A stretch of DNA of 52,812 nt from a virus, in the IMG/VR virus record IMGVR_UViG_3300037070_000996, positions 1-52,812 of that record. One strand, written 5' to 3'. Positions 1-52,812 of this stretch are shown piece after piece. The notes under the pieces are model-generated. The model saw only the letters and a list, made by a program, of their open reading frames with translations. It was not told the DNA's origin and ran no database searches. Numbering within the stretch: the first letter of the stretch is position 1; each line of letters begins with the position of its first letter. A program made the translations under genes and the position numbers.

Positions 1-316
1 GAACGGAAAAGTCTTCAACAACAGTCTTATTTTCCGCTCTATAGAAGTGCTTGATGCAGCGATTGTGGGCTACGATGCGAGCGAATTTCTTGTCATCCCT
101 ATCGTTGGGTGAGCATCGAGCGACACCCATTCGTGTAGTGCTCGTCCTTCCCTTTGTGTCGACGAGCCAGGCATATGTGACACGTTTGGCGCGTAAGCCC
201 GTACGAGGGTGTGGGATGATATCTTTGGGATCTGTGCTGTGACAATATCTAATCTTGTATCCTTCCGGAACTGGCAGTAACTGAAGGTTTTTGATATTGA
301 TCCGTGGTGTGTTCAC
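1..316 (-). CDS. Phage protein of unknown function spanning the genome join (5' part)
   Basis: A GTG start at 316 follows the ribosome binding site CGGAGATT with 7-nt spacing. The frame stays open to the left edge and continues in the right-hand copy of the terminal overlap to a TAA at 52648-52650. Joining 316-2 with 52686-52648 gives exactly 118 codons (117 aa). The product is basic, with tyrosines and a central R-C-S-P-N-D segment reminiscent of a common small phage protein type that I cannot assign a role. Its stop codon lies inside the GTTAAC palindrome at 52639-52652. It sits between the amidoligase gene and a tRNA gene. The start choice rests on the strong ribosome binding site. Confidence 0.75.
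   Translation of the reverse strand, partial: MNTPRINIKNLQLLPVPEGYKIRYCHSTDPKDIIPHPRTGLRAKRVTYAWLVDTKGRTSTTRMGVARCSPNDRDDKKFARIVAHNRCIKHFYRAENKTVVEDFSV
2..127. repeat. Left copy of the terminal 126-bp direct repeat
   Basis: This stretch is identical to the last 126 bases of the window (52687-52812). Base 1 (g) differs from the base before the right copy (t at 52686). The repeat lies inside a single reading frame on the minus strand, so it is more likely an assembly overlap of a circular or permuted genome than a dedicated terminal repeat. A true short direct terminal repeat, as in T7, cannot be excluded without read depth. Confidence 0.95.
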
Positions 317-341
317 GAGTAATCTCCGATTGAAGGAATGA

Positions 342-415
342 TGGAGGGAGGGGAGGGAATCGAACCCTCACTTGGAGAGCCACAATCTCACGTGCTACCT
401 TTACACTGCCCACCC
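342..415 (-). tRNA. tRNA-His (anticodon GTG), probable
   Basis: Read on the minus strand this folds as a cloverleaf. The acceptor arms are GGGTGGG and CCCTCCC with one T-T mismatch. The D-arm has stem GTGT/GCAC and loop AAAGGTA. The anticodon arm has loop TTGTGGC (anticodon GTG), one mismatched stem pair and a 4-nt variable loop. The T-arm is GAGGG-TTCGATT-CCCTC and CCA is encoded. The discriminator reads T where bacterial tRNA-His normally has C, and no G-1:C73 pair is evident, so charging identity is less certain than the fold. Confidence 0.7.
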
Positions 416-443
416 TAGGCCAATGCTCGTCACTCGAATTCAG

Positions 444-974
444 TTACGCCTTCGAGTCTAGATACTCAATAAGTGACTTGATTTCGTTTCGACCATCCTC
501 GATCTTCTTGAGCAAGGACTTCGGCTTGTGTTCGATCAGTTCTTGTTGCTTTATCGCCGCCTCCTTGGCAGCGATGTGTGTATAGATGAGATCGTCGCTC
601 ATAGTAGCGATGTCGACACCATTGAGGAACTTCTTTTCTTCAAAGAATTTAGGGGGCATAACAATCTCCTTAGTAGTATTAGCGCTCGCGGTACCTATAT
701 GGTGCACTGTTGGCACCCGCCCGCCCAACGGCTTTTCCGGTGTTTTTGCAAATACGCAACCTCGGGCCGAGAGTTCACCATGCCAGCGATTATCGAAATA
801 CTCAAGTAACCGCGCCATTGGCAGGGCAGGCGCCTGGTGAGCGCCGAATTTTACCACACAAGTACACCCAATGAGCGACTCCCGACTCTCAGGTTGCATG
901 CAATATACGTACTTCTTGTAAAACTTCTGGTCGTTCTCCAGTGTCAAAGTAATATCTTCGAAAGTGGGTGTCAT
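444..974 (-). CDS. Hypothetical protein with a possible second internal start
   Basis: About 176 aa. The start at 974 follows GGAGGCGTGT, a strong ribosome binding site; the upstream in-frame Met at 1022 has none. No domain is recognised. The N-terminal part (about residues 1-105) is Cys-containing and mixed, while the C-terminal 71 residues are charged and helical, rich in Lys and Glu. An internal ATG (MPPKFF) is preceded by AAGGAGATTGTT at ideal spacing, so the C-terminal piece is probably also made alone, or the gene is a fusion of two small genes. It lies downstream of the SPFH lipoprotein gene in the leftward unit. Confidence 0.65.
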   Translation of the reverse strand: MTPTFEDITLTLENDQKFYKKYVYCMQPESRESLIGCTCVVKFGAHQAPALPMARLLEYFDNRWHGELSARGCVFAKTPEKPLGGRVPTVHHIGTASANTTKEIVMPPKFFEEKKFLNGVDIATMSDDLIYTHIAAKEAAIKQQELIEHKPKSLLKKIEDGRNEIKSLIEYLDSKA

Positions 975-1078
975 ACACGCCTCCTTAAAATTCAATACGG
1001 TTACCGTGTCCGTAGCCGTCAACGCGCGGCGGAGTCTGCTAGGCCACTTGCGTTAGACCCAGCCCTAGAACTCTGCGG

Positions 1079-1966
1079 TTACTTGCCTGCGTTCGGCACC
1101 GTAATGAAGGGGACAGCACCACCAGCCATCGTCACCGGGAGGCGTCCATCCCACTTCTCCAGCGCCGACAGTTCGATGGTTGCGGGGTTCTCTCGAAGTG
1201 CCTTTCCCTTGATCGAGATGGCTTCTGCTTCAGCATTAGCCTGCAAGATGCGGGATTCTGCCCAACCTCGCGCAGCTGCCACCTTCTTGTCAGCTTCTGC
1301 CTTTGCAATAGCTACACCGTTCTGTGCAGTAATGGCATCCTGAGTCGCCTTGATTGAGGCATTGATAGACTGTGTCACTTGTTGAGGAAGGCGAAACCCA
1401 CCGGCCCAATACAGCTTCTCCACATTGATACCCAGAGGAGCTACGTGAGCCTGCACTCTAGCCTGCACATCGAGCAACAGCTTCTCCTTAGCCGTATAAA
1501 CAGTCTCGATCTTCATCTTTCCAGCTTCGGCGACGAAAGCATCCTTTACGATATTTCTGAGATACAAGTCCGTAATCTCGTCGATACCCCTTCGATACTT
1601 CTGGAAAAGTGTCGTCACCTTGCCGGGATTGACGGCGTAAGTGATGCCAACGTCGGCGTTCACGTTCATCCCCTCGATGGATTGAAACGTAATCGATTCG
1701 TCCTGATTGCCAGTAAAGCTCGTACTCTTGTTGTCCGGCTCCTTTGTCCATACGTACGTCTGCGTGTACGTAGGGAAAAGGTACAACTCCTCATTCACAC
1801 CGATCCAGTATCGACCTGGGCTCAACTCTTCAGTATCGACCCCCTTGCTCCCTCCCAATAAGTAAGCCTTTACACCTACATTTCCAACTGGCACCTTCGA
1901 GCACGCGATGGCTAGAAAGCCGATACCGCATACCAGTAGTGCTCGACCGATTGTCTTCATATTCAT
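1079..1966 (-). CDS. SPFH/band-7 (prohibitin-stomatin) lipoprotein
   Basis: 295 aa. The N-terminus is a short basic stretch, a hydrophobic segment and a lipobox (LAIAC, Cys at about residue 22), so the protein is predicted to be a signal-peptidase II lipoprotein. It continues into an SPFH/band-7 domain (about residues 30-230: a VPVGNVGV opening, YAVNPGKV, and a long Ala/Lys/Glu-rich helix QARVQA...ALREN near the C-terminus). Family members form oligomeric membrane scaffolds and modulate membrane proteases; the role in a phage is inferred to be host-envelope or protease control. The start at 1966 has GGAG 9 nt upstream; the more upstream TTG at 1981 overlaps that site. A GTTAAC palindrome lies 18 nt upstream of the start. 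Confidence 0.85.
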   Translation of the reverse strand: MNMKTIGRALLVCGIGFLAIACSKVPVGNVGVKAYLLGGSKGVDTEELSPGRYWIGVNEELYLFPTYTQTYVWTKEPDNKSTSFTGNQDESITFQSIEGMNVNADVGITYAVNPGKVTTLFQKYRRGIDEITDLYLRNIVKDAFVAEAGKMKIETVYTAKEKLLLDVQARVQAHVAPLGINVEKLYWAGGFRLPQQVTQSINASIKATQDAITAQNGVAIAKAEADKKVAAARGWAESRILQANAEAEAISIKGKALRENPATIELSALEKWDGRLPVTMAGGAVPFITVPNAGK

Positions 1967-1983
1967 CTCTTCAATCTCCAAAG

Positions 1984-1998
1984 GTTAACTACGTTAAC
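1984..1998. promoter_or_regulatory. GTTAAC-TAC-GTTAAC palindrome (operator-like site 1)
   Basis: Perfect 6-bp palindromic half sites separated by 3 bp. It lies between the SPFH lipoprotein gene and the small membrane protein gene at 2021-2194, just upstream of the SPFH ribosome binding site. It is one of twelve such sites in the genome and could also fold as a 6-bp RNA hairpin with a triloop. Confidence 0.7.
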
Positions 1999-2020
1999 AA
2001 AACACTCACTCTCTCAACAA

Positions 2021-2194
2021 TCAAACCCTGCGAATAAGCGAACTCCCCCAACAAAGCCAGACACCCAACAAAGCGACACCAGTCACTACTTCCAGACTGT
2101 TCGCAGAACTAATCAATGAGGGGCCGGCGAAACCTATCAAGAAAAAACCTATAACTGTGAACATCCACACTTCATTTCGATTACGGGGACGCAT
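2021..2194 (-). CDS. Small two-helix membrane protein
   Basis: 57 aa. The start at 2194 follows AGGAGG with 8-nt spacing. A basic N-terminus (RPRNRNE) precedes two hydrophobic segments, at roughly residues 11-30 and 36-50, ending in a basic tail, so it is probably an inner-membrane hairpin protein. It is unrecognised. It is separated from the SPFH gene by a GTTAAC palindrome. Confidence 0.7.
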   Translation of the reverse strand: MRPRNRNEVWMFTVIGFFLIGFAGPSLISSANSLEVVTGVALLGVWLCWGSSLIRRV

Positions 2195-2291
2195 GCGTGC
2201 AACCTCCTGATACGTGACGTGACGCGAGTTTCTCGAGGCGAATACGGGGGGCAAAAAGACGTGATGTGGTAAACCGAGGTAGACTTAGAGG

Positions 2292-2546
2292 TTAGTCGAT
2301 CGGAAAACCGAAGCTGCGAACCATGACAGGGAAGGGTTCACGAGAGGCAATCCCGTGTGCAGGACACGGTGACGGAGTTTTGGGTGATATTTGACGCATC
2401 AAGAACTGAGCGTCAGCCACACTTATCTGAGTGACAAGTGTGTCGTTTTGAAGTGCGGATTGAACAGCAATACCGAGACGTTCGATTACATCTTCGGTCG
2501 TAGTCTTAGAGCGCATGGTCGGGATATCCCAGTGATGAGTCGACAT
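2292..2546 (-). CDS. Hypothetical small soluble protein
   Basis: 84 aa from the ATG at 2546, or 74 aa from the in-frame ATG at about 2516; neither has a clear ribosome binding site. The central part is regular and helical (TTEDVIERLG, SVADAQFLMRQI) and the C-terminus is rich in Pro and Phe. No family is recognised. Its 5' end overlaps head to head with the start of a possible plus-strand lipoprotein at 2545. Confidence 0.55.
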   Translation of the reverse strand: MSTHHWDIPTMRSKTTTEDVIERLGIAVQSALQNDTLVTQISVADAQFLMRQISPKTPSPCPAHGIASREPFPVMVRSFGFPID

Positions 2547-2682
2547 GCACCATAGCCAATGGTGGGAGCGTTCTGTCGCGGCCGTGATTTATGCGGCTCT
2601 GGTCAGTGTCGCCATTTCGGCTTGTTCTAAGTCACCCACCAAGGCTAATCCCTTGCTTAGTGGGAGATTACGTTTTAAATAG
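2545..2682 (+). CDS. Possible 45-aa lipoprotein on the opposite strand (tentative)
   Basis: The frame begins at the ATG at 2545 and encodes a Trp/Arg-containing N-terminus, a hydrophobic stretch (AAVIYAALVSVAI) and a lipobox SAC followed by SKSPTKAN, ending at TAG 2680-2682. This is the layout of a small outer-membrane lipoprotein such as an Rz1-type spanin. No convincing ribosome binding site is seen, and all other genes between 1 and 6020 are on the minus strand, so chance remains a real possibility. Confidence 0.3.
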   Translation: MHHSQWWERSVAAVIYAALVSVAISACSKSPTKANPLLSGRLRFK

Positions 2683-2700
2683 TAACGTAGTACCCCTAAT

Positions 2701-2818
2701 CGGCGGAGCAGGGGAATCGAACCCCTACAGCACGCACCAGTTATAGTCGGTGACAAGCCAACAAGGCAAGTCCCCTAAATCTGGTGTTTGTGATGCCAGC
2801 TATCCTAGCTCCCGCCAC
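2701..2818 (-). ncRNA. tRNA-like element of about 118 nt, irregular core
   Basis: On the minus strand the 5' end GGCGG(G)AGC pairs with the 3' end GCTCCGCC with one bulged G. A T-arm AGGGG-TTCGATT-CCCCT is perfect, and a D-arm-like GGAT-AGCTGGC-ATCA follows the 5' strand. The middle is too long for a normal tRNA (about 60 nt). It contains a weak AAA-CACCAGA-TTT arm, a GCC-TTGTT-GGC hairpin and a CACC...GGTG hairpin with loop ACTATAAC. No CCA is encoded. It may be a tRNA with an enlarged variable region, a decayed tRNA or a tRNA mimic; the anticodon cannot be assigned. Confidence 0.5.
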
Positions 2819-2871
2819 CGAGTCCACACGCTCGGCTTGCCTGTATCAAATCTATAATCAATCCTCCATAG

Positions 2872-2885
2872 GTTAACTAGTTAAC
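2872..2885. promoter_or_regulatory. GTTAAC-TA-GTTAAC palindrome (operator-like site 2)
   Basis: A 14-bp perfect palindrome immediately downstream (minus sense) of the stop of the membrane protein gene 2887-3072 and upstream of the tRNA-like element. It is a member of the twelve-copy family. Confidence 0.65.
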
Positions 2886-2886
2886 A

Positions 2887-3072
2887 TTAGATCCAGATCT
2901 CATGCTCGCGAACCGGGAAGTTCTCGGCTTCACGTAAGGCTTTGTCGATCGCACTTTCCCAAAGTAGCTGAGATGGCGGTGTGCACTCCTCTCTATCAGG
3001 CTGTTTACCACGATTGTACAGCAGTATTGTGCCCAAAATTGCAACAATCCACCACAAACTAGCGCGGGCCAT
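2887..3072 (-). CDS. Small single-pass membrane protein
   Basis: 61 aa: short basic start, one hydrophobic segment (about residues 6-20, WWIVAILGTILLY), then a charged, Cys-containing tail predicted to be cytoplasmic or periplasmic. Its ATG overlaps the stop of the upstream zinc-finger gene (TAATG), so translation is probably coupled. Unrecognised. Confidence 0.65.
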   Translation of the reverse strand: MARASLWWIVAILGTILLYNRGKQPDREECTPPSQLLWESAIDKALREAENFPVREHEIWI

Positions 3073-3320
3073 TAGTGCAAATCCTCCATAATCTTTGTCA
3101 GCATCCTAAGATCCAGATCTCGTTTTGCCTGTTCATCTTCGCCGCAATACCGCACGTATTCCTGACAACGTTTACAGGCTGGGCATGTGTGCTCTCGGAA
3201 GGCATCCCAGTTCGCAAAATCCTCTGTTCTGATTGGCCTTGTGTGCGTCCATACGTGCCCGCACTCGCCACATTTGTGACTGTGTGTGTCCGGTCTGGCG
3301 CTGCAAATCGTTATTCGCAT
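3072..3320 (-). CDS. Small zinc-finger protein
   Basis: 82 aa with two Cys pairs, CGECGH at about residue 17 and CPACKRC at about residue 46, plus several His, consistent with one or two zinc-ribbon sites. The C-terminus is a charged helix. The start at 3320 follows GGGGAAGCGAAC. It belongs to the leftward run of small genes 3679-2887. Such proteins often bind nucleic acid or host polymerase, but the role here is unknown. Confidence 0.65.
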   Translation of the reverse strand: MRITICSARPDTHSHKCGECGHVWTHTRPIRTEDFANWDAFREHTCPACKRCQEYVRYCGEDEQAKRDLDLRMLTKIMEDLH

Positions 3321-3359
3321 GTTCGCTTCCCCGCTCGTCGGCCGTCGAATTTCTTGTGG

Positions 3360-3470
3360 CTAGAACACAAATACCACTACTAAGACCACGACAAAGATCA
3401 CAACCAATGCTATTAAGCATGCGGTAATGATAGCCGCAGACAGTGTGTTGTAGTCGTGAGGGCGCCTCAT
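3360..3470 (-). CDS. 36-aa membrane peptide
   Basis: The start codon overlaps the stop of the upstream gene (ATGA, 3467-3470), indicating coupled translation. A short polar N-terminus (RRPHDYN) is followed by one long hydrophobic helix of Ile, Val, Leu and Phe to the C-terminus. It ends at TAG 3360-3362. Function unknown; very small single-pass proteins of this type commonly act on host membrane complexes. Confidence 0.55.
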   Translation of the reverse strand: MRRPHDYNTLSAAIITACLIALVVIFVVVLVVVFVF

Positions 3471-3679
3471 TGCGACACATACGCGTGAGTAGCGTCCGTG
3501 TACTCAGAAATATAAGGCTCAAGGGAGGAGCGCTTGGCAGCTGACTCAAGCGTGATGTCGTCCATGCCTATGGGTGGCAGTCGTGACATCCGCGCCATGT
3601 GTCTGGCGTCGCGTCTCTTGCGTTGTTGACCGCACCACACGGCGCGACCTTGTATCACAGTATAGACTCTATGGTTCAT
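3467..3679 (-). CDS. Hypothetical basic protein
   Basis: 70 aa. I place the start at 3679 because AGGGG lies 8 nt upstream. A longer frame reaches 3844 but would translate through the GTTAAC palindrome at 3708-3722 and lacks a ribosome binding site. The protein is rich in Arg, Met and Gln in its first half (QQRKRRDARHMARMSR) and acidic at the end. No family is recognised. Confidence 0.55.
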   Translation of the reverse strand: MNHRVYTVIQGRAVWCGQQRKRRDARHMARMSRLPPIGMDDITLESAAKRSSLEPYISEYTDATHAYVSQ

Positions 3680-3707
3680 CGCAAATACCCCTATATAATC
3701 CGTAATT

Positions 3708-3722
3708 GTTAACGCAGTTAAC
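3708..3722. promoter_or_regulatory. GTTAAC-GCA-GTTAAC palindrome (operator-like site 3)
   Basis: A 15-bp palindrome located 28 bp upstream of the start of the 70-aa gene at 3679, consistent with control of the 3679-2887 cluster. Confidence 0.65.
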
Positions 3723-3996
3723 ATCTCTTGCTGCTTACCGTGTGCAGCGACACCTATCGGGGGGACGCTGGCTAGCGTGCGCCTGATTATGCCGGATGCG
3801 TCGAACCTAACAGCGCGCAGATACTTGGGGGTGCGCTGCCCCATTAGCTACAATTTATATGCCTATCGGTACCGGCTCGCACCGTCACCCTCTCACATTG
3901 GTACATCCTCCGTAGTAGATTGTCGGCCGTGACTGGCTCGAGTCTCCATTTGCAGGGCTAGTATGGCACACAGCCACTGTTATGTCAAATCGCATA
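3723..3996. other. Intergenic stretch without a supported gene
   Basis: Between the 70-aa gene with its palindrome and the terminator of the next leftward gene. A minus-strand frame from 3844 is open here but lacks a ribosome binding site, and a 20-codon frame near 3900 is unconvincing. The stretch presumably holds the promoter for the 3679-2887 genes; I see no clear sigma70 hexamers. Confidence 0.4.
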
Positions 3997-4030
3997 AAAA
4001 AGCCCCCTCAAATGATTAGATCTGAGGGGG
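3997..4030 (-). terminator. Rho-independent terminator, leftward
   Basis: An 8-bp perfect stem CCCCCTCA/TGAGGGGG with a 12-nt loop (4003-4030). In the minus direction it is followed by GGC and a run of six T, ending transcription after the 54-aa gene 4070-4234. Confidence 0.85.
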
Positions 4031-4069
4031 TAAAACGGCGCCACTATACGGCAGGCGCCGGGGGTACGA

Positions 4070-4234
4070 TTAGTCGGGATCTCGCTTAGTCCAGAACAGT
4101 CTGCACGGCGCACGGTAGCGATCTAGAAGGAACGCTGCTCCTGACAGCATCTGAGCCCTAGCGTGTGCGTGTAGGTGCTCACTAGGCTTCACAGTCGGGC
4201 GCTTTGGCGCCGGTATTGGCTTACGTGCTTTCAT
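4070..4234 (-). CDS. 54-aa basic protein, unrecognised
   Basis: Starts at ATG 4234 with AAGGGG 10 nt upstream and ends at TAA 4070-4072. The N-terminus is rich in Lys, Pro and Arg (KARKPIPAPKRP), followed by a His/Ala helix and a C-terminal LLDRYRAPCRLFW segment. It is framed by two leftward terminators (4271-4305 upstream, 3997-4030 downstream), so it is expressed either by read-through or from its own promoter. Confidence 0.6.
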   Translation of the reverse strand: MKARKPIPAPKRPTVKPSEHLHAHARAQMLSGAAFLLDRYRAPCRLFWTKRDPD

Positions 4235-4270
4235 CGAGCTGTTACCCCTTCGTCAGTTTCTTGCGAACAG

Positions 4271-4305
4271 AAAAAAGGCCACGAGAGACATCATCCCCCG
4301 TGGCC
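4271..4305 (-). terminator. Rho-independent terminator, leftward
   Basis: Stem GGCCACG (4277-4283) with CGTGGCC (4299-4305), then a run of six T in the minus direction. It ends transcription of the gene 4329-5237. Confidence 0.85.
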
Positions 4306-4328
4306 CGTGTTGCGTCAAACGCTTGAGA

Positions 4329-5237
4329 TTAGAGAGCCTCACTCGCTGATGCTGCTACCTCCGCATCTCTACCAGCCCGACGCCCACGCGGGCGCTTAGC
4401 AGGCATATACTTGGCAATCTCATTGAGCGCCTCATCGAGCACATCCTTGATATCCTCCGACTGATCCGGGTTAGCTGCCAGTGCAGCGTGCACATCCTTG
4501 ATCAGCCTGTCCATTGTCGGCCCTACCGTCTCGTCCGCCGCGATACCATTGAGATCAAGGATAGTCTCGGAGACTACGGCCGCGTCTGTTGCTCCTGCCT
4601 CTACCTCACCGCCAGCACGGCGACTGATCGTCGGAGTTGCAACCTGACGATAGGCAGTGGCACTCGCAAAATCACGAGGGTCATAGCCCTTATCCATCGA
4701 TCGCAGGTACTGAGACTTGTATGTCCTCCAGCTAGTGGATATGGCCAGATTGAGATTGACCTTCTCGGCTTGTGGGTTGGCCTGCTTGTAGGCTTTCAGT
4801 GCAGCGTCCTCAACGTATGTGCACAGTTTAGCAAACATGCCCGCCCTGTACTGAGGGCGTTCGTCCGAGGCTCCAGCGGCTTCGTAGGCGAGCCGGAACA
4901 TGACATCAGACAGACCAGTCTTCTTTTCGTCCAACTCCTTTTTTACGAGCTGGTATTCCTGGCCGGCCTGCGAAAACTCATTCATCAGCGCCAAGGCGCG
5001 CTTGCGGGTGTCCTTGGGCAGGGTCAGGTCCTGAGCAGGGATCTGATCCAGCTTGACCTGTGCCACCGGCTCAGGCACTGCGCTAGCCTGCTCCTTAGCA
5101 TCCAGTTTCTCGGCATTGGGATCTTCCTTGCCTACCAGTGCCGGGTGCTCTCGCAGCACATCCCGTGCCGTTGCTGCCGTTGTCGGACGAGTAGCCATAG
5201 CCACTGCCTGCCTTACTGCATTTTGATTTCTAGCCAT
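4329..5237 (-). CDS. Hypothetical 302-aa protein, highly charged and Ala-rich
   Basis: The start at 5237 (MARNQN) has GAGG 9 nt upstream; an earlier Met at 5279 lacks one. The first 75 residues are low-complexity and rich in Ala, Thr, Pro and Glu. A helical central part (about 85-200) has Lys/Glu heptads. The C-terminus is acidic and ends in a basic PAKRPRGRRAGRD patch. No family is recognised. It is monocistronic: a promoter-like pair lies at 5457-5485, a GTTAAC palindrome about 100 bp upstream and a terminator directly downstream. That arrangement suits an abundantly made early or DNA-binding protein, which is inference. Confidence 0.75.
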   Translation of the reverse strand: MARNQNAVRQAVAMATRPTTAATARDVLREHPALVGKEDPNAEKLDAKEQASAVPEPVAQVKLDQIPAQDLTLPKDTRKRALALMNEFSQAGQEYQLVKKELDEKKTGLSDVMFRLAYEAAGASDERPQYRAGMFAKLCTYVEDAALKAYKQANPQAEKVNLNLAISTSWRTYKSQYLRSMDKGYDPRDFASATAYRQVATPTISRRAGGEVEAGATDAAVVSETILDLNGIAADETVGPTMDRLIKDVHAALAANPDQSEDIKDVLDEALNEIAKYMPAKRPRGRRAGRDAEVAASASEAL

Positions 5238-5335
5238 GATAAATCGCCTCGCGTTACATGTTGATGGATCCAGCCCCATTGCGTCGGGGTGGACGTATCA
5301 GATCACGAGTCACTAGCCGGTGTCAAGCCCTGCAA

Positions 5336-5350
5336 GTTAACGCAGTTAAC
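5336..5350. promoter_or_regulatory. GTTAAC-GCA-GTTAAC palindrome (operator-like site 4)
   Basis: A 15-bp palindrome followed by AAAT, 98 bp upstream of the 302-aa gene and downstream of a promoter-like pair at 5457-5485. It has the same GCA spacer as the site at 3708. Confidence 0.65.
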
Positions 5351-5377
5351 AAATGCCCGGTGGCTCGACAGGCCCCT

Positions 5378-5410
5378 GAGGCTTTCGCCTCTTTCGGAAG
5401 CCGAGCTTCC
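5378..5410. other. Two adjacent hairpins in the leader of the 302-aa gene
   Basis: GAGGC-TTTC-GCCTC (5378-5391) and GGAAGC-CGA-GCTTCC (5396-5410). Neither has a strong T-tract on the minus strand, so attenuator, processing site or weak terminator are all possible. Confidence 0.5.
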
Positions 5411-5456
5411 TTATACGTATAAACCCTTACCCTCCCACATCAATTAGTGTGCCAAC

Positions 5457-5485
5457 AGTATGGCCCATTGCAAAACTTAATGCAA
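5457..5485 (-). promoter_or_regulatory. Candidate sigma70 promoter, leftward
   Basis: On the minus strand TTGCAT, a 17-nt spacer and CATACT, with a G-rich extended -10 context. It would start transcription near 5450 toward the 302-aa gene. It is supported by position and hexamers only. Confidence 0.4.
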
Positions 5486-5584
5486 ATCGTTCGAACCATA
5501 CCCACGTACGTGCACTCATTTATACATGCGCGCCTGCGCCCGCGTAGCACAGTCCTGGGCTTGTGTCAACCGGCATTAACCATG

Positions 5585-5605
5585 AAAAAGGGGGCCGAAG
5601 CCCCC
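5585..5605 (-). terminator. Rho-independent terminator, leftward
   Basis: Perfect stem GGGGGC-CGAA-GCCCCC (5590-5605) followed on the minus strand by five T. It ends the two-gene unit 6020-5635. Confidence 0.85.
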
Positions 5606-5634
5606 TGTATCCTCCCAATGCCCGTTAGTTTCTG

Positions 5635-5826
5635 TCACCAAGCTGGCCTTACAGCATACCAAGCCTTGAGGCGCTCTGCTGGTGTCATGATGCCCCTACC
5701 CAGCTCGCAGCGCAGCATGATGTCAGCGTCCCTACGCTCCGGCCTGGCAACCTGCAGTTCGTACTGCTCAGGCTGTGTGTCCGACAGTGCCCACACGTAC
5801 CACAAACACCAAGGATAGGCGTTCAT
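5635..5826 (-). CDS. Hypothetical 63-aa protein
   Basis: The ATG at 5826 overlaps the stop of the upstream gene (ATGA), giving a coupled pair. It is rich in aromatic residues at the start (YPWCLWYVWAL) and then charged (RPERRDAD). It could associate with the membrane through the N-terminal Trp-rich stretch. Unrecognised. It is followed by a strong terminator. Confidence 0.6.
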   Translation of the reverse strand: MNAYPWCLWYVWALSDTQPEQYELQVARPERRDADIMLRCELGRGIMTPAERLKAWYAVRPAW

Positions 5827-6020
5827 GGCTTACTGCCCATAGCTCTGTTCGCATCATGCTCAGAGTGCAGTCTGTCCTCGGCTGCCTTCCAGTTGTTGGG
5901 GCGCCTAGCCCTGGCAGCCTGCTCACGAAGGAAGAGCTGTTGAGACCTGCAATCCAGGATACCACGGACAGCAGACACGAACAGCCAGATAGCAATCAGT
6001 AATAGTATGAGTGTCATCAT
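5823..6020 (-). CDS. Small single-pass membrane protein
   Basis: 65 aa beginning MMTLILLLI; GAGG lies 5-8 nt upstream of two tandem ATG codons, so 6020 or 6017 is the start. One N-terminal hydrophobic helix (about residues 3-20) precedes a long charged tail rich in Arg and Glu. It is the first gene of the leftward unit, right after the divergent control region with palindromes at 6091 and 6156, so it is probably expressed very early. Confidence 0.65.
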   Translation of the reverse strand: MMTLILLLIAIWLFVSAVRGILDCRSQQLFLREQAARARRPNNWKAAEDRLHSEHDANRAMGSKP

Positions 6021-6090
6021 AAATACCTCAAGGTTGGACTGGAGGCAGCAAGGTATCACGAAGCCAACAAGGATTGCAATAGCCCGTAGT

Positions 6091-6104
6091 GTTAACTGGT
6101 TAAC
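6091..6104. promoter_or_regulatory. GTTAAC-TG-GTTAAC palindrome (operator-like site 5)
   Basis: A 14-bp site followed by AAATCAAGG, 71 bp upstream of the first leftward gene. Confidence 0.65.
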
Positions 6105-6155
6105 AAATCAAGGATAGCGGGTATCTGAGCCAGTACGGCGATTGAGTACAGGAGA

Positions 6156-6172
6156 GTTAACAAATTGTTAAC
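6156..6172. promoter_or_regulatory. GTTAAC-AAATT-GTTAAC palindrome (operator-like site 6)
   Basis: A variant with a 5-bp spacer, the second site upstream of the leftward unit. Paired sites in one region suggest cooperative binding. Confidence 0.6.
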
Positions 6173-6447
6173 GATCGCAATGTCTTAGGGTAAGCACGAC
6201 TTGGGCATAGCACAAGGAGGGGTTTATCCCGATTAGGGATAAGCTTACCCGTCATATCCTGACTGCCCATAGGCAGTTTCTTGTTGATGCGTAGCATCCA
6301 CTGCCGGTGTATCGACAGCGAAGCGTTGATACCCGGGTATGAGGGGGGACGGTAGTCCTCCCGTGTTGATGAACTCGACCTAATAAATTTCTACCCGAAA
6401 TTATTAGATCTCGGGATATTTCTTAATATTGAAGAAACAACGAAAAT

Positions 6448-6478
6448 AATTGGAACCTTTAAAGAGGTTCTAATTTTT
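6448..6478 (+). terminator. Rho-independent terminator, rightward
   Basis: A 10-bp stem with one G-T pair, ATTGGAACCT/AGGTTCTAAT, loop TTAAAG, followed by TTTTT. It lies upstream of the rightward genes, so it either insulates them from upstream transcription or acts as an attenuator in their leader. Confidence 0.7.
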
Positions 6479-6509
6479 GAGTTGTCTAATACTACGTATT
6501 TAGTAATAT

Positions 6510-6571
6510 TACGAGTACATGGAAGTTAATAAGTTAGTACGTAAGTGCTAAGTTAGTAACGAGTACGAGTA
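6510..6571 (+). promoter_or_regulatory. Repeated control element, copy A (TACGAGTACATGGAAG ... CGAGTACGAGTA)
   Basis: The 16-mer at 6510-6525 is identical to the reverse complement of 45693-45708. The 12-mer at 6560-6571 is identical to the reverse complement of 45658-45669. Both are in the same order when read in the direction of the downstream genes. This suggests a phage promoter or regulator site used in both arms. Confidence 0.55.
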
Positions 6572-6727
6572 GTTAGAATAGTTCGATAAGTAACTTGATT
6601 AGTCAAGTAGTGAAGCAGGATAGCGAACGGTACTTTGAGAACTATGATACTTGATAGTTTTTGTAGTTCAGTCCTGAACGACTTTAACTGAGCTATACGT
6701 TTTATTTGTGGATTGTTATAGTCGTAT

Positions 6728-6795
6728 GGAGTGACCGCTGGCTGTAAACCAGCAGCCTTTGTGCTCGCTAGGTTCGATTCCTAGACATTCCACCA
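6728..6795 (+). tRNA. tRNA-Tyr (anticodon GTA) apparently lacking the D-arm
   Basis: The acceptor GGAGTGA pairs with ACATTCC (six pairs including one G-T, last pair mismatched). Only CC separates it from a perfect anticodon arm GCTGG-CTGTAAA-CCAGC (GTA, Tyr). A class II variable arm AGC-CTTTGT-GCT and a perfect T-arm CTAGG-TTCGATT-CCTAG follow, then A and an encoded CCA. The total is 68 nt with no room for a D-arm. The long variable arm agrees with bacterial tRNA-Tyr. It heads the rightward transcript. Confidence 0.75.
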
Positions 6796-6891
6796 ACCTC
6801 GGCCTGTGAGTGCAAGACTCACCCCCGCTACCACCCTACCGGGTACCACTAGATCTCGTCCCCTACGCCCTCCCAGGAGCTTACAGCACCA

Positions 6892-7227
6892 ATGTCAACA
6901 CTGATTACAGATGCCTCCAGTAGGGCAGTCCAGCTTTTCCACCTATCTGGGGTACGTACTAATGTTACGACTACGGATGGTACGACGACAGCTGCTACAG
7001 CACTGCCGTCAGGGCTACCCGATGTTGGGGCTCTTGTCGAGGTTCGGGCTACAGACACCTGTTACGTAGCATTCGGAGATGCTTCTGTGGATGCTGAGGC
7101 AACCTCGGCTTCCATGCTGTTCCCGGCAGGAGAGAAGGTTCTTCAGCTACCTAGTGGTGTAACCCATTTTGCCGTGATCCGGGCTGGGTCAACCAATATC
7201 TCAGTTCAAGTGGAAAGGTTGGACTAA
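6892..7227 (+). CDS. Small virion-associated protein, unknown
   Basis: 111 aa, rich in Thr, Ala, Ser and Val with regular beta-type spacing (VRTNVTTTDG, GALVEVRATD) and no charged helices, typical of phage head or tail decoration and fibre-accessory proteins. It is the first gene of the rightward unit, 4 bp before the glycosidase-like protein. AGGAG lies 13 nt upstream of the ATG. Structural role inferred from composition and context only. Confidence 0.65.
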   Translation: MSTLITDASSRAVQLFHLSGVRTNVTTTDGTTTAATALPSGLPDVGALVEVRATDTCYVAFGDASVDAEATSASMLFPAGEKVLQLPSGVTHFAVIRAGSTNISVQVERLD

Positions 7228-7231
7228 CGGC

Positions 7232-9235
7232 GTGGCGGGTCGATTAGTTGTAAGATCTGTCCCTAGTTCGCCTCCGGCAGCCTCTGATCTGCAGGCACCC
7301 CAGCAGTTGGCTGGCCTAGACATCACGACACCGGTAGGGCAGATCATCTGCACTATGTCCCCTACGGCGGATATGCACGATGGGGTGACGCCAGGCACGG
7401 GAGTAGGACTCTACACCTTCGATGTTAACGGGGCAACTACGACCTACGCTGCTCCAAGCACAGAGATCATCGTGGCACCGACCCTACACCAGATAGGGGT
7501 CACTGGTGCTACGCTAGTCCAGAACGGTAAAAGGGTGACACTGTCAGCTGCTGGTACCGGGTTTGACAATACCTCAGACCAACTGGCTCTTGCGGGGTGG
7601 CCGCTAACGGGCGACTTCGATGTGTACGTCGATCTGGCTGCTTTCACGGGAGCAGGCTACGAGTACGCAACTGCGGTTCTGATGTGGAGAGACGTCTCTC
7701 TGGCAAACGTAACCACGGTCACTGGAGCAAAGTTTGGCTCAATAGGGTACTGGCGTAGTGCAGACAACATCGGCATTGACTTTAAGGGTCGATCAGTCCT
7801 GGATCAGGTGTACGACATACACCAGTTCGTCACCGGCTCGGGCAGTCCAGGGTGGCTGCATATCCGCCGTAGGTCAAATAATTTCACCTATCGGTACTCA
7901 GCCGATGGTAGCCTGTTTAATACGCTGTATTCGGAGACTCGTACTGCCAGTAGTACCTTGATGGTCGGTGTAGGTGTCAGCGACAACCAAGCCACGCCAG
8001 TGACTATGACCGCTGTGTTCGACGATGTACACTACACGCAGGGTGCGGATGTTGTCCACACGATTAACTCTACAGACCCTACCACCCGAATTATCAAAGT
8101 TAAGGCCAGAGATGCCTCGGCTGCCCTTAACGAGACTGCTTACACAGCCACGCAATCTGCAGTTCCAGGAGTAGCCTCTAGCTCTGTAAAGTTCAGACCT
8201 GGTTTGTGGCCAGAGCCTAACTTCGTATTGTCATACACCAGTGACACAGATTACTGGGACGGTGTGATCCAGCCGTTTATCGATAATGTGGGCACCCTGG
8301 CGGAAGTCACAGGCTTGATGTTCCTGGTAACCATTGGGGTGTTGAGTAAGGACCAGGGTGACTACAGTGAGGGAGAAGCCGTCATAGATGAGCTTGATGC
8401 TCGTATGCGCGCTATCGGCAAGCCGTACCTATTGCACATCTGGGACAGGAAGTTCGGTGGATCACTCCCGACTGTGCCCCAATCTTCCAGTACACGAGCC
8501 TTTGCCGACTGGCACATCAGTGGCAACCATGTGGCCTCAGGTTCGTTTACGCACTATTTAAAGATATGGAATGCTACAGAGATGGGGTACCTCATCGATG
8601 TGTATCGCCATTTTGGCGACTATCTGGACTCTAACGCTTACTGCGAGGGTTTTGAGAACGCCGAATCGGCTATGGACTCTACCGCACCTACCTGGAGTTA
8701 TTCCGGTATGAGGACCCAGACTTACCGATTTATAGATGAAGTTGGTCCTAAATGGCCCACATCTTTGAAGCGGTACAATCTTAATTTTTATGACACCTAC
8801 GATCAAACAGGTATCAACAACGCAGCCAGCTTAGTTTCCTATTTGTACGGCGCGGGATGGGGTATCGGCGGGCCGGACATGTACACCACCACCGGGCCGT
8901 CCATGGGCGAGGGCATTGTGAGGGGTTTGGGGTCTTATTCACCTGGTGTTGGCGAGTATGGGTTCCAGCCAGATTTCGGCAGTATAGACTATCGATCGCT
9001 TATGTCTGTGGCGTACCACATGGAGTACATCCACACCCGATCAAAAGAGGTTGTGTACGCGTACAGCCACGACCAGATAATGAATCACTACCTGCACTGG
9101 TCGGTAGCAACCGCCGGTGAGCTGGATCAGCAGGGCGCCGTTATTACGACAGCCAACGCTTGGCCAGCAGTCTACGCCTACCTTGCCTCTCAGGCTGAAC
9201 CTATAACTAACATTACGAGGCCGGCGAACATATAA
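7232..9235 (+). CDS. Large virion protein with a glycosidase-like C-terminal domain
   Basis: 667 aa from a GTG start. Residues about 85-290 look like a concanavalin/LamG-type beta-sandwich (DFDVYVDL, ADNIGIDFKG, RYSADGSLF, FDDVHY). Residues about 325-650 look like a TIM-barrel hydrolase of the cellulase/GH5-like superfamily: LLHIWDR, WHISGNH, HYLKIWNATEM, CEGFENAESAM with candidate acidic residues, KRYNLNFYDTYD, GIGGPDMYT. Likely an adsorption protein that binds and cleaves or trims a surface polysaccharide. Exact family and catalytic residues need a structure search. It is followed by two further adsorption-type proteins. Confidence 0.65.
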   Translation: MAGRLVVRSVPSSPPAASDLQAPQQLAGLDITTPVGQIICTMSPTADMHDGVTPGTGVGLYTFDVNGATTTYAAPSTEIIVAPTLHQIGVTGATLVQNGKRVTLSAAGTGFDNTSDQLALAGWPLTGDFDVYVDLAAFTGAGYEYATAVLMWRDVSLANVTTVTGAKFGSIGYWRSADNIGIDFKGRSVLDQVYDIHQFVTGSGSPGWLHIRRRSNNFTYRYSADGSLFNTLYSETRTASSTLMVGVGVSDNQATPVTMTAVFDDVHYTQGADVVHTINSTDPTTRIIKVKARDASAALNETAYTATQSAVPGVASSSVKFRPGLWPEPNFVLSYTSDTDYWDGVIQPFIDNVGTLAEVTGLMFLVTIGVLSKDQGDYSEGEAVIDELDARMRAIGKPYLLHIWDRKFGGSLPTVPQSSSTRAFADWHISGNHVASGSFTHYLKIWNATEMGYLIDVYRHFGDYLDSNAYCEGFENAESAMDSTAPTWSYSGMRTQTYRFIDEVGPKWPTSLKRYNLNFYDTYDQTGINNAASLVSYLYGAGWGIGGPDMYTTTGPSMGEGIVRGLGSYSPGVGEYGFQPDFGSIDYRSLMSVAYHMEYIHTRSKEVVYAYSHDQIMNHYLHWSVATAGELDQQGAVITTANAWPAVYAYLASQAEPITNITRPANI

Positions 9236-9957
9236 TGTCTTGGGCATACGTACAGACCGCTGCAGGCGGGGCAGACAGTTCAGGCTCCTCTATAGCCACA
9301 GCAGCCTTTAGTGGCTCTGTGACCAGCGGTAGCGCCTTCTCTTACTTTGTCACGTACAACAACACGATTGAAGTGACAGTGGAGCTTGCTAGAAGCACGG
9401 ATGTGTTCACAGAGGTCGGCCACTACTTCGATGTGGTTAGCGGCTATGGGTTGAGATGGGGGTACTGCTTTAATGCGAGTTCTGGGACTGGAGCTGTTAC
9501 TGCAACATACGGCATAATTGCTGTTCCCATTACTGTACCAAATTGGCGCGGCTTGGTTGTTACCGAGTTTTCTGGCCTTGCCACGTCATCCGATATATTC
9601 GCTGCCGGTGAATATGCAGGAGCTTACCGCGCAGGCGTGGGGACGGGCACTGACGCATGGTCCACAGGAGACATAACTCCTGGTGTACAGCCGGCTTTGA
9701 TGGTCGGTCTATGCGAGGATATAAACGGTGGCGTGCTGTCTGCCGGTACGGGGTTTACCGATCGCGGTGTCCCAACTACGTACGGATATGGTGGCAGTTT
9801 TGTCAGGCTTGTGACTAAAAATGTCACTAGTACCTCTGCGCAGCCCTGTACGTGGACGGACGATACAGCCTCAGGCTTCGGGCTTACCGGGGCTATTATT
9901 TTGAGAGAACCGACGGTCGCCGTCGTACGCAGACTAACACTACTTGGAGCTGGTTAA
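9235..9957 (+). CDS. Virion structural protein, beta-rich
   Basis: 240 aa, overlapping the previous stop by one base (TAATG). It is rich in Gly, Ser, Thr and Tyr, with alternating hydrophobic strands and few charges, resembling phage-associated fibre or head-decoration domains (a GxxxTDRG loop, AIILREPT near the end). It lies between the glycosidase-like protein and a modular tail protein, which supports a place at the tail tip or capsid surface. No named family recognised. Confidence 0.6.
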   Translation: MSWAYVQTAAGGADSSGSSIATAAFSGSVTSGSAFSYFVTYNNTIEVTVELARSTDVFTEVGHYFDVVSGYGLRWGYCFNASSGTGAVTATYGIIAVPITVPNWRGLVVTEFSGLATSSDIFAAGEYAGAYRAGVGTGTDAWSTGDITPGVQPALMVGLCEDINGGVLSAGTGFTDRGVPTTYGYGGSFVRLVTKNVTSTSAQPCTWTDDTASGFGLTGAIILREPTVAVVRRLTLLGAG

Positions 9958-11223
9958 ATGGCTGATAATGTGGCAATCACACCGGGCGCAGGCGCGTCCA
10001 TTGGTACTGACGATGTTGGTGGCGTCCAGTATCAAGTAGTCAAGTTGGGGGTAGGCGACGATGGCGCCATGGCCCTCGCAGCGTTGACGGCACCCTTGCC
10101 TGTCAGACTGTCAGACGGCACAAGCGCTATCACGACACTCCCCGTAAGTTTAGCCTCAGTGCCCTCCCACGCTGTCACTAATGCTGGCACGTTCGCTGTG
10201 CAAGCGGGATTGAATGCCGGTACAAACAACATCGGCGATGTGGACATTTTGACAATCGCAGCAGGCGACAACAATATCGGTAATGTCGATGTTGAAAGTG
10301 TCGTGGCTGGCACCGGCCCTACAAATTTAGGTAAAGCTGAGGACGCAGCGCACACATCCGGTGACACGGGTGTAATGAGCCTTGCTGTACGAAACGACAG
10401 TGATACAGCTCTTGCTGGGACGACCCTGGATTACGCACCCTTGCAAGTTGACGCCACGGGTTACTTGAAGGTTAACGTTAAAGCAGGTTCATTGGCAGGT
10501 CCTTCTGTCAACGATGACGAGGCGTTTACTGTCGGTGTCACCCCAGTAGCCCCAGTCGGCGGCTTGTACATGGCTTCCCCAGATTCTGTCGATACGGGCG
10601 ACATTGGTGCCTTCGGCATGACTGCCAACAGATCTCTGTTTGTTGCGCTCAGAACGCCTAACGGCGACAGTGCGATGGACGACACAAACGATAGTGTCAA
10701 GGTTACGATTTCTTCGGGCAGTATCGTGGGTATAGCAGACGACGCCGCATTTACGATAGGTGTCAGTGAAGTCCTTCCCGTAGGCTACCTCGCAGATGAT
10801 ACCTCTACGGATAGTGTTAACGAGGGAGATATCGGCGCAGCCCGCATGACCCTAAATCGTAAGATCATATCTCAGCCCTACGAGGGTGAAGGTAACTCCT
10901 GGTCTTATGCGGCACCCGCTGGAGGCTTGGTTAACACGACGGAAGTGACAGCTAAAGCTTCTGCTGGCTCTGGTCTTATCAACTACATAACGAGCATCCA
11001 GGTCACCAACTCACACGCTACCACAGGCACTGAGATTCAAGTTCTAGATGGCACGGCAGGCACAGTGAAGCATCGCGGCTTTGCAGCTGCGTTAGGTGGC
11101 TACGTAGCTACGTTTCCTGTGCCCATCAAGATGACAGCAGCTACGCTCGTCAGCATTAAAGAGGCTACTACGACGGCTACGACTGGCGTTCTAGTTAACC
11201 TTCAAGGCTACGTAGGCGCGTAA
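9958..11223 (+). CDS. Modular virion (tail/fibre) protein with internal repeats
   Basis: 421 aa. The N-terminus carries a motif common to phage structural proteins (a DDVGGVQYQxVKL segment at about residue 20). Two related modules start near residues 182 and 258: AFTVGVTPVAPVG versus AFTIGVSEVLPVG, each followed by DSVxxGDIGAxxMTxNR. A C-terminal domain (about 330-421) has AGSGLINYITSIQVTN, typical of a beta-sandwich seen in many phage structural proteins. The repeats suggest a bead-like surface appendage. It starts right after the previous stop. Confidence 0.65.
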   Translation: MADNVAITPGAGASIGTDDVGGVQYQVVKLGVGDDGAMALAALTAPLPVRLSDGTSAITTLPVSLASVPSHAVTNAGTFAVQAGLNAGTNNIGDVDILTIAAGDNNIGNVDVESVVAGTGPTNLGKAEDAAHTSGDTGVMSLAVRNDSDTALAGTTLDYAPLQVDATGYLKVNVKAGSLAGPSVNDDEAFTVGVTPVAPVGGLYMASPDSVDTGDIGAFGMTANRSLFVALRTPNGDSAMDDTNDSVKVTISSGSIVGIADDAAFTIGVSEVLPVGYLADDTSTDSVNEGDIGAARMTLNRKIISQPYEGEGNSWSYAAPAGGLVNTTEVTAKASAGSGLINYITSIQVTNSHATTGTEIQVLDGTAGTVKHRGFAAALGGYVATFPVPIKMTAATLVSIKEATTTATTGVLVNLQGYVGA

Positions 11224-11390
11224 TGCTGCTACTGTTATTCCAGCCTTCAAATGGGGAGGGTACACCAGGTGAGGTGACTCTACCAACAGGGCGTAAGCGA
11301 GACGGGCGGCGTTTAATACTTAAACTAGCTCGATTCCAACGCGGTTTCTTTGATCTGGGTGTCTTGTTAAGCTATGTCTTCAGAAAGTGA
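11223..11390 (+). CDS. Small basic protein upstream of the terminase genes
   Basis: 55 aa, with the ATG overlapping the previous stop (TAATG) and the end overlapping the start of the HNH-terminase gene by 17 bp. The first five residues are hydrophobic (LLLLF), followed by a basic stretch (GRKRDGRRLILKLARFQR) and a hydrophobic end. Without it this gap of 150 bp would be non-coding. Function unknown. Confidence 0.5.
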   Translation: MLLLLFQPSNGEGTPGEVTLPTGRKRDGRRLILKLARFQRGFFDLGVLLSYVFRK

Positions 11391-12249
11391 ACTTCAGTTA
11401 GTCAAGGACCGGTCAAACCCGGAGCACGCACAAGCTAGGGGTCACAATAAACGAGTAAGAGACAAGTATCCGGACACATGGGCTAAGTCCATAATCACCG
11501 ACAAGGTACTTGCAGAATGGATCATCGAGCGGAAAGGGGACAAATGCCCTTACTGCGAGAAACCGGTAAAAGAGGTCGACCACAAGTTACCTCTTAGCAA
11601 AGGGGGTGATCACGAAATCTCGAATCTCCAGATGCTGTGTATGGACTGCAATAGGTCCAAGCACGACATGACGGACGCGGAGTTCGCCGAGTTCAAGAAG
11701 AACTCACCAAAGATTGGCCTGTCTCTTAGGGACTACGGGATCGAGTACCGGCACTTGAAAGACAAGATGAACAGGTTCAGGACTCGATCCTTGTTCAAAG
11801 AGTTTTGGATAAAGACAGAAGACGACAGTTTGGTGCCTATCTTCGTTTGCAGAGGCGAAGAGGACCGAGACGGGTTGATCTCCCTCAAACGTGTCTACAT
11901 GACGATTGGGGACCCAACCGAGTACAGATTCGCCAAGGCCATATTCGGAGATCATAGGCACTGGCGACACCTTTGTAAGCTTCCTTGGTTCTCTGTGTTC
12001 GCTAAAGAGTGGCGACTGGAACTTAAAGCAAAGCTAAGGTCGGACGCTGTAGCAGCGCTGCTAGAATTGAAGGATGGTAATATTCAGGCCATCAAGGCTT
12101 TGGCCTCCGAGGACTATCCGTTTGCGTCGTATATCGACGGCCACGAGACAAAACGTCGTAGGGCGGGGCGCCCCAACAAAGAGGCTAAGCCTGAGATTGA
12201 TGACGAAGTGTTCGAGGGAGACGCAGCTCGCATGGGGTTGAATGGTTAA
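11374..12249 (+). CDS. HNH endonuclease fused to a small terminase (DNA maturase A-like)
   Basis: 291 aa. Residues about 45-100 form an HNH nuclease: CPYC (58-61), VDH (68-70), a GGDHEISNLQ helix, CMDC (89-92) and RSKH. Residues about 140-291 match the small terminase type of T7-like phages by pattern: LKRVYMTIGDPTEYRFA, a WRHLCKLPWF helix, EWRLELKAKLRS, and a GRPNKEAK basic motif before an acidic tail. It lies directly before the large terminase, overlapping it by 8 bp. Small terminases recognise DNA and activate the motor; HNH proteins are known packaging partners in other phages (HK97 gp74). The fusion would join the two functions. Confidence 0.75.
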   Translation: MSSESELQLVKDRSNPEHAQARGHNKRVRDKYPDTWAKSIITDKVLAEWIIERKGDKCPYCEKPVKEVDHKLPLSKGGDHEISNLQMLCMDCNRSKHDMTDAEFAEFKKNSPKIGLSLRDYGIEYRHLKDKMNRFRTRSLFKEFWIKTEDDSLVPIFVCRGEEDRDGLISLKRVYMTIGDPTEYRFAKAIFGDHRHWRHLCKLPWFSVFAKEWRLELKAKLRSDAVAALLELKDGNIQAIKALASEDYPFASYIDGHETKRRRAGRPNKEAKPEIDDEVFEGDAARMGLNG

Positions 12250-13804
12250 CGTAGTTAACAAATTGAGTCAGAGAGAGGAGCTTAAGTTAGCCGCCGAGGC
12301 GGACTTGCTCACTTTCATCCGACTCATTGCCCCGAAGCGCATTATAGGCGACATCCATAAAGAGGTTATCTCTTGGTGGAATCGCGAAGTTGCAGGTACG
12401 CATCAGTTGCTGTTGCTGCCTCGTGGGCACCAGAAGTCCACATTTGTGGCATACAGGGTTGCATGGGAGATCACTCGTAATCCAGCAGTTGTCATCGGCT
12501 ACTGGTCCTCGACAGCGTCTCTGGCAGTGCAACAGTTGCTGCTGATAAAGAGCATCCTTACCTCAAACATCTACCGTCGGTACTGGCCGGAGATGGTTAA
12601 CGAAGAAGAAGGTAAACGAGAGAAGTGGGCAGCTAACGAGTTCGCTGTAGATCATCCTAAAAGAAAGGATGAGATGATCCGAGATCCTACGTGTTTTACC
12701 GCAGGACTTACTACGTCAAAGACTGGTTGGCACTGTGACATCGCGGTGCTCGACGACTGTGTGGTACAAGAGAATGCATACACTGAGGACGGCAGGAACA
12801 AGCTGCGCAGTCAGTACTCTTTGCTAGCTTCCATTGAGAACCCAGGTGCTCGGGAGTGGGTCGTAGGTACGAGGTACCACCCAGCGGATCTGTACTCCGA
12901 TCTCATGGATATGAGAGAAGAGATTTTCGACGAGAACGGAGATGTGACAGATACAAAGAATGTGTACGAGATCTTTGAGCGTCAAGTAGAAGACAGGGGT
13001 GACGGTAGCGGGGAGTTCATCTGGCCACGAACACAGCGAAACGACGGGCAGTGGTTCGGGTTCGACTCCAAGGAACTGAGTCGTAAGAAGGCCCAGTATC
13101 TCGATAAGACACAGTTCTACGCTCAGTACTACAACAACCCCAACGTCGGAGAAGAGTCCGGCATCAGTAGATCGAGGTTTCAGTACTATGACCGCAAGAT
13201 GGTTAAATACGAAAACGGCGTTACTCTTGTTCGTGGAAAGAAAGTTAACGTCTTTGCTGCTATTGACTTTGCGTTTTCCCTCTCTAACAAGGCTGACTAC
13301 ACTGCTATCGTAGTGATCGGTCTGGACGATGACGGCAACATTTACATCCTTGACATAGATAGATTTAAGACGGACGGGAGGATCGGTGTGTACTTTGAGC
13401 ACATTCGAGATTTACACGTTAAGTGGAACTTCCGTAAGCTCCGAGCCGAGGTCACGGTGGCTCAGGTGGCTATTGTTCGTGAACTCAAAGACCAATATTT
13501 CAAGCCCCACGGGTTGGCTCTGTCTGTCGATGAAGCTCGCCCCACACGGGCTGACGGCGCGAAAGAAGAGCGCATGCGAGCTATTCTAGAGCCTCGATAC
13601 GAGAACCAGAGTGTGTGGCACTATCAGGGCGGCAACTGCTCTGCTCTTGAGGACGAATTGATTCAAGCGCATCCTGCGCACGACGACATGAAAGATGCCC
13701 TTGCAGCCGCTATTGACGTCTCTGTACCGCCTAGAGGTATGAGCCGTAGGTCTAGCAGTGATGGCAAGGTTATCTACTCCACACGCTTTGGCGGGGTCCA
13801 GTGA
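12242..13804 (+). CDS. terL: Terminase large subunit (packaging ATPase-nuclease)
   Basis: 520 aa. The ATPase part has a Walker A-like PRGHQKST (residues 60-67) and Walker B AVLDD at about 170. The nuclease part begins with an AIDFAFS acidic motif near residue 340 and ends with HDDMKDALAAAID near 480, the RNase H-like active-site aspartates. It packages DNA into the prohead through the portal. The first residues (MVNVVNK) are encoded by a GTTAAC palindrome. Start at 12242 chosen for frame and the GGGG just upstream; a later start cannot be ruled out. Confidence 0.93.
   Translation: MVNVVNKLSQREELKLAAEADLLTFIRLIAPKRIIGDIHKEVISWWNREVAGTHQLLLLPRGHQKSTFVAYRVAWEITRNPAVVIGYWSSTASLAVQQLLLIKSILTSNIYRRYWPEMVNEEEGKREKWAANEFAVDHPKRKDEMIRDPTCFTAGLTTSKTGWHCDIAVLDDCVVQENAYTEDGRNKLRSQYSLLASIENPGAREWVVGTRYHPADLYSDLMDMREEIFDENGDVTDTKNVYEIFERQVEDRGDGSGEFIWPRTQRNDGQWFGFDSKELSRKKAQYLDKTQFYAQYYNNPNVGEESGISRSRFQYYDRKMVKYENGVTLVRGKKVNVFAAIDFAFSLSNKADYTAIVVIGLDDDGNIYILDIDRFKTDGRIGVYFEHIRDLHVKWNFRKLRAEVTVAQVAIVRELKDQYFKPHGLALSVDEARPTRADGAKEERMRAILEPRYENQSVWHYQGGNCSALEDELIQAHPAHDDMKDALAAAIDVSVPPRGMSRRSSSDGKVIYSTRFGGVQ
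12245..12259. promoter_or_regulatory. GTTAAC-GTA-GTTAAC palindrome (operator-like site 7) at the terL start
   Basis: A 15-bp palindrome followed by AAAT, overlapping codons 2-6 of terL. It could restrict translation or transcription of the packaging and morphogenesis genes. Confidence 0.6.
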
Positions 13805-15597
13805 GACGAGTTATTAACGTATCGAGCGAGCTTATCCAGCCAGACGTATTGGCAGGTATGATTGCCCGCAAGTTCGACGAATGGAAAAGTTCCCGGACAA
13901 AGAAAGAAAAAGATTGGTCCGAGGTCCGTAGCTATGTTTTTGCTACAGATACTACGACGACTACAAACGCAAAACTCCCATGGAAGAATAAGACTACTCG
14001 ACCCAAGCTCTGTCAGATCAGGGACAATCTCCACGCCAATTACATGGCAGCCCTGTTCCCCACAGAAGAGTGGTTCAACTGGGAAGCCGCTGAAGCCGAA
14101 GGTACGGATAAGGACAAGGCTTTTGCCATAAAGATGTACATGAAGAACAAGCTCAAGGAGAGTAAGTTCGAAGAGACAGTATCCCGGTTCGTATATGACT
14201 ACATCGACTACGGCAACGTTGTCGGCGATGCAGAGTACGTCAACGAGATATTCACGGCTAAGGACGGTACGCCAGTTACTTCGTATACAGGACCTCGCGC
14301 CTTTCGCATCAGTCCTTACGACCATCTTTTTGACGTCACTGCCACTACGTACGACCAAGCTCCTAAGATCACTCGCGCGCTACTGACGTTGGGTGACATC
14401 CACAAGCGCGTGAAGAACGACCCAGTATGGGCTAGGTTCAATCAAGGGACGCTAGATAAGATTGAGACTAACCGACGACAGGTTGCCAGCTACAACCAGT
14501 CGGATATACGCAAATCAGAGGGACTAGTTGCGGACGGGTTCGGCTCGTTGTACCAGTATTATACCTCTGGCCTGGTAGAGATACTAGAGTTTGAGGGAGA
14601 CCTCTATGACCTCGACACTAAAGAATTTTTGGAAAACTACATCATCACAGTTGTCGATCGTGCGTACATCTTACGCAAAGAGCCTATCGACACTTGGACA
14701 GGTCGCAGCACTAAGCAGCATTGTGGCTGGCGTCTACGACCAGACAATCTCATGGCTATGGGTCCTTTGGACAATCTCGTGGGTTTGCAGTATCGCATCG
14801 ATCACCTAGAAAACATGAAGGCCGATGCCTGGGATTTGTTCGCATTTCCTATGGCCAAGATCAAAGGCTATGTTGAGGACTTCGAATACGGCCCACTTGA
14901 ACGTATCTACATGGAGGAGACATCTGACGTAGAATTCATGCGACCGGAGACGACAGCTTTGAATGCCGACCTTCAAATCCAAGAGCTGCAAGCTCAGATG
15001 GAGGAGATGGCTGGGGCACCAAAGAATGCTATGGGTATCCGCACACCGGGCGAGAAAACCAAGTTTGAAGTGCAGACCTTGGACAACGCTGCATCCAGGG
15101 TGTTTCAGTCCAAGATCTCGCACTTTGAGAAGTTGTTCCTGGAACCTCTCTTGAACACGATGCTGGAACTGGCTCGGCGCAACATAGATCAGCTAGAAGC
15201 TGTACGAACCATGGACACCGATCTTGGTGTTGTTAAGTTTCTTGAGGTCACCAAAGAAGACTTGCAGGCCAAAGGAAAGCTCGTCCCCATGGGTGCTAGG
15301 CACTTCGCCGCCCAGGCTCAGATGATCCAGAACCTTACCACGCTGTCTGGTACGGGTGTGTACGCAGACCCGGCCGTCAACGTGCACTTCTCAGGTCTGC
15401 GTCTTGCCAAGCTGATAGAAGATAACATGGGCTGGGGTCAGTACAAAATAGTAGAGCCAAATATTCGAATTATAGAAAACGCTGAGTCGTCTAACCTTGC
15501 CGCCTCTGCCAATGAACAGACACAAGTCAACTCCATGACTCCCGCTATAACAGAAGAGGATATTCCGACGGATGGCTCGCAGCCCGAAGAGGAGTGA
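13801..15597 (+). CDS. Portal protein (head-tail connector, T7 gp8-like)
   Basis: 598 aa from a GTG that overlaps the terL stop (GTGA). Length and motifs fit podovirus portals: early KEKDWSEVRSYVFATD, the LCQIRDNLHANYM segment, and PDNLMAMGPLDNLVGLQYRIDHLEN, followed by a long helical region (QELQAQMEEMAG) and an acidic C-terminus. It forms the dodecameric ring at the packaging vertex. It follows the large terminase as in T7-like phages. Confidence 0.92.
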   Translation: MRRVINVSSELIQPDVLAGMIARKFDEWKSSRTKKEKDWSEVRSYVFATDTTTTTNAKLPWKNKTTRPKLCQIRDNLHANYMAALFPTEEWFNWEAAEAEGTDKDKAFAIKMYMKNKLKESKFEETVSRFVYDYIDYGNVVGDAEYVNEIFTAKDGTPVTSYTGPRAFRISPYDHLFDVTATTYDQAPKITRALLTLGDIHKRVKNDPVWARFNQGTLDKIETNRRQVASYNQSDIRKSEGLVADGFGSLYQYYTSGLVEILEFEGDLYDLDTKEFLENYIITVVDRAYILRKEPIDTWTGRSTKQHCGWRLRPDNLMAMGPLDNLVGLQYRIDHLENMKADAWDLFAFPMAKIKGYVEDFEYGPLERIYMEETSDVEFMRPETTALNADLQIQELQAQMEEMAGAPKNAMGIRTPGEKTKFEVQTLDNAASRVFQSKISHFEKLFLEPLLNTMLELARRNIDQLEAVRTMDTDLGVVKFLEVTKEDLQAKGKLVPMGARHFAAQAQMIQNLTTLSGTGVYADPAVNVHFSGLRLAKLIEDNMGWGQYKIVEPNIRIIENAESSNLAASANEQTQVNSMTPAITEEDIPTDGSQPEEE

Positions 15598-15847
15598 AGA
15601 TAGGCCCCTTAACATCGCAACTGACTGGCTACACGGCCTAGACGGAGACGATAAGGAAGGGTTTATACAAGTTTGGCGGAACAGCAAGTATCTGCTGGAT
15701 AGATTGAAGGAGATTATTAATCGAGAACTAGCAACCCTGTACCTCGATTTGAAGACAGATTACGAGAAGACTAACTGGCAGTTTATACGAGCCGACAAGA
15801 ACGGACGGATAGCAAGCCTAGAAAGAATTCTCACGTTGTTGCCCTAA
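15572..15847 (+). CDS. Small hypothetical protein between portal and scaffold
   Basis: 91 aa, overlapping the portal end by 26 bp. Predominantly helical and charged, with an LDRLKEIINRELATLYLDLKTDYEKTNWQ-type helix that may form a coiled coil. Small genes in this position occur in related podoviruses; an assembly role is only inferred. No family recognised. Confidence 0.65.
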   Translation: MARSPKRSEDRPLNIATDWLHGLDGDDKEGFIQVWRNSKYLLDRLKEIINRELATLYLDLKTDYEKTNWQFIRADKNGRIASLERILTLLP

Positions 15848-15888
15848 ACAACAATAACCCTATTACCCTAAACCAGAGGGATGACGAT

Positions 15889-16605
15889 ATGACGACAGGC
15901 GTAACCAACGCTCTTGAAGTCCTTGTAGGAGACGGTAAGAAGTTCGCCTCAGTGGAAGATCTGGCTAAAGGTAAACTTGAAGCAGATACCTATGTGAAGG
16001 TCCTTGAGCTGCAGATTGCAGACTTAAAGACCGCAACAGATGGTTTGCAAAAGAAAGCCGATAGAACAGAAGCACTGGAGAATCTTATGACCGAAACTAC
16101 GAAAACTAACAATGAAGGCCAGCCCAACCTGCAGGCCGTCAATGACAAAGACAAGGTAACCACCCCGACTGTTCTGACTCAAGATGACATTGTGAAGTTG
16201 ATTGAAGCACGAGACGTTGCTAAGGCCCAGGCCCACAACCTCAATATTGCGATGGACGAATTGAAGAAGGTGTACGGTGAGAAGACCATGGAGGTCCTCA
16301 CTACCAAAGCCGCTTCACTAGGACTCACAGTAGAACAGGTACAAGCTCTTGGTCGAACCAGCTCTCAAGCGATGCTGAATCTTGTAGGTGCTACCAAGCA
16401 GCCCTCGACTCAGTCCGCTGCAACCAGTGGTTCGCGAAATGCGGAAGCTCTCAATCCGAGTAATATCGGCGGGGAAGTCCACAATAAAGCGTACTACGAA
16501 ACCTTGAAGAAGGAAATGGGCATTCTTAAGTTTGTCAACGACCGTTCAGTTCAAGCACAGTTGCATCGTGACATGAGCCGATTGGGTGATGAGTGGGACA
16601 CCTAA
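15889..16605 (+). CDS. Capsid scaffolding protein
   Basis: 238 aa, charged and helical: an N-terminal GDGKKFASVEDLAKGKLEAD, a coiled-coil part (about 45-75), a low-complexity Gln/Thr/Asn-rich middle and a helical C-terminus. Position directly before the major capsid gene and the composition match podovirus scaffolds, which template prohead assembly and leave afterwards. Confidence 0.85.
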   Translation: MTTGVTNALEVLVGDGKKFASVEDLAKGKLEADTYVKVLELQIADLKTATDGLQKKADRTEALENLMTETTKTNNEGQPNLQAVNDKDKVTTPTVLTQDDIVKLIEARDVAKAQAHNLNIAMDELKKVYGEKTMEVLTTKAASLGLTVEQVQALGRTSSQAMLNLVGATKQPSTQSAATSGSRNAEALNPSNIGGEVHNKAYYETLKKEMGILKFVNDRSVQAQLHRDMSRLGDEWDT

Positions 16606-16632
16606 ACTAACCACAATTGGAGTTTAATTTAA

Positions 16633-17604
16633 ATGGCCTTTACAACTGCAAATACTGACGCCCTGCGGCGTTCGGAAGTTTGGAGTTCGCAGCTTAAGGA
16701 AGTCATTCAGGACGAGTTGGATGCCCAGAAATGGGTCAACTGGATTACTGATTTCCCTGACGGCGAACAGTTTACGATCCCCTCAATCGGTGAAGCGACC
16801 GTTCGCGACTACGTTGAGAATCAGGCCGTTCTGTACGACGCACTCGACACTGGTGAATTCGCGTTCACTATCACCGAGTACGTACAGTCCGGTACTTACA
16901 TCACGAACAAGGCGAAGCAAGACATGTACTACATGTCACAGCTTGTGTCCAAGTTTGTGCCTTATCAAGCCCGAGCTATTGCCGAAGATCTGGAAACTAA
17001 GATCCTGGCTCTTGCTGCTGGCGGCGCTTCGGGTGGTCAGACGGCCTCGGCTACCAACTCGATCAACGGTGCAGCCCATCGTTGGGTAGGTTCTGGTACC
17101 AGTGAGTCGATTGCAGTCACGGACTTTGCTCGTGCTCTGTACTCGCTCAAGAAAGCAAATGTCCCCGATACGAATCTCGTGGCGATTGTTGATCCGTCTG
17201 TTGAGTATGTCCTCAATACGCTGACCAATATCACCAACGTGAGCAACAACCCCAAGTGGGAAGGCGTCATCACGTCGGGAATCGCGTCAGGTCGTCGGTT
17301 CGTAAAGAACATCTACGGCTTTGACGTTTACGTAAGCAACTACCTGCCTCGGTCGCAGAACGAAACCATTAACGCTGGTACGTCCTTGACCACGGCTGCG
17401 GGTGTAGCGAACATCTTCTTCTCCGCCTCCACTCCCGAACTGTGTCCCTTCATGGGCGCTTGGCGCCAGATGCCAACCGTCGAAGGTGAGTACAAGAAGG
17501 ACAATCAGCGAGAAGAGTATATCACTACGGCTCGTTACGGTTTGAAGGTCTACCGGCCTGAGAATCTGGTTGTTGTTCTTACTGACACTGACGTTATTGC
17601 CTAA
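16633..17604 (+). CDS. Major capsid protein
   Basis: 323 aa. The N-terminus (TTANTDALRRSEVWSSQLKE) and the PDGEQFTIPSIGEATVRDYVE segment are of the podovirus HK97-fold capsid type, followed by a spine-helix-like region (LVSKFVPYQARAIAEDLETK) and a VAIVDPSVEYVLN P-domain motif. It lies downstream of scaffold. It is followed by CCTAATAGGAGT, a ribosome binding context repeated after the next gene. Confidence 0.92.
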   Translation: MAFTTANTDALRRSEVWSSQLKEVIQDELDAQKWVNWITDFPDGEQFTIPSIGEATVRDYVENQAVLYDALDTGEFAFTITEYVQSGTYITNKAKQDMYYMSQLVSKFVPYQARAIAEDLETKILALAAGGASGGQTASATNSINGAAHRWVGSGTSESIAVTDFARALYSLKKANVPDTNLVAIVDPSVEYVLNTLTNITNVSNNPKWEGVITSGIASGRRFVKNIYGFDVYVSNYLPRSQNETINAGTSLTTAAGVANIFFSASTPELCPFMGAWRQMPTVEGEYKKDNQREEYITTARYGLKVYRPENLVVVLTDTDVIA

Positions 17605-17621
17605 TAGGAGTATATAACAAC

Positions 17622-18158
17622 ATGCCACGTAATAACACTTGGACTAACGCAGACGGTTTGGTTGTGGGTTTTGGTACCCACACCGCCGACAATGCTGTCC
17701 CGGCCGTAGTTTCTGAAGCTGGCCCTTTCAAGGTTGTGCAAGCAATGGTGCTTGGTACCGCGATTGAAGCCTCCGCTTCCCTTACTGCAGCTTCACTGCC
17801 TCCGCAAGCGATTCGTATCAAGCGAGGTTCGCTGATTAAGCGGGCAACGTTTGAGACTGTAGTCGCCTTCACGGGCTCCTCGTCTACCCTCAATATCGGT
17901 ACGTACAAGGCCGATACGATTGCTACTGTCGACGATGCGGACGGTATCGATGCAACTATCGCGCTTACGGCGATGGATGCGGTAGGTGAGACCGTGATCT
18001 GCGACGGCGCTCTTGTGAACGGTGTGGTGCCAGTTGGCGCAACCTCGGACAGTGATGTCCAGATTGTGTTCGGCTACGGTACCGCAGCTTTCACGGCGGG
18101 TAAGGGTATCCTCACTGTAGAGTACCAGGAACCCAGCTACATTGCCGTCAACGCCTAA
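17622..18158 (+). CDS. Probable capsid-associated (decoration-type) protein
   Basis: 178 aa, no charged helices, rich in Ala, Val, Thr and Gly with beta alternation. It lies directly downstream of the capsid gene with its own strong AGGAGT ribosome binding site, indicating high expression. A head decoration or stabilising role is inferred from position and composition; no family recognised. Confidence 0.7.
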   Translation: MPRNNTWTNADGLVVGFGTHTADNAVPAVVSEAGPFKVVQAMVLGTAIEASASLTAASLPPQAIRIKRGSLIKRATFETVVAFTGSSSTLNIGTYKADTIATVDDADGIDATIALTAMDAVGETVICDGALVNGVVPVGATSDSDVQIVFGYGTAAFTAGKGILTVEYQEPSYIAVNA

Positions 18159-18170
18159 TAGGAGTCAACT

Positions 18171-18413
18171 ATGGCTACTATTACGAAGATTGGCTCGCAA
18201 ATGTCTGATGGGGTGGGTAACCCCCTCATCGGTCCTGCGCAGGCCGCAGTCGTGCATCTCACGGACAGCTCCGGTGGAACGGCCAGCGACACGCTCGCTG
18301 CCATCACTGGGTCTTACGTAGAAGCAACCATCGAGAATACGGTAGCTTCGCTTGCTGCGAAGATTAACGCAATTCTTAGTGCCCTTGAAGCCCACGGACT
18401 TATCAAAGTCTAA
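18171..18413 (+). CDS. Small structural protein, unknown
   Basis: 80 aa. A Gly/Pro/Asn-rich start (SQMSDGVGNPLIG) is followed by a GTASDTLAAITGSYVEATIEN segment and a helical end (ASLAAKINAILSALEAHGLI). It has the same CCTAATAGGAGT upstream signal as the preceding gene, so the two are probably co-expressed at high level. Likely a minor virion or fibre-adaptor protein; inference only. Confidence 0.7.
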   Translation: MATITKIGSQMSDGVGNPLIGPAQAAVVHLTDSSGGTASDTLAAITGSYVEATIENTVASLAAKINAILSALEAHGLIKV

Positions 18414-18436
18414 GGGCGAAGTAAAGCAATCGAGCC

Positions 18437-18463
18437 GGGTCCCTTCGCTCGGCTCTCCTAATT
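18437..18463 (+). other. Hairpin between head and tailspike genes
   Basis: GAGCCG and CGGCTC arms with a short loop lie in the 63-bp gap before the tailspike gene. There is no T-tract, so it is a weak terminator or an mRNA stabilising/processing element rather than a canonical terminator. Confidence 0.45.
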
Positions 18464-18476
18464 ATAAGAGATCACT

Positions 18477-20255
18477 TTGGCTAAACTTACGCTAGATAAT
18501 GTTACTTCAGGCTACGCATCAGCCACTAAGATTAATGCCAACAATGATCTGCTTGAGGCAGCGTTTGATAATACACTCAGTCGAGATGGCTCCTCGCCCA
18601 ATGAGATGGAAGCTAACCTCGACATGAACTCCCACAGGGTTCTCAATGTCGGCGCCCCAGCCAATCAGAACGACGGCGCTCGTCTCAAGGATGTCCAAGA
18701 TGCTCTGGGTGTCAGCAACGGCAGCCCTCTTACGTCGGCCAATCTAATTCTCATTGCAGATGCTGACGGTGTGTTCACTTCCAACAATGTGGAGGGTGCG
18801 CTTAATGAGGCAATCAAACCGTACCCAATCGTAAGTGCAGAGACAATTATAGGCGCTACGATTGTAGATTTTAAGCTACCTCCTGGCTATGTCGATCGCT
18901 ACAAGCTGAACGCCGTACCAGGTACGACGGACATGAGCAGCGCTGTGCAGACGGCTGTGGATGTCGCCCAGACTGTCACGGGTGCCGGGCAGTACGGCTG
19001 TCCTATACGATTCCAAGCCTACTCGTACTTGCTTACAACTCCGCCAACGTTTGCGACTAGCTCCGAGTTCTCTCCTGTGGACATCGGCGGTGTGGGCATC
19101 GCATCGCAAATCATCAATAACGCTGCCCCCAACACAGCCCCTACATTCGATATGTCCGGTGTCTCTGGTTGGCGCATCCATGACCTGCTTATACTCGGCA
19201 ACTCTGCGCACAAGAACATCGGTATCAAGGTTTCCGGAGAGTCTGCTCAGACGATCTATTGGGAGATCAGTAACGTTCTTGCCCTTGTGCCACACTACGC
19301 GATCTATCTGCGTGACACTAACACTGGTGTTATACGAGACTTCCGATCTTGGCCGGGCATCACTGCCGACCTTGTTCAGATCCCTCAGACCGTCACGCTC
19401 AGTGATATCAACCATCACATCTATATGACTGGTGGCTTTGTTCACAACGTCTCCATCTACGACGCTCAGTGTAACCCAAACAATAACTACTGGGTAGGGC
19501 ACAGGGGTATCAAACTGGATGCGGCAGCTTGCACGGGCATTGCTATCATCGGCGGACTTTTCCAGACGCTCAGTGGCCTCAACAGCGAGACGGGTTTGGA
19601 CTTTCAGCCTTCTGGACTTGGGACCATTATCATAAATGCGCCGTACATGGAGGGAGCTAAGATCTATCTCAAGAACATCCGCAATTCGGATATTCGAGGG
19701 GTAGCGAATGGCGGTGTATCCGGCGGGATAGTACTCAATACGGCTTGTAACTACAACGTTTTCGCGGCTATTGATACTGAAACACTAGCAGTACAGGATA
19801 CAACCTCTTCGAGCAATCTGTTCCTAGGTTGTAAGTTTACAACTATAACAGATGTAACACTTACTACAGCCGGAACACTTGACCCCAACCGGTACATCGC
19901 TTGCACTCCGATTGCTACAGACTACGGCATCTTTAGGCGTATCCGTCCTACGTACAGCTCTAGTATCACCATCGACACTAAGTTGGGGGACACGTTCGTC
20001 ATCGACGTTACGAATACTTCTAATTTCACTATCACAAACCCTATAGGCCCTATTACTGGTCGACGCATATCGATCAATATTCGTAATGATTCTGGCACAG
20101 ACATTGGGACAATTACCTGGGGATCTAAGTACAAGATGTCTGCGTGGACTAGCCCAGCAGTAGGAACTCAGAGGACTATAACCTTCGAGTATGACGGCGT
20201 TATCACTGACGCTTGGTACGCACAGTCTGTTACTGGAGATGTCCCTAATGTCTAA
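18477..20255 (+). CDS. Tailspike / tail fibre protein with beta-helix body
   Basis: 592 aa from a TTG start. Residues 1-80 are an attachment-type head domain (NATKINANNDLLEAAFDN-like phrasing, a DMNSHRVLNVGAPANQNDGARLKDVQDA motif shared with many tail fibres). Residues about 130-480 look like a right-handed beta-helix of pectate-lyase type with regular short strands (GISSQIINNA, WRIHDLLILGNSAHKNIGIKV, NSDIRGVANGG). The C-terminal about 100 residues form a separate beta domain. Likely binds and degrades host polysaccharide. It precedes tail tubular A. Confidence 0.8.
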   Translation: MAKLTLDNVTSGYASATKINANNDLLEAAFDNTLSRDGSSPNEMEANLDMNSHRVLNVGAPANQNDGARLKDVQDALGVSNGSPLTSANLILIADADGVFTSNNVEGALNEAIKPYPIVSAETIIGATIVDFKLPPGYVDRYKLNAVPGTTDMSSAVQTAVDVAQTVTGAGQYGCPIRFQAYSYLLTTPPTFATSSEFSPVDIGGVGIASQIINNAAPNTAPTFDMSGVSGWRIHDLLILGNSAHKNIGIKVSGESAQTIYWEISNVLALVPHYAIYLRDTNTGVIRDFRSWPGITADLVQIPQTVTLSDINHHIYMTGGFVHNVSIYDAQCNPNNNYWVGHRGIKLDAAACTGIAIIGGLFQTLSGLNSETGLDFQPSGLGTIIINAPYMEGAKIYLKNIRNSDIRGVANGGVSGGIVLNTACNYNVFAAIDTETLAVQDTTSSSNLFLGCKFTTITDVTLTTAGTLDPNRYIACTPIATDYGIFRRIRPTYSSSITIDTKLGDTFVIDVTNTSNFTITNPIGPITGRRISINIRNDSGTDIGTITWGSKYKMSAWTSPAVGTQRTITFEYDGVITDAWYAQSVTGDVPNV

Positions 20256-21000
20256 GCGCACGGTTCTGGATATGGCCCAAGGAGTCCTTAGTGCTATAGA
20301 TGGTGATGTGGTTAACTCTATTTCCGATACAGTGGAGTCCGGGCAGGTAGCAGACTTGATTAAGCAGTGCTACTACGAGATGGTAGATGAACTGAACCTG
20401 CCACACAAGAACGACCTTATGTCACTTGAGGGCTTGGCAGACCCACTTAAGCCTACTCACATGCATATCCCGGACAACGCCAGTCAGATCCTGTGGATTA
20501 AATACGACTGTCGCACCTTAGGTGTCTATAACTACGACTACCGTACTCTGAGACACGAGGAACCTGAGACATTCATCCGTACGGTCAATCAGCGCGACGT
20601 TACGGATACAACGAATCACTTGGTAGTCCAGTACTCGGCTAACATCCCACTGGTCATATGTAAGACGGCAGCTCCCAGATCCTGGACCTCTTTTGATGAT
20701 GAGTACGTTGTATTCGATTCCTACGACTCAGCTGTGGAGTCCACGGTACAGGCATCTAAGACGATCACATACGGCGCAACTGCTGGCGTGTTCATAGTTG
20801 ATGACGACTACATTCCTGATCTACCCGACAACCTCTTTACCCACCTGTACTCAAAAGTAGAGGCACGAGCATTCGCTAATCACAAGCAGCAACTGAATCA
20901 GAAGTCAGAACAACAGGAACGGCGAAGCCGTATCCGTATCCAGCGTAACAAACACAAAGCTGGTCGCAAAGTATTCGAGGGTCCTAATTTTGGAAAGTAA
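20248..21000 (+). CDS. Tail tubular protein A (gp11-like adaptor)
   Basis: 250 aa. The ATG at 20248 overlaps the tailspike stop and has GGAGAT upstream; the longer open frame from 20191 is not needed. The opening KRTVLDMAQGVLSAIDGDVVNSI and the CYYEMVDELNLPHKN segment are diagnostic of podovirus gp11-type connector proteins. A basic C-terminus (RRSRIRIQRNKHKAGR) contacts the portal in family members. It forms the gatekeeper ring between portal and nozzle. Confidence 0.9.
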   Translation: MSKRTVLDMAQGVLSAIDGDVVNSISDTVESGQVADLIKQCYYEMVDELNLPHKNDLMSLEGLADPLKPTHMHIPDNASQILWIKYDCRTLGVYNYDYRTLRHEEPETFIRTVNQRDVTDTTNHLVVQYSANIPLVICKTAAPRSWTSFDDEYVVFDSYDSAVESTVQASKTITYGATAGVFIVDDDYIPDLPDNLFTHLYSKVEARAFANHKQQLNQKSEQQERRSRIRIQRNKHKAGRKVFEGPNFGK

Positions 21001-21214
21001 CATTACAGCTACCGGAAGAGTTGTCGGTATCGTCAAGGTTCCCGGCACGGCATTTTTACGTCTGGCCTACGCCGACAACAAGCAGGGCAATGTGCCCTTT
21101 AAGTACGCCGGCATATACACCAGCGTCAAGATGGCAGAGTTTGCCAGAGATGAATTTGTTCGTGAAACACTTGAAGTCGCCGAAGAGCATAACAAGACTC
21201 GCAAGAGGGCTTAA
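20990..21214 (+). CDS. Small hypothetical protein between tail tubular A and B
   Basis: 74 aa from a TTG overlapping the gp11-like stop by 11 bp. A basic beta-strand start (GRVVGIVKVPGTAFLRLAYAD) precedes a helical charged end (AEFARDEFVRETLEVAEEHNKTRKRA). The shape resembles small DNA-binding or adaptor proteins, but no family is recognised. Confidence 0.65.
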   Translation: MESNITATGRVVGIVKVPGTAFLRLAYADNKQGNVPFKYAGIYTSVKMAEFARDEFVRETLEVAEEHNKTRKRA

Positions 21215-21217
21215 CTT

Positions 21218-23677
21218 GTGACCCAACTTCGTGCAGAGCGTCCGTCATTTACTTTCAACAAAGGTATCAACACCGACGCTTCGCCGTGCACCTTTCCGCC
21301 AGACTTCTCGGTAGACGAACTGAACTTTGATCTGTTGGCCGACGGCACTAGACGGCGTCGCCGTGGGATGGTTGCCGACTCCACGGATACTACCCCGCTT
21401 CCGTATTCTTACGGTATGGCGGTACGTTCGTTTAAATGGTCGACTGTTGGCGGAGATCCGACTCTTAACCTCGTCGTCGTCCAGTACGGAGACAAGCTGT
21501 ACTTCTATGAAGACGACACTAGCATAGGGGACGGCGCGCAAGAGTTCACTATCAACCTACAGCTACGTCGGGTATCGGCTAGCACAGCAGATGATGTAAA
21601 GGAGACCTATGTCGATATGGCGGCGGGTCGTGGTCGACTGTTCGTTGTAGGCAAGCACATTGAATCGTTTCAGGTCCTTTACAATGCCACCAGTGAAACT
21701 ATCGAACTGAGTCAGGTCTCTCTACAGGAGCGCGACTTTGAGGGCGTGGCTGACGGTGTGCCGAACACAACGCGACCGGATACACTCACTGACGCCCACC
21801 ACTACAACCTACTTAATTCTGGTTGGAGGGAGGAAGACATTCAAGGTTTCAGTGGAGTCACTACCTTCCCTTCTAAGAACATGATTTATTCCTTGGGGTT
21901 CCGTCGTGCGATAGAGACTGGTTTTGCAGACCTCGATGGCGTAAAGGAGTTCTCCCAGGATAAGCTACTTGCCGAGCTGTTTCAAGATGCTCCGGCTCCC
22001 ATGGGTCACTTCATCAGAAACCCGTTCAATACAGAAGTTGCAGCTCTTCCCCACGACATCGGCGGTGCTCCGTACAAGCTTGTGACGGCTATCGTGCTTA
22101 GCGACACAACTCCTAGCACAACTGTTACGTGTACACTTACCTGTCCAGACCACGATCTGAGTGTCTCTGACCATATCTGGCTAGTTAATAATGAATACTT
22201 TCAGGCGACGCTCACTTACGTCAGTTCTATCGACGGCTCTACGGTGCTTTACACATTCCCAGGTGGGGCGCTAGACCAATACAATACTGTCCTGACAACG
22301 GCGGATGCCGACACGTTTACTATCGCTATACAACTTCCTGCTGACTTCACGGAAGATTACGCCATCGGCGGCGCTTCGGGTGGTGTGGGGCAGATGGCTG
22401 CGGCAGACTTGACAGACACCGTAAGCAACCCAAACGGCACGATTAGTTTGTACCGCCCGTCCACTGTGGCCTTCTTCGCCGGCAGAGCTTGGTACTCCGG
22501 CGTACACTTTGGTAAGCTGAACAACAAGGTCTTTTTCAGTCAGGTCATAGAATCTGATGCGCAGGCGGGTAAGTGCTTTCAGGTGGCAGACCCGACAGAC
22601 CCTAACATATCCGACCTTGTAGATACTGATGGCGGTGTACTCAGTCTTCCAGAAGTGTCCCAGATCTACAAATTGGTGCCGCATTCGTCCAGCATTCTCG
22701 TCTTCACTGACAACGGTGTATGGCAGATTGGTCCTGGGCAACGTGGGTACTTTACAGCTACTTCGTACTCTGTCCGCAAGGTCTCTGAGGTTGGTACCGA
22801 CGGCTCAGGGTCTGTTGTTATCGCTGAGGGTATCCCTCTGTTCTGGGGTAAATCCTCTATCTACGCCATCGTGCAAGACCCCAACAACGGCTTCTTGGTT
22901 GTCCAGAACCTGTCAATCAACAAGGTCGACAATCTGTTTAATGGTATATCGCCTACCTACAAGGCCCAGGTTCAGACAGCGTACGACACCCTGCTCAAGC
23001 GCGTTGTGTGGATGTACTACGAGCCCGACAGCGACGCCATAGAACCTCCTAATACGTACAATCGTTTGCTCATCTTCGACGTCAAATACCAGGCATTCCT
23101 TAAGTGGTCCCTGCCCACTGGCACAGATCATCTGTGCTCTATTTTCAATATTAAGAATGTCGAGACAGCAGCGCCCCGTAAGACTGTTAAGTTCGTATAC
23201 GTAGGAACTAGCTCTGCCTTTATCGCCGATCTGTCCGCCGTAGATTTCAGAGACTTCGAGCTATCTGAGATACCTGCTTATCTGATATCAGGATACGACA
23301 CCGCCAACTCTGTAACTCGATACAAATACGCGCCATTGATTCACGTCTTCATGAAGAAGACCGAGACGGGATTCAATGTTGTGGATGGAGATCTTGTGCC
23401 TATCGGCGAGTCGTCTATGACTATGCAAGCTAGGTGGGACTGGTCGGATAATGTCTCTGCTGGTAAGTGGGGGCCTACTCAGGAGTGCTATCGCCATAGG
23501 CGTATGTTCATCTCTGGAGATCCAGACTCTTTTGACGACGGCTCTCCACTCGTGGTAACCAGAAACAAGGTGAGAGGTAGAGGTCGTTCTCTGCATCTAA
23601 AATTCACAGCTGGTACCAACAAAGACGCCCACCTACTTGGGTGGACTACCAACTTCATCACACTAGGTGACAGCTAA
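21218..23677 (+). CDS. Tail tubular protein B (gp12-like nozzle)
   Basis: 819 aa from a GTG. The opening FTFNKGINTDASPCTFPPDFSVDELNFDL phrasing (residues about 10-40) and GxRRRRRGM are typical of podovirus nozzle proteins, followed by a long beta-rich body with repeated propeller-like strands (SSILVFTDNGVWQIG, EGIPLFWGKSSIYA, NRLLIFDVKYQAFLKW). It forms the tail nozzle with gp11. Ends with TAATG overlap to the next gene. Confidence 0.9.
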   Translation: MTQLRAERPSFTFNKGINTDASPCTFPPDFSVDELNFDLLADGTRRRRRGMVADSTDTTPLPYSYGMAVRSFKWSTVGGDPTLNLVVVQYGDKLYFYEDDTSIGDGAQEFTINLQLRRVSASTADDVKETYVDMAAGRGRLFVVGKHIESFQVLYNATSETIELSQVSLQERDFEGVADGVPNTTRPDTLTDAHHYNLLNSGWREEDIQGFSGVTTFPSKNMIYSLGFRRAIETGFADLDGVKEFSQDKLLAELFQDAPAPMGHFIRNPFNTEVAALPHDIGGAPYKLVTAIVLSDTTPSTTVTCTLTCPDHDLSVSDHIWLVNNEYFQATLTYVSSIDGSTVLYTFPGGALDQYNTVLTTADADTFTIAIQLPADFTEDYAIGGASGGVGQMAAADLTDTVSNPNGTISLYRPSTVAFFAGRAWYSGVHFGKLNNKVFFSQVIESDAQAGKCFQVADPTDPNISDLVDTDGGVLSLPEVSQIYKLVPHSSSILVFTDNGVWQIGPGQRGYFTATSYSVRKVSEVGTDGSGSVVIAEGIPLFWGKSSIYAIVQDPNNGFLVVQNLSINKVDNLFNGISPTYKAQVQTAYDTLLKRVVWMYYEPDSDAIEPPNTYNRLLIFDVKYQAFLKWSLPTGTDHLCSIFNIKNVETAAPRKTVKFVYVGTSSAFIADLSAVDFRDFELSEIPAYLISGYDTANSVTRYKYAPLIHVFMKKTETGFNVVDGDLVPIGESSMTMQARWDWSDNVSAGKWGPTQECYRHRRMFISGDPDSFDDGSPLVVTRNKVRGRGRSLHLKFTAGTNKDAHLLGWTTNFITLGDS

Positions 23678-24282
23678 TGTCTAGTGAAAGCTCAAGTGGT
23701 GCAGCCAGTGGTGCAGCTCAAGGCGCGGCAGCTGGCGCCGCTTTTGGTCCGTGGGGTGCCATCATCGGTGGAGTTATCGGAGGTATCGCTGGCGCTCTGT
23801 CCGGTAAGAAAGCTAAGGAAGCCAAGAAGTACGCTGCACTGGCTCGTGGCGTCCGCCGGGAGCAGCAGACTATGCAGCTAGCAGTAGCTCGTAGGGATGT
23901 CGTGCGGCAGCAACGCATGGCGGTCGCACAGGCAATTGCGGCGGGTACAGCTGACGCTGGCGTTGAGTCCAGCGCCATTAAGGGGGCCACATCTAGTTCG
24001 CAGACGCAGGGACAGAGCGCCATCAACTACTTCGACACACAGGTATCCAAGGACAATCTGTTTCAAATATACGCAGCTAAGTCCGGGAAAGCTGCCCAGA
24101 GTTCTCAAGAAATAATGTCATTCATAGGTGCAGCAGGTGGCCTAGCTCAGGCTGGTGGTGATCTGTACGGCATGTCCCAAACACCAAAAGCGGAGACCTC
24201 CCCTTACACTTCTTTCAACCGACCCGTCTCTCAGGTCAAAACATATCCCTATGTAGAGTCCGACGTTAAGGTACTCGATTAA
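23677..24282 (+). CDS. Internal virion protein, small (gp14-like)
   Basis: 201 aa. The N-terminal 50 residues are a Gly/Ala-zipper hydrophobic stretch (GAASGAAQGAAAGAAFG, GAIIGGVIGGIAGAL), a membrane-inserting feature of ejection proteins. A long charged helix (KEAKKYAALARGVRREQQTMQ) and a Ser/Gln-rich part follow. It corresponds to gp14 of T7 by position between nozzle and the two large internal proteins, where it forms the outer-membrane end of the DNA ejection channel. Confidence 0.85.
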   Translation: MSSESSSGAASGAAQGAAAGAAFGPWGAIIGGVIGGIAGALSGKKAKEAKKYAALARGVRREQQTMQLAVARRDVVRQQRMAVAQAIAAGTADAGVESSAIKGATSSSQTQGQSAINYFDTQVSKDNLFQIYAAKSGKAAQSSQEIMSFIGAAGGLAQAGGDLYGMSQTPKAETSPYTSFNRPVSQVKTYPYVESDVKVLD

Positions 24283-27200
24283 ATGGCAAGCCGCCCCAAC
24301 GAAGAATTTGGACCAGAGTGGGACACTGCAAGCGTAGTAGACGCTGGCGTGACCGACGACCGTATGGTGACAAAAGCACAACCGTCATATCAGGCGGCGA
24401 GCTTAACCTCCACCGAAAGTACTGGCGCACGCAACTACCAAGCAGCTCTGGAAGATCAAAACACACAGGGAGTTAACTGGAATAGAGGTACTGGCTCGGA
24501 GTCCAGGGATCGGTACGCAGGTTCTGTTCTTGGCGCTGTAGCTGCCAACGCAGCTGGCTCCGACATATACGAGGCAGTTTCTAAAGGGATAGACGATATC
24601 TCCAGTTCCACTGATGCTGGCGTAGACATCTACACAACTGTCTCTCAGCAGACTGAAGAATCTGTTCGTCGTAACCTTGACAGCCTCAGTGGTGCCGCCA
24701 ATGGCGACGTAGCCACAATGACTGGCGTGTACGACGAGCTTAAGAAGTGGCGTCTGGATAAGGACAAGCCATGGGGCTTTGAGGCGTTCACTGTGCAGCA
24801 GCTGGACGGACTAGCTCAGTTGTACGCCAAGGACACTCCGATTGCAAAGGAGCGACTGTATCAGCGGTACGGTGGCTCAATGATCGCCGATGAGTACGAC
24901 AAGCACGGCAAGCTTGACACGATATGGGATTTTGCCAAGTTGTTCGTCATGCCAGGTACCACGCTTGCCATGGGCAACTTCACCGAACAGTTTGACCCCA
25001 AGCTTGTGGGTACGGCTGTCAACACACTGGATGAAGTAGTTGGGCGTATACCAAACCTCAGTATTGACGGTAAGGGTTTCGAAGCTTACAAGGCTACGCT
25101 GGATCAGTTCTGGAAGCTTCCGGTCGACAAACGACTGGTTACGCTGCCTATGCTCGACAAGCACATCAAGGATATCGCCGGATCTAACACATTCGTCTAC
25201 ATGAACATGATGACCCCCTTCGTAGAGAAGGAAGCCTACGACACGGTCAATATGGACTACTTGGTAGATACAGCGACGTTCCTGGGATTGATTCCAGGTA
25301 AGCCAATCTACAAGATGATGACGTTCGCCAACAAAGCGCGAATGGCGAGACGACCTATCCAGATTCTCAAGGAGACTGGTAACGCTACAAAGGCTGCTGA
25401 CCTTATCAACGCTGCTCTGGCTGACAGAGATGCGAACAGGGCTCGTAAGGTTACGGGTATGGACAGGTCAGATCTGGCTGCATCTGTGCAACCGTTTGAT
25501 CTTACCACAACGGTAGCCAATCAGGTAACCGGTGTGGCTCAGGATGCCATAACTCGTCTTGGAGATGACATCCTCAAAGCTCAAGGCCGAGTGGACCAGG
25601 AGTTCGACAGAGCCCTAGATCCTAGCCAGACTCCGCGACGCATCATGTTCGATGAGACGGCAAAGTTGGCGCATCAGCAAGAGATGCTGAATCAGTACGC
25701 CTACCGTTCACCCTACCCTGCTTACGCCAAGATCGTTAACCGTACTGACGATGGTTTTGAGGTTGAGGTTGAGTACGGTAGTAAGAGTTCTGGTGTATAC
25801 GACAAAGAGCATCTAGAGCAAGCCAACAAGATGCATGAGCAGTCTATTGCAGACTTGCACGAGCGGGCCGCGCAGATCCGAGAGCAGATCCCTGGAGGTA
25901 TCGCTCGCAGTGACGCACAGTCTTTAAATGTTGCAAACATGGATCGCTACCGTGAAGCGGGGCTGCCTGTTAAGGACAGGACCAAGAAGAAGGTTGATAC
26001 ACGAACGTTAGAAGAACGTGCAGACGAGGAGTTCGGTGTAGATGACGAAGTGGTCTCTATCCAGAATCAACTGAGGGCAGTCAAGGAGCAGATCAAGAAG
26101 AACAACAAGATCATAGCCGACCTTGACAAGCCTCTTGTGACTCAACGTCATCCTGTTAAGTACACCTTCAAACAAACAGGCATAGTGGATGCAGAGGAGC
26201 TTCAGCGGGGTACGTTCCCTAAGATCGCCAGTCCTTCCCAGGTTGCAGATCAGATCATTCGTGGTCAGGTCGATAACGCCACTCTCGCAGAGTTCACAGA
26301 AGCCAAACTCAACTCTTCGTTCCTGCACGCACAGCGGGACCTGGTTAAGGGTACCGGCCACGCTGAACGAGAGGCCGTGGACAAGCTACTTCTGCACGGC
26401 GACGAGATGGGTCGTGAAACCTTTCGAGTCGATGAGCTGATCGACGGTGTCGACACGAAGTGGGGTAAGGTTAAGCTTGACTCGGCTAAGTCGATTGCTC
26501 TGTACTATGGACAGCGCCGTATGTATCAGCGCCTGCACGAGATGAAGAACTATCTCAAGACTCGTGAGCTGGAAGTGGCCGGCTATCGCCAGTTGAGCGC
26601 TAAGGTGAAGAAGGCTGACGGTATGCCCGTCAAGCTGTACGCCAAGGAAACAATGGTGGACGAGCTAGGTAACCCTGTATCGAACAAGCGCGTCCCTAGT
26701 GGTGTTCAACGGATATACGATCACCAGACCGGCAAGGTTGTGGATGTTACCGATGAGATACACAAGCGTCTTGGCGGAGACTGGCAGGTCGTGCAATTCC
26801 GTCACGGCTACCGCTTTGAGGATGAGGTTGTCAACTTCGGTGTCATTAAACCCAACTCACACCTTAAGCCTATTACGGGGCAGGTCCTCGACTATCATCC
26901 TGGCTACGTCACCAAGCAACGACCCGGCGTATTCTACACAGCGACCAGAGAGTCGAGGATGCTTGTGGACGGTGTTAGTAAGCCTCGCTACTCCACAGTT
27001 CGATTCTTTCGAACGGAGCAGGAAGGACACGCCTGGAAAGCAGGGCTGTCTGCCGACGACCAGCAGTTGACTACCATTCTACCTGACAAACGCTACAAGC
27101 ACTCTGAGTACATGGAGCACGACGAAGAGTTTGATGCTCTCAACTTTGGCGGCATCTACACTGGTGAACGTACGGATCGTTCAATACTCATGGGCCTGGA

Positions 27201-29229
27201 TGGCGAGGACGCCCACCGAGTATCGTCGTACAAAGCACTCAGCCTGTACATGGGGCACGTGGCTAATAGGTACTCGACCAACGAACTAAAGATGAACATC
27301 ATTGGTAAGTTCCAGAACAGCTACGGTAAGTACCTGACTAACCCTAGCAACTGGAAGTCCGACCTAAAGAATGAGTTCTTCAATGACCTCAGTCTCAAGC
27401 GATCTATTGAGGCGCAGCGGGACTACATCAAAGACATCATTCGCCTTCCAGATCCTATGCAGGATTGGTGGAACCAGAAGATGAGAAACCTGGCGGAAGT
27501 TATGGAAGGTTCACGGCTCGGTGGGAAACCACGGGACTGGGTAATGCAGGCGGGTCTTCGTGACCCTACGGCAGCCCTTCGTACGGCTACGTTCCACTTG
27601 TATCTCGGCATGTACAATATGTCCCAGTTCCTCGTGCAAGGATTGGGCATGACGGTCGCTGCGAGTGCGTACCCGACCAAAGCCGCCAAGCTGATCCCTA
27701 AGAATTTCGCACTACGAGCTATGTGGCACGAACGGGGCAACCCTGGTGCTGTCTCTAAAATATTGGAAGGTATCGGTGTTGACGCAGATGAACTTACAGA
27801 AATTGCTAAAGAGATTGATAGAATTGGACTCTTCGATAGTCTCAAAACCAGCGCAGATTACAACGCGGGAATTAACGGAATATCAGCAACTGGTGACGCA
27901 GTACGTCGAGTATTTGATGGGGCACTTATGCCAATGCGAGAAGGGGAGCAATTCGCAAGAGGCTACGGGTATCTCCTTGCAAGGGATCTCTTTCTAAAAG
28001 GCAAGAAGAACCACAAGCTGACAGAGAAGGAGATCGATCAGGTCGCCAGAGATTCTCTTAAGTTCACGTTAAACCTGAACAGGTCCAACAGAGCGTTCTG
28101 GCAGAATGGCGTGCTCAGTATTCCTACACAGTTCTTGCAGGTGACTACTAAGTTTTACGAGAACATGATTGCGGGCTCCTTTGACAGGTCGATTCGTTCT
28201 AAGGTATTCGGTGGTTCAACTACGAAAGGCTACGGCAATCGAGTTTGGACTGCTGGAGAGAAAGCCAAGATTATGCTTGGTCATCTCGCCATGTTCGGGA
28301 TGGCTGGCGTACCGTTTATGGATAGCGCTGTATCGAACTTTACAGAGCTGTACCGCTCAGCTACTAACGACCCTCGTGAGATGACGACCGATAGGTTGAA
28401 TATCTTTAATGGTACAGCTGGTGTGGATGACGCTACGTTCGCTCGTGCTGCTCGTGGCGGTCTTGTGCAGGTTATGGCGCACTTCATTACTGGGGCCGAC
28501 CCGGAGTTGACCAGTCGTCTCAGCATCCCGGCGGGTATCGAAGACACTGTTGAAATGTATCAGCATGGAGATAAGGATATGCTAGCCGCTCTTGGCGGTG
28601 CTATGGCTCCTGGGATGGGGCGAGTATTCGACAGTATCGTCGGACTCGGTCGTATCTTCAATTCCTCGTTCTCAGAAGGTATGTCTGACGAGGAACTGAA
28701 ACAAGTAATGCGAGAGTTGTCCGGTGTGTTCAGCTCAACCAGGAACCTGGATAAAGCGTACTGGTTCCATAAGCTAGGCGGGATGAGAAATAACAAAGGG
28801 CAGCTCATCGTTGAACTTGGCGACGAGGAGCTTAATTCAACACTACTGTGGCAGGCTGCTGGATTCAGTTCAGCCAAGGTAGGCTACATGTTCGATCTGC
28901 AGCACGGCGCCGCGGAGTTGAAGCGACGAAAGACCGAAGCTACAGCACTGATTAACGACACCATGGATCGTTACTTTGCTGCACCCAACTTGCTGCAATC
29001 AGAATCCAATCAGAGACATCTCAACAAGATTGTCGAGACTGTTCTTTCGGACTTAACTGAAGCAGAAAGAGTCGATGTTTTGAAGGGCGTTAAGACGCAT
29101 CTTGCTGATGACGATCAGAAGCTTCTAAAAGCAGTAACTGATTCTGTCAAAGCAACGGCGGAAGCTGGCGGACGTGGTACAGCCGGTTCACTTCTCAATC
29201 CGCTTCTCGTATCACCAGAGGTTAAATAA
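24283..29229 (+). CDS. Very large internal virion / ejection protein
   Basis: 1648 aa, the largest protein encoded. It is largely helical and charged, without signal peptide; a long helical part spans about 380-660. Late segments contain amphipathic hydrophobic helices (for example around residues 1090-1130 and 1330-1350: MYNMSQFLVQGLGMTVAAS, KIMLGHLAMFGMAGVPFM), suited to membrane insertion. I do not see a lytic transglycosylase motif. It takes the position of gp15/gp16 of T7-like phages and probably enters the cell during DNA ejection. Confidence 0.82.
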   Translation: MASRPNEEFGPEWDTASVVDAGVTDDRMVTKAQPSYQAASLTSTESTGARNYQAALEDQNTQGVNWNRGTGSESRDRYAGSVLGAVAANAAGSDIYEAVSKGIDDISSSTDAGVDIYTTVSQQTEESVRRNLDSLSGAANGDVATMTGVYDELKKWRLDKDKPWGFEAFTVQQLDGLAQLYAKDTPIAKERLYQRYGGSMIADEYDKHGKLDTIWDFAKLFVMPGTTLAMGNFTEQFDPKLVGTAVNTLDEVVGRIPNLSIDGKGFEAYKATLDQFWKLPVDKRLVTLPMLDKHIKDIAGSNTFVYMNMMTPFVEKEAYDTVNMDYLVDTATFLGLIPGKPIYKMMTFANKARMARRPIQILKETGNATKAADLINAALADRDANRARKVTGMDRSDLAASVQPFDLTTTVANQVTGVAQDAITRLGDDILKAQGRVDQEFDRALDPSQTPRRIMFDETAKLAHQQEMLNQYAYRSPYPAYAKIVNRTDDGFEVEVEYGSKSSGVYDKEHLEQANKMHEQSIADLHERAAQIREQIPGGIARSDAQSLNVANMDRYREAGLPVKDRTKKKVDTRTLEERADEEFGVDDEVVSIQNQLRAVKEQIKKNNKIIADLDKPLVTQRHPVKYTFKQTGIVDAEELQRGTFPKIASPSQVADQIIRGQVDNATLAEFTEAKLNSSFLHAQRDLVKGTGHAEREAVDKLLLHGDEMGRETFRVDELIDGVDTKWGKVKLDSAKSIALYYGQRRMYQRLHEMKNYLKTRELEVAGYRQLSAKVKKADGMPVKLYAKETMVDELGNPVSNKRVPSGVQRIYDHQTGKVVDVTDEIHKRLGGDWQVVQFRHGYRFEDEVVNFGVIKPNSHLKPITGQVLDYHPGYVTKQRPGVFYTATRESRMLVDGVSKPRYSTVRFFRTEQEGHAWKAGLSADDQQLTTILPDKRYKHSEYMEHDEEFDALNFGGIYTGERTDRSILMGLDGEDAHRVSSYKALSLYMGHVANRYSTNELKMNIIGKFQNSYGKYLTNPSNWKSDLKNEFFNDLSLKRSIEAQRDYIKDIIRLPDPMQDWWNQKMRNLAEVMEGSRLGGKPRDWVMQAGLRDPTAALRTATFHLYLGMYNMSQFLVQGLGMTVAASAYPTKAAKLIPKNFALRAMWHERGNPGAVSKILEGIGVDADELTEIAKEIDRIGLFDSLKTSADYNAGINGISATGDAVRRVFDGALMPMREGEQFARGYGYLLARDLFLKGKKNHKLTEKEIDQVARDSLKFTLNLNRSNRAFWQNGVLSIPTQFLQVTTKFYENMIAGSFDRSIRSKVFGGSTTKGYGNRVWTAGEKAKIMLGHLAMFGMAGVPFMDSAVSNFTELYRSATNDPREMTTDRLNIFNGTAGVDDATFARAARGGLVQVMAHFITGADPELTSRLSIPAGIEDTVEMYQHGDKDMLAALGGAMAPGMGRVFDSIVGLGRIFNSSFSEGMSDEELKQVMRELSGVFSSTRNLDKAYWFHKLGGMRNNKGQLIVELGDEELNSTLLWQAAGFSSAKVGYMFDLQHGAAELKRRKTEATALINDTMDRYFAAPNLLQSESNQRHLNKIVETVLSDLTEAERVDVLKGVKTHLADDDQKLLKAVTDSVKATAEAGGRGTAGSLLNPLLVSPEVK

Positions 29230-31100
29230 TGGCTGAGAAATTTGTAGGCGGAGTAGACACGCCCACCAACCTGCGATTTGAGGCTGATAAGTTTGTCGAC
29301 ACATCGAATCGTTGGGAGAGCGCGCCTAAGGATGCCGCAGCTCTAGCTGACGCTACCGGGACCCTGGCTCTTAATCAGGTGCAGACTCTGTTCACCGATG
29401 AAGCCAATAATCAGAAGGATTACTACACCAGTGCCAGAGCACTCAAGCAAGGTATGTTTGAGGCAGCTACCAGAGAAGATGACGACGCAGTAAACGAGTA
29501 CGGGCGCAAGCTGCAGGACTTGAAGGTTGCTGAGAAGCAAGGGCTCATCTCAGGAACTAACTCTCAGGTTCGTCAGGAGTCTCTGCTCAAGCAAACGATC
29601 AACCGATACCCGCACCGTGAAGAGAAGATACGGCAGATGTACAGCTCCACTAGAGCGAGAGCGGCAGCCGAGAAGGAGCAGTTCAAAGATCCTCAAGAGG
29701 AAGGTATTGATGCACTGATTCAGCGATCGTTCAGTGCTGGCCGCAATCCAGCGCAACAGCTGTCGTACGAGCGTGCTATCGAGAACTTCGATCTACAGAA
29801 GAAACAGTTCGATTCTCGGGTTATGCTCGGTCAGGACATCCAGCAAGACTTTGGCGCAATGGTAGACAAAGAGTTCACTACTGTGGCCTACGACGGCGTG
29901 ATGCAGTGGCTGGACGCTGCTGCCGGTATGTTCAAGACCAACCCCAAGATGACGATAGAAGAGGCGCAGGGCGGCTACGAGCAGGTCAAGGCGCAGATCC
30001 TTCTGAGCTACGACAAGAACGTCGCGCAGCTTCTCCGTCAGTCAGGCAACCCAGACGCTGTGCTTAACCGCGACTTCGTGATGTCGAAGCGTAAGCAAGT
30101 CGAAGACATGATGGACGGGGTTGGAAAGAAGATAAGTTCGATGGACGAACTGGAGAAGAAGAAGCGGATGATGGAGTGGGGTAAGCAGCTCGGATATGAG
30201 AAGCTTATGAAGTACGACCCGTTGATCGCCTGGATGGTCACTGCTAATCCAGAGAAGGGCGCAGCCCTTGCGTTTAACGATTGGGATAAAGCCCAGCAGG
30301 TTATACGTACTCAAGGTGTTGAAAAGTGGAACGTACTAATCAATCAAGCCCACGGCTCAGATAAATCTATCATGCAATTCCAGAGGGACATGATTACAGG
30401 CTGGGACGGTCAGTCCCAATCAACTTATTGGCAGAGTATTGCAGGTAATGGCACTCCGCCAGAATCGACAGGGTTCCCCATGGTAGATGCAACTAGAGTA
30501 GGTGCTGTAGTTAGCACCACGCTCAACAGCCCTAATGCTACACCAGAGATGAAGTCTAACGCAGCTCAAGCGTCGCTGAAGGCGGAGAGACAGTACTCGG
30601 AACCCGGAGAGTACCTAGGTCCCAGTTCTGTGAACTACAAGGACCCAGGTCTGCGTAAGGCGCTGAGAGAGGACAAGGAGTTCCAGAATCTCATGGACAC
30701 TGAGATTGAATCCAGTGCTGCTTCGATCCTCAACAAGATGTCCGGCAAGGAGGAGATGCAAGCTATCCAGTTTGCACCGCAGATGGAGAGAGAGGGGAGA
30801 GATCCGGAGAAGGCGTACCCAACTGGTGGGCCGTTTACTTCCGAGGTTGGCGTGAAGGAGAACGCCAGTGCGAATGCACGGATGGGGAGGACTATGGGTG
30901 CTACCAGTCAGTCCTGGGACTTAGCGAGTTCCAAACAGTACGTTGACGCTCTGAACAAGATGTACTGGATCAAGCGCACCATGTACGGTCCAGCGACAGC
31001 TGAGGACTGGGCAAGCACTGTCGTAAGCGAGGCTCAAGCCGCAGCTGACGAGATTATCAAAGCTGAAGAGACTGCTAAGAAGAAAGAGGTCAAGGGTTAA
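29229..31100 (+). CDS. Internal virion / ejection protein, second large one
   Basis: 623 aa, overlapping the previous stop (TAATG). Helical, rich in Gln, Lys, Glu and Met, with several coiled-coil-like stretches (VEDMMDGVGKKISSMDELEKKKRMMEW). No enzyme motif seen. Position after the giant internal protein and before lysis genes supports a gp15-type core protein. In T7 the order is gp14, gp15, gp16; here the larger one comes first. Confidence 0.75.
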   Translation: MAEKFVGGVDTPTNLRFEADKFVDTSNRWESAPKDAAALADATGTLALNQVQTLFTDEANNQKDYYTSARALKQGMFEAATREDDDAVNEYGRKLQDLKVAEKQGLISGTNSQVRQESLLKQTINRYPHREEKIRQMYSSTRARAAAEKEQFKDPQEEGIDALIQRSFSAGRNPAQQLSYERAIENFDLQKKQFDSRVMLGQDIQQDFGAMVDKEFTTVAYDGVMQWLDAAAGMFKTNPKMTIEEAQGGYEQVKAQILLSYDKNVAQLLRQSGNPDAVLNRDFVMSKRKQVEDMMDGVGKKISSMDELEKKKRMMEWGKQLGYEKLMKYDPLIAWMVTANPEKGAALAFNDWDKAQQVIRTQGVEKWNVLINQAHGSDKSIMQFQRDMITGWDGQSQSTYWQSIAGNGTPPESTGFPMVDATRVGAVVSTTLNSPNATPEMKSNAAQASLKAERQYSEPGEYLGPSSVNYKDPGLRKALREDKEFQNLMDTEIESSAASILNKMSGKEEMQAIQFAPQMEREGRDPEKAYPTGGPFTSEVGVKENASANARMGRTMGATSQSWDLASSKQYVDALNKMYWIKRTMYGPATAEDWASTVVSEAQAAADEIIKAEETAKKKEVKG

Positions 31101-31324
31101 TGGATACGCAAGAGACGAGACTGCGGCTAGTGGAGATTGAGACTGCTGTTCTTAGGAACAAAGTTGACTCACTCACCATGGCGCTAAATGCAAACACGGA
31201 AGCTATGGATAAATTGACAGAAGCTGTATCGAAAGGTAAAGGGGCTTGGGTCGCCTTTGCCGCAGTTGCTGGCGTCTTAGCCTTCATCATCAATCTGGTC
31301 GCAACCTTCTTCAACAAAGGTTAA
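31100..31324 (+). CDS. Small membrane protein, putative holin or lysis accessory
   Basis: 74 aa. Residues 1-45 form a charged coiled coil (TRLRLVEIETAVLRNKVDSLTM), followed by a single transmembrane helix (about 50-70, WVAFAAVAGVLAFIINLVATFF) and NKG. It is coupled to the previous gene (TAATG) and precedes the lysozyme gene, so a holin or haemolysin-XhlA-like role is plausible: coiled coil then one C-terminal helix matches that layout. Confidence 0.65.
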   Translation: MDTQETRLRLVEIETAVLRNKVDSLTMALNANTEAMDKLTEAVSKGKGAWVAFAAVAGVLAFIINLVATFFNKG

Positions 31325-31333
31325 CGAGTTAAC
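31320..31333. promoter_or_regulatory. GTTAAC-GA-GTTAAC palindrome (operator-like site 8) before the lysozyme gene
   Basis: A 14-bp site overlapping the stop codon of the membrane protein gene and ending 5 bp before the lysozyme ATG, followed by AAAT. It occupies the place of the lysozyme ribosome binding site and could delay lysozyme translation. Confidence 0.65.
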
Positions 31334-31338
31334 AAATC

Positions 31339-31764
31339 ATGAGACTTAGCAGGAAGGGCGTAGAACTAATCAAGACTTTCGAGATTTGTAGGCTCAAGGC
31401 TTATCGCTGTCCAGCAGGAGTCTGGACTATCGGGTTCGGGCATACAAAGGGAGTGTACCCCGGTCAAGTCATTGACCAGGATCTGGCTGACAAGTTTCTT
31501 GTAGACGATGTATGGGACTTCGAGGAGGTTGTCAATTTGCACGTTAAGGTTCCTTTAACACAAGGGCAATTCGATGCACTCGTATCATTGTCGTATAACA
31601 TTGGAGAGTCGGCATTTGAGACTTCGACGCTTCTGCGTATTCTCAATCGTGGGGATTACAATAGCGCTGCTCCTGAATTCAACCGATGGATTCATGCCGG
31701 GCGTGTGGCTCTTGCCGGCCTGGTTCGAAGGCGCGCTGCAGAGAAACAACGGTTCCTAGAGTAG
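31339..31764 (+). CDS. Endolysin, GH24 muramidase (lysozyme)
   Basis: 141 aa. A phage lysozyme fold with catalytic E15, C24 and T30 in the E-x8-C-x5-T arrangement (RCPAGVWTIGFGHT), the Glu/Cys/Thr triad known from P1 Lyz instead of the Glu/Asp/Thr of T4 lysozyme. It cleaves the glycan strands of peptidoglycan. There is no signal peptide or SAR helix at the N-terminus, so export must depend on a holin. The weak ribosome binding site is replaced by a GTTAAC palindrome. Confidence 0.93.
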   Translation: MRLSRKGVELIKTFEICRLKAYRCPAGVWTIGFGHTKGVYPGQVIDQDLADKFLVDDVWDFEEVVNLHVKVPLTQGQFDALVSLSYNIGESAFETSTLLRILNRGDYNSAAPEFNRWIHAGRVALAGLVRRRAAEKQRFLE

Positions 31765-31765
31765 T

Positions 31766-32158
31766 ATGAGCATCCTAAACGTAATAGGGAGCTTTGCAGC
31801 TCCCGTTGTTGAATACTTCAAACAGCGTGCTGAGTTAAAGAGTAAGGAGAGGATACGTAAGCTCGAACTCGATGATGCCCTTCATTCTAGGAAACTCACT
31901 CTTATAGCGGAAGGATTTCACGCAGACGCCGCCTGGGAGATTGAGCAGATTAAGAATAGTGGCTGGAAAGATGAATTTGTCCTCATCGTTCTTGCAATCC
32001 CACTCGTAGGTGTGTTTGTACCGCCCCTCGCTCCGTATATGCTCACAGGATTTAATATACTCCAGCAAACCCCCGACTGGTATCGCTGGCTTATAATGCT
32101 GATCTTCACTGCTATCTACGGCATTAGAATCTGGCGCAGGCAGCAGACTGACACTTGA
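31766..32158 (+). CDS. Membrane protein with two or three helices, putative holin/lysis protein
   Basis: 130 aa. A charged N-terminal helical half (FKQRAELKSKERIRKLELDDALHSRK) is followed by two clear hydrophobic helices (about 72-93 and 107-124) with a GFNILQQTPDWYRW link. The layout (WKDEF, then helix, PP, helix, basic tail) is seen in proteins next to lysozyme genes in other podoviruses and fits a 3TM-type holin or lysis regulator. It starts one base after the lysozyme stop. No separate spanin is recognised. Confidence 0.65.
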   Translation: MSILNVIGSFAAPVVEYFKQRAELKSKERIRKLELDDALHSRKLTLIAEGFHADAAWEIEQIKNSGWKDEFVLIVLAIPLVGVFVPPLAPYMLTGFNILQQTPDWYRWLIMLIFTAIYGIRIWRRQQTDT

Positions 32159-32226
32159 TAGGGCGTCAGTGTAGCCCGTGTAAGCTACAACGCAGAACGG
32201 GCAAGGCTCTCGGGTGCATAGGTGCA
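32159..32226. other. Convergence point of the two transcription units
   Basis: Rightward lysis genes and leftward replication genes end here. Inverted arms GCCCGT (32174-32179) and ACGGGC (32197-32202) could form a hairpin with an 17-nt loop, but no T-tract follows on either strand, so no canonical terminator is recognised. Confidence 0.4.
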
Positions 32227-32289
32227 TTAATCAAATACCTCGCAAAGAAACAGGATTCCAATAAGACCGATAAAAACTAAACCAACCAT
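32227..32289 (-). CDS. Possible 20-aa membrane peptide (tentative)
   Basis: The frame starts inside the end of the endonuclease I gene, with GGAGGAA 10 nt upstream, and encodes an almost wholly hydrophobic helix (VGLVFIGLIGILFLC) ending EVFD. It is the last frame of the leftward unit. It is too short to be sure of; the good ribosome binding site and clean hydrophobicity are the only support. Confidence 0.3.
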   Translation of the reverse strand: MVGLVFIGLIGILFLCEVFD

Positions 32290-32675
32290 AAAACTGGTAT
32301 TCCTCCGACAGCACTCATATAGTCATGGTCAGCAGCCCATGCCGTGTATCGAGTGCTTTTCTTTTTGTGTTGGATGAGTGCGTCCTGCTGAAAGACAAGT
32401 CGGATCTCGATGCCCGGATGTTGCTCTTTCATCAGTATCATCTTCTGCCGATCGGTAGGACTAAAGATACCCTTAGTCTCAATGAAGAATCCCTTCTCGA
32501 TTACAAAGAAGTCTGGTGTGTAGATGTGCTTCTGGACTACGTCCTTGGAGGTACACTGTTTACAGGAACCGGATCTGACTCTTTTGTAATAATCGAACTT
32601 GTAGTGTTCATACACCCACCCTTTGTCAGCGGCTTCTAGTTGTGCTGCTATCTTCTCTTCGAACTTAGATCTCAT
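32277..32675 (-). CDS. Endonuclease I (T7 gp3-like Holliday junction resolvase)
   Basis: 132 aa. The start RSKFEEKIAAQLEA, the YTPDFFV motif (catalytic Asp) with a following ETKG (Glu and Lys of the PD-ExK nuclease core) and the length agree with T7 endonuclease I (149 aa). It resolves branched DNA and helps degrade host DNA. Its ATG overlaps the stop of the small zinc protein (ATGA). Confidence 0.9.
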   Translation of the reverse strand: MRSKFEEKIAAQLEAADKGWVYEHYKFDYYKRVRSGSCKQCTSKDVVQKHIYTPDFFVIEKGFFIETKGIFSPTDRQKMILMKEQHPGIEIRLVFQQDALIQHKKKSTRYTAWAADHDYMSAVGGIPVLWLV

Positions 32676-32833
32676 GAATCGATTCCGTCAACCCACCAAG
32701 TGTACCCACAAGCCTCGCACTTGTATTGGTAATCCTCGAATGCTCCGTCAGAAGACTCCACCGTCCTTACCGTCAATTCTTTTGTATTGCATTTAATGCA
32801 GCGCCCATCACAGGGCACATACTCAACACTCAT
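32672..32833 (-). CDS. 53-aa zinc-ribbon protein
   Basis: Starts at ATG 32833, overlapping the stop of the metallophosphatase (TAATG), and ends TGA overlapping the endonuclease I start (ATGA). Cysteines CDGRCIKC (residues 8-15) and CEAC (about 39-42) suggest one zinc ribbon; the C-terminus GYTWWVDGIDS is aromatic. Tight coupling on both sides supports reality. Probably nucleic-acid binding, inferred. Confidence 0.7.
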   Translation of the reverse strand: MSVEYVPCDGRCIKCNTKELTVRTVESSDGAFEDYQYKCEACGYTWWVDGIDS

Positions 32834-33582
32834 TAACTGTACCTCTTCTTCAAATAGTCTAGTGATACAAAGATAGGGCTGTAGCTGCCCTGGGACACAT
32901 CATTCTTCAGCACTACACCACGCCAGTGGTTATTTCCCTGCGGGCCAAGATAAGTTTCCTGGTGCAAATAGCACGAGCCTGCGATAAGCCCCCACTGCAG
33001 CTTCCCACCAAGCGGCAGACACGCAATATCCAATCCTTGCGCGTGCCCGGCGGTAGCTGATCTGCCTTCTCTAACAAGCTGAGCCTTAGCGTTCGGGCTT
33101 CCGTTTCGAGTTTGGACAACTTTTCCAGATCCACTTCGAGGGAAGAAATGAGAGTACGCAATTCCATCAATAGTCACCACCTTTAAGAATTCGTGGACTT
33201 CCCATCCGTAGTCTTCGTATCCAAGAGACCTCGTACTGAGCGTCCCCTCAAGTTCTGCATTGATCTCAACTGCTCGATTAATGCGATTCTCATGGTTTCC
33301 AAGTGTGAGAACCATTCTTGGCGAGTATCGCAGTCCCGCGAAAGGCGCCACAAGCACGTCCATAGCTCGTCGTCCAGCTGCGACATCAGCTTGAAAACGG
33401 CGTCCCTCAAACGATTTATGTCCTCTATCGTAGGAGCTAAGGGACTCGACATCGTTAAAATCTCCAATTTGAATAATGACATCTGGCCTCTTATGTTCAA
33501 TGTATTTACCAATCCAAGCTAGGTGCTTAGTCGGAGCGCCCTTCTTTGCCTGCACGTCGGGAATAAGCAAATGACTTGTCAT
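32833..33582 (-). CDS. Calcineurin-like metallophosphatase
   Basis: 249 aa. Metal-binding signatures of the family in order: LIPDVQ near the start (D-x-Q in place of D-x-H), IIQIGDFND (GD motif, about 36-44), LGNHENR (GNH[E/D], about 95-101) and later H residues (YSHFFP, GHAQGLD). Family members are phosphoesterases, including Mre11-like nucleases and nucleotide phosphatases; here it lies among replication and recombination genes, so a DNA end-processing or nucleotide role is inferred. The first motif lacks the usual second His. Confidence 0.82.
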   Translation of the reverse strand: MTSHLLIPDVQAKKGAPTKHLAWIGKYIEHKRPDVIIQIGDFNDVESLSSYDRGHKSFEGRRFQADVAAGRRAMDVLVAPFAGLRYSPRMVLTLGNHENRINRAVEINAELEGTLSTRSLGYEDYGWEVHEFLKVVTIDGIAYSHFFPRSGSGKVVQTRNGSPNAKAQLVREGRSATAGHAQGLDIACLPLGGKLQWGLIAGSCYLHQETYLGPQGNNHWRGVVLKNDVSQGSYSPIFVSLDYLKKRYS

Positions 33583-33751
33583 CTTCTTCCTCGTTCTTAT
33601 TATTCATCTGTAGAATCTCAGCACACACAGCAGCCGGTTCGATCAAGTCGTCCGTCACACCAGTATCATCGTAGTTGCAGATTGTCAGAACCTCTTGGAC
33701 GAACTCCGTGAGCGTCGCAACCTCTGCTGGTGTCAGCTCAAGAACTTTCAT
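33527..33751 (-). CDS. Hypothetical acidic protein
   Basis: 74 aa, overlapping the DUF3310 gene at its start and the metallophosphatase at its end. Helical N-terminus (LTPAEVATLTEFVQEVLTICN), acidic middle and a basic tail. Unrecognised; it belongs to the compact replication operon. Confidence 0.65.
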   Translation of the reverse strand: MKVLELTPAEVATLTEFVQEVLTICNYDDTGVTDDLIEPAAVCAEILQMNNKNEEEDDKSFAYSRRAGKEGRSD

Positions 33752-33962
33752 TTTCGTACTCCAATTCGATGAGTAGTTCTATGTAGTGAATCGCTTTCTC
33801 CAAGTCCTGTCTACCGCCCTTCACTCGGTGGCGTGTGATGTACTTGACAGCGTTTCCTTCAAAGAAGTTAAGATTGTTAGCTGAGATGTACTGGACAGGC
33901 TGTATACCCCTCTTTCTGTAGTGATCACCACCAACTTGCTTAGAGAGCGGGTTCTCGGCCAA
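33738..33962 (-). CDS. DUF3310 family protein
   Basis: 74 aa. I place the start at TTG 33962, which has GGAGG 4 nt upstream and overlaps the end of the exonuclease gene; the longer open frame upstream is the exonuclease read in another frame. The family motif is clear: KQVGGDHYRKRGIQPVQYI, then FFEGNAVKYITRHRVKGG and DLEKAIHYIELLIE. The function of the family, common near phage exonuclease and nucleotide metabolism genes, is not established. Confidence 0.88.
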   Translation of the reverse strand: MAENPLSKQVGGDHYRKRGIQPVQYISANNLNFFEGNAVKYITRHRVKGGRQDLEKAIHYIELLIELEYENESS

Positions 33963-34782
33963 AGTGCCTCCAGAAGGGGTGGATGTCGTTCTGCTTGCGC
34001 CAGATCCAGAGGAGCTTGGCGTTACGGTCGATGATACTATCTGGAGGTCCCCCAAGTTCTTTCCTGTACATGGCGTAACAAATGGCGGCGCATTCTTGAG
34101 GATTAGCGGCGGACCCAAGTGCTTCTTTGGCTCGCTTTGCACCAATTCCGTTGAGCCCTGGGATATTGTCGGTAGGATCTCCGCTGAGTAGTTGTTCATA
34201 GAAGAAAGTCATCCCATCTTTAATACTTGTTTGATATGTCTTTCCGGTAACCCAGTTGTAATGACTACCCGGAATTTGATTGAGGTCTTTGTCCACAGCC
34301 ACGATAACAGCAGATGCGCCAAGCTGAGTAGCTGCGATTCCGATGGCATCGTCGGCCTCCATCTCATTGACCAATTCGGCATTCCATTGGCTAACAAGAT
34401 AATTCCGGATGTCTCTGTAGTACCTCGGCTTTGCAATTCCGTCTCGATTAGCCTTATAGTCTGGAAAAATGTCCTCTCTGAAATTTCCACGTCCAGCAAG
34501 GAATAGCCGAAACTTGTCCGTTCCCAAGACACTTAATGTATTCTCCAGGCTAGTCTTGACCATCTGCAGACAGTTCTCAACAGGCTCGTACTCTTTACGA
34601 GTCCATATTTCGGTGTTTGCGTGCGCCGTTGCGTACTCTTTAGCTTCCTTTGCTGAATCGAACTTGGTAGTGTAAATAGTAGGATCGTCTGCCTCAAACA
34701 TGGTCACAAGATACTTCGTCTTCTCGGCTGCGAACCCGCACCGATACGTCCAAGCGTCGCCATCGAGTAAAGCTAGGGTCAT
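33940..34782 (-). CDS. 5'-3' exonuclease (flap/T7 gp6-like)
   Basis: 280 aa. Conserved acidic clusters of the PIN/FLAP family: LALLDGDAW at the start, ADDAIGIAATQ (about 143-153) and VAVDKDLNQIPG (about 162-173), then the helix-hairpin-helix SGDPTDNIPGLNGIGAKRAKEAL (about 200-222). It removes RNA primers and recombines or degrades DNA. The ATG overlaps the stop of the small coiled-coil gene (TAATG). Confidence 0.92.
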   Translation of the reverse strand: MTLALLDGDAWTYRCGFAAEKTKYLVTMFEADDPTIYTTKFDSAKEAKEYATAHANTEIWTRKEYEPVENCLQMVKTSLENTLSVLGTDKFRLFLAGRGNFREDIFPDYKANRDGIAKPRYYRDIRNYLVSQWNAELVNEMEADDAIGIAATQLGASAVIVAVDKDLNQIPGSHYNWVTGKTYQTSIKDGMTFFYEQLLSGDPTDNIPGLNGIGAKRAKEALGSAANPQECAAICYAMYRKELGGPPDSIIDRNAKLLWIWRKQNDIHPFWRHFGREPAL

Positions 34783-34964
34783 TAGGAAATCAGATCCGTA
34801 AACCTTGCCGCGAGCCGGCTGGCCCGTTCGTATTCGTTAAACGCTTCGTCCCTCTTAGCCTTGTGGTACTCCGCTTCGTCAGCGCGAGTATTGGCAGTAA
34901 GCTTCAGCAGGTCAATCTGCTTCTGGATGTTGGCAACAATGGAATTAACTGATCGAATGAACAT
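34782..34964 (-). CDS. Small coiled-coil protein
   Basis: 60 aa. The start at 34964 follows AGAGGTCCTC. Almost entirely helical, with charged heptad spacing (SIVANIQKQIDLLKLTANTR and a KRDEAFNEYERASRLAARF end). It is coupled to the exonuclease by a TAATG overlap and may be an accessory factor. Unrecognised. Confidence 0.65.
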   Translation of the reverse strand: MFIRSVNSIVANIQKQIDLLKLTANTRADEAEYHKAKRDEAFNEYERASRLAARFTDLIS

Positions 34965-34974
34965 GAGGACCTCT

Positions 34975-35217
34975 TTAATTAAACAGATCAATTGTGGGGG
35001 ATGCGGTTGGCTTCGTCTCGTCTTCGACAGGAGTGTCCATCAGCTTTGTGAGGGTGGTAACCCAATCCTTAACGACGTAAAGTACCGTGTGGCAGTACTC
35101 CTCAACACCCGTTTCCTTATTGTAGATAAGGTAACAAACGCGAGGATTAGGGACAGCACGAGTGGTGGTAGGATACCCGACCTCGACCCGGAAATATTTG
35201 TTTTCATAAACGTTCAT
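34975..35217 (-). CDS. Hypothetical protein next to the SSB-like gene
   Basis: 80 aa. Start at 35217, two bases after the SSB-like stop (TAATATG). Beta-rich first half (YENKYFRVEVGYPTTTRAV, VCYLIYNKETGVEEYCHTVLYVV), then helix and a polar tail ending DLFN. Unrecognised; the pairing with the SSB-like protein suggests a replication accessory role. Confidence 0.65.
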   Translation of the reverse strand: MNVYENKYFRVEVGYPTTTRAVPNPRVCYLIYNKETGVEEYCHTVLYVVKDWVTTLTKLMDTPVEDETKPTASPTIDLFN

Positions 35218-35218
35218 A

Positions 35219-35806
35219 TTAGTTCCAGTCCCCTTCCGTCTGCACAGCACCCTCTGTATTATCGATCACGTCTTCCATAGCCTTGTTAACTACGTTAACC
35301 TCGGTGTTCGCAGCCTTGAACTTTGTCATGTACTCCTCCAGCAGGGCATCCAAGAACTCCTTTCGCTTAGCCTTGGCTGGCATAGTAATAGCAGCTTCCA
35401 TACCCTCTTTTCCAGCGAACGTTGCACTGGTCAGGAACTTGACCCACTCGATTGCCGCATTGCGCGCTGCCTGAGTTTCTATTTTGGGCTGGATAACATC
35501 TCGCTGGAACCTCTGATACTCGATATCCCGAGCTTCCTTAGCGGACCAGTAGTCGTCCTTAGTTACAGCTCTAGCACCCTCTGTAGCCTTCTCTACACCC
35601 TGCGGAATAGAGGAACCCTGCAACAGGGTAAAGTTCTTTACGTCCTTGTAGCCCTTGGCATTCGTGACGAACTCAAACTCAATGTACTGGCCTTCTGCTG
35701 GAGGCTTCTTTGTACCAGTCGAGTACCACTCTCCGCCTGACTTGAATGAATAGAAAGTCTTGCCGTTCCACGCCTTAGTTGTTACTTCTTGTACTGCGCC
35801 TTTCAT
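35219..35806 (-). CDS. Single-stranded DNA-binding-like protein (OB-fold)
   Basis: 195 aa. The first about 65 residues have the strand pattern of an OB-fold (VQEVTTKAWNGKTFYSFKSGGEWYSTG, GQYIEFEFVTNAKGYKDVKNF). The middle is helical and charged and the C-terminus is acidic with Trp near the end (EGDWN), as in SSB proteins that recruit partners through an acidic tail. Position among polymerase and exonuclease genes supports this. A GTTAAC palindrome at 35285-35299 encodes the residues VNVVNK near the C-terminus. Confidence 0.75.
   Translation of the reverse strand: MKGAVQEVTTKAWNGKTFYSFKSGGEWYSTGTKKPPAEGQYIEFEFVTNAKGYKDVKNFTLLQGSSIPQGVEKATEGARAVTKDDYWSAKEARDIEYQRFQRDVIQPKIETQAARNAAIEWVKFLTSATFAGKEGMEAAITMPAKAKRKEFLDALLEEYMTKFKAANTEVNVVNKAMEDVIDNTEGAVQTEGDWN
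35285..35299. promoter_or_regulatory. GTTAAC-TAC-GTTAAC palindrome (operator-like site 9), within a gene
   Basis: A 15-bp site inside the 3' part of the SSB-like gene, about 70 bp upstream of the next gene (35217). It is the only copy fully inside a coding region away from a start, and its codons give the same VNVVNK peptide as the copy at the terL start. Confidence 0.55.
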
Positions 35807-35809
35807 GCC

Positions 35810-36130
35810 TTACCCTTTTCTTGTTTTAATAAACTGATGGATTAATCCGCCGAGTGTGTCAATGAACTTTTCGTCTTCATTGATTTTGAACTCGTTCATG
35901 TGTAACATCAACAGATGCGCCAACTCGTGATAGAAAACGTGATCTGCATAATCTCCTCGTAGTCCTGGGTTGACCCAACATAATGCTAAGGATTGATTTG
36001 ATGCTCCGTGTAAGCTTAGACCTCTATCGTTCTCGACTTCGGCTTTAGTCTCTAGGACTCTCGGCTCTTTGGCGTTACGAGAGACCTTGTAGGTCTGCCC
36101 TTGTAGTGTGAATTGCTTTGGGATTTTCGT
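35810..36130 (-). CDS. HExxH metallopeptidase-like protein with an ACG start
   Basis: 106 aa. The frame contains HELAH (H68, E69, H72) with a downstream NEDEKFIDTLGGLI stretch offering E87 as third ligand, the layout of SprT/zincin-like phage proteins. The opening MKIPKQFTLQGQTYKV is typical of that type. No ATG, GTG or TTG fits; ACG at 36128-36130 lies 7 nt after a perfect GGAGG (36138-36142). It lies between the GIY-YIG and SSB-like genes. Metal-dependent protease is inferred from the motif only. Confidence 0.72.
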   Translation of the reverse strand, partial: TKIPKQFTLQGQTYKVSRNAKEPRVLETKAEVENDRGLSLHGASNQSLALCWVNPGLRGDYADHVFYHELAHLLMLHMNEFKINEDEKFIDTLGGLIHQFIKTRKG

Positions 36131-36172
36131 ACAGATACCTCCGTTGTTCTTTTAATTAGACCTGTCGTACGC

Positions 36173-36697
36173 TTAGATTCTCTCTACTAGTTTACTTTTT
36201 ATTTTATACGAAGATGGAGCTAGTCCTAGTGCGTGCGCGTAGTCGTGGGGGTAACGATGCAACCTTGATTTGAATGTACCGTACAAAGTTCTACCTCGTT
36301 CTCGCCACAGCAATAGGCGAGTTCTGTAGAAAGTACCTTCAAACTCTACGCCGCCCTTGTAAGTCCACGTCGGTGCTGGTCTAGGTTTGCGCACCGCATC
36401 GTTTTTATTAAGTGATGGTTGCAGCTTGTCAATCCAGAATTGCTCTTTTTCCTTAAGGAGCTGCGAATTAAATTCCTCCATACAATCCAATTGAAAGATA
36501 TAGACCCTGGCAGCTGTTTTTACGACATGCCTGGTTGCGGCTAAGGCCCCAGCTTTGTGTTGCCAAAGTCGCTTCTTAAGGCTGTTGGTTGTAGAGCCGA
36601 CGTACAGAGCGTCGTCGATACTAAGACCGTACACGATGCCGTTGTTTTTCTGCCGTTTGTACCAGCGTGCTTGGATAATCGCATTAAGTTGTGACAT
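36173..36697 (-). CDS. GIY-YIG endonuclease, probably homing
   Basis: 174 aa. GIVYGL at about 19-24 and ALYVGSTTNSLKKRLWQHK (about 30-48) give the GIY and YVG elements with the catalytic Arg; an FNSQLLKEKEQFWI helix with Glu follows and then a basic DNA-binding tail (RKPRPAP, FKSRLHRYPHDY). Its start overlaps the DNA polymerase stop by 14 bp. Free-standing GIY-YIG nucleases next to polymerase genes are usual mobile elements of phages. Confidence 0.88.
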   Translation of the reverse strand: MSQLNAIIQARWYKRQKNNGIVYGLSIDDALYVGSTTNSLKKRLWQHKAGALAATRHVVKTAARVYIFQLDCMEEFNSQLLKEKEQFWIDKLQPSLNKNDAVRKPRPAPTWTYKGGVEFEGTFYRTRLLLWRERGRTLYGTFKSRLHRYPHDYAHALGLAPSSYKIKSKLVERI

Positions 36698-38585
36698 CTT
36701 CTAATGGATCTAGTTCGTAGATCGACTCTCCTCCGTCCTTACCTGACCAATTAGTGCCGTACTTGATCTCCACGCCTAGAGGGACCACCAAGTCCACGTG
36801 ATAGACCCGACTAAGATACCCAAGAGTGTCGCTAGTAAATGCGCGATTGCATACACCAGTAAATTCGTCCTTCTCATATTCTGGTACTTCTCCTACCACG
36901 GAGTCGTGGATTGTGTTAGTCAAGAATGCGTTTAATTTAAGTGCTTTGAGGTAATGCCAGACGAAGACCAACGTTATTGGAATGATCTCCCCGGTGGCAA
37001 ACGAGGACATTGGGTAGTTAAATATGTTGGTCTTGTATTTGATGTAGCCGGATCTGTCCATCGTGCAGTCCGGCCAATAGAAGTGGAACCCCCACTCTGT
37101 TGTTATTTTCTTGTCCTTAAGAACTTGATAAGTCCAGCGAGTTTGCTCATCGTACATCGCTTTATAGCGACCTTGAAAGTATCGAGCATAGGCTTGCTGT
37201 TCGGGTGTCTGCCCTTTCGAGCCATACATTGGTCTAAAAGTTTCGGGCTTGTGATATTGCCTTTCGTCAGAAGTGACAGCAGCTTCGGGTTTTTTGAGCA
37301 TCTCACGAGCTGTAGCTTTGTGTACATCCTTCTTCCCCCTTATGTCAGCGAGGGCGACAGCATCTCGCGTAAGATGAGCGCCAATGCGGAACTCCATACC
37401 AACGCCGTCACCTTCAGCAACGTACCACCCCGCATATCTGGCCCGAAACATTCGCTTGTAACGTCTTGGGAAATTTTGAAACTGAAGCTTGTATTTCCGA
37501 CCTGACGACGATAGGCGAGTATTCTGGGTGACTGTTTGATTGTATTGGGCATAAAGCATCCCTCCTTCTTCGTCGCAGGCTGCCTTCATCTTCTCCAGAA
37601 AACGAAGGTCAGCCTCTGCTTCTTTGAGTGGTTTTAGAAGTTCTTTAAACTCTCGTTGAGCCTCTGTTCTAACGACGAGAGCTTCAATAACATCGGCGCC
37701 AGTTGCGAGCGCACCCCCCTCAGTTCGTACAGGGTTTCCTGAGTAGTCGGTAATTTCATCAAATCCCAGAGTTGTGTAGAGGAACGTTCCAATCTGCTTC
37801 GGGCTAGTCCAACTGACTCCTGGATATCGGCTACTAAGACGGCCGTTTGCATTTTCGTGATCGGTATATCGTTGTTCATACTCTTTGTAGACCTCGTCTT
37901 TGTCAAGGAACATCCCGTGTCTTTCGATATCTGCCAAGACAGGCGTGAGCAAACATCTTGTATACAAGTGGGGCAGGAGCGCCAGCTCTGCCAATTCCTC
38001 TCTCTGCTTAAGAAACACCTGTTCTGTGACATCTGTATCTCCGCAGCCGTAGCTGATTAACCAGTCGGTAGGTATCTCTGACGGACAGACTCCACCTTCC
38101 ATAAGGCATCTAACAATCGAAGACTTCTGTCCCAGACCGTAGCGCGCTGCAAGGGCGTCAAGGTGTTTAGGCCCTCGACGATTTCCGAGACGGACATATT
38201 CCCCGATGAGAGTGTCGTAAACAACGAGCTTGGAAATGTCGATACCGTGTCTGGAGAGCCATTGCAGCTCGAATTTGGCGTTTTGACAAACGATGAAATC
38301 GGAAGACTCAATAGCTTCTCGTAGTGGCTTCGGGAGAGAGCCCGTATACTCCCATCTAACATGGTTTGCGGCGACTCCTTGCGTAGTCTTATCTCCTCTT
38401 CTGCGCGATCCGGATAGACGATGTCCACTACCAACGGCCCATGTTGAGAGCACAAGGCGATTATCTGGGTCAAGAGCTGATCCGAAGTCTCGATTGGTGG
38501 TCTCGAAGTCCAAGACTGTGTAGTTGTCACTTAAATATATCTCTGGGTTAGGGTTGATTAGGAAGTCCGGTAGCGCCACTGTCAT
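36684..38585 (-). CDS. DNA polymerase, family A (T7 gp5-like)
   Basis: 633 aa. The start at 38585 has AGAGAGATT just upstream; a longer frame to 38654 lies in the overlap with the SLOG gene. 3'-5' exonuclease: LDFETT (D26, E28), a YGCGDTDVTEQVF Exo III region. Polymerase: motif A EGDGVGMEFRIGAH, motif B region with Lys and PMYG, motif C HDSVVGEVP. Motif C is HDS instead of HDE and motif A has DGVGME instead of DYSQIE, so the active site is divergent but the metal-binding Asp residues are kept. It replicates the phage genome. Confidence 0.93.
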   Translation of the reverse strand: MTVALPDFLINPNPEIYLSDNYTVLDFETTNRDFGSALDPDNRLVLSTWAVGSGHRLSGSRRRGDKTTQGVAANHVRWEYTGSLPKPLREAIESSDFIVCQNAKFELQWLSRHGIDISKLVVYDTLIGEYVRLGNRRGPKHLDALAARYGLGQKSSIVRCLMEGGVCPSEIPTDWLISYGCGDTDVTEQVFLKQREELAELALLPHLYTRCLLTPVLADIERHGMFLDKDEVYKEYEQRYTDHENANGRLSSRYPGVSWTSPKQIGTFLYTTLGFDEITDYSGNPVRTEGGALATGADVIEALVVRTEAQREFKELLKPLKEAEADLRFLEKMKAACDEEGGMLYAQYNQTVTQNTRLSSSGRKYKLQFQNFPRRYKRMFRARYAGWYVAEGDGVGMEFRIGAHLTRDAVALADIRGKKDVHKATAREMLKKPEAAVTSDERQYHKPETFRPMYGSKGQTPEQQAYARYFQGRYKAMYDEQTRWTYQVLKDKKITTEWGFHFYWPDCTMDRSGYIKYKTNIFNYPMSSFATGEIIPITLVFVWHYLKALKLNAFLTNTIHDSVVGEVPEYEKDEFTGVCNRAFTSDTLGYLSRVYHVDLVVPLGVEIKYGTNWSGKDGGESIYELDPLEDVTT

Positions 38586-39060
38586 ACTTAATCTCTCTGA
38601 CCGGTACCCCGGTTCTTTTTGCTTTTCTAACCATGTCCGCTGTCTCGGCCCCACCGGGGAACGCTACCACAATATCAGGCTTCCCTTCGTGCAGCATCTT
38701 TTGATTCCTTATGGAACCTGCACTCTTTCCGTGCTTCTCCCAATCAGCCGGGAATACCTCCAGACCTGTCAAATTAATTATCGCCCATTCGTCTGCCGCC
38801 TTGTCCGCACCACTGGCGCCGCCGTGAATAATTGCGCAGCTTGGGAACCAGCAGTCGTTATTTGGCGTCCCCGTCAATTCAAAGCAGATTGCGTACAACG
38901 TCTTGTGTATGAACCTGAATTCCGCCACACGTTCTCTAGCTAGATCCTCTATTACAATGTACGGGTAGGGTGTAACCAGGCCATTTCTACGGACGTAGTT
39001 ATTGTAGGACTTCGGTAATTCACCGAACGTGCGGCCACCACAAACAAGAATCCTGGTCAT
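38548..39060 (-). CDS. SLOG-family (YspA/DUF2493-like) nucleotide-binding protein
   Basis: 170 aa. Rossmann-type motifs: RILVCGGRTF at the start, IHGGASGADKAADEWA (about 87-102) and FPADWEKHGKSAGSIRNQKML followed by PDIVVAFPGG. This is the DUF2493/YspA branch of the SLOG superfamily, whose members are thought to bind or process nucleotides or nucleotide-derived signals. It overlaps the polymerase start by about 38 bp. Role in phage infection (nucleotide metabolism or counter-defence) is inference. Confidence 0.88.
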   Translation of the reverse strand: MTRILVCGGRTFGELPKSYNNYVRRNGLVTPYPYIVIEDLARERVAEFRFIHKTLYAICFELTGTPNNDCWFPSCAIIHGGASGADKAADEWAIINLTGLEVFPADWEKHGKSAGSIRNQKMLHEGKPDIVVAFPGGAETADMVRKAKRTGVPVREIKYDSGATGLPNQP

Positions 39061-39482
39061 GTCGTGACTCCCATATCTTCGTCAATTATCCTTTGTATCC
39101 TACGTTCATTAGCAATCTTGATCGCATCCTCTTTGGTCCTTGACCAAATGTAAAAATAATACGATCTGTCGCCGAACGGTCGATTGAAAAGCCTGTGTTG
39201 GTAATTATGTTGAATCTCGTGACGCCCGTCAGTAGGTACCTCGTCATTTGCGTAAAGACGGTCTTCGTACGCGGCCCCCGTAGTGCCGTCTCGCCACATG
39301 TTTACGAGCCAATGCCTCAATCCTTGCTTGTAAAGATCTGGTACCTCTTCATCCAGATCGAACTCTTCTATTTTGCCCCCGTATATATCTACGTGAACCT
39401 GTGCTTTCTCCGCGGTACTGAAGGCTCCGTAAACCAGGTACTCCGAGTAATCCCCATCTGTTCTAAGATACACCTTAGTCAT
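39057..39482 (-). CDS. Hypothetical acidic protein
   Basis: 141 aa, coupled to the SLOG gene by an ATGA overlap. Mixed alpha/beta, rich in Tyr, Asp and Glu (DGDYSEYLVYGAFSTAEKAQVHVD, YYFYIWSRTKEDAIKIANERR). The last segment looks like an alpha-beta unit similar to small regulatory domains. Unrecognised. Confidence 0.7.
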   Translation of the reverse strand: MTKVYLRTDGDYSEYLVYGAFSTAEKAQVHVDIYGGKIEEFDLDEEVPDLYKQGLRHWLVNMWRDGTTGAAYEDRLYANDEVPTDGRHEIQHNYQHRLFNRPFGDRSYYFYIWSRTKEDAIKIANERRIQRIIDEDMGVTT

Positions 39483-39730
39483 ACACCGTACCCCATCGCT
39501 TTGAGCATTTTAGCCACTAGAGACCAGACATAGTGGTGGCGATTATGCTTCAGTACTTTACCTCCCCTACGCTGCATCTCCCCCCACGGACTCTCGTGTA
39601 TGACGCTAGAAGCCTCATAGTTACCGAGTTCTCCTAGCAAAGTCCCGTCGTTCCATAGGTCCATGCGAGCAAGCTCTTTAGCCTTAGTCTCGTCTCCGTA
39701 TGGCCACAATTCAATCTTTATGACTAGCAT
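39479..39730 (-). CDS. Hypothetical small protein
   Basis: 83 aa, beta-strand start (MLVIKIELWPYGDETKAKELARMDLWNDGT) and a helical, basic C-terminus. Coupled on both sides: ATGA overlap downstream and immediate junction with the 56-aa gene upstream. The first half, with KIELWPxGD, resembles a recurrent small phage protein type of unknown role. Confidence 0.7.
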   Translation of the reverse strand: MLVIKIELWPYGDETKAKELARMDLWNDGTLLGELGNYEASSVIHESPWGEMQRRGGKVLKHNRHHYVWSLVAKMLKAMGYGV

Positions 39731-39901
39731 TTAGGACCTCGCACTAGGATGAAACCACTCGTCATAGTCCCCGGACAACTCCCCAAACACATTGTCAGCG
39801 CAGACGGCACACATCCCGTCCTGCGCCTCCTCTTCCGCCGTCATAGGTAGTCCGCATATAGAACCGGCGGAATCTTCACATTGACAAAGTCTCTCACTCA
39901 T
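39731..39901 (-). CDS. 56-aa Cys-containing protein
   Basis: Starts at ATG 39901, overlapping the helicase stop (ATGA), and ends one base before the next start. Cysteines CQC (6-8), C16, and CAVC (31-34) could bind zinc; the middle is acidic and the end aromatic (DEWFHP). Missed by length filters but clearly embedded in the operon. Unknown function. Confidence 0.65.
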   Translation of the reverse strand: MSERLCQCEDSAGSICGLPMTAEEEAQDGMCAVCADNVFGELSGDYDEWFHPSARS

Positions 39902-41106
39902 GCTTCTATCACCTTTGAAAGTTGTGGATCAATGAACACTTGAATCGGATCATGCCCTCCTCCACGTTTATTCTTTGGAAACGATAGCCACCGGATGTTG
40001 TTTGCCTCATCCTCTTCGGTTGCACCGAACCCAATCATTACATCCATTTGTCCTGGGATACCGACATTGCTACTGTCCACATCACCACGATTAAGCACAC
40101 GCTTACCAGAGGCAGAATCGCCAGCTTGTGCAATGGATACGACAACAATGCCGTAACGTTTAGCAAGATTACGTGCTTCGGTTGCAGCTTTTTCAAGAGC
40201 TTGAGTCCGTCCATCACTTTGTACATCTATGTTCCTCAGTTGATCGATAACAAGTACTTGCGGTTGATATTTCTTAATGAGAGCTTCGATCTCAGGGAAA
40301 GTCCCCGGCGATAACGGAGCGATTGTAAATAAATCTCCGGCACGGGAATCAATGAGCTTCTGCGCTTTCTCTGGGTTATCTCTGATCTGATACTTGTTGA
40401 GACCGGTAAGTCGGGTCCCGAGACGCAGTAGAATGTCCGCCGCTGGGTCTTCGTTTCCAATGTACAGTACCCGTAGCTTCTGCCAGAGAAACCCCGCCAC
40501 CATGTTGATCGCAAGTAACGTTTTCCCCATCTCCGTCGGGGCAAAGATGAGTAGATGGTGACCTCCGAGAACGCCTCCGTCGAGTCGTTCATTAAGCGCC
40601 TTAGGAAAGACTTTGATGAGATGGTCTGGATTGAGCGCGGTGCTAAGGAGATGTTTGATCGATACCCCCGTAATTGCACTTTCGATGGCCGCGCTTTGGG
40701 CACCGATTGTGGTGCCCAGCATCGCTTGATAAGTGTTGATAAGAGCATTGACATCATCTCCAGCTTTACCAGCTGCCAGCTTAGACGCTAACTGCAATCC
40801 GAGAGAGTGGCGCTTCTTGGCCACTATCTCGTCTGTGAGGTTTACTGCCGATACATCAGGTAGATCCGCTAGGATCTTTTTCAGTACTGCGATCAGCTTG
40901 TTTGATGTTACCTCTCGTTCGATCCGTCCAATGAGGATCTCCATGTCGACGGAACCAGCGTTCGTATCGGCCGAGTAGTACCCTGAACATAAATTCAGTA
41001 GCAGCGTCGATTCTGGACTTATCTCCGATGCTGTTAGGTTCTCCTTTATTATCTGCCATGATTTACGATCCTTGAGCGCCGCCGCTAATAGCTTTCTCTC
41101 GTTCAC
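39898..41106 (-). CDS. Replicative DNA helicase (DnaB/RecA-fold)
   Basis: 402 aa from a GTG with AAGG 6 nt upstream. RecA-type ATPase: Walker A IFAPTEMGKT (about 190-199), Walker B VLVIDQL (about 283-289), an IAQAGDSASGKR sensor loop and a LSFPKNKRGG C-terminal Arg segment. The N-terminal 150 residues are helical. It unwinds DNA at the fork with the separate primase gene; T7 has both functions in one protein. Confidence 0.9.
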   Translation of the reverse strand: MNERKLLAAALKDRKSWQIIKENLTASEISPESTLLLNLCSGYYSADTNAGSVDMEILIGRIEREVTSNKLIAVLKKILADLPDVSAVNLTDEIVAKKRHSLGLQLASKLAAGKAGDDVNALINTYQAMLGTTIGAQSAAIESAITGVSIKHLLSTALNPDHLIKVFPKALNERLDGGVLGGHHLLIFAPTEMGKTLLAINMVAGFLWQKLRVLYIGNEDPAADILLRLGTRLTGLNKYQIRDNPEKAQKLIDSRAGDLFTIAPLSPGTFPEIEALIKKYQPQVLVIDQLRNIDVQSDGRTQALEKAATEARNLAKRYGIVVVSIAQAGDSASGKRVLNRGDVDSSNVGIPGQMDVMIGFGATEEDEANNIRWLSFPKNKRGGGHDPIQVFIDPQLSKVIEA

Positions 41107-41260
41107 CCGATACCTTCTTTTGTTCGTATTCTTGTTCTTGTATCACGGCAGACCACACTTGCATAAATCCGCAATCACATCGAACCGGAAACATACCCTC
41201 GCAAAAACTGGTGTGCTCACCGTACACTCTAATAGCCTCCAGCAGCTGCGCTCGTGTCAT
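41063..41260 (-). CDS. Small hypothetical protein with Cys cluster
   Basis: 65 aa. TRAQLLEAIRVYGEHTSFCEG, then RCDCGF, then a charged tail. The CxC and C19 could form a metal site. It overlaps the start of the helicase gene by 44 bp. A similar small protein type (a helix, then CDCG) occurs in other phages, but I cannot name it. Confidence 0.6.
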   Translation of the reverse strand: MTRAQLLEAIRVYGEHTSFCEGMFPVRCDCGFMQVWSAVIQEQEYEQKKVSGEREKAISGGAQGS

Positions 41261-41262
41261 GT

Positions 41263-41544
41263 CTAAAAGCCCAAGTCTACCGCTTCGAAGACTCGGCGGT
41301 TGTCGGCGCGTGCCTTGAGTGCCTTAGCAAAGTCTGTGTAGGTCCCGTCGTACTCCAGGTACGCTGTAGTGCCTTTGGTCATCTGCTCTTGACGTCTCAT
41401 ACCTGTATCCTCGCCTTTATTGTCGAGCACAGGAACCCATATCAACTGTTTAGACACCCAAAGATACACTAGGTTCCCTAATCGTTCCTTATCTTCCACA
41501 CTACCCCTCGTGTTAGGTCGCTTCGTGTCGTTAGGCTTTCTCAT
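41263..41544 (-). CDS. Hypothetical protein
   Basis: 93 aa. The start at 41544 overlaps the oxygenase stop (ATGA). Basic N-terminus (RKPNDTKRPNTRGSVEDK), a WVSKQLIWVPVLDNKGE strand pair and a helical C-terminus. Unrecognised; sits between oxygenase and helicase in the replication operon. Confidence 0.65.
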   Translation of the reverse strand: MRKPNDTKRPNTRGSVEDKERLGNLVYLWVSKQLIWVPVLDNKGEDTGMRRQEQMTKGTTAYLEYDGTYTDFAKALKARADNRRVFEAVDLGF

Positions 41545-42215
41545 GCTGAATCCCGTTGTGCTTTGTGAGGGTCGTTTCGTACTACTTCTCTGGAGTGCAT
41601 AGGCCAATCATAATCGAACATATAATTGTGGCTATTGTTGCCCAGGTTGTACCGCTCATCGCTAAAGGAGATCTTCACGTACTGACGCCAGCAAGCTGAT
41701 TGGATGACAGGCGCTGCGTGAACCACGGACGGGTCGATACAGAACAAAGTCTTCTGTGGGTAATTCGCGATTACTCGGATTCCTGGATTGAATTTTATAT
41801 CGATTACATCGGTAAAGTACTCCAAGGACTTGATATGATCGTTCGGTACCTCGCCAAAATCCCCCTCGGCGAATCGTGTTCCCGGCCCAGTCCACCAGAC
41901 ATAATTAAGGTCGGTCGTCCCAAACCCGTCCGCGTGCCATCCTGGGCGGTTAAGGGGGTTGTCAGGCGTTGCCCAACCTTTCCTGGCTGACAGATACACG
42001 TAGTTGTACAACCTCTTAGTAAGCCTGTACGCGTGAGACCTGGCAGAAGATATCAGAGGTTGAAGTAGTTTGACGTTCGATGGTACACGCTGCGCGTCTC
42101 CGTGCTCTTTTCTCATAAGTACAGGCATGTACAGGTAGTGCATAACTTCATCAATATCAACAGTAGGGAAGGCGTCTACCAATTTAGGGGGCGCCCCGTA
42201 ACGAACCTTCGACAT
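41541..42215 (-). CDS. Putative 2-oxoglutarate/Fe(II)-dependent oxygenase
   Basis: 224 aa. The start at 42215 follows GGAGAGGAAAGT. The double-stranded beta-helix signature is visible: H94-x-D96 (GWHADGFG), a second His at 166 (DPSVVHAAP) and an Arg at 177 (WRQYVKIS), the 2OG-binding position 11 residues later. Strands and spacing fit the superfamily. Members hydroxylate nucleic acid bases, proteins or small molecules; next to primase and helicase a DNA- or protein-modifying role is possible. The substrate is unknown. Confidence 0.72.
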   Translation of the reverse strand: MSKVRYGAPPKLVDAFPTVDIDEVMHYLYMPVLMRKEHGDAQRVPSNVKLLQPLISSARSHAYRLTKRLYNYVYLSARKGWATPDNPLNRPGWHADGFGTTDLNYVWWTGPGTRFAEGDFGEVPNDHIKSLEYFTDVIDIKFNPGIRVIANYPQKTLFCIDPSVVHAAPVIQSACWRQYVKISFSDERYNLGNNSHNYMFDYDWPMHSREVVRNDPHKAQRDSA

Positions 42216-42477
42216 ACTTTCCTCTCCTATGTGGGGGCTCCCAGCCTCTTGTCCGAGCCACAACAAGCTGATCTATAAGATGCACCGCGAACGATAGGAG
42301 ATCAGGATCAGCGTCGTCGTAAGCTTGGGAGAGGCGGGAGCGTAGCCAGAATAATTTAAGCCTATGGGAAGTCGGGATCACTGGCCCGATCTTCCCCAGG
42401 ACCTTCACCAATTCAAGGTGTGATTGCCAATAAAGTTGTTGTTCATTACTCCAGTTCTTCGATTGCTCGCTTGTCAT
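42184..42477 (-). CDS. Hypothetical helical protein
   Basis: 97 aa. I chose the Met at 42477 (TSEQSKNWSNEQQLYW); the longer open frame to 42570 would overlap the upstream gene deeply. Helical, with a LRSRLSQAYDDADPDLLSFAVHLIDQLV segment and a basic C-terminus. No ribosome binding site is clear, so the start is uncertain. Unrecognised. Confidence 0.5.
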   Translation of the reverse strand: MTSEQSKNWSNEQQLYWQSHLELVKVLGKIGPVIPTSHRLKLFWLRSRLSQAYDDADPDLLSFAVHLIDQLVVARTRGWEPPHRRGKYVEGSLRGAP

Positions 42478-43030
42478 CTTCGTTATTAGCTTTCTTATAG
42501 ATGCTGCCAAGGAATTTGCCTGGATCAACAGTTGTACCAGGATGTACCAGAAGGTAGACATTGTATGCACCTTCGTGAATGGACTTGTTCACAGCCACTT
42601 GATTGAATCCGTTCTTCACAAGAGTAGGAAGTATGTCCTTAATTTTGCCGTCCTGCTTAGTTAAGTAGCACGTGACAGCCTTACGGTAGTCCATATCCGC
42701 AAGGTAGTAATCCAACCAAGACTTGAAGTCCTTGTGATCCGCTCCTTTAGGCATATAGCGTTTGTAAGCACAAGACGAATCTCCAGACCAGCATTCCACA
42801 GTGGACCATTTGCACTTAAGAGTCACAAATCCCATGCGAGGCGTGTAGGTACCTGTAGCGTAATTGTAGATCTCGCCCCGCAGTTCCGTAGCCTTAAGTG
42901 GCGTATCGTTAAAATACAGAACACCGCCGTACCGAGCGACGTAGAACTCAACATCATTGTAGTTAACCTTCTGCATCTCGTCCATTGAGGGCGGAAGTGC
43001 GAGCCATGTTGCAGGTTTTTCAATGCTCAT
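42446..43030 (-). CDS. Hypothetical protein downstream of the primase
   Basis: 194 aa, overlapping the primase stop by 11 bp. Beta-rich first half (VEFYVARYGGVLYFNDTPLKATELRG, GFVTLKCKWSTVECWSGDSSCAYK), then helical, with an acidic C-terminal tail (NNEDDKRAIEELE). Position between primase and helicase and the acidic tail suggest a replication accessory factor, possibly single-strand binding, but no family is recognised. Confidence 0.7.
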   Translation of the reverse strand: MSIEKPATWLALPPSMDEMQKVNYNDVEFYVARYGGVLYFNDTPLKATELRGEIYNYATGTYTPRMGFVTLKCKWSTVECWSGDSSCAYKRYMPKGADHKDFKSWLDYYLADMDYRKAVTCYLTKQDGKIKDILPTLVKNGFNQVAVNKSIHEGAYNVYLLVHPGTTVDPGKFLGSIYKKANNEDDKRAIEELE

Positions 43031-43880
43031 TCGACAGCAAGTCCTCTATCATGCAGGTAATTGTAGGGGAATCTTCGTACTTAAGGTCTCGCATTAGAGG
43101 TAGGACAGTAAGGGATGGTGCTAGCATCCCGTACCGATTTGCGAAACCGATTGCCGTATCCGTGGCATCCCTGTCCAGGGCGAGAACGATAGTCTCGCTT
43201 ACTGAAAGCAGGTCCATGAGCTTTTCCAAGTTCAGGTTCGTACCAAGCAACGCTGCGGATCTATAGCCCGCTTGAGCGACCTTGGTGGCCGATATTACAT
43301 CCTCGACGGCTACGATCGGCCGTCGCCCTGCGGGTTCTCCCTGCTTGTTCCCATAATTCGATGCAGCATCGTCTCCTGCGGGTCGGTAATGTCCGACCCA
43401 GGGCTGATCTCCCGAATGGCGATAGTGTAGCGTTTTTGGCCGATTTTCATCGCCGATACTTCGAAGTTCAAACCCTCGGAGAGTGCCACTAGGAGCACGG
43501 ATTTCCCATACGGTCCTTTCACTTCCAGCATCCCATCGACATCCGGAGGAGAGGCCGAACTGGGCGAGCCAGAGACTGGCGCGGTAGTCTTTGTTAACAT
43601 CTACAGTTCCTCCACCGTCATAGATTCTAGGGGTGAACTCAGGCTTCCGGTTGACAGGCGCTTCATGATATCCGTAGGAGGTTCCTCCAAGGCGCCCTCT
43701 ACGACCACAGGCAGCCCTGTGGCAGACATAAAGCGTTGCGCCAGACGGGTTCTTGGTGATAGATAACGACCTCTCTCCCGTTCTACCGCCTCGGCAAAAC
43801 GGGCAAACATTGCCGCCTCTCTGCTCACCAATGTATAACTCGGTCGCCAGAATCCTGAGTTGATCATATTCATTGCTCAC
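43020..43880 (-). CDS. DNA primase (zinc-binding plus Toprim)
   Basis: 286 aa from a GTG. The N-terminal zinc finger has CPFC (26-29) and CHRAAC (about 53-58), as in T7 gp4 and DnaG. The Toprim core has VEDVISA (catalytic Glu) and LALDRDATDTA (DxD). It makes RNA primers for the helicase-polymerase. Separate from the helicase, unlike T7 gp4. The start lies in an imperfect duplication (GAGCAATGAxTAyGATsAACTCAG occurs twice), which makes the upstream ATG a decoy. Confidence 0.9.
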   Translation of the reverse strand: MSNEYDQLRILATELYIGEQRGGNVCPFCRGGRTGERSLSITKNPSGATLYVCHRAACGRRGRLGGTSYGYHEAPVNRKPEFTPRIYDGGGTVDVNKDYRASLWLAQFGLSSGCRWDAGSERTVWEIRAPSGTLRGFELRSIGDENRPKTLHYRHSGDQPWVGHYRPAGDDAASNYGNKQGEPAGRRPIVAVEDVISATKVAQAGYRSAALLGTNLNLEKLMDLLSVSETIVLALDRDATDTAIGFANRYGMLAPSLTVLPLMRDLKYEDSPTITCMIEDLLSNEH

Positions 43881-43904
43881 TATGATCCACTGAGTTCATC
43901 GTAC

Positions 43905-44108
43905 TCATTGCTCATCTACGCAGTAGGGGCACCAGTACGCCCCGTCTGCTACTGCAGCTTCAACACGCTGGTCAAGAAGGGGCCTCGGTAGCTCCTCCAT
44001 GGCAGCGTCGTACCACTCCCACTTGGTCACCCCGTTAGAGTCGAGGGTAGCTAGGACAGCTTCAGCCTCCAGCAACTTTCGAAATCTCTCTTCTGTAATC
44101 TTGATCAT
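43905..44108 (-). CDS. Small protein with a C-terminal Cys pair
   Basis: 67 aa with TTTGGAG upstream of the ATG. A helical N-terminus (ITEERFRKLLEAEAVLATLDSNGV) is followed by a W-E-W stretch and AYWCPYCVDEQ at the end. Unrecognised. It lies just upstream of the primase gene. Confidence 0.65.
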   Translation of the reverse strand: MIKITEERFRKLLEAEAVLATLDSNGVTKWEWYDAAMEELPRPLLDQRVEAAVADGAYWCPYCVDEQ

Positions 44109-44113
44109 AACGA

Positions 44114-44377
44114 TTACTCCAAAGATACGAAGACTGGACTATCCAGAATAGCTGTCTTGACGTATACAGTGTTCAACGTCTCGAAGTCCCCGTTCTCGTG
44201 AACTTCCTGGACTTCACTAGTGTTTACCCATTTAGGGGCCGGCACATTCCCCAGTACCGGGTGTCGATCAATGATGTATACGAGGGCTCGCTGGCCGTGC
44301 TCCAGTTTGGAACCGAAAGCCATACCCACATATCTAATTCTTGGTTTCGTTAATGGGCTTGTTTGTTCAACGATCAT
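44114..44377 (-). CDS. Hypothetical small protein, beta-rich
   Basis: 87 aa, with ATGA overlap to the upstream acidic gene. Pattern of short strands (RIRYVGMAFGSKLEHGQRALVYIID, NTVYVKTAILDSPVFVSL) without Cys. It resembles small single-domain phage proteins. Unrecognised. Confidence 0.65.
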   Translation of the reverse strand: MIVEQTSPLTKPRIRYVGMAFGSKLEHGQRALVYIIDRHPVLGNVPAPKWVNTSEVQEVHENGDFETLNTVYVKTAILDSPVFVSLE

Positions 44378-44769
44378 AGTGCCTCCGCAGCAAGTGTCTC
44401 AGATACCAACTCAGGCTCCGGCAGGTTGCACACAGGACTGTCCAGGTACACCCTACCACCCTCTACAGCCCCTCCTGCGAAGTCCGCGTCAGAGGGTTCC
44501 TCGTCGTCGTCAGCAGCTACGAACTCGTCGTAGTCTTCCAGGGTACTCAGCCAAGCGAGGCGCTCAGACCACTCGTCCCCGTCCATGTTGTCCAGGTCGT
44601 CCAAGGCGTCAACCAGGCCGTCAGACGTCTCACCGAAGAACATGATCATCTCGTCCGGTATCTCCAAGGCCGCACCCAAGCGGAACTCGGCACCGTCGTT
44701 GGAAAGGAAATGGATCTCCCAGTCGTCATCGGCTTGAGCGATCGCTTGTCGAAGGGCGCGAACTTTCAT
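44374..44769 (-). CDS. Acidic protein, possible DNA mimic
   Basis: 131 aa. A helical start (VRALRQAIAQADDDWEIHFLSNDGAEFRLG) is followed by a strongly acidic region rich in Asp and Glu (about 60-100). The first part looks like a small alpha/beta domain; the acid-rich part could be a DNA-mimic surface or simply a disordered tail. TAATG overlap with the membrane peptide gene. Unrecognised. Confidence 0.65.
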   Translation of the reverse strand: MKVRALRQAIAQADDDWEIHFLSNDGAEFRLGAALEIPDEMIMFFGETSDGLVDALDDLDNMDGDEWSERLAWLSTLEDYDEFVAADDDEEPSDADFAGGAVEGGRVYLDSPVCNLPEPELVSETLAAEAL

Positions 44770-44873
44770 TAGCGTTCTCCAAAGAAAAACCTATACAGTG
44801 CTACGGTAGCGCCAATAGACGCCGCCACGCAGAACCAGACTAGGCACCATTCCACCACATCCCGCGGACTCAT
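44769..44873 (-). CDS. 34-aa membrane peptide
   Basis: The ATG at 44873 overlaps the stop of the upstream Cys protein (ATGA), and the stop overlaps the next start (TAATG). The sequence has a polar N-terminus (SPRDVVEW) and one hydrophobic helix (CLVWFCVAASIGATVALYRFFF) with a basic end. A longer frame to 44987 is the Cys-protein gene read in another frame. Confidence 0.55.
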   Translation of the reverse strand: MSPRDVVEWCLVWFCVAASIGATVALYRFFFGER

Positions 44874-45019
44874 GCCGGCACTTGAACCAGGCATACGGTG
44901 CATCGCCACGTTCGCTTCATCGTCTTGTTGAAGACCCGGCGACCGGGGCTGTGAAGGGCGTCCTGCCCGATGTTCTTGCACCTGCAAGGGAGGATCTTAG
45001 TCGCGATAGTCTTCGTCAT
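44870..45019 (-). CDS. Small zinc-binding phage protein (CxC...CTVC type)
   Basis: 49 aa. The start at 45019 has GGAG 7 nt upstream. CRCKNIGQDALH (about 12-23), then RVFN, then RCTVCL near the end: the spacing matches a small phage protein type seen in many genomes (CxCKHxxQDxxHGxGxRVxN...RCTVCG), probably one zinc site. Function unknown. Confidence 0.7.
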   Translation of the reverse strand: MTKTIATKILPCRCKNIGQDALHSPGRRVFNKTMKRTWRCTVCLVQVPA

Positions 45020-45209
45020 CGTCATTCTCCGTATGGGTGTGCATACCATCCCAATCGTACTCACGAAAGGTATCTTCTAGATCGTACTCTCGCTCTACCT
45101 CGGTGTCGAAGTCCAGTTCTTCGAAGTCCGAGTCACCCTCGTCGTCATAGTCGAAGTCAAGGTCTGCGTCGATTGCGGACGACTCATCAGAGAGTGGTAT
45201 TCTGTCCAA
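44997..45209 (-). CDS. Extremely acidic protein, candidate DNA-mimic inhibitor
   Basis: 70 aa from a TTG placed right after the upstream stop (TAATTG), with GAGAGG upstream. About half of the residues are Asp or Glu, with Tyr and Phe spaced between them (DLDFDYDDEGDSDFEELDFD) and only a few basic residues. Such proteins in other phages mimic DNA and block restriction or other DNA-binding host proteins (Ocr, ArdA types). No homology to those is visible; the mimic idea rests on composition. Confidence 0.65.
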   Translation of the reverse strand: MDRIPLSDESSAIDADLDFDYDDEGDSDFEELDFDTEVEREYDLEDTFREYDWDGMHTHTENDDDEDYRD

Positions 45210-45584
45210 TTACAAGTTCCTCTCTATCCAGTTAGCGATCTGCTTGAACGAGTAACCAGCCTCGTCGTTCATTCTCACAAGTGTAGCTGTTTCGTGTACG
45301 ATCATATGTCCGTAGTGTGGGTCCTTAACAGGAGGGGACAGGCCAACTTTCCTTGCGAAGTCTTTTCCAAGGATCTTGTTCTTGAAATCATTCTTCCCTG
45401 TCACGGCACGCTTGAGCACACCGAGACAACAATACGCAAGGCCGTGCTTCTGGTTCCAGTCCTTATCAAACGTGGTGCGGAGGTCGCACAGCGTCCCGGT
45501 GCCTTGCTTGTACTCACCAGAGCGTAGAGCTTTCAGCCAGATACGCTTGTACTTAGCAACCATAGGTTTGAATCGTCTTTTCAT
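45210..45584 (-). CDS. Conserved phage/bacterial hypothetical protein
   Basis: 124 aa, starting after GGAG at 45584. A family of unknown function recognisable from WLKALRSGEYKQGTGTLCD, AYCCLGVLKRAV and the closing NDEAGYSFKQIANWIERNL. The two Cys and the conserved spacing are kept. It is preceded by a control region with a hairpin leader, a GTTAAC palindrome and a repeated element, so it is the first gene of a separately controlled section running toward the primase. Confidence 0.82.
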   Translation of the reverse strand: MKRRFKPMVAKYKRIWLKALRSGEYKQGTGTLCDLRTTFDKDWNQKHGLAYCCLGVLKRAVTGKNDFKNKILGKDFARKVGLSPPVKDPHYGHMIVHETATLVRMNDEAGYSFKQIANWIERNL

Positions 45585-45599
45585 CTGAGTTCTCCATAT

Positions 45600-45635
45600 A
45601 TCGATCTTCGTACATAACCCTGTACTACGATCGAT
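45600..45635 (-). other. mRNA leader hairpin
   Basis: Arms ATCGATC (45600-45606) and GATCGAT (45629-45635) enclose inner arms GTACA/TGTAC with loop TAACCC; two mismatches break the stem. It lies directly upstream of the gene starting at 45584 and would form in its leader. Confidence 0.6.
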
Positions 45636-45649
45636 CTGTTCGACTACTG

Positions 45650-45680
45650 TCTCACTATACTCGTACTCGATATGTTAACT
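45650..45680 (-). promoter_or_regulatory. Candidate promoter overlapping operator-like site 10
   Basis: On the minus strand TTAGTT, a 17-nt spacer and TATAGT. The -35-like hexamer lies inside the GTTAAC-TAA-GTTAAC palindrome, so a protein bound there would compete with polymerase. Confidence 0.45.
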
Positions 45681-45708
45681 AAGTTAACCTATCTTCCATG
45701 TACTCGTA
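45658..45708 (-). repeat. Repeated control element, copy B
   Basis: Reverse complement of the 16-mer at 6510-6525 (45693-45708) and of the 12-mer at 6560-6571 (45658-45669), in the same order relative to the downstream genes. Here the 23-nt gap between them contains the GTTAAC palindrome. Confidence 0.6.
45674..45688. promoter_or_regulatory. GTTAAC-TAA-GTTAAC palindrome (operator-like site 10)
   Basis: A 15-bp palindrome inside the control region upstream of the 124-aa gene, between the two halves of the repeated element. Confidence 0.7.
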
Positions 45709-45787
45709 CAGTAAAGATACTTTTAGACATCGGAAACCCGGAATAATTCCACAGTTTTTTCAATTATTTCGTAAGTTCTTGATAAAC

Positions 45788-46141
45788 CTACGCTTTAAGC
45801 CTACGGACCTTTTCCTCCTTGTACCAGGCTTTGAACGGTTCGTGGTTCACAGTCCACACCCACACACAAATTACAGCACCTGTCTTAGGGTTCAGTGCGT
45901 TACCTGTCTGAGCTACGGAGCCTAGTAGTGTGTGCACTCTGGTCGCGAATCGGTGTCCGTTAGTGGCGATATCGCCAAGGTTACTCCACATAACGAAGGC
46001 TGGAGGTTCGCCTCGTGCTGGGTGGTAGAAGTGATTGGCAACAGAAAATAGAACATCTTCTATCTCGTCAGCAAGCCTGGAGATTTCAACAACACCGCAA
46101 CTTATGGAAGTGTTACGTATGTCAACTCTTGAGTGATTCAT
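45788..46141 (-). CDS. Small protein A of a paralogous pair (TSxSCGV motif)
   Basis: 117 aa with AGGAG upstream. The N-terminus contains TSISCGV; the middle has PPAFVMWSNLGDIATNGHRFATRVHTLLG and the end AVICVWVWTVNHEPFKAWYKEEK. It shares TSxSCGV at the same place and a similar beta strand pair with V/I-W-x-x-N-x near the end with the protein at 46554-46871, so they are diverged duplicates. Both lie at the end of the amidoligase cluster and could be substrate or partner proteins; that is inference. No family recognised. Confidence 0.7.
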   Translation of the reverse strand: MNHSRVDIRNTSISCGVVEISRLADEIEDVLFSVANHFYHPARGEPPAFVMWSNLGDIATNGHRFATRVHTLLGSVAQTGNALNPKTGAVICVWVWTVNHEPFKAWYKEEKVRRLKA

Positions 46142-46142
46142 G

Positions 46143-46376
46143 TTACTCCTTTAAGATCCGGGTTAACTTAGTATCAGTGTCGTATTCAATAGTCAGGTAT
46201 TCACCGATACCGGCCTTATCAAGTGCAGCGCCCAACTCAGCGTACTGTGGATCTTTCCATACTTCAAAATACAGGTTGCCTACATGCAGACCGTCCGCTT
46301 TTCTGCGTTGTGCTACAACCTCCGCAATGCCTGTTGGTACAGCGTCGGGATCTTTCCAAGTCATTAGGATCTTCAT
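46143..46376 (-). CDS. Hypothetical small protein
   Basis: 77 aa, alpha/beta. Begins MKILMTWKDPDAVPTGIAEVVAQRR and has YFEVWKDPQYAELGAALDKAGIGEYLTIEYD. It is similar in style to a small phage protein found in other genomes but not assignable. Coupled to the upstream 55-aa gene by ATGA. Lies between the two paralogous TSxSCGV proteins. Confidence 0.7.
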   Translation of the reverse strand: MKILMTWKDPDAVPTGIAEVVAQRRKADGLHVGNLYFEVWKDPQYAELGAALDKAGIGEYLTIEYDTDTKLTRILKE

Positions 46377-46540
46377 GGCTGCTCCTTGAATTTGATCTTG
46401 ACGTATGGTGCTACGATATCTCTATCAACAGCCTCCCACTTAAGTTCGAACTCCGTGACATTGGCTAAAACCTCTTTTGGAATGATAGTCAGAGCCTTAA
46501 CCAACAATTCTAGTTTGTCCGTGCTTTTACTGTCGATCAT
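46373..46540 (-). CDS. 55-aa hypothetical protein
   Basis: Starts at ATG 46540 with GAGAAGGG upstream and overlaps the next start (ATGA). A helix (TDKLELLVKALTIIPKEVLANVTEF) and a strand-rich end (FELKWEAVDRDIVAPYVKIKFKEQP). It fills what would otherwise be a gap; too short for length filters. Unknown function. Confidence 0.65.
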   Translation of the reverse strand: MIDSKSTDKLELLVKALTIIPKEVLANVTEFELKWEAVDRDIVAPYVKIKFKEQP

Positions 46541-46553
46541 GGTTACGCCCTTC

Positions 46554-46871
46554 TCAGACTATAGCTTTGCCGTTGTAGTTCCAGATCCAGGTCTGTATGT
46601 GCGTGTACCCCGTATTGTGATTTCTGACTTCTGGTGATTCAGTCAAAGTACCGAGACCATTATCCTTGATAAACCGCGCCAACCAAGCTCCGTTTCCCCG
46701 TTCCACATTGTCGCTGAAAATGTACGTGAAATGGTTGGCGGTGCTGTAAGGAAAAGCTAAGGCTTCATGTCGACTTATGGCACGAGCGAGGAGCGGAGGA
46801 GACTTCTCCAGTGAGGCTATATCAGCCAAAATACGTACACCGCAAGACATACTCGTTTTATTGATTCGCAC
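46554..46871 (-). CDS. Small protein B of a paralogous pair (TSxSCGV motif)
   Basis: 105 aa from a GTG with GGGAGAA upstream. TSMSCGV at residues 6-12, then helix, then HFTYIFSDNVERGNGAWLARFIKDNGLGTL and a closing HIQTWIWNYNGKAI. Diverged paralogue of the protein at 45788-46141. Overlaps the stop of the ATP-grasp gene by 14 bp, so it is translated with it. Confidence 0.7.
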   Translation of the reverse strand: MRINKTSMSCGVRILADIASLEKSPPLLARAISRHEALAFPYSTANHFTYIFSDNVERGNGAWLARFIKDNGLGTLTESPEVRNHNTGYTHIQTWIWNYNGKAIV

Positions 46872-47709
46872 TTGGTTCTCCCAATATGGCGGATTTATAA
46901 GCCTCTATCGTTCGCTCGTTCTCAAGTCCCGGAGCTGTATTTACCTCGCAGACAGCCAGTCCAAGAAGCCGATCAGGTTCTTTCCTGCTATACTTACACA
47001 GTATATCGACAGCACCAAAGTCAAGCCCAAGAGCACTAACGGCATTAACAGCGGCAGCATGCACAGCAATACCAGGATGCGCAGGAAGATGTATGCCCAT
47101 GTGTGCGTGTATCCAGCCATGGTCGTGACTCCTGACTATTTTTTCAACACCAGTGCGGGTCTCCTCAGTAGCGCCGAGTCGGAGCTTTTTCTGAGTAAGG
47201 TCGATAACTCTTCCTCCAAAGACGTGAACTCGGTATTCGTGGGTTTTTCTGAAATACTTGGCGTAAAAGTCGAACTTACCACCTTCGACATCCCCTCCTG
47301 CGGGGTCAAGTACAACGATACCTTTCCCACCTGAAAGCCTGTCTCGTCTCGCAAGGACACGGTGGCCTTCACTGCGCCATTTAAGTACTTCTGAACTCTC
47401 AAGTGTACTCTCAATGGTTGGAACTCCTCCGTCCCTGAACTTGGCGTAGGACTCGATTTTACTAAGTGCATGATTGACACCTGCGAATGTGTTCAGGACA
47501 CGAGCTTTCGAATTCAGCCACCGGGGAGGTAGCGTAGTCCCCCAATTAACAATAAGACGGTTAGGATCAATGACATTTCCAGCCAGAAGTGGCCTCTCCA
47601 CCAGCCAGCGTCTGCACCCAAGCACACGACCAAGTAGACCAGCAGAGTGGCTTGCTCGATTAGCGTAAATGATGAGATCACGCCGCCTCCCGAACTGGTT
47701 GCGCTTCAT
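46858..47709 (-). CDS. ATP-grasp peptide ligase-like protein
   Basis: 283 aa. ATP-grasp signatures: LARRDRLSGGKGIVV (phosphate-binding loop region, about 142-156), FYAKYFRKTHEYRVHVFGGRVID (about 168-190), and GLDFGAVDILCK then CEVNTAPGLEN (Glu and Asn metal ligands, about 250-265). The family forms amide or peptide bonds through an acyl-phosphate (RimK, YheC/D-like). ATGA overlap with the cyclotransferase. In the context of amidoligases and a glutamine amidotransferase it probably joins amino acids or amines to a peptide or protein. Confidence 0.88.
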   Translation of the reverse strand: MKRNQFGRRRDLIIYANRASHSAGLLGRVLGCRRWLVERPLLAGNVIDPNRLIVNWGTTLPPRWLNSKARVLNTFAGVNHALSKIESYAKFRDGGVPTIESTLESSEVLKWRSEGHRVLARRDRLSGGKGIVVLDPAGGDVEGGKFDFYAKYFRKTHEYRVHVFGGRVIDLTQKKLRLGATEETRTGVEKIVRSHDHGWIHAHMGIHLPAHPGIAVHAAAVNAVSALGLDFGAVDILCKYSRKEPDRLLGLAVCEVNTAPGLENERTIEAYKSAILGEPSANQ

Positions 47710-48284
47710 AGTGCCTCCGCACCTGGGCCAATCTGCGGCTGCTTCTCCGGAAGCTTCGGCACAACGACGAGTGCTTTCTCCCTGTCTGCCTTAGCCTTCT
47801 CAGCGTAAGTGTCTACGTGCACGCTCAGCGCACTAGAAGGTACGATTATCGGAGAGCCAACCGGTTCTCCTGCTTGGTAACGACTGTAGAACTCCTTCAA
47901 GGCTTTGTACGCGGACCTGTCTAGGTTCCCCCCACGCCAAAGACCGTGCGTCACCACCATCGTGTGATCCGTAAGTGGGCGATCTTCCGCCCATTTGTAC
48001 GTCCACACATCTCCGTGCTTGGTCGTCGCGACCTTCACACGTCTGTACATATGCGGAACACCTTCCAGGGCGTCCAGCCTGGCCATGGTCGGCATATCAA
48101 CTTCATAGACCTCCCCAGAAACCTTGCACAGAGGAGTCAATTCGTGCATCAAGGCGGGGCAACCACCAAGGTGCAGTAACACACCCATGATCCTGTCATG
48201 CCCTACCCTCTTCGCACTGTTCAGGTAGTACGAGTTGTTGCTATAGGTCGACTTGAGTGTGCCGTAAACGAAAATCTTTTCCAT
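47706..48284 (-). CDS. Gamma-glutamylcyclotransferase-like (GGCT/AIG2) protein
   Basis: 192 aa. The start at 48284 (MEKIFVYGTLK) removes an unsupported N-terminal extension to 48401. YGTL (7-10), GxVYEV and LDALEG with the catalytic Glu at 74 are the GGCT signature. Enzymes of this fold release 5-oxoproline from gamma-glutamyl compounds or act as gamma-glutamylamine transferases. The C-terminal 60 residues are a charged, Pro-rich tail. Coupled with the ATP-grasp gene; in phiEco32-like loci such a protein trims or transfers glutamyl groups. Confidence 0.88.
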   Translation of the reverse strand: MEKIFVYGTLKSTYSNNSYYLNSAKRVGHDRIMGVLLHLGGCPALMHELTPLCKVSGEVYEVDMPTMARLDALEGVPHMYRRVKVATTKHGDVWTYKWAEDRPLTDHTMVVTHGLWRGGNLDRSAYKALKEFYSRYQAGEPVGSPIIVPSSALSVHVDTYAEKAKADREKALVVVPKLPEKQPQIGPGAEAL

Positions 48285-48300
48285 CTTTGATACCAGCTTT

Positions 48301-48315
48301 GTTAACGTAGTTAAC
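48301..48315. promoter_or_regulatory. GTTAAC-GTA-GTTAAC palindrome (operator-like site 11)
   Basis: Lies exactly between the amidotransferase stop (48316) and the cyclotransferase start (48284), 16 bp upstream of the latter. It divides the amidoligase cluster in two. Confidence 0.7.
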
Positions 48316-49974
48316 CTAATGTACAGCGGAGATTTTACCTCCGAAGTACTCGTTCTGAACCTCCTCCTCTCCGCAGCAAACTGCGCATATTGCTGATTCA
48401 CCTACCCATCTAACCTGGTGCGCCGTCTTAGGGTCGACGAACAGACCACAATGCCCACACCCGTGTCGCGCCGTCTTGTCCACGAAATCTTGTTCTGTGA
48501 TCATCGATCCGCCTGGTCCTTGCACGTATACTGTAGTCTTCGCCTCCTTACTGCGCCACGGATCGACTGTCGCCTCTGCTTCAGCCTGTGCGTGCTCAGA
48601 CACAAGCGTGAGCGTAGGTCTGCTGTCTTCTTTCCTCGGCACCGGTGTTAGAATCCCGCCGTGGTAGCCGGTGAGTTTCTGCCTCGTTATAACAGAGTGC
48701 AGCGCACAAACTAGCACTGTCTTTCCTATCTTCTTGTTAATCTTGATGTTCACGACAATTCCATAAACAGCACTAGCTCTTTGCATCTCCGCCCACTCAG
48801 TCGCGCTCACCCACGGGATTTGTACAGGAATCGTTGGATTATGTGTCCTAGATGCCCTAACGGTCCCGAATTCCCTTTGGTTTGTGTGAAGATCGAAGGC
48901 TTCTGGTTTGAGAAGGATCTGCTGTCCGAGTCGTGCACCGTACTTGGCAACCTTAAGGAAGATTGCTTTAATTTTTCCTTTACTTGTAGGTATACCTGAT
49001 CCTCTTTTAGCGTCTTTGTTGAGTCCGTTGAACTGTGTGATGAGTTCACTAAGTTCTTTGTCTCCAAGACTGAGCCAGTGTTCGGAACCTGATTGGGGTG
49101 CCCCCCTCGGCGCGTCACTCCCGCCAGTTGCCGTACTTTTCGAGGAGGTACCGCTTCCACTCGTCTCCGTGTTCGATATCATCGAGCGGTCCTTCCAATC
49201 CGATAACTGTGAATGGCCCCGATTTTCCCATAGGGCGTCTGTCGATGACGTCTGGTTCTGGGGCCGCATAAAAGGGTGGCGACTGAAGCTCCTTGGATCG
49301 TCCACAGGAAACTTGAGATGGACGTAAGTCGGTACGATTTTAAACAAACCGTCCATTTTGACGTCGTTCCTGTTTAGTACTAGCCACAACATGTCCATCT
49401 CTGATGCCCACCAGACAACGTTGGAGTCCTTGATGAACGCCAACACCATCTCTCGCCCCTCATTACGGGCAATGTTTAGTGTGCGCTCCTTTGAGTCGTA
49501 CCACACCAGTGCGAAGGCACCTTTGAGCTTTTCCAAGCCTGCTTGTGCGCCGTGCTCGGCGATGGCATATGCAGCTGCTTCTGAGTCAACGTCTGGCCCA
49601 AAGCCCTTTGGAGTGATCCCCCAGGCGTTGTTAATGTAGCCGTTGTGAACAAGGGTGATGTGCCTATTGGTAAACGGGTGTGCACGGTGATCTCCTAGAT
49701 TGTTACTAGATGCTGCCCTATTGTGCCCTATGACCATGCGGGCGTCGCTTATGAACGGAGCGAGCGTCTTCTGGTACCCATTAGAAGTCAAGAATTCAGG
49801 CCCCCAAAGACCCCGCTTATAGACAATGAGTTCATCCCGCTTCTCTGGTAGAACGGCCATACCCGTACCATCTGAGCCTCGAAGAACATCAACTATAGTC
49901 AACTCCTCTATCAGCTTCTTGGCTTTCGGCATGTACCTGTAGCCGCCATTTACGAATCCAAAAATCCCACACAT
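48316..49974 (-). CDS. Class II glutamine amidotransferase with a long zinc-finger tail
   Basis: 552 aa. MCGIFGFVNGG gives the N-terminal nucleophile Cys2; RGSDGTGMA, IGHNRAAS, HPF and LVHNGYINN are the usual Ntn-hydrolase GATase II motifs (residues 1-230). After a Ser/Thr/Gly-rich linker (about 255-300) comes an unassigned beta-rich domain (about 300-440) and a zinc finger (CGHCG near 510 and CAVCCG near 533). It hydrolyses glutamine to give ammonia, likely channelled to the neighbouring ligases. The C-terminal half is not typical of the family. Stop codon next to a GTTAAC palindrome. Confidence 0.9.
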   Translation of the reverse strand: MCGIFGFVNGGYRYMPKAKKLIEELTIVDVLRGSDGTGMAVLPEKRDELIVYKRGLWGPEFLTSNGYQKTLAPFISDARMVIGHNRAASSNNLGDHRAHPFTNRHITLVHNGYINNAWGITPKGFGPDVDSEAAAYAIAEHGAQAGLEKLKGAFALVWYDSKERTLNIARNEGREMVLAFIKDSNVVWWASEMDMLWLVLNRNDVKMDGLFKIVPTYVHLKFPVDDPRSFSRHPFMRPQNQTSSTDALWENRGHSQLSDWKDRSMISNTETSGSGTSSKSTATGGSDAPRGAPQSGSEHWLSLGDKELSELITQFNGLNKDAKRGSGIPTSKGKIKAIFLKVAKYGARLGQQILLKPEAFDLHTNQREFGTVRASRTHNPTIPVQIPWVSATEWAEMQRASAVYGIVVNIKINKKIGKTVLVCALHSVITRQKLTGYHGGILTPVPRKEDSRPTLTLVSEHAQAEAEATVDPWRSKEAKTTVYVQGPGGSMITEQDFVDKTARHGCGHCGLFVDPKTAHQVRWVGESAICAVCCGEEEVQNEYFGGKISAVH

Positions 49975-51101
49975 TATTCGGTTTCTCCATCTACTAAGGG
50001 TATGTCTTGATACGTAGGAGCAGGTCGTGGTGGTGGTGGGTCGAATGCGCGGGCGTTCACGTTCATATTCAGAAAGAATCTCTCAAATGCGACGTCGTGA
50101 ACGCGAGGTTGCGGAATAGCGGCGCCCCCAGCAGGGCTCACCTTCTTAGTCCTTGACTTCTGTGTAGATGCCGGAGGGGCTTCTTTTCCCTTGGCCCACC
50201 TATCGAAAGATGAACCTGGGCCAGGTGCGAATCTAGCGGCAGCGTGTGGGAAGGTAAAGTCTTTGTATGCCAGGTTGAGTACATCCAACATACTTGAGTG
50301 CCCTATGTCCCAAAACTGGTCCTCGAACTGCTCGTACCGCAAAAGGGGCCACAAGTCGCCGAAAACCCTCTCACCGAGAGCCGTAGCGCCGAACTCGTAT
50401 GCAAACCCTATGTACCACTCTGGCCTGATTTGGGCCAGTGAGTTCAACTTCAAACTTAAGCAAACGTTGATCCAGTTGTAAACCCAATCGACATCTGTCG
50501 TGGTCAAGGCTTGCCGGAACTCCACAGAGCCGAACCTAGCCAAAGGATCGAGATTGAGACCAGCGTATTTTTCGTTGCGCAACTGCCCCGCCACGCCTTT
50601 GAGTTTCTCAGATTTGGTGGAGGCTATCTGCGATATCTTCAAGATAGCTCCGTGTGATTTATACCAAGGAAGACAGAACACATTCTCGTCCCTGTCGTTC
50701 CCTACAAATTTGTACAAAGTTGGCTCAAATAGCGCATACAGAACCAACATGTTGACGAGCTGATTCATCTCTAAATCCCGAACATCCACATGAACGTGAA
50801 GCCCGGTGCGAATGGAAGACACATACCCAGCAGTCTTGGCGAAATTACACAAACCAGTAACTGCCGTAATAACGTCTGTGCCGAAGAAGGGGCGACGAAA
50901 TACGAATTCCATCCCTCTATCGTGCAACGAATCGTCTCGTTTACGTTCCCAGTACTGCGGCCACGCTTCTGTAGTGGGCAAACCGGCTATAACTCTCTCG
51001 AACTCAAACTCCAGCCCCAAGGGGCATTTTGGCATTATTAGCCGGTGATCCGGGGTGTTCAAGGCTGATTCCGGGGGGAACCCTAAGTCGTAGCCAATCA
51101 T
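49974..51101 (-). CDS. Amidoligase-family enzyme (GS/GCS-fold)
   Basis: 375 aa. Conserved motifs of the amidoligase family: CPLGLEFEFERV (metal-binding Glu pair, about 26-37), DDSLHDRGMEFVFRRP, TGLHVHVDVRD (about 119-129) and KYAGLNLDPLARFGSVEFRQA (about 185-205). The C-terminal 70 residues are Pro-rich and disordered. Family enzymes use ATP to condense a carboxylate with an amine, often adding glutamate or amines to peptides. TAATG-like junction with the amidotransferase downstream, ATGA upstream, so one translation block. Confidence 0.9.
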   Translation of the reverse strand: MIGYDLGFPPESALNTPDHRLIMPKCPLGLEFEFERVIAGLPTTEAWPQYWERKRDDSLHDRGMEFVFRRPFFGTDVITAVTGLCNFAKTAGYVSSIRTGLHVHVDVRDLEMNQLVNMLVLYALFEPTLYKFVGNDRDENVFCLPWYKSHGAILKISQIASTKSEKLKGVAGQLRNEKYAGLNLDPLARFGSVEFRQALTTTDVDWVYNWINVCLSLKLNSLAQIRPEWYIGFAYEFGATALGERVFGDLWPLLRYEQFEDQFWDIGHSSMLDVLNLAYKDFTFPHAAARFAPGPGSSFDRWAKGKEAPPASTQKSRTKKVSPAGGAAIPQPRVHDVAFERFFLNMNVNARAFDPPPPRPAPTYQDIPLVDGETE

Positions 51102-51754
51102 AGAATGAACTCTATCTCTTTGTTAAGGGTGCGGTGGATGGTGGTGCGATACTCAGCAGCCCATTTGTGCAACTGAATGGTATTGGCCCTAAGAATAACA
51201 CCAATAGATTTGCTCTTGTACGTAAGACTTGGAAACTCGGAGTCACCCAGATACGCGCCGAAGTTGTAGCTCAGGGCGTAAGCGGGAAACTTCGGCGTCG
51301 TGCTTAGCAGGTCAGTCTGCGCTTCGTCCCAAGGTGTATGACCTTGTCTAACTGCATTGTGCACGAAGGGTGCGTGATACATGAGATCGGTCGTGAATGT
51401 TGGATAGTTCCTTTTTGTTAAATACCACCCATTAAATGATAAGTACCCAATCCTTCTTGGATCAAAACCTCGTCCTCCGTTACGAGTAGTCTGGTAATAC
51501 AAATACAACAATTCGTTTTTGTAAACTATAGTGCCTAGGCGAGGTATGCCGAACAGAACAGTGTTCTTTATCATCTCCCAGGTCATGATCACGTTGCGTG
51601 TAAGTCTCCCACTCGTGTACATAGCCATGGTAGCCACTTCGTGTTCGTAACGACCGCCAACCATGTACAGAATGTCGGGATCGACTCGACTTTTGACGAA
51701 ATGCTCAGTGTAGTACTGGATAAAATCGTCAAAGGACTCGACGTCAGTACGCAT
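51098..51754 (-). CDS. Amidoligase-cluster protein of unknown family
   Basis: 218 aa, overlapping the second amidoligase start (ATGA) and ending 3 bp after the type-2 ligase. Mixed alpha/beta with many Tyr and Thr; no catalytic pattern recognised (segments YMVGGRYEHEVATMAMYTSGRL, GRGFDPRRIGYLSFNGW, YALSYNFGAYLGDSEF). Always between two ligase genes here, it may be a partner or another modified or modifying protein. It is the least understood part of the cluster. Confidence 0.7.
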   Translation of the reverse strand: MRTDVESFDDFIQYYTEHFVKSRVDPDILYMVGGRYEHEVATMAMYTSGRLTRNVIMTWEMIKNTVLFGIPRLGTIVYKNELLYLYYQTTRNGGRGFDPRRIGYLSFNGWYLTKRNYPTFTTDLMYHAPFVHNAVRQGHTPWDEAQTDLLSTTPKFPAYALSYNFGAYLGDSEFPSLTYKSKSIGVILRANTIQLHKWAAEYRTTIHRTLNKEIEFIL

Positions 51755-51756
51755 AA

Positions 51757-52617
51757 TTAAAAGTCACCCCCAAGTTGCATTGTGTCACTGATGTGCCTCA
51801 CGAGACTGTTGGCAAGGACTTCGTCTTCGTTTGTTATGGCGGCAGCCACGTCGGCCCAAGGTATGTGGGTATAGGACCTATGTAAAGTCTCTCGAACCCA
51901 CTCGTCGCTGTATGTGCGTTTTGCGAAGTCTATAATATTGTTGGAAATGTTCTGTCTTACGTTGTCTGCCCCAAATAGCCAGAAATTGCTGAGTGTTCGA
52001 TACTCCAGACCATAAGGCTTCGGGCGATACAAACCTGGTAGGCCGTAAATCTTGCGTCGACCACCCTGTTTGTCGTACTTAACGCATGGAAGCCCAATCA
52101 GGACATCCATGTACTTGGCAAAGATGTCGGCGGGGACCGCCTCTTTGTTGTACCCGACGTGAATGTGCCCCCCTGCGTACCGCATAGCGCCAAGGTCAGA
52201 AGCACTGAACGGTTTGCGCTTGTACATGTCTTCTGGAAGCGGGCTGTCTCCAGGGGCGCCGTACGCCCAATGATCTGGAAGACACCCGATCTCTTTCGCT
52301 TTGGGGTGCTCAAGCTGCTCAGAAGTCAACTTGATAGCATTGATACCTGTTGCAATCTCCAGCTTGAGTGGATTGAGAATGTATCTTTGTAAATTCTCCA
52401 TAGCCGAACCGATGCCTTCGGTGAAGCGCGTATATCCCATGAATGCTGGGATATTGAATTCAAGAGCTGCCCCGTCCTCCTGATACGTGAAGCCTGGCGC
52501 ACCCAGCAATATCGGCAGCGGCGCCTTCTTCGTTCCTCCCACAAGACCAAAAATGGGCAGGATTGTTTGCCCCCGCTTTACGAACATCTCAGGGTCTGCG
52601 CCAATTGTAGCATTCAT
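51757..52617 (-). CDS. COOH-NH2 ligase type 2 (phiEco32-like amidoligase)
   Basis: 286 aa. The start at 52617 (MNATIGADPEMF) follows TTGGAG; an earlier Met at 52629 overlaps that site. Motifs of the phiEco32-like amidoligase-type 2 group: GADPEMF (5-11), a QEDGAALEFNIP segment (about 47-58), GGHIHVGYN (about 140-148) and LEYRTLSNFW (about 202-211). This is a GS-fold ligase thought to attach amines or amino acids to a carboxylate in an ATP-dependent way. First gene of the cluster, directly after a GTTAAC palindrome. Confidence 0.92.
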   Translation of the reverse strand: MNATIGADPEMFVKRGQTILPIFGLVGGTKKAPLPILLGAPGFTYQEDGAALEFNIPAFMGYTRFTEGIGSAMENLQRYILNPLKLEIATGINAIKLTSEQLEHPKAKEIGCLPDHWAYGAPGDSPLPEDMYKRKPFSASDLGAMRYAGGHIHVGYNKEAVPADIFAKYMDVLIGLPCVKYDKQGGRRKIYGLPGLYRPKPYGLEYRTLSNFWLFGADNVRQNISNNIIDFAKRTYSDEWVRETLHRSYTHIPWADVAAAITNEDEVLANSLVRHISDTMQLGGDF

Positions 52618-52638
52618 AGATAACTCCAAGTTCTAAAT

Positions 52639-52652
52639 GTTAACTAGTTAAC
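52639..52652. promoter_or_regulatory. GTTAAC-TA-GTTAAC palindrome (operator-like site 12)
   Basis: A 14-bp palindrome 21 bp upstream of the type-2 ligase start, overlapping the stop codon of the junction-spanning gene. It is well placed to control the amidoligase cluster. Confidence 0.7.
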
Positions 52653-52812
52653 CTATCTCGAGATTACGCGGGAGAGGGGTGTTTGTAACGGAAAAGTCTT
52701 CAACAACAGTCTTATTTTCCGCTCTATAGAAGTGCTTGATGCAGCGATTGTGGGCTACGATGCGAGCGAATTTCTTGTCATCCCTATCGTTGGGTGAGCA
52801 TCGAGCGACACC
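52648..52812 (-). CDS. Phage protein of unknown function spanning the genome join (3' part)
   Basis: Continuation of the gene that starts at 316. The last codons (SVTNTPLPRNLEIG) and the TAA at 52648-52650 lie here. Bases 52687-52812 repeat codons already present at the left end. Together the two parts give one 117-aa product. Confidence 0.75.
   Translation of the reverse strand, partial: GVARCSPNDRDDKKFARIVAHNRCIKHFYRAENKTVVEDFSVTNTPLPRNLEIG
52687..52812. repeat. Right copy of the terminal 126-bp direct repeat
   Basis: Identical to 2-127. See the left copy; it indicates circular permutation or a terminal redundancy. Confidence 0.95.

Follow-up and report, generated by a model that had tools for sequence, protein, structure and literature searches.

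A phage amidoligase cassette with a standing companion protein and interchangeable gamma-glutamyl-cleaving enzymes

A six-gene cassette opens the leftward block of a podophage genome

The window, by which we mean the whole stretch of DNA analyzed, is an IMG/VR virus record of 52,812 bases. A 126-nt direct repeat shared by its two ends (2-127 = 52687-52812) marks the genome as a complete circular map, 52,685 bp in length. The virus is a podophage whose rightward genes encode terminase, portal, major head protein, internal virion proteins and endolysin; a leftward replication block holds PolA, a DnaB-like helicase, primase and exonuclease. The first-pass annotation had described a T7-type phage. 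"T7-type" is too loose, given PolA, DnaB-like helicase and primase and a terminase nearest to those of Roseobacter SIO1-like, ICBM and P12053L phages and of podophages of Lentibacter, Roseobacter and Celeribacter. No match to a T7-like RNA polymerase was found in the genome, in a search run without a working positive control.

Six genes open the leftward block, from 52617 to 46858 on the minus strand, in the order COOH-NH2 ligase type 2, a protein that we call X, Amidoligase_2 (AMID), class II glutamine amidotransferase (GATase II), gamma-glutamyl cyclotransferase (GGCT) and ATP-grasp ligase. The five leftward genes with family signatures and the 218-aa protein reported earlier at 46858-52617 are thus all where they had been placed. 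The genes are co-directional and tightly packed, with no spacer ORFs, and are mostly joined by overlaps, as had been noted: X and AMID overlap by 4 nt, AMID and GATase by 1 nt, and GGCT and ATP-grasp by 4 nt. Gaps of 2 nt, between the COOH-NH2 ligase and X, and of 31 nt, between GATase and GGCT if the latter starts at ATG 48284, account for the other junctions.

The cassette encodes three predicted ligases, a glutaminase and a cyclotransferase

The family assignments proposed on first reading are borne out by profile searches, with Pfam matches above gathering cut-offs for four genes and a PHROG match for the ATP-grasp, and alignments with distant phages show conservation of the catalytic residues checked. 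Two of the ligases are glutamine synthetase (GS)-like. The COOH-NH2 ligase type 2 (51757..52617, minus strand, 286 aa) matches PF14395 COOH-NH2_lig (E 6e-7) and phrog_3815 (E 1e-47). Its ORF is open from TTG 52629; a GGAG Shine-Dalgarno sequence upstream of ATG 52617 shows that the latter start is correct. GADPE, H155/H157, R202, K204 and EYR-SN-W are invariant in seven diverse phages. AMID (49974..51101, minus strand, 375 aa) matches PF12224 Amidoligase_2 (E 2e-9) and phrog_7469 (E 1.5e-42), and its invariant residues comprise G-E-E-E, R98, H102/H104, N183 and EFR.

The third ligase is a RimK-like ATP-grasp protein (46858..47709, minus strand, 283 aa). It has no Pfam match and is assigned through phrog_2599 (RimK-like, E 1.6e-43), and its family profile matches alpha-L-glutamate ligase, cyanophycin synthase and RimK chains. 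It shares the C-terminal ATP-grasp catalytic motifs with RimK, cyanophycin synthase and D-Ala-D-Ala ligase, and K155, E158, R160, D235, E255 and N257 are invariant among distant phages. We rejected its identification as RimK itself, the ribosomal protein S6 glutamate ligase: the NCBIfam model rimK_fam matches with E 9e-7 at 28.6 bits, below the curated cut-off of 143.4 bits, and in this the window protein differs from RimK. It is predicted to act like an ATP-grasp glutamate ligase.

The GATase (48316..49974, minus strand, 552 aa) matches PF13522 GATase_6 (E 2e-17) and phrog_4736 (E 5e-62). It comprises an NTN glutaminase domain (about residues 1-235), a disordered linker, a middle beta domain (about 350-430) and a Zn-ribbon-like C-terminal tail, Cys-rich, with C506 and C509 conserved. 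The protein starts with MCGIFGF, leaving the N-terminal Cys intact; C2, R86, N111, G112 and D130 are conserved, and the modeled glutaminase domain matches that of GlmS (1xff) with a TM score of 0.73. The GGCT (47706..48284, minus strand, 192 aa, of the GGACT/AIG2-like type) matches PF06094 GGACT (E 1e-19) and phrog_2520 (E 1e-13) and carries the YGTL and LDALEG motifs. ATG 48284 is its likely start, in an ORF open from GTG 48401.

The cassette is widespread in phages and already has a name

With its two GS-like ligases, class II GATase with N-terminal Cys, RimK-like ATP-grasp, gamma-glutamyl-cleaving enzyme (GGCT) and COOH-X-AMID order, the six-gene set of the window is, judged from its sequence, an amidoligase cassette of the phiEco32/LUZ24/RIO-1 phage type, a kind already known. 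The first-pass annotation implied too high a novelty: tblastn against 50,697 phage records detected the COOH-NH2 ligase in 310 of them and the amidoligase in 316, and the literature names a phage "peptidoglycan modification cassette" or module (PMC5498523; PMC11945000). Among 80 IMG/VR loci anchored on the COOH-NH2 ligase, AMID was present in 73, GATase in 75, ATP-grasp in 72 and X in 63. A cellular system was considered and rejected. Only 13 loci turned up when 84,980 prokaryote genomes were scanned, every one on contigs of metagenome-assembled bins and seven with the phage-type COOH-X-AMID order, so the cassette is essentially a phage feature. Hundreds of lytic phages carry it, among them Pseudomonas phages under consideration for therapy.

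The link to phiEco32-like amidoligase loci drawn on first reading holds. phiEco32 carries all six genes at gp86-gp77 in an almost identical order (COOH-NH2 ligase gp86, X gp85 with E 1e-15, AMID gp84, GATase gp83, ATP-grasp gp80, GGCT gp77), followed by primase and helicase; there, however, the ATP-grasp gene comes before GGCT and small ORFs lie in between, whereas in the window GGCT precedes ATP-grasp. All six cassette genes are also present in LUZ24 (gp16-gp22, with gp17 of 189 aa in the X slot) and in UFV-P2 (ORF21-ORF29, with ORF22 of 186 aa in the X slot; PMC3890496), but GGCT comes last in both, an HNH gene is inserted in UFV-P2, and the window's ligases are only about 25-33% identical to those of LUZ24. 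Close variants of the order occur in QDWS535, CW02, GP100 and PA11-like phages. The seven-gene cassette of RIO-1 and PSA-HP1 has GGCT, glutamine amidotransferase, two amidoligases and ATP-grasp in common with the window (PMC5498523), in a different gene order and with different accessory ORFs, and its function is likewise a prediction. Zobellviridae cassettes (CW02, GP100, CVT22) share the COOH-NH2 ligase, X, AMID, GATase and ATP-grasp; unlike the window, they carry a PF07722 enzyme, alone or with GGCT. Such genes have also been described in OM43 phages (PMC10580990) and in TC6 (PMC6209634).

X is a standing component of the cassette

The protein encoded between the two GS-like ligases (51098..51754, minus strand, 218 aa) has, searched on its own, no relative in Pfam, PHROG or the PDB. 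The verdict of the first-pass annotation, that the protein was unassigned and not explained, can now be improved upon. Proteins that occupy this slot in five named phages, with the window protein left out, served as the seed of a profile HMM, and we searched 160 IMG/VR loci. The seed found 85 members; the resulting 85-member model, again without the window protein, matches window X with E 3e-15 and expands to 125 members. A second window-free model matches it with E 4e-14 (hhalign 96%). The function-unannotated PHROGs phrog_11055 and phrog_4877 both belong to this single family, which includes phiEco32 gp85 and LUZ24 gp17 and is fast-evolving. AMID follows X immediately in 124 of 125 cases, mostly with an overlap. 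We also considered a general phage protein and rejected this, as every distant match examined lay inside a cassette and none was found in plasmids. By family profile and gene position, X is a standing component of the cassette.

An AlphaFold2 model of X (pLDDT 94, pTM 0.87) recovered only its own family among viral models with Foldseek (CW02 gp8, E 3e-10) and had no significant hit in the PDB (best E 0.08), where it weakly and in part resembles small Sm-type barrels. The family has a conserved core, P-x-x-G ... R-x-P-x-R-Q-(W/Y)-x-x-G, together with A-x-S-x-x-F and Y-x(5)-G, from which window X deviates at several sites (Y87, T89, N92, G93). A catalytic role is not suggested. Most likely, X would serve the GS-like ligases as a non-catalytic partner or as an adaptor for their substrate, and gene position is the basis of this putative partnership with AMID. 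Distance-matrix (mirror-tree) comparison of X and AMID gave no special signal of co-variation (partial 0.08), with distances near saturation. A fusion of X to AMID was rejected: in cassettes without X, the amidoligases have N-terminal extensions of 170-215 aa, X-like in size, and hhalign gave these a probability of homology to X of 0.05-0.12%, no better than for unrelated controls.

GGCT is exchanged for an unrelated C26 hydrolase

Some cassettes carry, beside GGCT or in its place, a peptidase-C26 protein (PF07722, gamma-glutamyl hydrolase-like), which is unrelated to GGCT. Its nearest solved chain is Lin1909 (3fij), and the expected Cys, His and Glu are invariant. The window genome has no C26 protein, and its cassette is GGCT-type. 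We compared 60 distinct, complete IMG/VR cassettes, each flanked by 2.5 kb or more on both sides, a set picked by similarity to the window and with uncertain record ends: 34 had C26 only, 20 GGCT only, five both and one neither. The two enzymes are thus complementary (Fisher p 2e-10), although the labels are clustered on the tree and the p value overstates their independence. Both enzymes lie on the cassette strand in every case. An independent Pfam search of the whole viral records gave the same picture: C26-type records contained C26 in 34/34 and GGACT in 0/34, GGCT-type records contained GGACT in 19/19 and C26 in 0/19, and the record with neither enzyme was negative for both here too.

On the COOH-NH2 ligase tree, the four enzyme labels need eight changes (the least possible being three), of which well-supported branches force only two to three per label; the trait is therefore clustered but has switched more than once. 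Both enzymes are also present together in CW02 and QDWS535. We read the exchange as functional replacement. Since GGCT and C26 replace each other and are rarely both absent, gamma-glutamyl cleavage looks near-obligate in the cassette. The exchange fits a gamma-glutamyl carrier or protecting group, or the trimming of tags, and by itself does not pick the target. Neither this exchange nor the membership of X was found in the published literature that we searched, which did not cover Iyer 2009 and Hardies 2013.

A proposed gamma-glutamyl step on a host molecule or metabolite

The explanation that we favor, with moderate confidence, is of an amide-ligating cassette with a gamma-glutamyl step, in which cleavage is required and X acts as a ligase partner. 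Expression of the cassette most likely falls early in infection or midway through it. Working in the host cytoplasm, the glutaminase would supply ammonia from glutamine, and the three ATP-using ligases would form one amide bond after another, including at least one gamma-glutamyl bond, on a small metabolite or a molecule of the host. GGCT would free the gamma-glutamyl group, giving 5-oxoproline. This cleavage appears to be a required step, removing a temporary carrier or protecting group or trimming the product, and not a side activity, since an unrelated hydrolase can stand in for GGCT. Candidates for the modified molecule are a peptidoglycan precursor, a protein or a soluble metabolite; the literature that we found reports no product of the cassette.

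Peptidoglycan is the target proposed in print for PSA-HP1/RIO-1, phiEco32 and LUZ24, with the suggestion that the cassette blocks superinfection or weakens the wall (PMC5498523; PMC11945000). The peptide side chains of cytoplasmic wall precursors would be altered, blocking superinfection or preparing lysis, and the enzymes could indeed work on UDP- or lipid-linked precursors in the cytoplasm. The immediate expression of the cassette on infection by PSA-HP1 (PMC7082346) is in keeping with this. However, if the pathway ended with the new bond, there would be no obvious need for a gamma-glutamyl-cleaving enzyme that is near-obligate, and no wall analysis was found in the literature searched. We consider this target less likely than not.

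Another candidate target is a protein of host or phage, to which the RimK-like ATP-grasp and the amidoligases would attach glutamate or some other residue, with GGCT or C26 trimming the tags; this seems rather unlikely. The kinship of the ATP-grasp profile to RimK and to glutamate and cyanophycin ligases speaks for it, as does X, which is always encoded with the ligases and could be the adaptor or the modified protein itself. Yet no conserved acceptor tail or tag site is seen in X, whose conservation lies in the internal R-x-P-x-R-Q motif, and three different ligases plus a glutaminase exceed the needs of simple polyglutamylation.

PuuA/PuuD and butirosin BtrJ/BtrG are precedents for a gamma-glutamyl carrier or protecting group. 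A soluble metabolite pathway of this type, yielding for example an inhibitor or anti-defense molecule, would give the exchange of GGCT and C26 the sense of a deprotection step, and PuuA/PuuD offer a parallel to the pairing of GS-like ligase and C26 hydrolase. It is nonetheless rather doubtful, as no tailoring enzyme, carrier protein or exporter was recognized. DNA base modification through amide ligation is very improbable: the cassette adjoins primase/helicase and polymerase genes in many phages, but no base-hydroxylating or base-carboxylating enzyme was recognized among the window ORFs scanned, and the DNA of the cassette-bearing LUZ24-like phage U17 is cut by 11/16 restriction enzymes (PMC11945000).

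A more specific form of the favored gamma-glutamyl explanation would be a phage-specific non-ribosomal pathway with a removable gamma-glutamyl carrier or protecting group, an early-acting anti-host product, and X as an obligatory ligase subunit with a fold not yet in the PDB; this full combination is speculative, and we would not expect it to hold. The membership of X and a gamma-glutamyl cleavage that is nearly constant and yet exchangeable between enzymes narrow the chemistry, and both are directly testable in LUZ24 and phiEco32.

Domain extensions in the amidoligase cassette

In relatives whose cassettes lack X, the 218-aa protein encoded just before the Amidoligase_2 gene, we found amidoligases carrying an N-terminal extension of 170-215 aa, similar in size to X (cassette loci L025, L036-L039, L046, L049, L058, L072, L081 and L083 of the comparison set). 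No homology to X was detectable in these extensions. In the class II glutamine amidotransferase of the cassette (GATase II; window 48316-49974), residues from about 240 to 552 comprise a long linker modelled with low confidence, a beta domain in the middle and a Cys-rich, Zn-ribbon-like tail that is conserved and common to most of the 66 aligned relatives.

Genome context of the cassette

The record represents a complete circular map, as shown by an exact 126-nt direct repeat at its two ends (2-127 and 52687-52812, the left copy beginning one base in from the left end). PHROG and Pfam searches returned no match for three large rightward ORFs of 667 aa (7232-9235), 421 aa (9958-11223) and 623 aa (29229-31100). 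A GIY-YIG nuclease ORF (36173-36697) lies immediately past the DNA polymerase gene, which is also adjoined by the gene for a small protein with a YAcAr domain (SLOG-family, YpsA-related; 38548-39060). The genome further encodes tRNA-His (gtg; 342-415) and tRNA-Tyr (gta; 6710-6795).
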